From a virus, in IMG/VR virus record IMGVR_UViG_3300006919_000019, positions 1 to 37,435 of that record: a stretch of DNA of 37,435 bases, one strand, 5' to 3'. Made by a program: the position numbers and the translations under genes. Positions 1 to 37,435 of the stretch are shown here, one piece after another. A model generated the notes under the pieces. That model was not told the origin of the DNA, did no database searches, and was given only the letters and a program-made list of their open reading frames with translations. Every line of letters starts with the position of its first letter. Position 1 is the stretch's first letter.

Positions 1-123
1 GCTATATTGTACATAACGGACGAGTGTATGAGCAGTAGCCTTGCACGAACTTTGAATATATGAACAGAACTTAAATATTAACAACTGCAATAGTTTAAAA
101 CGCCTAACGGCTATTGCTTATAC
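1..123. repeat. Direct terminal repeat, left copy
   Basis: Bases 1-123 are identical to 37313-37435. The window is therefore either a circular genome of about 37,312 bp written with an overlap, or a linear molecule with a short terminal repeat. The repeat begins inside the 3' part of a small gene that is complete only at the right end (37258-37350) and stops inside an inverted repeat that is complete only at the left end (87-135). That is what an arbitrary cut in a circle would look like. Confidence 0.95.
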
Positions 124-135
124 ACATTGTTAGGC
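87..135. repeat. attC-like overlapping inverted repeats
   Basis: Two 7-bp perfect stems interleave here: gcaatag (87-93) with ctattgc (111-117), and gcctaac (102-108) with gttaggc (129-135). They cannot both form as simple hairpins. The second pair matches the core-site consensus of integron attC sites, RYYYAAC facing GTTRRRY. The GTTAGGC arm starts 17 bases before the ATG of the next gene, the same spacing as GTTAGGC at 35833 before the gene at 35850. What I see is the repeat; an attC function is inferred. Confidence 0.6.
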
Positions 136-145
136 AACGTTAATT

Positions 146-370
146 ATGGGAATAGTAGTAACAATGCAACCGTATAAGAAATTCTTTAAAAGATGGAAAC
201 ACAAAATTTTTGAATGCCCTACATTTTGGAAGTACTTATTTAGTAAAAAAGGATTTAGATGCCCTAAGTGCAATAAAAAGTATTTATGCTATTGGGATGG
301 AAACGATGTAACAGGACACGGCACAGACTATTGTAATAAGTGTGCTAAGGAATTAGAGGCTAATAATTAA
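146..370 (+). CDS. Small zinc-ribbon protein
   Basis: This 74-residue protein has a basic N-terminal half rich in Phe, Trp and Lys. Its C-terminal half has a four-cysteine pattern, RCPKCNKKYLC then YCNKCAKEL, consistent with one zinc ribbon. Its role is unknown; a nucleic-acid or protein contact is plausible. It starts 11 bases after the attC-like arm that ends at 135. An internal ATG at 164 is a possible alternative start. The stop is followed directly by a copy of the recurrent roughly 28-nt element (about 374-402), so the gene has the form of one cassette in the junction array. Confidence 0.7.
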   Translation: MGIVVTMQPYKKFFKRWKHKIFECPTFWKYLFSKKGFRCPKCNKKYLCYWDGNDVTGHGTDYCNKCAKELEANN

Positions 371-405
371 TTGTGCCTAATGGTAAAGTGTATGTTTAGT
401 TGCGT
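371..405. repeat. Recurrent cassette-end element (copy d)
   Basis: This is one of at least six diverged copies of an element placed at the 3' end of small genes. The pattern is roughly cAtAAYG, six or seven variable bases, TATGattAGT, then often tGCg. This copy reads gcctaatgg, then gtgtatgtttagttgcg. Other copies lie at about 35999-36030, 36300-36330, 36908-36938, 37209-37236 and 37322-37352. The alignment was made by eye. Confidence 0.55.
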
Positions 406-435
406 GAATTAATAACAGACTTAAATAAATAAGAA

Positions 436-597
436 ATGAATAAAGGTGAAAAGTTTTTAGAAAAAGAAGGAATTGAAGATATGGTAATGGCGTTTGATAA
501 AGATGGCTGGAAAAACTTTAGTAAGGATAATTACAAAACTAAAGATGGCAACGCCTCGAAAGGTTATCATAACTGCACCTTAACTGGAATTTATTAA
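436..597 (+). CDS. Small hypothetical protein
   Basis: This ATG-started reading frame of 53 residues begins MNKGEKFLEKEGIEDMV and is lysine- and aspartate-rich. I do not recognise a family. It lies between the cassette-end element at 371-405 and the gene at 606, with eight bases to the latter. The A-rich sequence just before the ATG is typical of Bacteroidota starts. It is supported by its position in a tight run of same-strand genes and by ordinary codon use, not by homology. Confidence 0.55.
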   Translation: MNKGEKFLEKEGIEDMVMAFDKDGWKNFSKDNYKTKDGNASKGYHNCTLTGIY

Positions 598-605
598 ATA
601 AACAA

Positions 606-887
606 ATGGAAAAACTAATTAAGCAAAAATTGATTGAGCGTGGATTTAGTGAAGAAACCTTATTAAATAACAGAGGTTTAATAAGTGCTGTTATAGATGA
701 AACAAAAGAAGTAATTATGGTTACACCGTGTTGTACAGAGTTACCGACGATTGAAGAACTTATTATTTCTGAAATAAGACGTAAACATCAAAAACAAGTA
801 GATAATGAAGTAGAACGTTTTTTAAGTGGTAATGGAACTGATTGCAGATTACGAGGTTTTTTTAATGAAACAGACCTTAACGAATAA
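606..887 (+). CDS. Hypothetical protein
   Basis: This is a soluble protein of 93 residues with no signal peptide or membrane segment. The N-terminal half is a likely helical segment (KLIKQKLIERGFSEETLLNN). The middle has a vicinal Cys pair (TPCCTELP), and the C-terminal third is charged. I do not recognise the family. It is the last gene of the small-gene block before the putative outer-membrane protein. The 66 bases downstream hold only a weak, uncertain version of the cassette-end element. Confidence 0.65.
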   Translation: MEKLIKQKLIERGFSEETLLNNRGLISAVIDETKEVIMVTPCCTELPTIEELIISEIRRKHQKQVDNEVERFLSGNGTDCRLRGFFNETDLNE

Positions 888-953
888 AGGCAATTACTTA
901 CAACATGTTATATGAATAACTAGATTTTTAAACTAATTGAAAATGAATAACTT

Positions 954-1499
954 ATGAAAGATAAACTAACAACAAAACAAAGATGGATATGGCTTATACC
1001 AATAGCTATTATATTAACATTTATAAACGAATGTAAGGCACAAGACAACATTAGTATAGGAATATACCAAGATGCTAAACTTTTATTCTTAGGTGATGAT
1101 CGAGGAAACGAAGCGTTTAAAACAATAGATGCTAAATTGAGTTTTTCGCTACAAGGCTATCAACTTAATAACTATTACTTTTCTATAAACCAAGAATTAG
1201 AATATGCTAAATTAAAAGGTGGTGATTATTTCAGTTTATTAATCATACCAAATTGGACACTAAACAAGATGATACCAAATGTAGAATTATCTGCTGGAGT
1301 TGTTATAGGGCTTATACATCGTTGGAAAATGGGATACGCTACTTACGGATTATCTGGTGATGTTAGTTATATGATAACACCTAAACTAAAATTGAGTGCG
1401 CTAGGTCAGCTTATAAAGAGAAGTGACTTGTTGGATCGATGGGGAACAAAAGGATTGAACCCTAATTTTTATATAGGGATTAAGTATAATTTAAAATAA
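954..1499 (+). CDS. Putative exported outer-membrane beta-barrel protein
   Basis: This protein has 181 residues. The N-terminus is a basic stretch followed by a hydrophobic segment (about residues 12-25, IWLIPIAIILTF) and ends in ECKAQ, which fits a flavobacterial signal peptide cut near residue 30. The rest alternates polar and non-polar residues in short strands (for example NNYYFSINQELEYAK, ELSAGVVIGLIHRW), and the C-terminus is FYIGIKYNLK. These features are typical of small outer-membrane barrels of Bacteroidota. I infer a role at the host surface, for instance blocking adsorption of other phages. It could instead be a secreted or periplasmic protein. It lies upstream of the sigma-like gene. 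Confidence 0.6.
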   Translation: MKDKLTTKQRWIWLIPIAIILTFINECKAQDNISIGIYQDAKLLFLGDDRGNEAFKTIDAKLSFSLQGYQLNNYYFSINQELEYAKLKGGDYFSLLIIPNWTLNKMIPNVELSAGVVIGLIHRWKMGYATYGLSGDVSYMITPKLKLSALGQLIKRSDLLDRWGTKGLNPNFYIGIKYNLK

Positions 1500-1504
1500 T
1501 AGAT

Positions 1505-1582
1505 ATGATAGCAGTAGTTTTTATAATAGGAGGGTTTTGTATAGGATGGGTTAGTTGTTTATTATGGCATAAGTATTCATAA
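1505..1582 (+). CDS. Tiny membrane peptide (uncertain)
   Basis: This is a 25-residue ATG-started frame, MIAVVFIIGGFCIGWVSCLL then WHKYS, which would form one membrane helix with a short basic tail. It starts five bases after the previous stop. Similar tiny membrane frames occur at 27169 and 28210 in this genome, which makes translation somewhat more credible. It has no recognisable family. Confidence 0.35.
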   Translation: MIAVVFIIGGFCIGWVSCLLWHKYS

Positions 1583-1605
1583 TTCAAAATAATTTTATAT
1601 ATTTG
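1575..1605 (+). promoter_or_regulatory. Host-type promoter of the sigma-like gene
   Basis: TATATTTG at 1598-1605 is a perfect match to the Bacteroidota -7 consensus TAnnTTTG. The expected -33 position, 19 to 20 bases upstream, holds only a weak TATTC. Transcription would begin near 1612 and give a leader of about 15 bases before the GTG at 1627. The sigma-like gene could thus be read by the unmodified host polymerase. Confidence 0.6.
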
Positions 1606-1626
1606 TGTAATATCAAACTAAATTAA

Positions 1627-2097
1627 GTGTTAAAAAAACTATCTAAAAATCACGAAGAATGGTTAAGAATAGCAAACGGAATTTGTAAGGATAAAGAAAC
1701 CGCAAAAGATTTAGTACAAGATATGTATATTACAATGTATGAAACAGACAAAAAATATTCTGAAGTTAATAAATGGTATATTTATAGAGTTATGTTTAGT
1801 GCCTTCTTAAACAGCATTAAAAAGAAACGGATCAAAACAGTAAGTATAAATGATTATTTCAACATTATAAAAACAGATTCAGATTTAACACACCTGGAGC
1901 AATTACAATGTATAGATGATGCTCTAAATGAAATAGGATTAATAGATAAAAGATACTTAATAGAAACCCATACTAGAAGCCTAAGAAAGAACGCAAAGTA
2001 TCTTAACATACCAGTATCAACATTGCACTATCAAAAACACAAAGCAATAGAGAAACTTAACCGAACAGATATAGTAAAAAAATTTAGAAAATTATGA
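1627..2097 (+). CDS. Phage sigma-70-like (ECF-type) transcription factor
   Basis: This protein has 156 residues and a GTG start. Residues about 10-70 look like sigma region 2: WLRIANGIC, then AKDLVQDMYITMYE (26-39), then NKWYIYRVMFSAFLN followed by a basic KKKR. Residues about 100-144 look like region 4, with a helix-turn-helix around SLRKNAKYLNIPVSTLHYQK (118-137). The size and the two-part layout match small ECF-type factors. It should bind host core RNA polymerase and redirect it. I infer that the target is the CAAAA-N10-TTGTTATTATAGT motif found before four structural gene blocks. It is preceded by a host-type promoter and overlaps the next gene by ATGA. A non-sigma DNA-binding regulator is the main alternative. 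Confidence 0.75.
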   Translation: MLKKLSKNHEEWLRIANGICKDKETAKDLVQDMYITMYETDKKYSEVNKWYIYRVMFSAFLNSIKKKRIKTVSINDYFNIIKTDSDLTHLEQLQCIDDALNEIGLIDKRYLIETHTRSLRKNAKYLNIPVSTLHYQKHKAIEKLNRTDIVKKFRKL

Positions 2098-2240
2098 TTT
2101 ATTTAGCTAATATAGATTTAGGATTTTGGAATAGTGATATTTACGAATTAGTAGAAGCAGAAACAAGAGAACACGCTTTTAAAAAAGTTAATACAAGATA
2201 CCCAAACGCCAAAGAAGTAATTATTAATGAACCAATTTAG
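2094..2240 (+). CDS. Small hypothetical protein
   Basis: This 48-residue protein begins MIYLANIDLGFWNSDIYELV and starts with an ATGA overlap on the sigma-like gene, so it is probably translated by coupling. The remainder contains an Arg/Lys/Glu-rich helix and ends EVIINEPI. No family is recognised. A partner or modulator of the sigma-like factor is possible from its position but has no sequence support. Confidence 0.6.
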   Translation: MIYLANIDLGFWNSDIYELVEAETREHAFKKVNTRYPNAKEVIINEPI

Positions 2241-2246
2241 AAAGTT

Positions 2247-2678
2247 ATGAAAGAACCTAAAGATAAAAGAACACTAGAGTATAAAGAATGGAAGAAAAAC
2301 TTTGATAATGATAATTCTATTGGAGCAGGTGATATAGTGGAGAAGATAACCAATGCTACTGGTATTAAAAAAATAGTTGAAGCATTTACTCCAGAAGGCA
2401 AAGACTGTGGATGTGATGAACGTAAAAAGAAACTAAACAAAACCAGAATTAAAACAACTGCTCTAAGATGCTTAACCGAACAACAATATAACACATGGAA
2501 AGCATTTTTAAAAAGAGAACGTAGAAGCGAGGTAACAAACGAACAACAAGTTAATATAATAATTCCTATCTATGCTCATATATTTGCACTACAACATAAA
2601 GTATCATCTTGTGGATCATGTGTTAAAAAACTGATAGACGAAATTAACGTAGTATTTGATACTTACGAAACAAAATAG
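2247..2678 (+). CDS. Conserved-type cysteine-containing protein next to terminase
   Basis: This protein has 143 residues. It contains GAGDIVEKITNATGIKKIVE (27-46) followed by a Cys cluster, DCGCDERKKKLNK, and a second pair near the C-terminus, SSCGSCVKK. The two clusters could share one metal ion. I associate this arrangement with proteins next to terminase genes in Bacteroidota phages, where no function has been assigned as far as I know. Its stop codon lies within the conserved late-promoter-like motif (2671-2698), so it ends the pre-late block. Confidence 0.65.
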   Translation: MKEPKDKRTLEYKEWKKNFDNDNSIGAGDIVEKITNATGIKKIVEAFTPEGKDCGCDERKKKLNKTRIKTTALRCLTEQQYNTWKAFLKRERRSEVTNEQQVNIIIPIYAHIFALQHKVSSCGSCVKKLIDEINVVFDTYETK

Positions 2679-2698
2679 ATAAATATTGTTATTATAGT
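2671..2698 (+). promoter_or_regulatory. Late-promoter-like motif A (terminase block)
   Basis: CAAAA (2671-2675), ten bases, then TTGTTATTATAGT (2686-2698). It lies 36 bases before the ATG of the small terminase gene. It is identical in both halves to copies B and D and matches D at 25 of 28 positions. I infer a bipartite phage late promoter; see the finding on the motif. Confidence 0.6.
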
Positions 2699-2734
2699 GT
2701 AACATGTATTAAAATAATACAAAAATAATACAAA

Positions 2735-3040
2735 ATGCCTTTTGAAAAAGGACATAAAAAAGCAACTGGAAGACCTAAAGGAAGTGCTAATAAATCAAGT
2801 GCTATAATACGTGATGCCTTTGCTTCATTATTAGAAGATAACCTAGAACAGATAACAAAAGACTTTCAAACTTTAGACCCAGAAAAAAGAGTTAAGTTAT
2901 TTCTAGATATGAGTAAGTACATTATACCTACATTAAAAGCAACCGAATTAGATTTAGGAGATAATCTAATAGATACTTTAAAATATACGCCAGAAGAAAG
3001 AGCGAAAAGAATTAAGGATCTTTTAAGTAATGGGGATTGA
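2735..3040 (+). CDS. terS: Terminase small subunit
   Basis: This is a 101-residue protein that begins MPFEKGHKKATGRPKGSANK, a basic N-terminal signature of phage small terminase or DNA-packaging proteins. A helical middle (SAIIRDAFASLLEDN, then KRVKLFLDMSKYIIP) follows, and the acidic tail contains YTPEERAKRIKDLL. It should recognise phage DNA and load the large subunit. It overlaps the large-terminase gene by 11 bases, which supports the pairing. It is the first gene after late-promoter-like motif A. Confidence 0.85.
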   Translation: MPFEKGHKKATGRPKGSANKSSAIIRDAFASLLEDNLEQITKDFQTLDPEKRVKLFLDMSKYIIPTLKATELDLGDNLIDTLKYTPEERAKRIKDLLSNGD

Positions 3041-4493
3041 TGAATTAAAAGAGTTAGATTCACTTCTTTATAGTGATGAAATATATAAAGCAAGAAATAA
3101 CTTATTAGACTTTACAAAATCTACTTTGGATAGTTTTCAAGTGGAGAACTTTCATAAAAAATACTACGGTCTTTTAGATAAGTTTGCCAAAGGAGAAATA
3201 AAGAAATTAATTATTACAATGCCTCCACAACATGGTAAATCAGAGGGTTCTTCAAGGCGTTTACCTGCTTATATTTTAGGTATTAACCCAGATAAAAAAA
3301 TAGCAGTATCTTCATATAACACCACATTTGCATCAAAATTTAATAGAGATATACAACGAATTATTGATACTCCTAAATATTTTGATATATTCCCAAAAAC
3401 AACATTAAATTCTTCAAACGTTGTAACTGCTTCATCTAACTATCTTAGAAACTCATTAGAATTTGAAATAGTAGGGAAACAAGGCGGTTTAAAATCAGTA
3501 GGGCGTGGTGGTGCATTAACAGGCAACAGGGTTGATGTTATGATAATGGATGATTTATACAAAGATTACATGGAGGGAAACAGTCCTTTGATACGTGAGA
3601 ATGTTTGGGACTGGTACACATCAGTAGTTAGCACTAGACTACATAATAACAGCCAAGAATTAATTGTATTCACCAGATGGCATGAGGACGATTTAATAGG
3701 CCGTTTAGAATCAAATGGGAAGGTTAAGGAGTTAAAAGACATTAACAATATACCTAAACTAAAAAACGACGAATGGTTAAAGGTTAATTTTGAGGCAATA
3801 AAAGAGAGTGAAAAAACTCCAATTGACAACAGAAATATAGGTGATTCACTTTGGGAATCTATGCACTCTAAAGAAGGTTTAATAAGTAGTATGGAAATGG
3901 ATGTTGAGAAATTTAAGTGTTTATATCAAGGAAACCCACAATCTAAAGAGGGGTTATTATATAGTGATTTTAAGACGTACACAGATCTACCACAATTAAA
4001 ACAAATAAAAAACTACACAGATACAGCTGATACTGGTACTGATAAATTATGTTCTATTGTTTATGGTATACCATTATCTAGTTCAGATGATCACCTATAC
4101 GTTTTAGATGTATTGTACACAGATGAACCAATGGAGAAAACAGAACCTTTAACTATTGATTTACTAAACAAAAACAATGTTAATATATCCTTAGTTGAAT
4201 CTAACAATGGTGGTAGAGGGTTTGCAAGAATAGTACAAGCATCAACACGAACTAATGTAAAATGGTTTCATCAGTCAAGTAACAAAGAGGCTAGAATTTT
4301 TAGTAATAGTGCTTCTGTATCTAGTAAGATAGTATTTCCTAAAGATTGGTTTCTTAGGTGGACACCATTTTACAATGATGTTACTAAATATAAAAAACTA
4401 TTTAAGGCTAATAAATTTGATGATGCGCCAGACACACTTACCGGAATCATTGAAGAAGAAACAAAAGGCAGAGGGCAGTACGACATAAGATAA
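3030..4493 (+). CDS. terL: Terminase large subunit
   Basis: This is a 487-residue packaging motor with an ATPase and a nuclease. The Walker A-like loop is PPQHGKS (65-71), Walker B is VDVMIMDD (168-175), and FTRWHEDD (214-221) is the usual coupling region. The C-terminal RNase H-fold nuclease shows acidic residues at DTADTGTD (331-338), VLDV (358-361) and DDAPD (464-468). It cuts phage concatemers and drives DNA into the prohead. The length is normal for the family. It is translationally coupled to the small subunit. The gene that follows is a tail chaperone, not the portal, which is unusual. Confidence 0.95.
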   Translation: MGIDELKELDSLLYSDEIYKARNNLLDFTKSTLDSFQVENFHKKYYGLLDKFAKGEIKKLIITMPPQHGKSEGSSRRLPAYILGINPDKKIAVSSYNTTFASKFNRDIQRIIDTPKYFDIFPKTTLNSSNVVTASSNYLRNSLEFEIVGKQGGLKSVGRGGALTGNRVDVMIMDDLYKDYMEGNSPLIRENVWDWYTSVVSTRLHNNSQELIVFTRWHEDDLIGRLESNGKVKELKDINNIPKLKNDEWLKVNFEAIKESEKTPIDNRNIGDSLWESMHSKEGLISSMEMDVEKFKCLYQGNPQSKEGLLYSDFKTYTDLPQLKQIKNYTDTADTGTDKLCSIVYGIPLSSSDDHLYVLDVLYTDEPMEKTEPLTIDLLNKNNVNISLVESNNGGRGFARIVQASTRTNVKWFHQSSNKEARIFSNSASVSSKIVFPKDWFLRWTPFYNDVTKYKKLFKANKFDDAPDTLTGIIEEETKGRGQYDIR

Positions 4494-4497
4494 AAAA

Positions 4498-4525
4498 CAA
4501 AACACAAATAAATTGTTATTATAGT
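4498..4525 (+). promoter_or_regulatory. Late-promoter-like motif B (tail block)
   Basis: CAAAA (4498-4502), ten bases, TTGTTATTATAGT (4513-4525). The motif ends one base before the ATG at 4527. If it is a promoter, the message would be leaderless or nearly so. Confidence 0.6.
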
Positions 4526-4526
4526 A

Positions 4527-5174
4527 ATGAAAGTAAAGATTAAAATACCTGGTACACTAAAAGATATTAAACTATCACAATATCAAAAGTTTATTAACAG
4601 CGTTAAAGATAGTGAAGATGCTGAATTTATAAATAGGCAAATGGTTAGTTGCTTATGTGATATAGAACCAGAAACAGTTAAACAAATTACCAGGAGTTCA
4701 TTTAATGGCTTGGTTAATTCTTTGACTAAAATACTAAATGATAAACCATCTATACAAACGATCATAAAACACGAGGGTAAAGAATACGGTTTAATACCTT
4801 CAATGGAAGAAATGACAGTTGGAGAACAAGCAGATTTGGATTCTATGTATGGTGACTATTCAAAACGTCAAAAAGTAATGGCTATTTTATACAGACCTAT
4901 AACAGTAAAAAGTAAAGGCAATTATTTGATAGAAGATTACACAGGTAAAGAAGAACCTTTAGATTTAACACTAGATGTTGTAATGGGTGCTGATGTTTTT
5001 TTTTGCAACATACTGAAAGACTGCATGAATATTACGCTGAATTATATCAAGGGGGAGGAGGTTCAAGCGAAGCTATCTCAAACTTTGGCTCAAAATGGGG
5101 TTGGTATCAAAACATTTACAGCCTCGCTGGAGGAAACGTTTTTGAACTTGAAAGAGCAACTAAATTACCGTTAG
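4527..5174 (+). CDS. Tail assembly chaperone (G-like, zero-frame product)
   Basis: This 215-residue protein is the zero-frame product of a tail chaperone locus. The N-terminus MKVKIKIPGTLKDIKLSQYQ and the EEMTVGEQADLDS segment resemble chaperones of flavobacterial phages, which coat the tape measure during tail assembly. A run of nine T (4996-5004) falls in codons GTT TTT TTT TGC at residues 157-160. This allows a -1 slip into the frame that runs to 5248. The zero frame stays open for 56 more codons past the slip site, longer than in lambda gene G. Its position after terminase and far upstream of the tape measure fits. Confidence 0.75.
   Translation: MKVKIKIPGTLKDIKLSQYQKFINSVKDSEDAEFINRQMVSCLCDIEPETVKQITRSSFNGLVNSLTKILNDKPSIQTIIKHEGKEYGLIPSMEEMTVGEQADLDSMYGDYSKRQKVMAILYRPITVKSKGNYLIEDYTGKEEPLDLTLDVVMGADVFFCNILKDCMNITLNYIKGEEVQAKLSQTLAQNGVGIKTFTASLEETFLNLKEQLNYR
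4996..5004 (+). other. Programmed -1 frameshift site (slippery T run)
   Basis: Nine consecutive T include the heptamer T TTT TTT in the zero frame (4997-5003), a standard -1 slippery sequence. The -1 frame is open from 5003 to 5248 and encodes the conserved-looking T domain. I could not identify a downstream pseudoknot with confidence. Confidence 0.7.
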
Positions 5175-5248
5175 GTGAGGCAATGTTATACTTGTGTTTT
5201 GAAACAGATAAAAACAAATTAGAAGCTAAATTAATAAAACAAAAATAA
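5003..5248 (+). CDS. Tail assembly chaperone T domain, made by -1 frameshift (GT-like)
   Basis: This is the -1 frame extension of the gene at 4527. It lacks a sensible start: the only candidate is a TTG inside the slippery site, and the next ATG is near the end. A ribosome slipping on the T run would give 159 zero-frame residues plus about 81 from here, or about 240. The segment SKWGWYQNIYSLAGGNVFEL, followed by ATKLPLGEAMLYLCFE, resembles the second reading frame of tail chaperone loci in flavobacterial phages. The overlap with the zero frame is 172 bases, so both frames are coding. The stop overlaps the next ATG as TAATG. Confidence 0.7.
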   Translation: MQHTERLHEYYAELYQGGGGSSEAISNFGSKWGWYQNIYSLAGGNVFELERATKLPLGEAMLYLCFETDKNKLEAKLIKQK

Positions 5249-5331
5249 TGTACACGACAGATAACACATCAGGATATGACACAATAAGGTATGACTTTAT
5301 TTTTGAATACGATTTTAAACCTTTTCTATAA
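5248..5331 (+). CDS. Tiny coupled protein
   Basis: This 27-residue frame begins MYTTDNTSGYDTIRYDFIFE. It starts in a TAATG overlap with the frameshift product and ends in a TAATG overlap with the next gene, so it is probably translated. It is rich in Tyr, Asp and Phe and has no recognised family. The frameshift, coupling and short length make it easy to miss in automated calling. Confidence 0.55.
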   Translation: MYTTDNTSGYDTIRYDFIFEYDFKPFL

Positions 5332-5810
5332 TGAATACATATTACGAACTCATAAAACAATTAAAAACAATCTTTGAAGAAGGTGAAGTAGGTCTAAAAG
5401 CCTCTACTGTAACAATGGAAGAAGATTATAGAATTATTGATAACTATAAGAAAAATCTATTTCCTTTAGTACATATTGAGGTTTCAGATTCACCTTTTAT
5501 TGGTGTAGAAAATTTATCAGCACATAGATTTAATGTGATTATAAATGTATTAGACATACGAGATATTAACAAAGAAGAAGTTAATGATAAGTTTTGGAGC
5601 AACGACAATAAACAGGACAACGCAAATAAATGTTATGCTATTTTACGTGTAGCGCTTAACAAGATGGTTAAAGACACATTAAACACAGATATAACTATTG
5701 AAAACGCAAGTCCAGCAATACCAGTAATATACGCACATAAGAATTTATTAGATGGTTGGCAACAAACATGGACTATTGATGTGCCTGATAAATTAACGAC
5801 AGTATGTTAG
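5331..5810 (+). CDS. Tail terminator / tail completion-like protein
   Basis: This protein has 159 residues. The segment DYRIIDNYKKNLFPLVHIEV, the sheet-rich middle (HRFNVIINVLDI) and the C-terminal LLDGWQQTWTIDV resemble small tail-completion proteins that cap the tail tube or join it to the head. Its place between the tail chaperone and an HK97-gp10-like protein agrees. Its start is fixed by TAATG coupling. The family assignment is by pattern only, and a generic neck protein is the alternative. Confidence 0.55.
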   Translation: MNTYYELIKQLKTIFEEGEVGLKASTVTMEEDYRIIDNYKKNLFPLVHIEVSDSPFIGVENLSAHRFNVIINVLDIRDINKEEVNDKFWSNDNKQDNANKCYAILRVALNKMVKDTLNTDITIENASPAIPVIYAHKNLLDGWQQTWTIDVPDKLTTVC

Positions 5811-6364
5811 ATCGTGTTGAAGTAAAAGAAATATTAGATAAGTTTGGTAATTACTTAGTATCACAATCACGTGCTAATTTAACACGTGCAGGGCGTAGGC
5901 ATACAGACGCATTATATACTTCATTGGATTATGAAGCAAACGCATTTGAAAACTCTATACAATTTGATTTTGGAACTGATAAAGAAGAAACATCTAAATA
6001 TTTAGACTTTATAGACAAAGGTGTAAGAGGTGCAGGAGGTGTAAGAAAAACAACATCTACTTTTAACAAAAGAAATAATAAGGGTAAACTTTGGAAGATA
6101 AACGCTAAAGATTCACCATATAGATTTACAAATAAAATGCCACCATTAGGAGCGTTAAAGAATTGGGCGCAAGATAAAGGATTGAGTGCTTACGCAGTAC
6201 AAAGAGTAGTTTATCATCAAGGAATTAAACCAACATACTTTTATAGTAAACCATACGAAAAAGCATTTGAAACACTACCAGAAGAATTAGTAGAGGCTTA
6301 TGGTTTAGATTTAGAAAGATTTATGGAAATAACATTAATAAAGAATAAGGATGCCAACATATAG
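5804..6364 (+). CDS. HK97 gp10-like head-tail connector / neck protein
   Basis: This protein has 186 residues. After an N-terminal helix (VEVKEILDKFGNYLVSQSRA) come SLDYEANAFENSIQFDFGTD and YLDFIDKGVRGAGG (about 66-79). The YxDFIDKGVxG pattern is typical of HK97-gp10-like or neck proteins in this phage group. The C-terminal half has GALKNWAQDKGLS and YFYSKPYEKAF. The ATG at 5804 overlaps the previous stop. It probably acts at the head-tail junction. Confidence 0.6.
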   Translation: MLDRVEVKEILDKFGNYLVSQSRANLTRAGRRHTDALYTSLDYEANAFENSIQFDFGTDKEETSKYLDFIDKGVRGAGGVRKTTSTFNKRNNKGKLWKINAKDSPYRFTNKMPPLGALKNWAQDKGLSAYAVQRVVYHQGIKPTYFYSKPYEKAFETLPEELVEAYGLDLERFMEITLIKNKDANI

Positions 6365-7790
6365 CGAAATGGAGATAACATTTACTACGGATTTTGTAGT
6401 AGATGATACATTGAAAATAACAACTGATAATTTTGGTGAAGAATGGACATGGGTATTAACTAGAGGTGCATCTTATGAGGTTAGTTCTGCAATACTACCA
6501 GGAATAACAGGCACATCAACTGCAACACAATTTGAAACAGCTTTTGATTTAGATTTTCCTACTGGTTATGTAACTACACAAGTAGATAATGTTTTAACTA
6601 TACAATCAGAAACAGATGGTGAAGATTTTTTAGGCATAAAGGGAGGCGATGATAATACAGGCGAATTTACAGTAGTATTTACAAATGTGGTAACACCTCC
6701 AACACCAGCCACTATTGATTATGCTTTAATGCGTTCACCATATTATGTAAACATTCCTTTTAACTTTACAACAACAACATCAACTACATTAACATTATAT
6801 GTTTGGGATGGTGATTTAACAGTAGTTCCTGGTACTGCATCAAGAACACTAACTAAGATAAGACCTACGGTAGATTATGCAGAATTTAATATAGATTTAT
6901 CTAAGTTAATAAGAGAGTTTTTAAATCCAGTACCTAAAGTAATATTAACTTCATCTAGTCAAATAGTAGATGTTTTAGATGATGGTTTAAAATGGGCAAA
7001 ATATACAGCAAGTTATACTGATCCTTCTGAAATTATACCAGACATAGAAGGCACGCTATCAGCTATTGATGGTTATGGCTATATGCAAGAGGGCGTTAAT
7101 CCTGATGTACCAACATCTAAAGTATTAACTAATTGCGCTAATCGTAAAGTATCAAGGGATGGTTTTATATTGTTTCCTTATTTAAACGAGGGTACAATTA
7201 CGAGTATAGAAGTTGATAGTGAAACAGGCGAAATAAACGACACATTAACAATGACTACTTCAGATGAAAGTACTGATGCATTGCAATATATTAGTATAGA
7301 TGTTTCGACAGTTACAACAGATGAATACATAACAGTAACAACCAAACCAAATGATGATGCTTTTGTTTTTGAAATTATCGATGAATGTAAATTTTCTCCA
7401 GTTAGTGTTGTGTTTTTAAATAAATATGGTGCTTATGATGTTATCACAATGTTCAAGAAAAGAACAGATGAACTAAGTGTTAAGAGTGAGGATTTTAAAA
7501 ACAATTATATTTCTGGTGGTACTTACGACATAGCAAAACATCAGATTCAAAAACTAAATGTAATAGGCAATGATACTGTAAGTGTTAATAGTGGTTATAT
7601 TAATGAGGCTGAAAACACACTATATAAAGAATTGGTATTAAGTGAAAAGGTATTCTTTTATGAGAATGATTCATTTGTACCAGTAAATGTAGATACTAAA
7701 ACGTTTAAGCCACTAACTAGAACTAATGACAGATTAGTAAAGTATAATATTGATTTTAGTTATGCTTACAATACGATAAATAATATTTAA
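6351..7790 (+). CDS. Large structural tail protein
   Basis: This protein has 479 residues, is rich in Thr, Asp and Val, and is predicted to be all-beta with no cysteine clusters or membrane segments. The first 120 residues look like a separate beta domain (GEEWTWVLTRG to EFTVVFTNVV) followed by a TPPTPAT linker. The remainder includes VSVVFLNKYGAYDVITMFKK and a C-terminal strand pattern that I associate with tail proteins of flavobacterial phages. It overlaps its upstream neighbour by 14 bases, and its stop overlaps the next start as TAATG. A second ATG at 6369 is possible. The exact role (tail tip or sheath-like layer) is not visible. Confidence 0.55.
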   Translation: MPTYSEMEITFTTDFVVDDTLKITTDNFGEEWTWVLTRGASYEVSSAILPGITGTSTATQFETAFDLDFPTGYVTTQVDNVLTIQSETDGEDFLGIKGGDDNTGEFTVVFTNVVTPPTPATIDYALMRSPYYVNIPFNFTTTTSTTLTLYVWDGDLTVVPGTASRTLTKIRPTVDYAEFNIDLSKLIREFLNPVPKVILTSSSQIVDVLDDGLKWAKYTASYTDPSEIIPDIEGTLSAIDGYGYMQEGVNPDVPTSKVLTNCANRKVSRDGFILFPYLNEGTITSIEVDSETGEINDTLTMTTSDESTDALQYISIDVSTVTTDEYITVTTKPNDDAFVFEIIDECKFSPVSVVFLNKYGAYDVITMFKKRTDELSVKSEDFKNNYISGGTYDIAKHQIQKLNVIGNDTVSVNSGYINEAENTLYKELVLSEKVFFYENDSFVPVNVDTKTFKPLTRTNDRLVKYNIDFSYAYNTINNI

Positions 7791-10162
7791 TGGCGGTAGA
7801 TATTTTCTTAGAAGGGCAACGTTTAGACACGTTTGGCAAAGATGAAAACATAGAGGTTACTTCAGCGGTTCAAGATGTAAAAGATATATCTAAAATTCGT
7901 GGTGACTTTTCGCAAAGCTTCACTTTACCTGCCAGTAAGAGAAATAACGGTTTATTTGCTCATTATTATAATTCTGATATTGATGGTGGTTTTTTTGATG
8001 CAAGAGTAAGAAAAACGTGTACTATTGATGTAGATACTTTAGATTTTAAGCGTGGTAAACTACAATTAGTAAACGTTGTTATAAAAGAAAACCAACCAGC
8101 ATTTTATAAGGTTGTTTTTTATGGTAATACAATCAAGGTAAAAGATTTAATAGGAGAAGATAAATTAAAAGATTTAGATTGGTTAGATAATTTCAATCAC
8201 GATTATACAGCAGCGAATGTTAAAATTGGATTAACTACTGGCTTAGATTTTACAGTTGATTCTGTTAGTTATACTAAAGCTGTTTGCTATCCTTTAGTAT
8301 CTTATAAAAGGCAGTTCTATTACAATAGTGATGTAAGTGATACAACAGCAACGGACACGCTTGTAAATATAGCGTATGATGCAGGAAGAACAGATGGTAT
8401 AGGTTTTGGCGAATTAAGACCAGCGATACAAGTTAAGTTAATTATACAGGCTATTACAGAAAAGTATGGTTTAACATTTAGTGGTACTTTCTTTGATGAA
8501 ACTAAGTTTTCAGAATTGTATATGAATGTAAACAATACTAAAGATGATTTATCAAATGGTTTAAAAGTTTATGAAGAACTAAGTGGCACTCAACCTTTTA
8601 TAGATGCTACAAGGGATAGATATATATATTTTACAACAGTAACACCAAAAGCAGGTTTTGGAAGTGTAGATTATAAAATAAGATTAACAATAAATGGAAC
8701 GGTTGGTTATGAAAGCAGTGTGTGGTTGCAAGGCACAAAAACTAAAAACACATCAGAAATACAATTTTCTGAAAATTATGATGTAAAGGCTGAAGTAATA
8801 ACAGAAGAAGATTTTGAATTTGATGCTACAACTAGACTTGAATACAGATATAACACTATACCAAGGGTTACGGTGGTGGTTTTTTCAAATAGTCAAACAA
8901 ATCAAGTAATAGACTTAGATACAATTATAACAACATCGTTTAAGGATATAAAAGTATATGATTTTTTAACATCTATTTTTAGAATGTTTAACCTGGTTGT
9001 AGTTCCTGATGGTGACAATCTATATGTACAAGATTTACAGAGTTGGTATGCTGAAGGTCAAATATACGATGTTACAAAATACATAGACACTAAACAAGTT
9101 ACGGTTAGTAGAGGCAAGATTTTAAACCAAATCAATTTTAAGTTTAAAGATAGTAAGCAAATATTAGCAGATTTTTATGCACAAGAAAACGGTGTTTATT
9201 ATGGCAACTTAGAACAAAAATTATATGATGCAGATGGTGAGCTGCTAAGCGGTGACAAACTAGATATAGAAGTAATATTTGAGCAACCAATATTTGAAAG
9301 GTTAAACGATACTATTGATAATAGCCAAATAGAATTATTGTATGGTTTAATGTTAAATGATAGTTCTAGTCCTTTTGTTGGAGAACCTTTTTTAATGTAT
9401 TTACCTAGTGTTTCAGTATCAGGAAACACATTAGGTTTTAAAGGTGCTACTTATGAAGAATTAAGTGGCAATGTATTAATGCCTTCTCATAGTATAGAGT
9501 ATGACACAGATAGTTTTAATATCAATTTTAATGCAGAAATAAACGAGTTCACAAGTCAAGTATTTACAGATACGATTTATAATTGGGGTTTTAGTGATTA
9601 CATAGGTGATATTTTCAGTATTAAAAGAAGAATTTATGACTATGAGGCGATATTACCTAATTGGTTATTAAACAAACTAAAGTTAAATGATAGGCTAGTA
9701 ATAAACGATAAACGTTATTTAATAAACACAGTAAAGAGTAATATAGTAAATAGAAAAGATAAGTTAGAGTTAATCAATGATATTTATAGCGCACCATTAG
9801 CATCAGATTCATTAAACAGTAGTTTGTGGACACCAACAAGTAGAACATTAACAGGTGATGCAGTAAGTAGTGATTCAAGATATATAGGATTAGCAACAGC
9901 AGTTTTATCATTAGTAGATACTGGTTATGGAACATCATGGGTAACAATAACAGGAAGTGTAACAGGTGTTATAAATACAATAACATTTGATTTAGCAACG
10001 AACACTACAGGAGCATTAAGAACAGCACAAATAAAAGCAACGGATGGTGTAAACGATCCTAAATTTACAATAACACAAAACGCAATACCACAGGGAGCAT
10101 TAAATTTTGCTGATCCTGCTAATAGTGGATTAATAAATACAATTTTAATAACAAAATCTTAA
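7790..10162 (+). CDS. Baseplate / tail-tip protein with C-terminal BACON-like domain
   Basis: This protein has 790 residues. It starts MAVDIFLEGQRLDTFGKDEN and continues with DISKIRGDFSQSFTLPASKR, a pattern I know from large tail proteins of Bacteroidota phages that likely form the distal tail. The middle (about 380-680) is a repetitive beta-rich region. The last roughly 100 residues have the BACON-type pattern, with YGTSWVTITG, LATNTTGALRTAQIKATDG and KFTITQNA. BACON domains are common in Bacteroidota glycan-binding proteins, so I infer a surface-contact function for this end. It starts by TAATG coupling. Confidence 0.65.
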   Translation: MAVDIFLEGQRLDTFGKDENIEVTSAVQDVKDISKIRGDFSQSFTLPASKRNNGLFAHYYNSDIDGGFFDARVRKTCTIDVDTLDFKRGKLQLVNVVIKENQPAFYKVVFYGNTIKVKDLIGEDKLKDLDWLDNFNHDYTAANVKIGLTTGLDFTVDSVSYTKAVCYPLVSYKRQFYYNSDVSDTTATDTLVNIAYDAGRTDGIGFGELRPAIQVKLIIQAITEKYGLTFSGTFFDETKFSELYMNVNNTKDDLSNGLKVYEELSGTQPFIDATRDRYIYFTTVTPKAGFGSVDYKIRLTINGTVGYESSVWLQGTKTKNTSEIQFSENYDVKAEVITEEDFEFDATTRLEYRYNTIPRVTVVVFSNSQTNQVIDLDTIITTSFKDIKVYDFLTSIFRMFNLVVVPDGDNLYVQDLQSWYAEGQIYDVTKYIDTKQVTVSRGKILNQINFKFKDSKQILADFYAQENGVYYGNLEQKLYDADGELLSGDKLDIEVIFEQPIFERLNDTIDNSQIELLYGLMLNDSSSPFVGEPFLMYLPSVSVSGNTLGFKGATYEELSGNVLMPSHSIEYDTDSFNINFNAEINEFTSQVFTDTIYNWGFSDYIGDIFSIKRRIYDYEAILPNWLLNKLKLNDRLVINDKRYLINTVKSNIVNRKDKLELINDIYSAPLASDSLNSSLWTPTSRTLTGDAVSSDSRYIGLATAVLSLVDTGYGTSWVTITGSVTGVINTITFDLATNTTGALRTAQIKATDGVNDPKFTITQNAIPQGALNFADPANSGLINTILITKS

Positions 10163-10166
10163 TAAA

Positions 10167-10994
10167 ATGAGCATAAAAGTAAAAGATGCCGATGGCACAG
10201 ATAGATATTATGAAACAAGAGAAACAGGTAACAGTTCAGAACCTTTTCAATCAGTAGTTCCATCTTATAAAATATCAGCAGCAGAAAACGAAATTTTTAA
10301 AACTTACGAAGATAATGTAAGTGTTTGGCAAAAGGGTAAAAGACTTTTGAAATTTGGAGGTAATAAAGATTTAGACACAGGTGTTTCTGAAACTATATGG
10401 AACACAGGAAGTAATGAAACTTATAAAACAGCAAATGATATTGATATAGTAGTTAGTACTTCTGGGGGTGATACACAAGATATTGTTATAGAAGGTCACA
10501 CAATATCCGGAACTGATTTAACTTTTGTAATTCAAACAGCAACATTAAATGGAACAACTAACGTTCCATTAACAACACCTTTAGCTAGAGTTAATAGACT
10601 TTATAATGATAGTGGAACTGATTTTGTAGGTGATATTACAGTAGAAGATAATGGTACAAGTACTCATTTAACAGTATTTGGCACAGCAGGAGAAAACCAA
10701 TCCAGAAAATGTGTTACTGCATTATCAAGTCAAGATTATTATATTATAACGCAACTTAGTGGTGGTTTAGTTGGTACTATTTCTGCTAATGTAGTTTTTA
10801 GTTTTCAAACTAGAAAATTAGGAAAGGTATGGAGAACACAAAGATCATTTAGTTCAATAGGTTATACTGAAATTCCATTAGAGCCACCTATAATAGTTCC
10901 ACCAAATCACGATATAAGAATGATAGCAACATCAGACACACCAAATACAGAAGCAGTAGCTGAATTTGCAGGATATTTAGCAATAATAACATAG
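10167..10994 (+). CDS. Structural protein, beta-rich, unknown role
   Basis: This 275-residue protein is almost entirely beta-strand-like. Notable segments are DIDIVVSTSGGDTQDIVIEG, QDYYIITQLSGGLVGTISAN and a C-terminal IIVPPNHDIRMIATSDTPN, which resembles phage receptor-binding or decoration proteins ending in a jelly-roll-like fold. It lies between the tail-tip protein and the tape measure, which suggests a tail-tip or decoration role. I cannot name a family. Confidence 0.55.
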   Translation: MSIKVKDADGTDRYYETRETGNSSEPFQSVVPSYKISAAENEIFKTYEDNVSVWQKGKRLLKFGGNKDLDTGVSETIWNTGSNETYKTANDIDIVVSTSGGDTQDIVIEGHTISGTDLTFVIQTATLNGTTNVPLTTPLARVNRLYNDSGTDFVGDITVEDNGTSTHLTVFGTAGENQSRKCVTALSSQDYYIITQLSGGLVGTISANVVFSFQTRKLGKVWRTQRSFSSIGYTEIPLEPPIIVPPNHDIRMIATSDTPNTEAVAEFAGYLAIIT

Positions 10995-10995
10995 T

Positions 10996-11139
10996 ATGTT
11001 TGATTTAATAATAAAGACATTAGAGATAGGAAAATTAAGAGGTGTATCAAAAGAAATTGATATAGCTAAGGGCGTTAATAAACTACAAACCACATGGAAA
11101 GGTAGTTGGAATCAATATAAAAGAAAGAAAGCATGGTAG
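10996..11139 (+). CDS. Small basic protein before tape measure
   Basis: This 47-residue frame begins MFDLIIKTLEIGKLRGVSKE and ends with a Trp/Lys-rich tail containing TTWKGSWNQYKRKKAW. Its stop overlaps the tape-measure ATG by seven bases. The position and coupling support translation. A small tail-assembly factor is possible; no family is recognised. Confidence 0.6.
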   Translation: MFDLIIKTLEIGKLRGVSKEIDIAKGVNKLQTTWKGSWNQYKRKKAW

Positions 11140-12812
11140 AAACAACTATTAGAATTAAGGTCATAGATGGCGAGGTTCAACTAGGTGCAGAAGAAATAAA
11201 GAAGTTAGGTCGTGCTATTGATGATGTAGAAAAGAAAGCTAAAAAGGTTGGTGGTAAGGTAAAGGAATCAGGAAGCGACATTGAAAAAGGTTTTGGTAAA
11301 GCAGAAGAATCTGTTAGAAATCTAAATGATGGACTTGAAGGCGGTGTTAAAGAAGCTGTTAAATTAACTAAAGCAGTGAAAGTTGGTGGTGCTGCAATGC
11401 GTTCTGCTCTTATTGCAACAGGAATAGGTGCATTTGTAGTTGCTTTAGGGTTTATTGTTTCTAATTGGGATGCTATTGGCGAGGCGTTAGGATTTATAAA
11501 TAAAGACTTAGAACATCAAAAAAGTTTATTAAAAGATAATAATGATTTATTAGATATTCAGCTTGAAAGATTATCTCTACAAAAAGACATACTAAAACTT
11601 CAAGGTGAAAGCACAGAAGATTTAGTAAAACAAGAAAAATTACTTTTAGAAGAAAAGAGAAAAAACATTCTTGCTACAATAGAGAATTTGAAATTAACCA
11701 TTGCAACAGAAGAAGCAAAAGCAAAGGAACTTAAATGGTGGCAACAAATATTCGGAATACCAAAATCATCAGGAAAAATAGATGAAGAAGAAAGGCAAAT
11801 ATTAGCAGATAAAAACGAGGAGTTAGAAAAACAATATAATTTACTTCTTAAAATTGAAAAGCAAGTATTAACGCCAGAAAAAGAGACCAAAGAGAAAAAA
11901 GAGAAAATACCTAAAGAAGAAAAAAATAGAAGTGCTGATATATTACGTGAAGCAGAATTATCTTTATTAGGCGAAAGACAACGTGAAATAAGAGAACGTG
12001 AAGAACGTTTCCAGAATGATTTAAAAGAATTAAAGAAAGCAGGAATAAAAGACCTAACAGCAGTTGAATTAGAATACAGACAAGACTTACTAGCAATAGA
12101 TGAACAATATAGGCCATCTTTAGAAAGTGGTGGTATTGCTGATCCATACAACGAACAAAAAGAAAAAGACGCTTTAAGATTAGAGGCATTAAGAGAAGGC
12201 ACAGAAGAATTTGCAATAGCACAGAATGAACAAATAGATTTAGAGGTTCAAGGTTTAATAAAAAGTGCTGAAATACAAAACAGAAAAACAGAAGACGAAA
12301 AAGCGAATGCAGATGCAAGGGTAAGAATAGCCGAGGCTGAATTTCAGGCTAAACAAATGTTATTAGATGGTATTAGTGGTTCTTTAGATGCAGTTAGTGA
12401 ATTAGTAGGAAGACAAACAGGAGCAGGAAAAGCATTAGCAGTTGCATCAGCTTTAATAGACACTTACGCTTCAATAGCAGGACAATTAAGAGCATTTGCT
12501 GGTGTACCAGTTCCAGGTTATGCAATAGCACAAGCAGTAGCAACAGGGTTGGCAGGTTTTGCAGCGGTTAAAAACATATTAAAAGTAAAAGTACCTTATG
12601 ATAAGGGAGGTGGTTCTGGTTCATTTGCTGGAGGTGGTGGAGCAGGAGCAACAGCAGCACCATCATTTAATGTAGTTGGTACAAGTGGCGTAAATCAATT
12701 AGCACAAACATTAAACCAAGAACAGCAACCAATACAAGCTTTTGTTGTAGGGGGCGATGTTACTAGCCAACAAGAATTTGAAAGAAACGTAGTAGAAACA
12801 AGTAGTATATAA
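11133..12812 (+). CDS. Tail tape measure protein
   Basis: This protein has 559 residues. A hydrophobic segment at about 90-110 (ALIATGIGAFVVALGFIVSN) is followed by long heptad-rich coiled coil from about 125 to 410. After this come GKALAVASALIDTYASIAGQ and a Gly/Ala-rich C-terminus with GFAAVKNILKVKVPYDKGGG. This arrangement is typical of tape measures that set tail length and may form the DNA ejection channel. At about 560 residues it is short, which predicts a short flexible tail (inference). It ends six bases before the convergent minus-strand gene. Confidence 0.8.
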   Translation: MVETTIRIKVIDGEVQLGAEEIKKLGRAIDDVEKKAKKVGGKVKESGSDIEKGFGKAEESVRNLNDGLEGGVKEAVKLTKAVKVGGAAMRSALIATGIGAFVVALGFIVSNWDAIGEALGFINKDLEHQKSLLKDNNDLLDIQLERLSLQKDILKLQGESTEDLVKQEKLLLEEKRKNILATIENLKLTIATEEAKAKELKWWQQIFGIPKSSGKIDEEERQILADKNEELEKQYNLLLKIEKQVLTPEKETKEKKEKIPKEEKNRSADILREAELSLLGERQREIREREERFQNDLKELKKAGIKDLTAVELEYRQDLLAIDEQYRPSLESGGIADPYNEQKEKDALRLEALREGTEEFAIAQNEQIDLEVQGLIKSAEIQNRKTEDEKANADARVRIAEAEFQAKQMLLDGISGSLDAVSELVGRQTGAGKALAVASALIDTYASIAGQLRAFAGVPVPGYAIAQAVATGLAGFAAVKNILKVKVPYDKGGGSGSFAGGGGAGATAAPSFNVVGTSGVNQLAQTLNQEQQPIQAFVVGGDVTSQQEFERNVVETSSI

Positions 12813-12817
12813 ACTAT

Positions 12818-13264
12818 TTATGTAAAATCATAATTAAAACAAATAGAAGAATCAAACAATGCTTTAAATATTTGTATTGGTTCTTCTATGCTTAAACATA
12901 AATTCATAGAATCATCTAATCTTTCATCTTCTAGCGAAATTATTTTTTCATCATTAAAATAATGTTGTCTTTTTACAATTATTTTTGGTCTAGGACTTAT
13001 AAGTGTAGGTGGCTTATCTGCCTCATGCAAACCAAAACAAATAACACCTTTTCTGTCTTCCCAAGTAAAATCATCATCCATAACACTTTTATCTTGTTCT
13101 ATCTTTTTTAGTATAACTTCATCTGTTTTATGTATGTATCTATGATCTAAATTTACCATAGTAGATATTCTGTGTTTATTTGTTATTTCATATTTCATGG
13201 TTTTACAATTTAGTATGTATTTTATATAACCATTATCTATTAATATCTTTTCAAATCTTGTCAT
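12818..13264 (-). CDS. Minus-strand moron, unknown function
   Basis: This is the only convincing gene on the minus strand, a 148-residue soluble protein starting MTRFEKILIDNGYIKYILNC. It contains NLDHRYIHKTDEVILKKIEQ and FTWEDRKGVICFGLHEADKP, a pattern I associate with an uncharacterised protein of flavobacterial phages. I prefer the ATG at 13264 because it is preceded by an A-rich stretch, while the upstream in-frame ATG at 13303 sits in a hairpin arm. Being inverted between tape measure and protease, it is a moron that may be expressed independently, for example to alter host or superinfecting-phage behaviour. That role is inference. Confidence 0.65.
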   Translation of the reverse strand: MTRFEKILIDNGYIKYILNCKTMKYEITNKHRISTMVNLDHRYIHKTDEVILKKIEQDKSVMDDDFTWEDRKGVICFGLHEADKPPTLISPRPKIIVKRQHYFNDEKIISLEDERLDDSMNLCLSIEEPIQIFKALFDSSICFNYDFT

Positions 13265-13284
13265 TTTGTTACTTATTTTTTTAA

Positions 13285-13320
13285 TAAAAAGAAAAAGAGC
13301 CATAAAACTAATTATGACCC
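13285..13320 (-). terminator. Terminator-like hairpin in moron leader (minus strand)
   Basis: On the minus strand, gggtcataa (13320-13312) pairs with ttatggctc (13305-13297) over nine positions with two G-U pairs and a 6-base loop, followed by ttttt-c-ttttt (13296-13285 side). This is a good T-tailed hairpin just before the preferred start at 13264. No minus-strand gene lies upstream of it, so it may attenuate the moron transcript. Confidence 0.5.
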
Positions 13321-13406
13321 TTTAACACCCTAACATAATTCTATTAATCAATTATTTATTCCAACTAAATCCAAGTGCAATGTACAACACATTATTCAAT
13401 TAACAA

Positions 13407-13423
13407 AATAGATTTTATCTATT
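13407..13423. repeat. Operator-like inverted repeat
   Basis: aatagat-ttt-atctatt is a perfect 7-bp inverted repeat with a 3-bp spacer. It lies in the 200-bp space between the divergent moron and protease genes, just before the tandem late-promoter-like motif. It could be a repressor or activator site; nothing else supports this. Confidence 0.35.
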
Positions 13424-13462
13424 AAAAAGTTGAACACTATAATAAAAAGTTGTTATTATAAT
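13423..13462 (+). promoter_or_regulatory. Late-promoter-like motif C, tandem copy (protease-capsid block)
   Basis: TTGTTATTATAAT (13450-13462) differs from the other copies only at the penultimate base. The upstream CAAAA is degenerate (CACTA at 13435). A second, weaker copy lies just upstream: taaaaagttg occurs at both 13423 and 13444, followed by aacactataat and ttattataat respectively. The motif ends two bases before the ATG at 13465. Confidence 0.5.
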
Positions 13463-13464
13463 GT

Positions 13465-14406
13465 ATGAAAGTATATGAGGCAATTTACAAAGAAGGTGAA
13501 AACGAAGGAGTTTACGCACTTTCAGTAGTAGAAAATCCAGCAATGGAAGACATGTGGATAGCACTTGCTGAACACCCACAAAAAATAGAATTAGCACAAG
13601 TAAACGAAGAAAAGCGTTTATTACTTGGTGCTGCTCTTATTCCCAACAAAAGAATTTATAGAAATATAGATGGTAATGAGTTTGAAATGTTTTTCACAGC
13701 AGAAACAATTGAAAAACTTGCTCATTCATTTATGAGAAACCAAAACAACAATAATTCTAGTTTAGAACATGAACTAAAATTAGAGGGAATGAGTGTTGTT
13801 GAGGCGTGGACAGTTGAAAACCCTGAAACAGATAAAAGTGCTAATTATGGTAAAACATATCCTAAAGGCACATGGGTAACGATGATGAAAGTTGAAAACG
13901 AAGATATGTGGAGTAAAGTGAAGAATGGAGAAATTAAAGGTTTTTCTATCGATGCTTTATTAGGATTGGAACAAGTACAATTAAAAACAAATATAAACAA
14001 CATGAATGAAGAAGTAAAAAAATCAATAGTGCAAGAAGTACTAGATGGTGTTAAGGCTCTTTTTTCTGCTAAAGAAGAAACTCCAGAAGTTGAGAACATA
14101 GAAGTTCAACCAGAAGCGGTTACTGAAGTAGTAGAAGAATTTGACAAAGAAGCATTTATGGCTGAAGTTATTGAAACTGTTAAAACTGAATTTTCAGCAC
14201 AAGCAGATGAAAGGCTAGAGGCTGTTAAATTAGAATTATCTACTAAAATAGATGAATTAACAAAAGAGAACGAAACTCTTAAAATCGAATTAAACAAACA
14301 ACCAGAAGTTGAAAGTGTTAAACTTAACCAACATGAAGAAGCTAAACCTAGAGTAATGGTAGGTAGAACTATTCATGAAAGAGTTATGAACGCAATAAAC
14401 GGATAA
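13465..14406 (+). CDS. Prohead protease (XkdF-type) fused to scaffold
   Basis: This protein has 313 residues. Residues about 50-165 match the XkdF-type phage serine protease pattern: LLLGAALIPNKRIYRN, SSLEHELK (His102), VVEAWTVENP, KGTWVTMMKV and IKGFSIDA (Ser161). His102 and Ser161 are candidates for the catalytic pair. Residues about 185-300 are acidic and helical (EVVEEFDKEAFMAEVIETVK, then a coiled coil), as in a scaffold domain that is removed after assembly. It lies directly before the major capsid gene, the normal arrangement. It follows motif C. Confidence 0.85.
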   Translation: MKVYEAIYKEGENEGVYALSVVENPAMEDMWIALAEHPQKIELAQVNEEKRLLLGAALIPNKRIYRNIDGNEFEMFFTAETIEKLAHSFMRNQNNNNSSLEHELKLEGMSVVEAWTVENPETDKSANYGKTYPKGTWVTMMKVENEDMWSKVKNGEIKGFSIDALLGLEQVQLKTNINNMNEEVKKSIVQEVLDGVKALFSAKEETPEVENIEVQPEAVTEVVEEFDKEAFMAEVIETVKTEFSAQADERLEAVKLELSTKIDELTKENETLKIELNKQPEVESVKLNQHEEAKPRVMVGRTIHERVMNAING

Positions 14407-14419
14407 ATCAAAAATTAAA

Positions 14420-15352
14420 ATGGAAAACAAAAAAATTGAATTAGCCACGACTGAAACTATTTCTAGCAACTATAGCGGTGCTGATAGCTCTAGATTTATC
14501 TCGGCAGCGTTATTAGCACCAACTACAATCACAAATGGTGGTGTGGAAGTTATCGAAAATGTACCTTACAAATGGAATGTACCAAATGTAAATTTATCAG
14601 GAATTGTACAAGATGCAACTTGTGACTTTACTCCAGGTGGTACTTTAACAGTAGCGGATCGTGTTCTTACAACTGAAAAGTTTGAGGTAAACATTAAATT
14701 ATGTAAAAAGACTTACAGACCAGTTTGGCAGTCTATGTACAAAAGTGGCCGTTTCACAGGTTCTTTTGAATCTTATTTAGCTGGATTAGCAGCAGCAAAC
14801 GTTGCAGCATCAAGAGAAACGGTAATATGGCAAGGAACTAACGGAACAGGTGGAGAGTTTGAAGGTATTGAAGGTCTTTTGACAGTAGATGCAGCTTTAC
14901 CAGCAGCAAATGAAGTAACAGGAACAACTTTAACAGCAGGAAATATTATTGCTGAATTAGGGAAGGTTAAAGCAGCAGCTCCAAACGCTATTTATAACAT
15001 GCCTGGTTTTGCTATTAGAGTATCAACAGCAGCAATGAAATTTTATATTACTGCACAAGCAGCATTAGGTGCTTACGATGCTTTTCACGAAAGAACAGCA
15101 ACAGCTAACTTTGAAGGAATACCGTTAATTGAGTGTTCTGGATTATCTGATGATGTTATGATTGCAACAGGTTCAAACGTACTTTGGTATGGTATTGAAG
15201 ATTTAGCATTGAGTGGAAACGTAAGATTGTTAGACCAATCAATGAATGATGGTTCTGATAATGTACATGTTGTTATGGAATGGGGAGATGGCGTCCAGTA
15301 CGGAAATGTGAGCGATATAATTACGTATGGCATCGTTAATGCAGCCAACTAA
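14420..15352 (+). CDS. Major capsid protein (HK97 fold)
   Basis: This protein has 310 residues. Its position directly after the protease/scaffold gene and its sequence features support an HK97-type capsid subunit: an N-terminal arm, an acidic beta-rich domain around TLTVADRVLTTEKFEVNIKL, an E-loop-like region, a long helix (SYLAGLAAANVAASRETVIW) and a C-terminal domain with NVHVVMEWGDGVQYGNVS. The last strand region is typical of capsid proteins of this phage group. A strong terminator follows the gene 24 bases downstream. Confidence 0.8.
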   Translation: MENKKIELATTETISSNYSGADSSRFISAALLAPTTITNGGVEVIENVPYKWNVPNVNLSGIVQDATCDFTPGGTLTVADRVLTTEKFEVNIKLCKKTYRPVWQSMYKSGRFTGSFESYLAGLAAANVAASRETVIWQGTNGTGGEFEGIEGLLTVDAALPAANEVTGTTLTAGNIIAELGKVKAAAPNAIYNMPGFAIRVSTAAMKFYITAQAALGAYDAFHERTATANFEGIPLIECSGLSDDVMIATGSNVLWYGIEDLALSGNVRLLDQSMNDGSDNVHVVMEWGDGVQYGNVSDIITYGIVNAAN

Positions 15353-15375
15353 GAATAATTAATTAACTAATAAAT

Positions 15376-15413
15376 AAGGGTAGTCTAGTGATATGCTATT
15401 CTACCCTTTTTTT
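15376..15413 (+). terminator. Terminator after major capsid gene
   Basis: aagggtag (15376-15383) pairs with ctaccctt (15401-15408) as a perfect 8-bp stem with a 17-base loop, followed by a run of T to 15413. It would end or attenuate transcripts of the protease-capsid unit. Confidence 0.8.
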
Positions 15414-15432
15414 ATAAAAAACAAATAATAAT

Positions 15433-15963
15433 ATGGCATGTGTATTAACAACAGGTAGAGCCGAACCTTGCTTAGATGCAGTAGGTGGTTTAAGTACTGT
15501 TTACTTTTTTGATAGAATAGCTGATGCTTTTGTAATTGTGGGCGGTGAGGCTACAAGTATGAACGTGGCTTTAGTGTCCGCATTTCAGTACGATCTAAAG
15601 AGTGATAACAACAACTTAGAAGAATCAAGTGTGACATCTAAAAATGATGGCACAACAGTAGTAAATCAAACTTTAACTTTTTCATTAAAGAAACAAGATA
15701 AAGATACTGCAAATGAAATTAAATTATTAGCAGCAGCACAACCTGGTTGTGTTGTAAAAGATAGAATGGGAAATTATAAAATCGTTGGTTTAGAAGATGG
15801 TGTTGTAGTTTCTGGAACAGGTTTATCAGGTGGTGCTAAAGGAGAATTTAACGGTTATAATTTAACTGCTATTGGTGAAGAAACAAGTTTTGCACCAACA
15901 TTAGATTCAGCAACAGTAACAGCATTTTTAGCAATAGTAAGTGCTACACAAATTTCAGTATAA
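15433..15963 (+). CDS. Tail-tube-like structural protein, paralogue 1
   Basis: This protein has 176 residues. It starts MACVLTTGRAEPCLDAVGGL and is clearly paralogous to the gene at 19107: both share LTTGRxEPCLDxVGG, an NQTLTFSLKKQ or DQTLKFTLTKQ strand, an NYKIVGL or KYRIGGL strand, and GGAKGEFNGYNLTAI or GGNKADLNGYQITI. I associate this family with structural proteins of Bacteroidota phages and infer a tail-tube or head-decoration role. It stands alone between two terminators, so its level can be set separately. Confidence 0.55.
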   Translation: MACVLTTGRAEPCLDAVGGLSTVYFFDRIADAFVIVGGEATSMNVALVSAFQYDLKSDNNNLEESSVTSKNDGTTVVNQTLTFSLKKQDKDTANEIKLLAAAQPGCVVKDRMGNYKIVGLEDGVVVSGTGLSGGAKGEFNGYNLTAIGEETSFAPTLDSATVTAFLAIVSATQISV

Positions 15964-15985
15964 TTAACCTACTTTAGTGTAAATT

Positions 15986-16018
15986 AAGGCTAATATTTAA
16001 TTATATTAGTCTTTTTTT
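15986..16018 (+). terminator. Terminator between tube-like gene and portal block
   Basis: ggctaatat (15988-15996) pairs with atattagtc (16003-16011) over nine positions with one G-U pair, extended by flanking A-T pairs, with a 6-base loop and seven T (16012-16018). Four bases after it, motif D begins. Confidence 0.8.
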
Positions 16019-16021
16019 GTA

Positions 16022-16049
16022 CAAAATAGGAAAATGTTGTTATTATAGT
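16022..16049 (+). promoter_or_regulatory. Late-promoter-like motif D (portal block)
   Basis: CAAAA (16022-16026), ten bases, TTGTTATTATAGT (16037-16049), directly abutting the ATG at 16050. It sits just after a terminator, which strongly suggests that a new transcript starts here. Confidence 0.65.
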
Positions 16050-16346
16050 ATGATAGTCATTGATTCTGGAAACACAACACATAGTATTTATATTATACCA
16101 AGATATTACAATATAGATAACGCACATACATTATCAATAAAAGATGATGCAACTACAATAAGTGTTACGCCTTCAGTTACTAGAACTTTGGCTAATGGTT
16201 ACATTAAATATGATTTTGATTTAACAACTGCTGAAGGTAAAGGATATGATTTTACAATTTCAGACAATACAACTACAAATGTGATATATAGAGGGCAATT
16301 GTTCGCAACTGCACAAGTTTCACAAAATTACAAAATACATGGATAA
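16050..16346 (+). CDS. Small structural protein before portal
   Basis: This 98-residue protein begins MIVIDSGNTTHSIYIIPRYY and is beta-rich, ending VSQNYKIHG. Its stop overlaps the portal start by eight bases. I prefer the ATG at 16050 over the in-frame TTG at 16017, because the latter would make the terminator T-run and motif D part of the coding sequence and add an unlikely Cys/Tyr-rich leader. It is probably a minor virion or assembly protein; no family name can be given. Confidence 0.6.
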   Translation: MIVIDSGNTTHSIYIIPRYYNIDNAHTLSIKDDATTISVTPSVTRTLANGYIKYDFDLTTAEGKGYDFTISDNTTTNVIYRGQLFATAQVSQNYKIHG

Positions 16347-18531
16347 GAAACATGATGGAATAAGTTTAATCCAATTATCAAGTTACGTAAAACCAGCGGT
16401 TGAAGAAATACCAGGTCGCAAATGGGTTTTAAACGGTAGAGATAATTCGTTCTTTCAATATATCATAGATAGATATAATGGAAGTCCAACTAATGAAAGC
16501 ATCATAAACACGATGTGTGAATTGGTATATGGAAAAGGCATTGAAATAAATGGTACTAATGAAGTATATGATGAATTAAACGAAATATTCAACAAAAGAG
16601 AGCAAAAAAAATGTATTGCAGATTTTAAAATATTTGGACAGTACGCAATGCAGTTGATACGTTCTAAGGGTGGTGGAGTTGCTAGAATAGAGCATTTACC
16701 ATTTGATAAGCTAGGAATGGAAAAAGCTGATAAAGATGGTGTAATTAACAGCGTTGGATTTTGTGAAGATTGGACTAAGACATATAAATATAAGGTGAAA
16801 GAATTACCAGTATTTAAGGGTAAAATGACTGAAAGTTTAATGGTTAAATTAGTACAACCTTATAAGCCTGGTAAATTTTATTACTCCGATCCAAATTATC
16901 TTGCTAGTTTACAGTACGCACAGATGGAGGAAGAAATTGCTAACTATTCAATTTCACATATTTTAAATGGTTTATCTTTTGGTTACATAATTAACTTTAA
17001 TAATGGTGCTGCTTTAGATGATGCACAAAAAGATAAGTTAGAACGTAAGATTAAACAAAAACTAACAGGAAGTAGTAACGCTGGAAAGTTTATTTTGTCT
17101 TTTAATGATGGTAAAGAAGCAGAAGTTACGGTTGTTCCTTTAGAAGTTAATGACGCTCATAGTCAATGGGAGTTCTTATCTAAAGAGGCAATGAATAAAA
17201 TAATCGTAGGCCATGGAGTTTTTCCTGCATTATTTGGATTAGAAACATCAAGCGGTTTTAATAGCAATGCAGATGAATTAGATGTACAAAGTAAATTAGT
17301 ACAAGATTATCAGGTTTCACCAATACAACAAACATTTATAGACGAATTAGCACCAATATTAGAATTAGCAGGATTAGAAACAGATTTAACATTCATACCG
17401 TTAAGAGATACTTACAAAAGTACAGAAGAAGGTACACAAGAAAAAGCAGACGTAATAGATGATACTATTGATGATGAAGCTGATGATGTAGATGTTAAAA
17501 TGAGTTCACAGAATATAGAAATGCTTATTAATTTAGGTGAAGATATAAACTATGATGATTGGGAGTTAGTAGATGATAGAAGATGTGATGAAATAACGTT
17601 AAAAGAGAACGATTTAAACACCGTTTTTGAGTTTGCTAGTATTCCTAAGTCAGACGCTAGAACTACAAGCATACAAGACACTAGTTTGTTTAAAATACGT
17701 TATAGGTATGCAGGACACGAAAAAGGCGAAAGAGAGTTTTGTAATAAGATAATAAAAGCTAATAAACTTTATAAAGCAGAAGATTTAAATTATGATTCAG
17801 ATTACAATTCAGAATTAGCAGCCAAAGGAGAAACAAAATATAATGTTTTCCTTATGAAAGGCGGTCAAAACTGTAAACATTGGTGGCAAAGAGTTATATT
17901 TCTTAGAAAGAATAATAAGAAAATTAAAGTAAACGACGCCAAGAAAATGATATTAGCACTTGAGCCAGAAGATAGAAAAGACGCTAAATGGGAAACTAAT
18001 GATAAAAGAGTTGCACAAGTAGCAGAAAAGCAGAACAACTATTGGAGTTTAAAACCTAATTATAGAGATAGTGGAGTAACAGAAATTACTAAACTTAGTA
18101 TAATTGATAAGATAAAAGCAAAGTTAGGTGGTTTTGATCCTAATCAAAAACGTGACAAGGATGGTCAATGGAGTGATGGTGGTGATTCTGTTAGCAAAAA
18201 AAAAGTTAGTGAAGAATTAGAGGGTGAATTTAAGGATTTAACTATTGATATTTACCAAAACGAAAAAACAAAAACACTAACTTTATCTAGAGTTATAGTT
18301 CCAGAAAATTCAAGAGAATCAGGTATTGGTACTAAATTCATGAATAGTTTAATAGAAAAAGCAGACAAATTAGGTTATAAGATAATATTAACACCATCTG
18401 AAGATTTTGGAGGCAACAAAAATAGATTGATAGAGTTTTATAAAAGATTTGGATTCATTAACAACAAAGGTTCTAATAGAGATTTTTCACATAGGGAAGA
18501 TATGTATAGACTACCTAAACCAAAGAATTAA
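16339..18531 (+). CDS. Portal protein fused to a C-terminal GNAT acetyltransferase domain
   Basis: This protein has 730 residues. Residues 1 to about 370 are portal-like: SIINTMCELVYGKGIEI, FGQYAMQLIRSKGG, an N-terminal wing, and the helix-rich part around IVGHGVFPALFGLETSSGF and SKLVQDYQVSPIQQTFIDEL. Residues about 400-590 form a domain with TSLFKIRYRYAG and VFLMKGGQNCKHWWQR that I associate with portals of this phage group. Residues 599-611 are FDPNQKRDKDGQW, a linker type often seen before effector domains in phage proteins. Residues about 640-730 have GNAT motif A, RESGIG (659-664), and motif B, FYKRFGF (700-706). The portal is usually a twelve-subunit ring, so each virion would carry several acetyltransferase copies. 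The target is unknown. Confidence 0.8.
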   Translation: MDKKHDGISLIQLSSYVKPAVEEIPGRKWVLNGRDNSFFQYIIDRYNGSPTNESIINTMCELVYGKGIEINGTNEVYDELNEIFNKREQKKCIADFKIFGQYAMQLIRSKGGGVARIEHLPFDKLGMEKADKDGVINSVGFCEDWTKTYKYKVKELPVFKGKMTESLMVKLVQPYKPGKFYYSDPNYLASLQYAQMEEEIANYSISHILNGLSFGYIINFNNGAALDDAQKDKLERKIKQKLTGSSNAGKFILSFNDGKEAEVTVVPLEVNDAHSQWEFLSKEAMNKIIVGHGVFPALFGLETSSGFNSNADELDVQSKLVQDYQVSPIQQTFIDELAPILELAGLETDLTFIPLRDTYKSTEEGTQEKADVIDDTIDDEADDVDVKMSSQNIEMLINLGEDINYDDWELVDDRRCDEITLKENDLNTVFEFASIPKSDARTTSIQDTSLFKIRYRYAGHEKGEREFCNKIIKANKLYKAEDLNYDSDYNSELAAKGETKYNVFLMKGGQNCKHWWQRVIFLRKNNKKIKVNDAKKMILALEPEDRKDAKWETNDKRVAQVAEKQNNYWSLKPNYRDSGVTEITKLSIIDKIKAKLGGFDPNQKRDKDGQWSDGGDSVSKKKVSEELEGEFKDLTIDIYQNEKTKTLTLSRVIVPENSRESGIGTKFMNSLIEKADKLGYKIILTPSEDFGGNKNRLIEFYKRFGFINNKGSNRDFSHREDMYRLPKPKN

Positions 18532-19106
18532 TGGCAACATATTTAATAACAACACAAGAGATAAAAACAAATACACCTATGGGTGGTAATGTTGATAGTG
18601 ATAGATTAATGTCATTAATATATGATGCACAAGTTTTATTATTAGAACCAATATTAGGAACTAAACTTTATGATTATATAATTGCTAACTATAACACACC
18701 ATTAACAGGTTTATATTTACAGATGTACACCGATTACATCAAGCCAATTTTATGGCATAGTGTGTATGCAGACTACTTGCGTACAGGAAACGTTTTAGCA
18801 TCAAATGGCGGTATATACACAAACCAACCAGAAAACGCTAATATAAGCGATGTAGAGAGTATTAAATATAGTGTTAAACATTACCAAAGTAAAGCAGATA
18901 GTTACATTGATAGATTGGATAGGTTTTTATGTGATAAAGAAGATGAAATAGCAGAATACACACCAACACAAGATAATGACTATGATATTAAACCAGATTC
19001 TAATATAAACACAATTAGTGGTTGGTTTTTTGGTAATGAAAGAATTGATAATAGTAATACGACAGGCGCAGGTGGTAATGGTGAAGAATATTTAGAATTA
19101 GAATAA
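18531..19106 (+). CDS. Head-tail adaptor / head completion protein
   Basis: This 191-residue protein is mostly helical. It contains VDSDRLMSLIYDAQVLLLEP, ILGTKLYDYIIANY, LTGLYLQMYTDYIKPILWHS and SKADSYIDRLDRFLC. I associate this with the head-completion adaptor of flavobacterial phages, which docks on the portal. The tail has a Gly/Asn-rich acidic stretch. It follows the portal gene directly, which supports the call, and its ATG overlaps the portal stop (TAATG). Confidence 0.65.
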   Translation: MATYLITTQEIKTNTPMGGNVDSDRLMSLIYDAQVLLLEPILGTKLYDYIIANYNTPLTGLYLQMYTDYIKPILWHSVYADYLRTGNVLASNGGIYTNQPENANISDVESIKYSVKHYQSKADSYIDRLDRFLCDKEDEIAEYTPTQDNDYDIKPDSNINTISGWFFGNERIDNSNTTGAGGNGEEYLELE

Positions 19107-19673
19107 ATGGCAATTTTAACAACTGGAAGAAGTGAACCTTGCTTAGATAATGTTGGAGGCATTAAAAGAGTTTATTTGTTTAAATATGAAGATTACACAC
19201 ACACACAAATAGTAGGTGTAAAGGGTTCGACATTAACAAGTTTTCCTGGTACTGCTATTTATGGTTATGAATGTGTATTAGCAACTTTTGAAGAAACAAT
19301 TAATAATGATGATGATGGTATTAGTGTAGATCAAACATTAAAATTTACATTAACAAAACAAGAATTATTAACGACTAGAAAGTTAGAAGATTTAAGGAAA
19401 ATAGATGTTCGTTATATAGTACAATATAACAACGGAAAATATAGAATAGGTGGTTTATTTAATGGTGCAGAAATCACAGAAATAAAAGCAGTAAGTGGAG
19501 GGAATAAAGCAGATTTAAACGGTTACCAAATAACCATAAATAGTGAAGAAGAATATGCAGCAGCTTTTATAGATGATTTAGATGCAACAGGTTTTAGTGA
19601 ATCATTGATATTATTATTAGAAGATTTAGACGCTTTATTACTAGAAAATAGTGATGAATTAATATTAGAATAA
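19107..19673 (+). CDS. Tail-tube-like structural protein, paralogue 2
   Basis: This protein has 188 residues. It is the second copy of the family described at 15433, with the same N-terminal LTTGRSEPCLDNVGG. It differs by a central TFEETINNDDDGIS segment and an acidic leucine-rich C-terminal extension (LILLLEDLDALLLENSDELI). The two copies are too divergent for a recent duplication. One may form the tail tube and the other a decoration or cap. It sits between the head-tail adaptor and the fibre gene. Confidence 0.55.
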   Translation: MAILTTGRSEPCLDNVGGIKRVYLFKYEDYTHTQIVGVKGSTLTSFPGTAIYGYECVLATFEETINNDDDGISVDQTLKFTLTKQELLTTRKLEDLRKIDVRYIVQYNNGKYRIGGLFNGAEITEIKAVSGGNKADLNGYQITINSEEEYAAAFIDDLDATGFSESLILLLEDLDALLLENSDELILE

Positions 19674-19674
19674 A

Positions 19675-21762
19675 ATGGCAGGAAGAAAATTAACAGAATT
19701 AACCACAACTGAATCACTATCTAGTGAGGACTTAGTTTATGTAGTAGATATAGATGCAGCAACAGGTTTAAAATCTAAAGGTATAACAAAGGCAAATCTG
19801 GCTGCTCAAATGGGTACTTCAGTTGCATCAACAGAACCAGTAGAAAATGAATATGCTGATATATCAACAGCATCGCCGAATTTATTAGGAGATCAAAGCA
19901 ATCAAACAACATCATTTTTACAGTATGTATTAGATGATGGTACTGGTTCGGAAGCATATTATGAAAAATTAGCAACAAGTACAGCAGATATTTCAGATTA
20001 CAGAAAGTTAAGCGATACAGAAGTAGAAGTTGTTAGAGATTCAAACAGTTATAGAGTTTTCAGAATAGAAGCAATACAAGACGAAGGCACACCGATTACA
20101 ACGGTTGCAGGAGGTCGTATATCTTTTGAATATTCTGGCGCAAATGTAACAGCTATATTATTTAATAGACGTTATACAGATGCAATATTAGAGTTCTATG
20201 GTAAAGATGTAAATGTAAGATTCTATAATAGAGCGACTAGAGTTTACCAAACAGAAGCAGTAGCAAGTGGAGCATGGACAACAGTAAACACTAATTTTTA
20301 TAGAGCAGCAGTAACAGGAACTAACATACAAATAGCAGATTTAACTGTAGATAATAGAGTAGAGTTTTTTATAGTTGAGGGTACTTCTAGTGGTACAACA
20401 ACAGCAACAAGTAAAACAGGAACATCAATAGTTTTTACAGAAAATGCTTTATATAATGAAGCAACCTATTTAACAAGTGGTGCTTTAACTTTAGATTTAA
20501 CAGGAGCAGTAAAAGATACTTATTGTGCGGTTTATTGTAATGGTTATGCACCAGCAATAAGCGGTGAGGATTATTTTATATCAAGTGGAGTTTTAAATGC
20601 TATAAAATTAAATATTCTTTCTTTTTATTATGATGGAACTAAAATATATCTAAACATTGGGAACGTAGATACATTAACAGCTCCAACACTTACATTAACA
20701 GAAGGTGATACTGAATTAATAGTTAATTGGAGTGCTATAACTGATGCTGATAATTACGTTATAGAAAGAGCAGATGATAGTGGATTTACTACAAATCTAA
20801 CAGAAATATATAGTGGTGCTTTACTGACATACACAAATACAGGATTAACAAACGGTCAGACTTATTATTTTAGAGGTAAAGCACAAGGAGGAGGATTTAT
20901 AGAAAGCTCATGGAGTGCAACAGTTTCAGATTCACCAGAAGTTGCTAGTTTTTGGAGTTCAAGAGTACCACCAATTGGATATTCTATATATGAAAAATTA
21001 AACTCTTCAGCAACAGCAGCATTTAGTGTTACACCTAATTCAGATGGAACAGGAACAGAAACTAATATAGGATTTGATGGTAATTTTGTTGATTTAACTG
21101 CTTTAGCAGCAGTTGGAAGTGATTTATATATAAAAACAATCTTTAATCAAGGAACGGAGGCGTCAATGGATTTAGATATAGGTGCTAATTTACCTAAAGG
21201 AATGACCGTTAGAAGTGCTGGAGTTACAACAGTAAAAAATGGTATTATAGCAGGGTTTACAAATGGAGATTGTCAATATGCAGCGCCAACAGCTTACGCT
21301 CCTTTAGCGGTAGGAAGTGCATCATCTGTACATACAGTAACAGCAAGTGCTGTTGGTGCTGCTCTTAGAGATATATTTGTAAACACAGCAAGTGGTTCTA
21401 GTGGGATGTATTTAAAACACGATACTAGATCAACTGTAGGAAGGCAAACTATTCTTGCAGCAACAGGAGGCACTGTAAATGCAAATTTAAACACACCTAT
21501 AAATAACACAGACCAACGCATAATGATGAGTATTAAAACAGCATCAGATATAAGTGCTTGGAATGATAATTTAGCTGGTGACCAAAACGTGGCTTATTCA
21601 GGAACAAGCACTAATGACAGGTTTAATTTACTTACAGGAATATCTGGTGGCACACCTTTTAATGGTTATTTCCAACATTTCACAATTTATGCAAGTGATA
21701 TAGGTACAACAGAAAGAGAAGCAATACGTGACCATCTTAATACGATTTATACAATTTACTAA
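19675..21762 (+). CDS. Tail fibre / receptor-binding protein with FN3 and lectin-like domains
   Basis: This protein has 695 residues. It begins MAGRKLTELTTTESLSSEDL, a fibre N-terminus seen in Bacteroidota phages. A beta-rich shaft follows. Residues about 335-425 form a fibronectin type III domain (ELIVNWSAITDADNYVIERA, then YTNTGLTNGQTYYFRGKA). The C-terminal 250 residues look like a concanavalin/LamG-like lectin, ending FNGYFQHFTIYASDIGTTER. A role in binding the host surface is likely. Its stop overlaps the beta-propeller start (TAATG). Confidence 0.7.
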   Translation: MAGRKLTELTTTESLSSEDLVYVVDIDAATGLKSKGITKANLAAQMGTSVASTEPVENEYADISTASPNLLGDQSNQTTSFLQYVLDDGTGSEAYYEKLATSTADISDYRKLSDTEVEVVRDSNSYRVFRIEAIQDEGTPITTVAGGRISFEYSGANVTAILFNRRYTDAILEFYGKDVNVRFYNRATRVYQTEAVASGAWTTVNTNFYRAAVTGTNIQIADLTVDNRVEFFIVEGTSSGTTTATSKTGTSIVFTENALYNEATYLTSGALTLDLTGAVKDTYCAVYCNGYAPAISGEDYFISSGVLNAIKLNILSFYYDGTKIYLNIGNVDTLTAPTLTLTEGDTELIVNWSAITDADNYVIERADDSGFTTNLTEIYSGALLTYTNTGLTNGQTYYFRGKAQGGGFIESSWSATVSDSPEVASFWSSRVPPIGYSIYEKLNSSATAAFSVTPNSDGTGTETNIGFDGNFVDLTALAAVGSDLYIKTIFNQGTEASMDLDIGANLPKGMTVRSAGVTTVKNGIIAGFTNGDCQYAAPTAYAPLAVGSASSVHTVTASAVGAALRDIFVNTASGSSGMYLKHDTRSTVGRQTILAATGGTVNANLNTPINNTDQRIMMSIKTASDISAWNDNLAGDQNVAYSGTSTNDRFNLLTGISGGTPFNGYFQHFTIYASDIGTTEREAIRDHLNTIYTIY

Positions 21763-23000
21763 TGAGTTTAAAATATTTTCATAGGACATTAGGGGGTTTA
21801 AATTACATTTGGAATGAAAAAGACCTAATTGTAACAGGGTATTCATTAGGTGGTAGGGTTAGAAATTTAGCAAACCCAATGATGAAATGGTATAATGGTT
21901 CTACTTACGCAGTTGGATATAAATCAGCAGCAAATTTAAGTGCTGTTTATGTAACTAAGCAAACAGGAAACACCGTTGATAGTTATTTATTAACTGGTTC
22001 AGGTACAGCAACAGTAGAACCTTTTAATCACCCTGCGCCAATTATTTTAATAGATGATGCAGGTTATATTTATGTAATACAAAACACATATCACGTAGAT
22101 TCTTTTAGGATTTGGAAAAGTGATAGTATAGAGGATGTTAGTGCGTTCACATTGGTTGGTACATTTGATACAGATGGAAGTTATTTAGCTCTATTAAAAC
22201 AATCAAATACAGATGTTACATTTTCAACACGTTCTGGAGAATCACCAAACGGATATGATTTTAATATTTTAGAAGTTGATTTAACAGACGCAAGTTACAC
22301 CGATTTATTAACCGTTGAAATGGCTTTCGCAACTAATGGTGTTAGAGCGTATTTAGGTGGTGTTATTTTTTATGGCACATCTACATATAGAGCAGTAGGT
22401 GTAAATCCAAGAAAAGAAAGCAATTCCACTTATTATAAATATTGTGTTTTAGTAACAAGTGATTTTGATACTTACTATAATATAGGTTTAGGATTTAGTA
22501 AAGATATTCCAGCAACATCCGCTATTACTTTTGCGGAATTAGATGCTAACTATAATTTTATAGGTTCAGATGCAGCAAATTCAACAGACATTTCGGCTTG
22601 TAATATGATACAAATAAACGATGAAATATTTGTTAGTTATAGAACAGGAGCAGGAACATACTCAATAAAAAAAGCAGATATAGTTACGGGAACGACATCA
22701 GAAGTCGCTTTAGGATTAAGTCTATATAATGCTACAAATGGCGATAATAATGTGTATATGTATTACAATGGCAGTAATATTGTTTTAACGGTTAGAGGTG
22801 AAACGGTTGGAAAAATATACACTATTGAAACAGATTTAACAGGTTTGACTTATGAAAGAGATATACCAACTTTAGACGCTGGTGATTACGTCGGATTACC
22901 ATCAAATTTAAACGATGTTGATGATTTATATTTAATTATTGGGAGAGCAGAGGCAACTAACACAGTTCCTTATATTGTAACTAATAATAAATGGAGTTAA
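21762..23000 (+). CDS. Beta-propeller tail protein, BNR-like, possible depolymerase
   Basis: This protein has 412 residues and is all-beta, with repeating blades. HPAPIILIDDAGYIYVIQNT, then YHVDSFRIWKSDSIEDVSAF, matches the pattern of BNR-type six-bladed propellers (BNR_4-like), a family that includes several polysaccharide lyases. Other segments include NILEVDLTDASYTDLLTVEM and KPNPRK-like basic loops. I infer a tail-associated glycan-binding or -degrading spike acting with the adjacent lectin-like fibre. A purely structural propeller is possible, and no catalytic residues can be assigned by eye. Confidence 0.55.
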   Translation: MSLKYFHRTLGGLNYIWNEKDLIVTGYSLGGRVRNLANPMMKWYNGSTYAVGYKSAANLSAVYVTKQTGNTVDSYLLTGSGTATVEPFNHPAPIILIDDAGYIYVIQNTYHVDSFRIWKSDSIEDVSAFTLVGTFDTDGSYLALLKQSNTDVTFSTRSGESPNGYDFNILEVDLTDASYTDLLTVEMAFATNGVRAYLGGVIFYGTSTYRAVGVNPRKESNSTYYKYCVLVTSDFDTYYNIGLGFSKDIPATSAITFAELDANYNFIGSDAANSTDISACNMIQINDEIFVSYRTGAGTYSIKKADIVTGTTSEVALGLSLYNATNGDNNVYMYYNGSNIVLTVRGETVGKIYTIETDLTGLTYERDIPTLDAGDYVGLPSNLNDVDDLYLIIGRAEATNTVPYIVTNNKWS

Positions 23001-23410
23001 TGAAAACCCTACTCTACATACTAGCCTTTTTAAGCCTCACAGCTTGTAAACCAGAAACAACAGAAGTTTGGAGTGCAAGAATGGTAAAAGAATATAATAA
23101 AACAGCCTCTAAAAATACACAGATTTACGAAATGATAACCTTAGACACGTTAGATTTTAGTAATGGTGGTTGGAGTATTGGAAATGGCTTTTATAATGTA
23201 TATGGCGATAGGATGCAAAATGGTAATTTAAAAGCTTGGGTTTACCCTTATGATTTAGATTTAAAAGGAAACGATTTAGAAGTTAATGTTGGTTATCTTT
23301 TTATTGATGGTAATGTTTATGACAATGGAATTTTACAAAGCATAGCAGTTTTAGAAAGTCAAGGCAGAATTAAGTATACTAATAATTTATCAAAAGTTAA
23401 AAATAGATAA
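23000..23410 (+). CDS. Phage-encoded lipoprotein
   Basis: This is a 136-residue protein starting MKTLLYILAFLSLTACKPET, a type II signal peptide with lipobox LTAC and acylated cysteine at residue 16. I chose the ATG at 23000 because it overlaps the upstream stop (TAATG); an in-frame ATG at 22991 would add three residues. The mature part is beta-rich (ITLDTLDFSNGGWSIGNGFY). It is probably anchored in the inner or outer membrane of the host. Superinfection exclusion or lysis accessory roles are possible; the sequence does not decide between them. Confidence 0.7.
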   Translation: MKTLLYILAFLSLTACKPETTEVWSARMVKEYNKTASKNTQIYEMITLDTLDFSNGGWSIGNGFYNVYGDRMQNGNLKAWVYPYDLDLKGNDLEVNVGYLFIDGNVYDNGILQSIAVLESQGRIKYTNNLSKVKNR

Positions 23411-23697
23411 TGATTTTACCGATAGCTGTAACAAGACAAAATATAAACCAGTTAAACGGTTGGAATTATGAAAATGAAAAGGTTTATAATGCTTTAACAT
23501 GGCAACAAAAAGAAGCATTAAACATCTTAATAATTGAGCAGTTTAAATTTTATAAAAAACATGAAAGGTTAGATTTTAAGGAGTTGGTTAAGTTAGTAAA
23601 AAAAAACAGTTCGGTTATTAAATTAAGTAATGATCTGATTGACAAAACACAGATGGATTTATTGGTTAATGAGATTAAAAAGATGAATAAAAAATGA
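23410..23697 (+). CDS. Hypothetical protein of the lysis region
   Basis: This 95-residue soluble protein begins MILPIAVTRQNINQLNGWNY and has a Lys-rich helical C-terminal half (KELVKLVKKNSSVIKLS). It overlaps the lipoprotein stop (TAATG) and the next gene by four bases. The sequence is not recognised. Its place suggests expression with the lysis genes. Confidence 0.55.
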   Translation: MILPIAVTRQNINQLNGWNYENEKVYNALTWQQKEALNILIIEQFKFYKKHERLDFKELVKLVKKNSSVIKLSNDLIDKTQMDLLVNEIKKMNKK

Positions 23698-23972
23698 GCG
23701 AATCAAATACAGATTTCATAAAAAAGAATTGGTTATCATTTTCAAACGTGGTGGTGCTTATTACTTTTATTATTTATCAAGCACGTTGGCAACAAAAAGT
23801 AGATAGTGAATTGAGAGAATTACAAGCATCATCTATAATGCACAAATCTGATTCTGAAAAACACCAAAGCGTTAAAGATAAAATAGAAATGTTTGTGCCT
23901 AGAACAGAACTCGATGGTAGGCTAAAGGCAATAGAAAATATTTTAGAAAAGATTGAGAAAAAATTAGACTAA
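23694..23972 (+). CDS. Single-pass membrane protein with coiled coil (spanin- or holin-like)
   Basis: This 92-residue protein has an N-terminal membrane segment at about 14-28 (LSFSNVVVLITFIIYQA) followed by a charged coiled coil (DSELRELQASS, then RLKAIENILEKIEKKLD). This layout resembles an inner-membrane spanin or a regulatory holin-associated protein. It overlaps the upstream gene as ATGA and the downstream gene as TAATG. Spanin is the leading possibility, but no outer-membrane partner can be assigned securely. Confidence 0.5.
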   Translation: MSESNTDFIKKNWLSFSNVVVLITFIIYQARWQQKVDSELRELQASSIMHKSDSEKHQSVKDKIEMFVPRTELDGRLKAIENILEKIEKKLD

Positions 23973-24217
23973 TGGAAAATAAAGATAAAATTACATTTCT
24001 TGATTTAGTATTTCCAATATGTTGTATTTATTTATCAGGGTTGTTTTTTTGGGCATATTTTATAAAAGGAGGTGATTATACAAATCCTTTAGTCGATGTG
24101 GTTATAATTATGATAACATCTACATTTTTTACCTATGGTGTATTTGCGTTCTTTAGAGATTTAAAAAGATTAGGAATAGTTGATATGATTAAAAACTTTA
24201 TAAATATAGACAAATGA
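23972..24217 (+). CDS. Two-pass membrane protein, holin-like
   Basis: This 81-residue protein has two hydrophobic segments, about 10-29 (LVFPICCIYLSGLFFWAYF) and about 40-62 (LVDVVIIMITSTFFTYGVFAF), with a basic amphipathic tail. Two helices and small size fit a class II-like holin, which would release the endolysin across the inner membrane. It lies two genes before the M15 endolysin. Overlaps on both sides (TAATG, ATGA) fix its start. Confidence 0.55.
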   Translation: MENKDKITFLDLVFPICCIYLSGLFFWAYFIKGGDYTNPLVDVVIIMITSTFFTYGVFAFFRDLKRLGIVDMIKNFINIDK

Positions 24218-24801
24218 AAAAAACAATTACAATTTTATGTATGCTAATAGGATTAGCAACATTTTCACAGAGCAATGTTACAAACATATTAAATGAGGAA
24301 TGCACTTTTGGTGGTGGTTGTCCAGAGTTTAGATTAGGGTGTTGTATAGATGATTATTTAGAAGATACAAATGTGGATGAAGTAATAGATGAAAATGATT
24401 GTTTCTTTCCAGAGTTTCAAGAATACTATGTTAATGAAAACGTATCATTTAACAGAGGGAAATTTGTTTTAAGAAACGCACATATTGAATTTAGAAATGG
24501 AGCATCATTTATTACTAATGGAGCAGATATTGAGTACACTTGTGGTGCATCAATGACCTTTACAGGAGGCGGTGGTATTTTTCAAAGTATAGAACAAATG
24601 AATACTACTTTAGGTTTACCGTTTTTTGAAATGGTAAATAGAGATAACTACGGATTACCTTATGAGGTTATAAATATATCAGGTCAAATTATTAAGAAAG
24701 GATTTGTAGATGCAAGTACTAAGAATTTAAGAAGTACAGACCAATTATATTTTATAAGAGTAAAAGGTTATGAAACTAAAAAGATTCCATTTAAAAACTA
24801 A
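24214..24801 (+). CDS. Secreted protein with T9SS-like C-terminal sorting domain
   Basis: This protein has 195 residues. The N-terminus MKKTITILCMLIGLATFSQS is a flavobacterial signal peptide ending around residue 19. The middle has a Cys-rich loop (CTFGGGCPEFRLGCC) and short strand repeats (RGKFVLRNAHIEF, NGASFITNGADIEY) like a small beta-solenoid. The last roughly 50 residues match type IX secretion C-terminal domains: YEVINISGQIIKKG (146-159), LYFIRVKGY (about 178-186) and the basic end KKIPFKN. The host type IX system would export and anchor it at the surface. It lies between a holin-like gene and the endolysin. Confidence 0.7.
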   Translation: MKKTITILCMLIGLATFSQSNVTNILNEECTFGGGCPEFRLGCCIDDYLEDTNVDEVIDENDCFFPEFQEYYVNENVSFNRGKFVLRNAHIEFRNGASFITNGADIEYTCGASMTFTGGGGIFQSIEQMNTTLGLPFFEMVNRDNYGLPYEVINISGQIIKKGFVDASTKNLRSTDQLYFIRVKGYETKKIPFKN

Positions 24802-25184
24802 TGCAATTAACACATAATTTTAACCTTTCAGAATTTCAATGCAAATGTGGTTGTAAAATGCCTGATGCAGTTTTTGAGAATATAAAAGAGTTAGTTATCT
24901 ATTTACAGTACATTAGAGAGTATTTAGACGAGCCAATTAAACTAACTAATGCTTATAGGTGTAAAGAGCATAATAAACGCATAGGAGGTGCTAAAAACAG
25001 CCAACACATATTGGGAAAGGCAGCAGATATACAATGCAAAAAAATATACCCTAGTGTTATGGCTGATTTAATAGAAGATTTGATTAAAAAAAATTACATA
25101 GAAGAAGGTGGAGTTGGAAGATACAACACTTTTACACATTATGATATTCGTGGTACAAAAGCACGATGGAACAACGTTAAATAA
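24801..25184 (+). CDS. Endolysin, peptidase M15 family
   Basis: This 127-residue protein is a D-Ala-D-Ala carboxypeptidase/endopeptidase-like lysin. Zinc ligands fit the M15 pattern: SQHILGKAADI (His69, Asp76) and THYDIRG (His113). LTNAYRCKEHNKRIGGAKNS is the usual preceding segment. It should cut peptidoglycan peptides after holin action. It starts by TAATG overlap with the T9SS-like gene. N-terminal cysteines (CKCGCKM) may bind a metal or be structural. Confidence 0.85.
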   Translation: MQLTHNFNLSEFQCKCGCKMPDAVFENIKELVIYLQYIREYLDEPIKLTNAYRCKEHNKRIGGAKNSQHILGKAADIQCKKIYPSVMADLIEDLIKKNYIEEGGVGRYNTFTHYDIRGTKARWNNVK

Positions 25185-25204
25185 ATAAATTAAAAACAAT
25201 TATT

Positions 25205-25492
25205 ATGGGAGAAGTAACAGATGTAGTATCAAACGCTAAAAAGTGGTGGAACTCGCAAACTTATTTAGGATTATTATTTATGGTAATTCCAGGCATTGTG
25301 AAACTAATTAATCCAGAGCTTACTATTGATTTAGAGGCTGGAACGGAAGAAGTTTTCAACCAAGCTGGAGCAATAGCAGAACAAGCTGATGCTTTATGGT
25401 ACACGCTTAGTAATTCTATTGGTGAAATACTATTAGTTTTAGGTATTAGAACAGCAGCAGGAGGAACTAAAGTTAAGAAAAGTATTATTTAA
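25205..25492 (+). CDS. Membrane protein, possible holin
   Basis: This 95-residue protein has hydrophobic segments at about 19-36 (TYLGLLFMVIPGIVKLIN) and about 64-82 (LWYTLSNSIGEILLVLGIRT) and a basic C-terminus. It directly follows the endolysin and precedes a terminator, a typical holin place. The sequence just before the start (aacaattattATG) faintly resembles the 3' half of the late motif. Which of the three membrane proteins in this block is the true holin cannot be told. Confidence 0.5.
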   Translation: MGEVTDVVSNAKKWWNSQTYLGLLFMVIPGIVKLINPELTIDLEAGTEEVFNQAGAIAEQADALWYTLSNSIGEILLVLGIRTAAGGTKVKKSII

Positions 25493-25500
25493 TTAAACAT

Positions 25501-25525
25501 GGGTGTGTAACAGCACCCTTTTTTT
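25501..25525 (+). terminator. Terminator after lysis block
   Basis: gggtg (25501-25505) pairs with caccc (25514-25518) with an 8-base loop and seven T (25519-25525). The stem is short but GC-rich for this genome. It closes the lysis transcription unit. Confidence 0.65.
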
Positions 25526-25528
25526 ATC

Positions 25529-25729
25529 ATGGATTATATTGAGTTTCACGAAGATGATTTGTATTTATTTGAAAATGCCAATCATTTTTATAAATGGCTT
25601 TTAGAATTGCATGATGAATGTGAATTAATAGAAATTGAAGAATTAAAAGAATTAGTTGTACAATTAGAAATGTATGACTTTTATTTAGTTTGTAAACAGT
25701 TTGAACAGAATTATTTAAACATGCCTTAA
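25529..25729 (+). CDS. Small acidic hypothetical protein
   Basis: This 66-residue, strongly acidic protein starts MDYIEFHEDDLYLFENANHF. It starts directly after the terminator T-run, so either it is read by read-through or it has its own promoter, which I do not see. The second half is helical (IEELKELVVQLEMYDFYLV). No family is recognised; acidic DNA-mimic roles are possible but unsupported. Confidence 0.55.
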   Translation: MDYIEFHEDDLYLFENANHFYKWLLELHDECELIEIEELKELVVQLEMYDFYLVCKQFEQNYLNMP

Positions 25730-25766
25730 TAACTGCATAATCTTAAATATGCACTAAAAACAGAAT

Positions 25767-26009
25767 ATGAAAGAAATATTATCAATACTACCAGGACTTA
25801 TAAAACTTATAACGCCTGATCCACAAATGAAAGGTATCAGATTAAAGCGTAAAGAGTTAAAACTTGCTAAAAAGAATCTAAGAATAGCGGAAAGAATGTA
25901 CAAGAGCATTTATAAAGAATTTGAAAAAGATGGTTTTGATGAAGAAGAAACAGCGCTGTTAAACGAATTAAAAGACAAGATAACAGATAGAAAAGCATCT
26001 TTTATATAA
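25767..26009 (+). CDS. Small charged helical protein
   Basis: This 80-residue protein begins MKEILSILPGLIKLITPDPQ, an amphipathic segment, and continues with a Lys/Arg/Glu-rich helix (KRKELKLAKKNLRIAERMYK). The C-terminal half includes FEKDGFDEEETALLNEL. It may associate with membranes through its first segment. Its function is unknown. Confidence 0.55.
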   Translation: MKEILSILPGLIKLITPDPQMKGIRLKRKELKLAKKNLRIAERMYKSIYKEFEKDGFDEEETALLNELKDKITDRKASFI

Positions 26010-26046
26010 ATTTTTTATATATTACACCACATTAAATATCTTTTAT

Positions 26047-27087
26047 ATGAGTGAATCACAAACGAGAAACACAACAAGATTAAGATTAAAAGAAGATGAA
26101 TTAGATGTAGTAAATAGTTATAGGAGGTTAAAAGATGAAGCAAAACTACAAGGCATACCAGTAAACGAAATTAAACACGGATGGTTAAAATCCAAAAACA
26201 GTTCTTTATTCTTTAAAAATCCTAAATTTCAAACAGTAGAAAAAGATGCTTTTGTAAAAGAACTATTAAACGACCTCCAAAAATACTCACCTAAATTTAC
26301 CAAACTTAAAAGAGAAAAACTAGATGATAATTATTGTTTAGTTATTGATCCAGCCGATGTTCATGTAGGCAAATTATGTACAATATTTGAAACTGGTGTA
26401 GAGTATAATCAACAAGTAGCTGTTAAACGTGTTTTAGATGGTGTTACAGGTATTTTAAACAAAGCACAAGGTTTCCATATAGATAAAATTATATTCATTG
26501 GTGGTAACGATATACTACACACCGATACACCAAGAAGGACAACAACATCTGGAACTCCACAAGACACCGATGGCATGTGGTATGAAAACTTTTTAATGGC
26601 CAAACAGCTTTATGTAGATGTTTTAGAACTACTAATAACTATTGCTGATGTACATTTTGTTTATAATCCTTCAAATCACGATTACACTAATGGTTTTTTT
26701 CTTGCTGATGTTATACAAACTTATTTTAGAAACTGTAAGAATATTACATTTGATTGCTCAATAGCACATCGAAAATATACATTATATGGTAATAGTCTTA
26801 TTGGAACTACTCATGGGGATGGTGCTAAACAAATTGATTTAGGTCAATTAATGAGTATTGAAGCGAAACAATATTGGATGTTTGCAGAACATAGATATTT
26901 TTACACGCATCACATACACCATAAAACAGCAAAAGATTACATTAATGTAACGGTTGAAAGTTTACGTTCACCAAGTCCAGCCGATTCATGGCATCATAGA
27001 AACGGGTATATAAATAAAGCAGCGATTGAAGGCTTTATACATTCAGTAGATAACGGACAAATAGCAAGGCTTACACATTATTTTTAA
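26047..27087 (+). CDS. Calcineurin-like metallophosphoesterase
   Basis: This protein has 346 residues. After an N-terminal, probably helix-turn-helix-like region of about 90 residues come the five metallophosphoesterase motifs: DPADVHVGK (Asp104, His106), GGNDILH (Asn154, Asp155), NPSNHDY (Asn210, His211), THGDG (His256) and a His cluster (THHIHH, about 287-292). It probably hydrolyses phosphodiesters in a nucleic acid or nucleotide and may process DNA as in SbcD/Mre11-type enzymes. The substrate is not visible. It precedes the early small-gene operon. Confidence 0.8.
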   Translation: MSESQTRNTTRLRLKEDELDVVNSYRRLKDEAKLQGIPVNEIKHGWLKSKNSSLFFKNPKFQTVEKDAFVKELLNDLQKYSPKFTKLKREKLDDNYCLVIDPADVHVGKLCTIFETGVEYNQQVAVKRVLDGVTGILNKAQGFHIDKIIFIGGNDILHTDTPRRTTTSGTPQDTDGMWYENFLMAKQLYVDVLELLITIADVHFVYNPSNHDYTNGFFLADVIQTYFRNCKNITFDCSIAHRKYTLYGNSLIGTTHGDGAKQIDLGQLMSIEAKQYWMFAEHRYFYTHHIHHKTAKDYINVTVESLRSPSPADSWHHRNGYINKAAIEGFIHSVDNGQIARLTHYF

Positions 27088-27104
27088 ATTATTTTGAATA
27101 AATA

Positions 27105-27136
27105 TTAGTTTATTAATTAAATCTTCTTTATCTTCG
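27105..27136 (+). promoter_or_regulatory. Possible host-type promoter, early operon
   Basis: TATCTTCG (27129-27136) is one mismatch from the -7 consensus TAnnTTTG, with TTAG about 20 bases upstream (27105-27108). It lies in an 81-base gap before the small gene at 27169 and would start the long run of early genes. The evidence is moderate because the -33 element is weak. Confidence 0.4.
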
Positions 27137-27168
27137 TTAAGTAAAAGAAACTAAAAACCCTTAACATT

Positions 27169-27261
27169 ATGAAAACAATTACATTAAAACACATTTGGAT
27201 AACGTCACTTTTTATATTAGGCGTTCTTTGTTTAATTCATGCAATTATAAACCCTGTATAA
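27169..27261 (+). CDS. Tiny membrane peptide
   Basis: This 30-residue frame, beginning MKTITLKHIWITSLFILGVL, has one hydrophobic helix. It follows the possible promoter and lies two bases before the next start, so translation is plausible. No family is recognised. Confidence 0.5.
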   Translation: MKTITLKHIWITSLFILGVLCLIHAIINPV

Positions 27262-27262
27262 A

Positions 27263-27469
27263 ATGACACACCAACTAGAATTTAAAGGACTTATTATAGA
27301 TGTTCAAGGAACATACCACAAAGGACAATTTGGAACGTTTGAAACGCCTCCAGAACCAGAAGAATTTGAAATAGATAAAGTTGAACTATTAGGTACAGAT
27401 ATAACTGAACTAATGGAAGAACACATAAACGATTTAGAAGTATTAACAATACAAAACCACTACCGATGA
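27263..27469 (+). CDS. Small acidic protein, conserved-type in Bacteroidota phages
   Basis: This protein has 68 residues: MTHQLEFKGLIIDVQGTYHK, then a Pro/Glu-rich stretch (FETPPEPEEFEIDKVELLGT) and an acidic helix. I have a pattern memory of such short proteins in early regions of flavobacterial phages, without known function. It overlaps the next gene as ATGA. Confidence 0.6.
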   Translation: MTHQLEFKGLIIDVQGTYHKGQFGTFETPPEPEEFEIDKVELLGTDITELMEEHINDLEVLTIQNHYR

Positions 27470-27612
27470 AAAAAGATACAAAAACATTAGCAGAATTATT
27501 TACAGATATGTCATATAGTTTTCAAGTTATTTGTGATGATTTCGCAGATGCAACAGGAAAACCAACTAGCAAAATTGATGACTTTTTAAAAGAAGAAAAA
27601 GATGGACATTAA
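27466..27612 (+). CDS. Small hypothetical protein
   Basis: This is a 48-residue frame starting with ATGA coupling, MKKDTKTLAELFTDMSYSFQ, and acidic at the end. It overlaps the next gene by 11 bases. No family is recognised; the coupling on both sides supports translation. Confidence 0.55.
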   Translation: MKKDTKTLAELFTDMSYSFQVICDDFADATGKPTSKIDDFLKEEKDGH

Positions 27613-27796
27613 AGAAGTAGAAAACTTAGGAGTTGATGGTGTATATACCAAAGACTATCCAGATTTTTGTGATGCCTATTTTTGTGAAGGCTGGCATATA
27701 AAAGAAGATAGAGAACTAACCGAAGATGAACTAATATCTTTAGGTGAAGATTACCCAGAAGTATTAAACGAAATGGCTTACGAATCACTAATATAA
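27602..27796 (+). CDS. Small acidic hypothetical protein
   Basis: This protein has 64 residues with many Glu, Asp and Tyr (for example KEVENLGVDGVYTKDYPDF, then LTEDELISLGEDYPEVLNEM). It is predicted soluble. It belongs to the early run of coupled small genes. The function is unknown. Confidence 0.55.
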   Translation: MDIKEVENLGVDGVYTKDYPDFCDAYFCEGWHIKEDRELTEDELISLGEDYPEVLNEMAYESLI

Positions 27797-27801
27797 AAAA
27801 C

Positions 27802-27993
27802 ATGATACGAGGAATAAGAGTAACACACCAAGAAAAATCTAAAAGTTATCACGATGGTAACGAGCAAAGAGTAACACGAATTGAAGTAGAATCTGAATTA
27901 TATGATTTTGATACAATATATCAAGATGTTACTTTAGATACTGCTTATGCTGAATGGCAACAAAACCAATTAAAAAATATGTTAAATGGATAG
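27802..27993 (+). CDS. Small hypothetical protein
   Basis: This is a 63-residue protein, MIRGIRVTHQEKSKSYHDGN followed by strand-like RIEVESELYDFDTIYQDVTL. It overlaps the next gene by eight bases. It is probably soluble and its function is unknown. Confidence 0.55.
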   Translation: MIRGIRVTHQEKSKSYHDGNEQRVTRIEVESELYDFDTIYQDVTLDTAYAEWQQNQLKNMLNG

Positions 27994-28213
27994 ATTAAGA
28001 CAAGAACTCAACTTAGTTGCTGATAACGCTCCAAGCGGATCACACAAGAAAGTAGCTAATAAAATAGGCTTTAGTGAACAATATATTAGGCAAGTTAGAA
28101 TTGGAACGAGTGGTTATGCAGATAATCCAGACAACAGAAAACTAATCCAAGACTGTATAAATGAGTACAGACGATTGATAAACAAAGAAATAACTAAACT
28201 TAAAAACGTATGA
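27986..28213 (+). CDS. Helix-turn-helix (XRE-like) DNA-binding protein
   Basis: This 75-residue protein contains a short helix-turn-helix, KKVANKIGFSEQYIRQVRIG (about 21-40), resembling XRE/Cro-type regulators but with a truncated remainder. It may control early gene expression. No operator repeats can be assigned to it. It overlaps both neighbours. Confidence 0.6.
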   Translation: MDRLRQELNLVADNAPSGSHKKVANKIGFSEQYIRQVRIGTSGYADNPDNRKLIQDCINEYRRLINKEITKLKNV

Positions 28214-28284
28214 TATATTTAGCATTAATATTCGGATATAGTGTAGTAATTTATGTACTAATAAATAAAAATAAAACAACATGA
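28210..28284 (+). CDS. Tiny membrane peptide
   Basis: This 24-residue frame begins MIYLALIFGYSVVIYVLINK. It starts as ATGA on the previous stop and ends with a four-base overlap (ATGA) with the ERF gene. The double coupling supports translation. It would form one membrane helix. Confidence 0.5.
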   Translation: MIYLALIFGYSVVIYVLINKNKTT

Positions 28285-28832
28285 GTATTTATAAAAAATT
28301 ATTTGAAGCAAAAAAAGAGATTGGTAAAATTTCTAAAGACAGTACAAACCCTTTTTATAAAAGCAAGTACTTTGACATTAATCAACTATTAGAACACGTT
28401 GAGCCGATACTACAAAAACATGATTTACTTTGTTTACAACCTATATTATCAAATAGCGTTGTAACTCAAATAGTAGATGTTGAATCTTCTGAAATGGTAA
28501 CATCTGGAATTGAACTAACAAATCAAACAGACCCGCAAAAAAGAGGTTCTGAAATTACTTATTACAGACGTTATACTCTTGGTAGTCTTTTAGGATTACA
28601 AGCAGAAGATGATGATGCAAATGGAACGCTTAAAACATCTACACAACCAAAAGATGAATCCCCAGTAAAATGGTTAAGTGATAAACTAACACAAAAAGCA
28701 ATCAATGGAGGTTTAGAAACTATTAATAAAACACTTCAATATTACGATGGTAAAACAGTCAGAGAAGATGGGTTTAAATATTGTGTATCTAAGAAATTAA
28801 AAACAGCATTAGAATTTGCTTTAACTGTATAA
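28281..28832 (+). CDS. erf: ERF-family single-strand annealing protein
   Basis: This protein has 183 residues. FYKSKYFDINQLLEHVEPIL (25-44) and SEITYYRRYTLGSLLGLQAE (90-109), followed by DDDAN, are the hallmark segments of ERF-type recombinases that anneal single-stranded DNA. It probably works with the PD-(D/E)XK nuclease at 31942 in recombination-dependent replication or repair. The C-terminal third is poorly conserved-looking. It is a likely core of the phage recombination pathway. Confidence 0.85.
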   Translation: MSIYKKLFEAKKEIGKISKDSTNPFYKSKYFDINQLLEHVEPILQKHDLLCLQPILSNSVVTQIVDVESSEMVTSGIELTNQTDPQKRGSEITYYRRYTLGSLLGLQAEDDDANGTLKTSTQPKDESPVKWLSDKLTQKAINGGLETINKTLQYYDGKTVREDGFKYCVSKKLKTALEFALTV

Positions 28833-28835
28833 ATT

Positions 28836-29042
28836 ATGAAGAAAATAAACGCAACATTCAATGTAGAAAATGATTTAGCAGAATACAACCTAAGAAAAAC
28901 ATTAGAAGGATTAGGAGCTAAATATGTAAGAACGTTACCTAATACGGATCATTTAAAAGATAACAAACATTACATAGAGTTATACAAAGCTGAAAAGAAA
29001 GCAAAGGAAACAACTTTAAAATTTATAAACGATAACCGATAA
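28836..29042 (+). CDS. Small hypothetical protein
   Basis: This 68-residue lysine-rich protein begins MKKINATFNVENDLAEYNLR and ends with KAEKKAKETTLKFINDNR. It lies four bases after the ERF stop. The sequence is not recognised; its proximity to ERF suggests a DNA metabolism context. Confidence 0.5.
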   Translation: MKKINATFNVENDLAEYNLRKTLEGLGAKYVRTLPNTDHLKDNKHYIELYKAEKKAKETTLKFINDNR

Positions 29043-29052
29043 AACAATAGAT

Positions 29053-29280
29053 ATGACAGCAAAAGCAAAAGCTAAAGAGTTAGTGGATAGGTTTAATAAA
29101 TTCCCATTTGCAACATTATCAGTTAGTCAAAACATGGACTATGCTAAACAATGTGCTTTAATATGTGTTAATGAGATAAATGATGAATTAGATAACTTTA
29201 GTAATGATGATGGTTATCAATTTAGTAGAGTTGAATTTTACACAGAAGTTAAACAAGAAATAGAAAAGCTAAAACAATAG
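29053..29280 (+). CDS. Small hypothetical protein
   Basis: This is a 75-residue protein, MTAKAKAKELVDRFNKFPFA, with a predicted helical C-terminal half (FSRVEFYTEVKQEIEKLKQ). It lies two bases before the next gene. Similar short AKELVDRF proteins occur in early regions of Bacteroidota phages in my memory. No function is known. Confidence 0.55.
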   Translation: MTAKAKAKELVDRFNKFPFATLSVSQNMDYAKQCALICVNEINDELDNFSNDDGYQFSRVEFYTEVKQEIEKLKQ

Positions 29281-29282
29281 AT

Positions 29283-29579
29283 ATGAACGAGATATTAGAA
29301 AAAATATCATCTATTATACATTCTTATCAAAATAAGGAGTATAAAGATTTGTTTAAAATGCAAAGAGATTTAGCCTGTAATATGTTTTATTTAAAGGAAA
29401 TGCAAGTGGAATTTAATATCAAATGGAATAATGAATTTCATAATTACGATTCTAAAGTAAATGCTATAAAACAAAGACATGCAGATAAAGTAGTGCCAGA
29501 ATTATACGCTTGTAGAAAGATATATGAAGGAGCAAACAATGTGTTTATGTCAATAGGTAGAGAATTAAAAATGAATTAA
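29283..29579 (+). CDS. Small helical hypothetical protein
   Basis: This is a 98-residue protein rich in charged helices, MNEILEKISSIIHSYQNKEY. It contains KVVPELYACRKIYEGANNVF. The sequence is not recognised. It precedes the IbrB-like gene by 12 bases. Confidence 0.5.
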   Translation: MNEILEKISSIIHSYQNKEYKDLFKMQRDLACNMFYLKEMQVEFNIKWNNEFHNYDSKVNAIKQRHADKVVPELYACRKIYEGANNVFMSIGRELKMN

Positions 29580-29591
29580 TAAATAAACAAA

Positions 29592-30734
29592 ATGGAAATA
29601 ATAACAAGTAAAATAATTAAAATATTTAAAACAGAGATGGAAATCCTTGATTTTGAAGAGAAAATTAAATTTATAAACGAAATACGAAGCGAAATACACA
29701 AAATGTCTCCATTTAAAAATGAGCCTGTTGATTTTGTTAGATGGGTTAAAAATGACAAAGTAGTTGCTAATGACTATAATCCAAATAAAGTAGCACCACC
29801 AGAAATGGAACTCTTAGAGGTTTCTATTATGAATGATGGTTATACTCAGCCAATAGTATCATGGGATAATCATGAAAAAAACAAGATTGAGGTTATTGAT
29901 GGTTTTCACAGGAATAGAGTTGGCAAAGAATCTAAAGTTGTTAATGAGCGTGTTAAAGGTTATTTACCTATTGTAAATATAAGAAAAAAACAATCTGGCA
30001 AAAATGATCGTATTGCTTCAACAATTAGACATAATAGGGCTAGAGGTAAACATCAGGTAGATGCAATGAGTGAAATTGTAATCGAACTAAAAAATAGAAA
30101 TTGGAGTAATAATAGAATATCCAAACAGTTAGGTATGGATGAAGAAGAAGTGTTAAGGCTTTGTCAAGTGTCTGGTTTAGAACATTTATTTTCTGATAAA
30201 GATTTTAGTAGAGCGTGGGTTTCTGAAGAGTCTAATGAAAAATATATTCCTGTTCATGATAAATTACTTCCTTTTGAAATAGAACAATATAGAGCAGGGA
30301 ATACAAGCGATCCTAATAGAATATTTCACACATATGATAAATGGGAGTGTTATCCTGCTGGGTTTTATGAAAGTGTATTAAAAGATAAATCACATACAGA
30401 ATGTGAGATTATATTTAAAGAAATATTATCCAATAAAGAAATATTTTCAAAAGCATTACAAGGAGTTATAAACAACTGGAAGCATTCATGTGAACATTAC
30501 CTGACTAACAATAGTATGAATAGAATAGCGTGGCTAGGACAAGCTGCTGTTTGTTATGAGTCTAAAGTTCCTTCTAGGTATTCTGGAGCATGGTTTGATA
30601 TTTCAGAGACACGAAGAACCGAGGCTAATAATATCGCTTTAGAATATTTAAATAAGTGGCTAGTTATTAATAATAGACCAGAAGTAGAAATGCACGAAGC
30701 ATTAAATTCAGGTAGACAAATAGAACTTTATTAA
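29592..30734 (+). CDS. ParB-fold IbrB-like protein with fused C-terminal domain
   Basis: This protein has 380 residues. Residues about 45-200 are a ParB/sulfiredoxin-like domain: VANDYNPNKVAPPEMELL, VIDGFHRNR (101-109) and RHNRARGKHQVDAM (146-159), then a helix-turn-helix (NNRISKQLGMDEEEVLRL). HNRARGKH is typical of IbrB. Residues about 220-380 are a second domain with KWECYPAGFYE and SCEHYLTNNSMNRIAWLGQA, which I associate with a stand-alone phage protein. The next gene is IbrA-like. IbrA/IbrB are known as prophage gene-expression co-activators in E. coli; a DNA-modification or regulatory role is inferred here. Confidence 0.75.
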   Translation: MEIITSKIIKIFKTEMEILDFEEKIKFINEIRSEIHKMSPFKNEPVDFVRWVKNDKVVANDYNPNKVAPPEMELLEVSIMNDGYTQPIVSWDNHEKNKIEVIDGFHRNRVGKESKVVNERVKGYLPIVNIRKKQSGKNDRIASTIRHNRARGKHQVDAMSEIVIELKNRNWSNNRISKQLGMDEEEVLRLCQVSGLEHLFSDKDFSRAWVSEESNEKYIPVHDKLLPFEIEQYRAGNTSDPNRIFHTYDKWECYPAGFYESVLKDKSHTECEIIFKEILSNKEIFSKALQGVINNWKHSCEHYLTNNSMNRIAWLGQAAVCYESKVPSRYSGAWFDISETRRTEANNIALEYLNKWLVINNRPEVEMHEALNSGRQIELY

Positions 30735-30736
30735 TC

Positions 30737-31945
30737 ATGAGTAAAAAGAAAGAATTAAAAATATCAGTTTTAGAGGCTTCTAGGAGTAGAGTAAGTAGAA
30801 CCTTTGATGATTTTGAAAGAATATACATTAGTTTTAGTGGTGGTAAGGACTCAACAGTTATGACTCATTTGGTTTTGGATGAAGCAAAAAAAAGAGGCAT
30901 TAAGGTTGGTCTTTTAATAATCGACTTAGAGGCTCAATATAAGGCCACAATAGAACACATTGAAGAAATGATTGAAATGTATTCAGATGTAATAGAACTA
31001 CATTGGTTTTGTGGAGAATTACTCTTAAGAAATGCTGTATCAGATTTTGAGCCTAAGTGGGTTTGTTGGGATGAAAGTAAAAAAGACTTATGGATTAGAG
31101 AGAAGCCTAAATTAGCAAGTGATTTAACTCAATATTATTTTTATGTCCCTAAAATGGAATTTGAGGAGTTAATGGTTATTTTTGGAGAGTGGTATTCACA
31201 AAATAAAAAATGTGCTGCTTTTATTGGTATTCGTTCTGATGAAAGCCTACATAGATATAGGGCTATAACATCAAATAAAGAAGGTTTAATGCATAAAGGA
31301 TATAAATGGACTACTAAAATAAATAATAATTTGTTTAATATTTATCCTATTTACGATTGGAGAACAGAAGATATTTGGATATATCACTTAAAAAACAAAG
31401 AATATCCACACAATACTATTTACGACTTAATGACAAAGGCAGGTGTTAAGTTTGGAGATCAAAGACTTTGTCAACCTTATGGTGATGATCAAAAGAAAGG
31501 TTTATGGTTATATCATATTTTAGAACCAATGACATGGTATAAATTAATAAATCGTGTTAGTGGTGTTAATTCTGGCGCACTATACGTAAAGGAAAGAGGA
31601 AGTATAACAGGAGCTGGATTTGTAGAAAAACCAGAAAGCCACACATGGGAAAGCTATACTAACTTCTTATTAAAGTCACTACCCAAGAAGACACGACAAA
31701 ATTATAGGGGTAGATTTGAGAAATTTATTGCTGGATGGTTACAAAGAGGGTATAAATTTATACCTGATGAAGCACCTCATTCATTAGAGGTTAAGTGTTG
31801 GGCTCCTTCATGGAAGAGGATGGCTAGATGTATTTTAAGAAATGATTATTATTGCAAGGGTTTAGGACAAACGCAACCAAAATCAGAGGCTTATGAAAAA
31901 TGGAAACAAATAAAATATAAACGAAAATTAGAGTCAGAATTATGA
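30737..31945 (+). CDS. IbrA-like PAPS-reductase-family protein
   Basis: This protein has 402 residues. The PP-loop SFSGGKDST (32-40) and the surrounding IYISF place it in the adenine-nucleotide alpha-hydrolase / PAPS reductase superfamily. The remainder includes AAFIGIRSDESLHRYRA, IYPIYDWRTEDIWIYH and a C-terminal part like the DUF3440 region of IbrA (KKTRQNYRGRFEKFI). It probably activates a substrate with ATP, possibly in a sulfur-type or other nucleic-acid modification. It lies two bases after the IbrB-like gene and overlaps the nuclease gene as ATGA. Confidence 0.8.
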   Translation: MSKKKELKISVLEASRSRVSRTFDDFERIYISFSGGKDSTVMTHLVLDEAKKRGIKVGLLIIDLEAQYKATIEHIEEMIEMYSDVIELHWFCGELLLRNAVSDFEPKWVCWDESKKDLWIREKPKLASDLTQYYFYVPKMEFEELMVIFGEWYSQNKKCAAFIGIRSDESLHRYRAITSNKEGLMHKGYKWTTKINNNLFNIYPIYDWRTEDIWIYHLKNKEYPHNTIYDLMTKAGVKFGDQRLCQPYGDDQKKGLWLYHILEPMTWYKLINRVSGVNSGALYVKERGSITGAGFVEKPESHTWESYTNFLLKSLPKKTRQNYRGRFEKFIAGWLQRGYKFIPDEAPHSLEVKCWAPSWKRMARCILRNDYYCKGLGQTQPKSEAYEKWKQIKYKRKLESEL

Positions 31946-32457
31946 TAGCCGTAACTAAATTAATAAATCTATTAGATAAGCCTTTTTTAAAGTATTGGGC
32001 AAATAAAATAGGATTAGAGGGAATTAATATTAGAAACTATGAAAGCACCGTTAAAAAAGATGGTAATAATAGGCATAAAGATATAGAAAACTATATAAAA
32101 AATGGGATTCCTTTTGATGGTTGTGATATTTTTGATGAATCAATAAAAGATTATAATATTATTGGATCTGAAATTGAAATTACTAATGGCAAAATAATAG
32201 GTAGGATTGATTTAGCTTTGTCAAAACATAATGAAATTTATATAGTTGATTTTAAAAGAAATAAAAATATATATTTAAGTTCTAAATTACAATTATCAAC
32301 TTATAAACATTTATTTAATGCAGACTATATTGCTTTTATGAATTTAGATACTTTTCAATTAGAAATATTTCATATAAATACTATTAAATATTTTAATATT
32401 GTAAAAAGATTATATCAAATACATGAATTACTAGAAGAATTAGATGAACACTTATAG
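31942..32457 (+). CDS. PD-(D/E)XK phage exonuclease
   Basis: This protein has 171 residues. His45 and Glu49 (RHKDIEN), Glu77/79 and GRIDLAL (Asp90), then IVDFK (Asp103, Lys105) and LQLSTYK (Gln117) match the RecB/Cas4-like PD-(D/E)XK nuclease core. A processive 5'-3' exonuclease would supply single strands for the ERF protein, as in lambda Exo/Beta pairs. It is coupled to the IbrA-like gene and overlaps the HNH gene by 14 bases. Confidence 0.8.
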   Translation: MIAVTKLINLLDKPFLKYWANKIGLEGINIRNYESTVKKDGNNRHKDIENYIKNGIPFDGCDIFDESIKDYNIIGSEIEITNGKIIGRIDLALSKHNEIYIVDFKRNKNIYLSSKLQLSTYKHLFNADYIAFMNLDTFQLEIFHINTIKYFNIVKRLYQIHELLEELDEHL

Positions 32458-32731
32458 TGATAACAAAGGTAATAGATATACCACTCCACAGATTGAGCAA
32501 AAGATAAAAAAAAGTGCCTTATTAAAGTTAGAGATACAGTTTGTGGAGTATGGATATAATTTTTGCGAACAATGTAAACGAAACGATTGTAAACCTATTG
32601 ATGTTAGTCACACCGTTTCCAGAAAAACTGCAAAGGAAAACGCAACGGTTGAACTGTTATGGGATTTAGATAACCTTGAAATACTAGGTAGAAGATGTCA
32701 CCAAAAAAAAGACAAACTAAACTTGTTTTAA
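32444..32731 (+). CDS. HNH-type endonuclease-like protein
   Basis: This 95-residue protein has Cys41 and Cys44 (CEQCKRNDC), His56 (DVSHTVSRK), then LLWDLDNLEILGRRCHQKKD (71-90) with Asn77, Cys85 and His86. This is the HNH pattern with a zinc-binding cysteine set, as in small phage recombination nucleases (NinG/Rap-like). It lies between the exonuclease and RusA-like genes, which supports a recombination role. Confidence 0.7.
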   Translation: MNTYSDNKGNRYTTPQIEQKIKKSALLKLEIQFVEYGYNFCEQCKRNDCKPIDVSHTVSRKTAKENATVELLWDLDNLEILGRRCHQKKDKLNLF

Positions 32732-32732
32732 T

Positions 32733-33056
32733 ATGAAAATACAAATTAAACCACTAAGCATAAATACATGTTGGCAGGGCAAAAGATATAAAACTCCTAA
32801 ATACAAAACTTACGAGAAAGCATTATCTTTATTATTACCACCGATTAAAATAGATTTTAAGCGTCATTTGAGCGTACATCTAACCTTTGGGTTTAGTTCT
32901 ACATTATCAGACATAGATAATCCATTAAAACCGATATTAGACGTGTTACAAAAGAAGTATAGGTTTGATGATAAACAAATATTTGAATTGAATGTAAAAA
33001 AAGAGATCGTAAAAAAAGGCGATGAATTTATAGAATTAACAATTAATGAGATATGA
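32733..33056 (+). CDS. rusA: RusA-like Holliday junction resolvase
   Basis: This is a 107-residue protein with the RusA signature STLSDIDNPLKPILDVLQKK followed by YRFDDKQI (about 57-83), including Asp60, Asp62, Asp70 and Asp80. It would cut Holliday junctions so that branched replication products can be packaged. It follows the HNH-type gene by one base and overlaps the next gene as ATGA. Confidence 0.85.
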   Translation: MKIQIKPLSINTCWQGKRYKTPKYKTYEKALSLLLPPIKIDFKRHLSVHLTFGFSSTLSDIDNPLKPILDVLQKKYRFDDKQIFELNVKKEIVKKGDEFIELTINEI

Positions 33057-33196
33057 AAATAGACGTAAAAATTAACCAGTTAGACAAAGAAGATTATTAC
33101 TATTTAAGAATTGCAAACTACAAACAATTAGTAGAGGGTAATTTTAGTAGAGAAGAACTAAGAAATTTAATTGAAATAATAGATAATGCTATATAA
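33053..33196 (+). CDS. Small hypothetical protein
   Basis: This is a 47-residue frame starting by ATGA coupling to RusA, MKIDVKINQLDKEDYYYLRI, ending in a helix rich in Glu, Arg and Ile. It overlaps the next gene by 11 bases. The sequence is not recognised. Confidence 0.5.
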   Translation: MKIDVKINQLDKEDYYYLRIANYKQLVEGNFSREELRNLIEIIDNAI

Positions 33197-33644
33197 AATA
33201 AAAGAGGATTTAGATTCCAAATATGGTTTTGATATTAGCACAAGAAACAGAAAAAGAAAATACGCTTATTCCAGAAAGGTTTTTTGTAAGTTGGCAAAAT
33301 CACGTATTGAAGAATACACACTAACAGAAATAGGTGAGGTATTAAATTTGACACATGACAACGTTATTTATATGTTGAGTACTTTTAATTACATTAATAA
33401 AACAGATTTAAAGATATTTAATGAATTAAGCGATAAATATTTAGGCACTAACTTATTGAATGAGCAAAAAGCAATTGAACAATCTGATATAATTAAGTCT
33501 ATACCTAAATTGAGTTCTTTTGAAAAGCTTTTAGAATTAACCGATCATGATTTATTAGAATTTGAAGAAACCAGATTGAAGCCATTTATAAAAATGTTGG
33601 AATCAAGGAAAAAAAAGTTAATAAATACTTGTCAAATAAAATAA
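33186..33644 (+). CDS. DnaA domain IV-like DNA-binding protein
   Basis: This protein has 152 residues. Residues about 23-67 (RKRKYAYSRKVFCKLA, then YTLTEIGEVLNLTHDNVIYM) match the DNA-binding helix-turn-helix of DnaA domain IV, with EIG and a THDNVIYML equivalent of the DHSTV box. No ATPase domain is present. It may bind the phage origin. The rest is helical (TKLSSF, LLELTDHDLLEFEETRL). It is the last gene before the structured leader of the replication block. Confidence 0.65.
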   Translation: MLYKIKEDLDSKYGFDISTRNRKRKYAYSRKVFCKLAKSRIEEYTLTEIGEVLNLTHDNVIYMLSTFNYINKTDLKIFNELSDKYLGTNLLNEQKAIEQSDIIKSIPKLSSFEKLLELTDHDLLEFEETRLKPFIKMLESRKKKLINTCQIK

Positions 33645-33658
33645 TTTAATTATCTTTA
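33629..33658 (+). promoter_or_regulatory. Host-type promoter of the replication block
   Basis: TTG (33629-33631), 19 bases, TATCTTTA (33651-33658). The spacing is that expected for Bacteroidota -33/-7 promoters, and the -7 box has one mismatch to TAnnTTTG. Transcription would begin near 33664, just before the structured leader. Confidence 0.55.
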
Positions 33659-33663
33659 ACTAC

Positions 33664-33760
33664 TAAATACCTACCACCATGATAAAATTGATTAATAGTA
33701 AAGGGAGTAAAGAAGTAAAGCCTTGTGGTAGGGGCGTTATGGATTTGCTCCTTTTTTTTA
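33664..33760 (+). promoter_or_regulatory. Structured leader with mutually exclusive stems and terminator
   Basis: CCTACCAC (33670-33677) pairs with GTGGTAGG (33725-33732), eight perfect pairs. GGAGTAAA (33704-33711) pairs with tttgctcc (33744-33751), eight pairs with one G-U, followed by eight T. The order is left1, left2, right1, right2, so the stems exclude each other or form a pseudoknot. The second is a terminator. This suggests an attenuator or riboswitch-like leader, or a short non-coding RNA, before the gene at 33770. Confidence 0.6.
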
Positions 33761-33769
33761 TATATAATT

Positions 33770-34420
33770 ATGGCAGAAAATAAAAATAAGATTGTTTTTT
33801 ATGCTGATTGGAAAGATAGTTTTAATCACTTGACAGATGAAGAAGCTGGTATTTTAATAAAACATTTCTTTAGTTATGTAAATGATGAAAGACCAATTTT
33901 AGAAGATAGAATTATTCAAGCTTCCTGGATTCCAATAGAGAAAACACTAAAAAGAGATTTAAAGAAATGGGAGCAATACATTGAAAAACAACAAGCCAAC
34001 GGTAAAAAAGGAGGTAGGCCTAAAACCCAAATAACCCAAGCCTTTACAGAAAAACCCAAAAAAGCCGTTAGTGTTAATGATAGTGTAAGTGTTAATGAGA
34101 TAATAGATAAATCTATTACTTATGGAATAAAAGGTTTTTTAAATGATTGGAATAAATTAAGAAAAGAACATTTAGGAAAGCCAAGTTTTTTAAATACAAT
34201 TGATAGAGATTCAGAAGATAATCTTAAACAACTTTTAAACAACTATAAAATGGAAGATATACAAAGTGCCCTCATTGGTTTATTCAAACAAAAGAAATTA
34301 CCTAACGGGATGACAACAATGCAATCAAATCCTAAACATTTTTTAAAGACTTTTGAAAGTTATTTAACAGCATACCATGACAAGAATACAGAATTATATG
34401 GTAAAACAGAAAAAGAATAA
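33770..34420 (+). CDS. DnaD-like / helicase-loader-type replication protein
   Basis: This protein has 216 residues. The N-terminus MAENKNKIVFYADWKDSFNH, with LTDEEAGILIKHFFSYVND, matches a domain seen in phage replication initiator or loader proteins. A basic linker, KKGGRPKTQ, is followed by a C-terminal helical region (SALIGLFKQKKLPNGMTTMQ). I chose the ATG at 33770; longer frames start in the leader. It overlaps the ATPase gene as TAATG. It probably helps load the helicase onto phage DNA. Confidence 0.65.
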   Translation: MAENKNKIVFYADWKDSFNHLTDEEAGILIKHFFSYVNDERPILEDRIIQASWIPIEKTLKRDLKKWEQYIEKQQANGKKGGRPKTQITQAFTEKPKKAVSVNDSVSVNEIIDKSITYGIKGFLNDWNKLRKEHLGKPSFLNTIDRDSEDNLKQLLNNYKMEDIQSALIGLFKQKKLPNGMTTMQSNPKHFLKTFESYLTAYHDKNTELYGKTEKE

Positions 34421-35253
34421 TGGAAAGATTAGATATAAATGATTTTAATACTGAAAGTGTGTTTGATTTTGATGAAGCATATAAAAAATGTTTTGTTGAT
34501 ATTGATAAACCAGTACAAGCACCACCAATAGCATTAGGTATAGGGTATCATGAATATAAGAATGAAAGTTTTTTAAACACTACTTTTACTTATGGAGAAA
34601 TGAGTGCCATTGTAGCACCACAAAAATCTAAAAAAACATTCTTTAAAAGAGCAATAGCCTCCAGTTATATTGGTGGTAATTCCATAAATTATTTTCCTAG
34701 TATTAAATCATGTAGACAAGGCAATAAATATGTTTTAGACTTTGATACAGAACAGGGTGAATTTTATGCTCAAAGATCGTTTAAAGGTGTTACTGAAATG
34801 GTAGGATATAAATATAAAAACTATCTTCCTTTTGGAATTAAAACACTATCAGATAAGGAAATGGTTTTATTTATAGATGGAGTAATACAGAAGCATAAGG
34901 AAAATATAGGAATGGTTTTTATAGATGGTATTGCTGATTTATGTTTTAATCCTAACGACATTATACAAAGTAATTTAGTTATAAATAAACTAAAAGAATG
35001 GACATCATTTGGTATTCATGTTTGTTGTGTAATACATAAAACATTTGAAAAAGATAAGGCGTTTGGGCATTTAGGAACTTATGTGCAAAAGAAATGCGAA
35101 ACATCAATATTTCTAACTGTTACTGATTTTGATGTAAAAAATAGCCCTGTAAAGGTTGTACAAAAAGATTCAAGAGGTGCACCGTTTGATGATTTTTATT
35201 TTGATTTAGATTTAAACACATTAACACCTAAAGAGTGTGAACATAAATGGTAA
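34420..35253 (+). CDS. RepA-like ATPase (helicase/loader) with altered Walker A
   Basis: This protein has 277 residues with a RecA-fold replication ATPase layout: TYGEMSAIVAPQKSKKTFFK, Walker B MVFIDG (165-170), and a later VCCVIHKTFEKDKAFGHLGT segment like the sensor region of RepA/DnaB-type enzymes. The Walker A is APQKSKKT (66-73), in which the glycines of GxxxxGKT are replaced. Enzymes of this type in Bacteroidota phages show similar loops, but loss of ATP binding is possible. It is coupled to the genes on both sides. Confidence 0.7.
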   Translation: MERLDINDFNTESVFDFDEAYKKCFVDIDKPVQAPPIALGIGYHEYKNESFLNTTFTYGEMSAIVAPQKSKKTFFKRAIASSYIGGNSINYFPSIKSCRQGNKYVLDFDTEQGEFYAQRSFKGVTEMVGYKYKNYLPFGIKTLSDKEMVLFIDGVIQKHKENIGMVFIDGIADLCFNPNDIIQSNLVINKLKEWTSFGIHVCCVIHKTFEKDKAFGHLGTYVQKKCETSIFLTVTDFDVKNSPVKVVQKDSRGAPFDDFYFDLDLNTLTPKECEHKW

Positions 35254-35257
35254 AAAA

Positions 35258-35749
35258 ATGAACATAGACAAAGCATTAGAGCATTTTAAATGGAAGATGC
35301 AAAACAAATGGAAACCAACAGAAACAGATATAGAGGCTTATAATTCTATAATAGAATACAAAGAACAACAAGAATCTGTTAATTTACAACAAAATGAATC
35401 ATTTGCTAAACTATGGATTCACCAACTTATGTTATTATCAAATACAAATATGTATGATGGCCAGAGAGCAATACAAGTAATAGATGAAATACTAGAAGAA
35501 AGTGTTTATGATTGGTGCATGAAGTTAAAAGAACAGTTACCGATGATGCGTTTTAAAAGTGTTGCTTTAGAAAAATATCCATTACCAGACGTTTATAATA
35601 TTACAGAATTAAGAAGTAGAAATAGCAAAATAGTTGCAGGATATGAAACAAAACTAACTGAATCTATGAAATATGAAATAAGTGATGAAAATATAATTAA
35701 ATTTGTTAGCAATAATATTAATAGAGGTATTAATAAATTTGAAAAATAA
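35258..35749 (+). CDS. Hypothetical protein of the replication block
   Basis: This 163-residue protein starts MNIDKALEHFKWKMQNKWKP, after an A-run typical of starts here. An in-frame GTG at 35237 would overlap the previous gene and is less likely. The protein is helical and acidic, with FAKLWIHQLMLLSNTNMYDG and QLPMMRFKSVALEKYPLPD. It is the last gene before the cassette-like region. The function is unknown. Confidence 0.6.
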   Translation: MNIDKALEHFKWKMQNKWKPTETDIEAYNSIIEYKEQQESVNLQQNESFAKLWIHQLMLLSNTNMYDGQRAIQVIDEILEESVYDWCMKLKEQLPMMRFKSVALEKYPLPDVYNITELRSRNSKIVAGYETKLTESMKYEISDENIIKFVSNNINRGINKFEK

Positions 35750-35764
35750 CGGTAAGGCTAAGGT

Positions 35765-35845
35765 TAGTTGCCTATAAATACTAACCATTAAATTATAACA
35801 AGCCCTTGCATGGCAATTAACTTTTATCCAGTGTTAGGCACTTTA
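35765..35845. repeat. attC-like inverted repeat before gene at 35850
   Basis: TGCCTA (35769-35774) faces TAGGCA (35835-35840), and GTTAGGC (35833-35839) starts 17 bases before the next ATG, as in the site at 87-135. The left arm does not give a full RYYYAAC. Inside, a short hairpin (ttgc-atg-gcaa) and ggttag facing ctaacc lie in the same interval. It is related in layout to the other junction repeats. Confidence 0.4.
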
Positions 35846-35849
35846 CAAG

Positions 35850-36005
35850 ATGAAAAATATAAACGAAATTAACACAAACACAGAAGAAGGTAAAATGTTA
35901 ATGGCTGCACTTGCCAAGATAACAACCGAAAGCCAAACAGATAAAACACCTTATGAAGTATTAGAGCAAATTACAAAGTTGAAAGAAGAAATGTATTGTG
36001 CATAA
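35850..36005 (+). CDS. Small hypothetical cassette protein
   Basis: This 51-residue frame, MKNINEINTNTEEGKMLMAA, is acidic with a helical C-terminal end, EVLEQITKLKEEMYCA. Its start is 17 bases after the start of the GTTAGGC arm, and its stop lies within a copy of the cassette-end element (35999-36030). No family is recognised. Its arrangement supports a real gene rather than chance. Confidence 0.5.
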   Translation: MKNINEINTNTEEGKMLMAALAKITTESQTDKTPYEVLEQITKLKEEMYCA

Positions 36006-36096
36006 CGCCTACGGCTATGAATTGAAGCCGTATAACAAATGATTGATTCAAAGAAATAACCTTAACAACGGCTTTTATTTATAGCCATTGTTAGCA
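36003..36096. repeat. Cassette boundary with two hairpins
   Basis: tacggct (36010-36016) pairs with agccgta (36026-36032). aacaacggct (36064-36073) pairs with agccattgtt (36083-36092) with one mismatch. The block ends in GTTAGCA (36090-36096), related to the GTTAGGC arms elsewhere, 20 bases before the GTG start at 36110. The first hairpin overlaps a cassette-end element. Confidence 0.5.
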
Positions 36097-36109
36097 TTAG
36101 TTAATTATC

Positions 36110-36298
36110 GTGAATAAAATAGATTTTAAAGTAGGTGAAAAATATAAGGTTAGATATACAGATAGACATTCTTACAGCATTAAGGTATATTCAACATCTT
36201 TATACGAATGTAAGATAAAAGAAGGTAATTTATGGGCTATTCATGCAAGTGGCAATGGTGATTCTTTTAACCACAAAATTGAATTTGAAGCACTATAA
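36110..36298 (+). CDS. Small hypothetical cassette protein
   Basis: This is a 62-residue, GTG-started frame beginning (as translated) MNKIDFKVGEKYKVRYTDRH, with strand-like alternation throughout (YSIKVYSTSLYECKI) that suggests a small beta fold. It follows GTTAGCA and is followed directly by a cassette-end element (36300-36330). The function is unknown. Confidence 0.5.
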   Translation: MNKIDFKVGEKYKVRYTDRHSYSIKVYSTSLYECKIKEGNLWAIHASGNGDSFNHKIEFEAL

Positions 36299-36344
36299 TT
36301 GTGCATAATGTAAAATATATGATTAGTAAAAACCAAAAAACAAA

Positions 36345-36548
36345 ATGATGTTAATAGACAATAAATTTAATATAGGCGACAAAGTCTATTTAGAAACGGA
36401 TGCAGACCAAAACGAGCGAGTAATAACTGGCTTCTATATTAGGCAAACAAGTATTACTTATGGTTTGAGTTGTGGAACTGATGAAAGCTGGCACTATGAC
36501 TTTGAAATTACAGTAGAAAAGAATGTATTAAAGACTAGCACTAACTAA
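36345..36548 (+). CDS. Small conserved-type beta protein
   Basis: This 67-residue protein begins MMLIDNKFNIGDKVYLETDA and contains ERVITGFYIRQTSITYGLSC and SWHYDFEI. I associate the pattern KFNIGDKVYL followed by YxLSCGTxE with short proteins of mobile regions and phages of Bacteroidota; the function is unknown to me. Start choice: two ATGs are adjacent. Confidence 0.55.
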   Translation: MMLIDNKFNIGDKVYLETDADQNERVITGFYIRQTSITYGLSCGTDESWHYDFEITVEKNVLKTSTN

Positions 36549-36587
36549 AGTTTTGGGCGGTGTTGGTTTTTATTAATTATATATAGT

Positions 36588-36652
36588 GTTGTAGCATCGT
36601 TTTAATGTGCTACAACGTGTTGTGTATGGCATCGTTTTAATGTGCTATACAC
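36588..36652. repeat. Tandem hairpins with identical loop
   Basis: gttgtagca (36588-36596) and tgctacaac (36608-36616) form a perfect 9-bp stem. gtgtatggca (36622-36631) and tgctatacac (36643-36652) form a 10-bp stem with one G-U pair. Both have the same 11-base loop tcgttttaatg, while the stems differ with compensating changes. They fill the 149-base space between the genes ending at 36548 and starting at 36698. Confidence 0.65.
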
Positions 36653-36697
36653 GTTGTTGTAAACTGTACGAATTAATTAACTAAAAATATTATAAAA

Positions 36698-36901
36698 ATG
36701 CCAAGATATTTAAAACAAGATGGTAAAAAAGTACCAAACGTAAGAACAGAAAAAGCGTGGATTGTAATACCTGTGAAAGCAAGTAAAGACACAACTCCAA
36801 TAAATACAGAAAGCTATTTAGTACAGCCAAGAGTAGCGGACTACATAGAAAAGCTAGAGCGTAAGATAAAAGGTAAACTTCCTAAACTACCTATAAAATA
36901 G
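36698..36901 (+). CDS. Small basic hypothetical protein
   Basis: This is a 67-residue protein, MPRYLKQDGKKVPNVRTEKA, ending in a basic stretch (KLERKIKGKLPKLPIK). It is likely to bind nucleic acid or another acidic partner. It follows the tandem hairpins and is followed by a cassette-end element (36908-36938). No family is recognised. Confidence 0.55.
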   Translation: MPRYLKQDGKKVPNVRTEKAWIVIPVKASKDTTPINTESYLVQPRVADYIEKLERKIKGKLPKLPIK

Positions 36902-36965
36902 CATTGTTTACAATGTACAAGGCTATGCGTAGTTGCGGATTGATAACTTAAAAAACTAAATAATA

Positions 36966-37202
36966 ATGGAAAATATACAAAATTACAAAGATGCACTTGC
37001 TTCTGTTTCTAAGAAAGAAATGGAACAAAGAAAAACTATTAAAAGACTATTGCAAGAAAAAGAAGAACTAAAAAAGCAATTAGCTTTATACGGTGTTAGT
37101 CAACAGCGTGAACGGTTACAAGCTTTTAAAAGCTTCTGTTCGGATAATTACGGTCTTGATATACCAGATAGAATAATTTATGATTATAAACAAAGCCTTT
37201 AA
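36966..37202 (+). CDS. Small coiled-coil protein
   Basis: This 78-residue protein has a heptad-like charged region (KKEMEQRKTIKRLLQEKEEL, then KKQLAL) and a C-terminal segment FKSFCSDNYGLDIPDRI. It probably dimerises through the coiled coil. The function is unknown. A cassette-end element follows the stop at 37209-37236. Confidence 0.55.
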   Translation: MENIQNYKDALASVSKKEMEQRKTIKRLLQEKEELKKQLALYGVSQQRERLQAFKSFCSDNYGLDIPDRIIYDYKQSL

Positions 37203-37257
37203 CTGAATCATAACGTATTTGTATATGATTAGTTAAAGAATTAAAATTAAATAAATT

Positions 37258-37350
37258 ATGAAATTAGCACCAGAAGAAAAAGCAAACAAGTATATTAGAC
37301 GAACTGAATTAAGCTATATTGTACATAACGGACGAGTGTATGAGCAGTAG
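37258..37350 (+). CDS. Tiny protein spanning the left edge of the terminal repeat
   Basis: This 30-residue frame begins MKLAPEEKANKYIRRTELSY and ends VHNGRVYEQ. Its 3' part lies in the terminal repeat, so only the last 38 bases recur at 1-38. The cassette-end element (37322-37352) overlaps its 3' end, and its stop is inside the element. On a circular genome the gene is intact. No family is recognised. Confidence 0.45.
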   Translation: MKLAPEEKANKYIRRTELSYIVHNGRVYEQ

Positions 37351-37435
37351 CCTTGCACGAACTTTGAATATATGAACAGAACTTAAATATTAACAACTGC
37401 AATAGTTTAAAACGCCTAACGGCTATTGCTTATAC
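37313..37435. repeat. Direct terminal repeat, right copy
   Basis: Identical to 1-123. It begins inside the gene at 37258-37350 and is cut in the middle of an inverted repeat that is complete at 87-135. Confidence 0.95.

Follow-up and report, generated by a model that had tools for sequence, protein, structure and literature searches.

The window, i.e., the whole stretch of 37.4 kb analysed here, is a complete genome of a marine phage of flavobacteria, in which a gene for a small sigma factor stands ahead of four blocks of packaging and virion genes (Table 1). The large terminase 3030 and the portal gene 16339 were assigned by PHROG matches (terminase large subunit, E=2.7e-86; portal, E=4.3e-126), and the gene order of the protease-capsid block is syntenic with that of phage P12024S. 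No Rfam matches were found within the window, and a scan of the window for sigma70-type promoters gave no excess over shuffles. A search of genomes with the family of gene 4527, which opens the tail block, returned one bacterial contig, a Winogradskyella MAG, which hints at flavobacterial hosts; since only this contig had the family, prophages yielded no further data.

Table 1. Genes and predicted signals in the phage genome
Feature	Coordinates	Strand	Description
Host-type -7 box	1598..1605	+	TATATTTG (TAnnTTTG), upstream of sigma gene
ECF-type sigma factor	1627..2097	+	regions 2 and 4, 156 aa, GTG start; Pfam, profile, AlphaFold2 model
Late promoter 1 (predicted)	2670..2698	+	ACAAAA 2670-2675, N11, TGTTATTATAGT 2687-2698; before probable small-terminase gene 2735
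Late block 1	2735..4493	+	2735 probable small terminase, 3030 large terminase
Late promoter 2 (predicted)	4497..4525	+	ACAAAA 4497-4502, N11, TGTTATTATAGT 4514-4525; tail block
Late block 2	4527..12812	+	tail genes, among them tape-measure-like 11133
Late promoter 3 (predicted)	13434..13462	+	ACACTA 13434-13439, N11, TGTTATTATAAT 13451-13462; protease-capsid block
Late block 3	13465..15963	+	head maturation protease 13465, probable capsid 14420, 15433
Late promoter 4 (predicted)	16021..16049	+	ACAAAA 16021-16026, N11, TGTTATTATAGT 16038-16049; portal block
Late block 4, start	16050..18531	+	16050 (98 aa), portal 16339

A two-part motif before the virion gene blocks

The genome contains four copies of a motif whose best form is ACAAAA-N11-TGTTATTATAGT, all of them lying on the coding strand ahead of the packaging, tail, protease/capsid or portal block; the early region has no copies. 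The identity of three copies (2671-2698, 4498-4525 and 16022-16049) claimed in the original prediction was confirmed, as they match CAAAA-N10-TTGTTATTATAGT exactly, and the copy at 13435-13462 has three mismatches to this form. When up to three mismatches were allowed, five matches were found in the window, a number reached in none of 100 shuffles (mean 0.44). The refined core ACAnnA-N11-TGTTATTATA matches the + strand at these four sites alone and the other strand nowhere (shuffle mean 0.02).

The motif had been described as ending 0-2 bases before the ATG in three copies, and the distances, measured from the last base of the 28-base motif, are indeed 1, 2 and 0 bases for genes 4527, 13465 and 16050, respectively, while copy 1 leaves a leader of about 36 nt to the ATG at 2735. 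The ATG adjoining the motif at gene 4527 is very probably the true start, because Met1 is unchanged in four divergent homologues. The description of all four copies as intergenic fails for copy 1, whose CAAAA half overlaps the end of ORF 2247-2678. The supposed second degenerate copy beside 13435 turned out to be an inverted copy, which creates a near-palindrome with 15-nt arms at 13434-13464. As for the terminator proposed before 16022, an AT-rich hairpin and a T run are visible by eye, but the scanner did not call the site.

The phage sigma factor and the predicted late promoters

The product of gene 1627-2097 had been taken for a sigma-70-like protein, an identity now corroborated by Pfam Sigma70_r2 (26.2 bits, cutoff 24) and by the PHROG family RNA polymerase sigma factor (E=8e-5). 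Sigma70_r2 is matched at E<=0.01 by 49 of the 70 members of its family. The family profile matches ECF sigma structures over nearly its full length (5uxx, 1.8e-7; SigW, 9.6e-7), up to position 157-158 of 161; T4 gp55 gave a weak match in the profile search. The AlphaFold2 model (pLDDT 90) matches ECF sigmas in the PDB, including ones in initiation complexes, and its helices 105-145 form the C-terminal helix-turn-helix of region 4. Region 4 must be divergent, because Pfam Sigma70_r4 was found in just two of the 70 members. The composition of the protein is that of an ECF sigma, with regions 2 and 4, without region 1.1 or 3, short, and with two-domain ECF sigmas as its best folds. The host-type promoter ascribed to its gene was upheld in part: the -7 box at 1598-1605 is real and follows TAnnTTTG, the Bacteroidota promoter consensus (PMC6847099), but no -33 TTG was found at 15-22 nt.

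The motif differs from this consensus, as had been noted, since no + strand TAHHTTTG box occurs at any of the four sites; in its sequence it rather resembles an ECF-sigma promoter with an A/C-core -35 element and a CGT-type -10 element. Relative to the ATG, the CGT lies at -12..-10 and the ACA at about -32..-30, which fits an ECF promoter that starts at the A of the ATG. The spacing of 11-14 between the two elements is below the 16-17 usual for ECF promoters, which counts against a promoter. On balance, we consider it very probable that the four copies act as late promoters for host core polymerase carrying the ECF-type sigma that the phage encodes, and the analysis supports the original prediction at the level of sequence.

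In the proposed course of infection, the host sigma would make the sigma mRNA early from the TAnnTTTG promoter, and the phage sigma would then activate the terminase, tail, protease-capsid and portal blocks. Its region 4 would contact the ACAAAA half as the -35 element, and its region 2 would melt the TGTTA/CGTTA half as the -10 element. Transcription starting 6-9 bases past the -10 element would in most copies begin at the A of the ATG or within about 2 bases of it, and most late messages would be leaderless or nearly so, an outcome favoured by the geometry and by the conserved start codon. We infer promoter activity, start site, timing and recognition by a sigma for which the motif would be specific, distinct from host promoters, from the motif, its positions before the late blocks, its conservation and co-variation and the family and fold of the sigma; lateness is deduced from the functions of the genes.

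Conservation in related phages and other explanations

The search for the motif in relatives, proposed with the original prediction, spoke for that prediction. About 100 related virus contigs carry the two-part signal, mostly right against the start codons of virion blocks, and the sigma-encoding relatives have lineage-specific versions of it before the same late genes, usually 0-2 bases from the ATG. In the IMG/VR contigs the version is mostly ACAAAA or AAAAC, a spacer and CGTTATATAnT. Two relatives in culture, the Nonlabens phages P12024S and P12024L (Inhavirus), also encode the sigma, and their version of the motif before late blocks is ACAAA-N12/13-CGTTAATATAgt, with CGTTAA in place of the TGTTAT of the window. 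In these two phages ACAAA-N12/13-CGTTAA lies 5-6 nt before six annotated gene starts and a weaker copy precedes the protease; their own gene-4527 orthologue, where genes abut, has no motif before it, the sites being at other blocks. Their sigma, encoded beside the terminase, is about 25% identical to that of the window. The deposited annotation of P12024S and P12024L names the sigma region-2 domain alone.

Counts of genes with the bipartite element against their ATG in IMG/VR relatives gave 37 of 105 for gene-4527 orthologues, 15 of 39 for proteases and 9 of 14 for the first gene of the portal block; for capsid genes inside operons the count was 0 of 30, and for other ORFs 16 of 1349. Several of these 16 represent further late blocks. 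About a third of the gene-4527 orthologues have no abutting core, and in one subclade the version, TACAAT-N10/11-TTATTATTA, appears to be shifted and leadered, lying about 12-15 nt upstream of the ATG. A motif-only scan of viral contigs placed the site against an ATG in 8 of 14 cases with a homologue in the contig and in 0 of 106 elsewhere, the latter being exact matches to the motif in unrelated contigs, where they would be due to chance. Of 48 loci with 7 kb or more of sequence upstream, 46 had the sigma. One exception belongs to the ten relative records of at least 30 kb searched, all of which encode the sigma, so that no sigma-less relative was found among them; the other lies in a 21.8 kb fragment.

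Tests were made per genome, because the motif drifts between lineages and a pooled PWM is degenerate. The 14 nt immediately ahead of gene 4527 were compared with those immediately ahead of the protease in 27 phages; pairs from one genome agreed better (10.67) than pairs from different genomes (8.53; permutation p=5e-5), and the spacer, far-upstream and operon-internal controls in these phages showed no effect. Pooling 86 orthologous promoters gave a PWM so degenerate that the sites of the window, of P12024S and of held-out genomes did not come out on top. Motif distance was also set against sigma distance in a partial Mantel test that allowed for gene-4527 protein distance (partial r 0.14; 0.11 at a control offset); this result was set aside as weak and unspecific to the -10 half.

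Flavobacteria have several ECF sigmas and one class of host promoters has a CGT -10 box (PMC9723704), hence the motif might be read by a host ECF sigma, the phage sigma having another job. We regard this as improbable, since lineage-specific versions co-varying within a genome are what a reader encoded by the phage should produce, every near-complete relative keeps the phage sigma, and a host ECF sigma, normally held by an anti-sigma, would probably drive lytic late genes unreliably. It is decidedly improbable that the motif acts in RNA as a ribosome-recruiting, Kozak-like signal at the start codon and is no promoter. The motif does abut the ATG, and Bacteroidota, which lack Shine-Dalgarno sequences, use A-rich context at -3 and -6 (PMC6847099); however, its distance to the ATG varies in copy 1 and in the leadered subclade while the bipartite layout is constant, genes inside the late operons are translated equally without it, a -35-like half with a fixed spacer would serve no purpose, and the copies co-vary by genome. 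It is very hard to maintain that the motif is an operator bound by a repressor or activator of the phage, to which the near-palindrome of the third site could point, because the remaining copies are directional and bipartite without a palindrome, all copies share one orientation and a fixed distance from gene starts, and there is no adjacent + strand TAnnTTTG box to act as the promoter under control. Repetition by chance, given the AT-richness of the genome, can practically be dismissed, for although any tripled 13-mer arose in 63 of 200 dinucleotide shuffles, the combination found de novo in the window, one 13-mer in three exact copies with a fixed upstream 5-mer, arose in 0 of 200, and the conservation of the positions across many relatives refutes it.

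Known systems and implications

T4 gp55 is a small phage sigma for late genes, and T4 late promoters consist of a -10 element only and require gp33 and gp45, whereas the system predicted in the window has a -35 half and a helix-turn-helix region 4. Among characterised systems, that of Salmonella phage 7-11 comes nearest; in this phage, according to the sections of PMC8948821 used here, SaPh711_gp47 is a late sigma with a region-4 homologue and bipartite late promoters (GTAAtg-16-aCTA) before the structural genes start transcription 6-9 bp past the -10 element. A phage sigma with region 4 and a bipartite late promoter before structural genes, predicted here for the window, would be common to both, while the promoter sequence, spacing, host phylum and phage clade differ; a leaderless layout is not reported for 7-11 in those sections. 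The gp36 protein of phiEco32 is a sigma for middle and late promoters with the low-copy conserved motif tAATGTAtA (PMC8948821, PMC4331800); gp36 has no homology to region 4 and reads single-element promoters, in contrast to the bipartite motif and region 4 of the window. The host ECF promoters of Flavobacterium psychrophilum, motif SM6, have a CGT -10 box like the phage motif, but belong to a host regulon that is probably anti-sigma-controlled, and leaderless mRNAs make up just 5.5% of those measured in this host (PMC9723704). Searches of the open-licence literature turned up no case from Bacteroidota of a phage ECF sigma with its late promoters.

What is new is the phage clade, the motif and a predicted leaderless layout that is near-systematic. 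We lean towards the view that late promoters have become fused to the start codon across a widespread flavobacterial phage clade, the ECF sigma thereby yielding a systematically leaderless first-gene mRNA for each virion block. If this is true, leaderless translation would be favoured late in infection, in hosts of a phylum whose messages are mostly not leaderless. The layout poses the question of how the ribosomes of flavobacteria, for which Shine-Dalgarno pairing plays no part, initiate on messages that lack a leader. The large and almost uncultured marine phage group would gain a testable transcription programme, with P12024S on Nonlabens as a cultured relative. The many lineage-specific pairs of sigma and motif would constitute a natural data set on the co-evolution of ECF sigmas and their promoters, and such small orthogonal pairs could be of use in Bacteroidota genetics.

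The motif ahead of the late gene blocks

The copies of a two-part motif which the original prediction had placed in the window and regarded as possible promoters for the phage's sigma-like factor were recovered by sequence search. That four sites share the motif held, but their alignment shifts the core slightly, to ACAnnA-N11-TGTTATTATA, then GT or AT. This core has exactly four matches genome-wide, each on the plus strand (0.02 expected from shuffles) and none in the early region. The window's three exact copies of a bipartite 5+13 pattern with constant spacing had no counterpart in 200 shuffles. At three sites 0, 1 or 2 bases separate the motif from the ATG. The copy at the protease block forms a near-palindrome with 15-nt arms, so a weak copy faces a minus-strand ORF, and the site could serve as a divergent promoter or as an operator.

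The window is a phage genome of 37,435 bases that looks complete. It carries an exact direct terminal repeat of 123 bases, and the contig is therefore a genome that is complete or circularly permuted. Part of an inverted pair lies at the edge of the repeat, and ParB-like and phosphoadenosine phosphosulfate reductase-like proteins are encoded in the early region (table). The last 110 aa or so of the portal protein form a domain that recurs, at 36-49% identity, in DarB-like antirestriction and PLxRFG proteins from unrelated phages.

Features of the window, with block functions assigned by PHROGs
Feature	Position	Strand	Remark
Terminal repeat	1-123 and 37313-37435		direct
Inverted pair	about 101-135		GCCTAAC...GTTAGGC
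Sigma factor	1627-2097	+	ECF type
Motif site 1	ahead of 2735	+	gene 2735 and large terminase 3030
Motif site 2	ahead of 4527	+	tail block
Motif site 3	ahead of 13465	+	protease-capsid block
Motif site 4	ahead of 16050	+	portal block
ORF	12818-13303	-	faced by weak motif copy
Near-palindrome	13434-13464		at site 3
Portal protein	16339-18531		
ParB-like protein	29592-30734		early region
Phosphoadenosine phosphosulfate reductase-like protein	30737-31945		early region

The sigma factor and its distribution

For sigma-70 region 2, the sigma ORF scores above the Pfam threshold, and a profile of its 70-member family matches ECF sigma structures over almost the full length (5uxx, E=1.8e-7; SigW, 9.6e-7). 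Its AlphaFold model (pLDDT 90) resembles ECF sigmas of transcription initiation complexes. Whole-chain TM-scores are low, which we take to reflect a free hinge between two domains, because a single domain fits a SigR region-2 fragment at 1.9 A. The protein thus combines a region 2, for a -10 element, with a region 4, for a -35 element, and this suits a bipartite motif. A TATATTTG box 5' of its gene equals the host promoter consensus (PMC6847099).

IMG/VR scans returned at least 376 relatives of the sigma factor and at least 590 of gene 4527. Of 48 relative loci that extend 7 kb or more upstream, 46 have the sigma gene; one exception carries it at another place in its 30 kb record, and the second lies in a 21.8 kb fragment. 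It is present in 10/10 relative records of 30 kb or more, leaving no sigma-less relative among them, and absent from ten shorter fragments. A homologue in record G015 (L074, 17728-18168) has one in-frame TAG, which is a sequencing error, a pseudogene or a recoded stop. The only annotated relatives of the sigma in the phage collection are in the cultured Nonlabens phages P12024S and P12024L (identity 25% for sigma, 48% for protease, 39% for portal), where the sigma gene lies directly 5' of terminase, as in the window. A Winogradskyella MAG contig (L290) is the sole bacterial-genome contig with the gene-4527 family, which points to hosts among the flavobacteria and to a clade that is mainly lytic.

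Promoter or translation signal

In the late blocks of P12024S and P12024L, ACAAA-N12/13-CGTTAA ends 5-6 bases 5' of six annotated gene starts, and a related copy precedes the protease. The start of the gene-4527 orthologue was readable in 137 loci, most of which have a version of the motif against the ATG (CGTTATATAnT, TGTTATATTAAT, CGATATATAT and GTATTATATAAGT among others, preceded by ACAAAA or AAAAC); versions likewise abut the protease and the first gene of the portal block. The bipartite element stands against the ATG in 37/105 gene-4527 orthologues, 15/39 proteases and 9/14 portal-block genes, and in 0/30 capsid genes, 2/103 gene-5331 orthologues and 16/1349 other ORFs, several of these 16 being clearly additional late blocks.

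In 27 phages, promoter pairs were more alike within genomes than between them (10.67/14 vs 8.53/14, permutation p=5e-5), a statistic that ignores kinship, although shared ancestry would act on the control regions too; neither the spacer and the farther-upstream region (p=0.40 and 0.74) nor operon-internal genes (p=0.33 and 0.84) showed within-genome likeness. When seeds taken from one promoter were looked for within its own locus, allowing one mismatch at most, 18 more places matched, 8 of them against an ATG opening an ORF; five-fold shuffled seeds gave 0/36. A scan of viral contigs with the bare motif and no protein yielded at least 120 sites. Among the matches listed, 8/14 in homologue-bearing contigs abut an ATG, the eight stemming from roughly three lineages and hence not independent, and 0/106 in contigs without a homologue.

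Such proximity to start codons might also mark a translation signal, but that explains the pattern less well than DNA read by a sigma factor would. Operon-internal genes, equally translated, lack the element, and the window's first copy lies about 36 bases 5' of its ATG. In one subclade (L230, L243, L250, L253, L254, L256, L260, L268, L280, L281) the element 5' of the gene-4527 orthologue, TTTAATACAAT-N10..-TTATTATTA or TACAAT-N10/11-TTATTATTA, keeps its bipartite layout about 12-15 nt before the ATG, followed by an A-rich leader; judged by eye, this is apparently the same promoter, shifted, with a short leader. Because the layout is constant while the distance to the ATG varies, and operon-internal genes are without it, the element is better explained as DNA probably read by a sigma factor.

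Predicted late transcription

Other phages are already known to encode sigmas that have late promoters of their own, and phage 7-11 is very close in logic: it combines region 4 with a bipartite late motif that is present in few copies and lies ahead of structural genes. The window's phage differs in clade and host phylum, has its own motif family and shows near-systematic start-codon adjacency; we found no earlier description of this sigma and motif system in the open-licence literature. Host polymerase with host sigma would make the phage sigma early, and the phage sigma, once made, would guide core polymerase to all four motif sites.

With the A of the ATG as reference, positions -12 to -10 hold the -10 core (CGT/TGT) and positions of about -32 to -30 the ACA of the -35 half, as expected if transcription starts at or beside this A. 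In phages 7-11 and phiEco32, mapped phage-sigma promoters initiate 6-9 bp downstream of the -10 element (PMC8948821), which predicts the same start. Met1 of gene 4527 does not vary among four divergent homologues, so misannotation of its ATG appears unlikely. Among host messages, leaderless mRNAs are a minority: they make up 5.5% in F. psychrophilum (PMC9723704), and 87% of leaders in F. johnsoniae exceed 10 nt (PMC6847099). With transcription predicted to begin at or beside the A of the ATG, and with Met1 invariant, the late messages of these phages should mostly be leaderless or nearly so.
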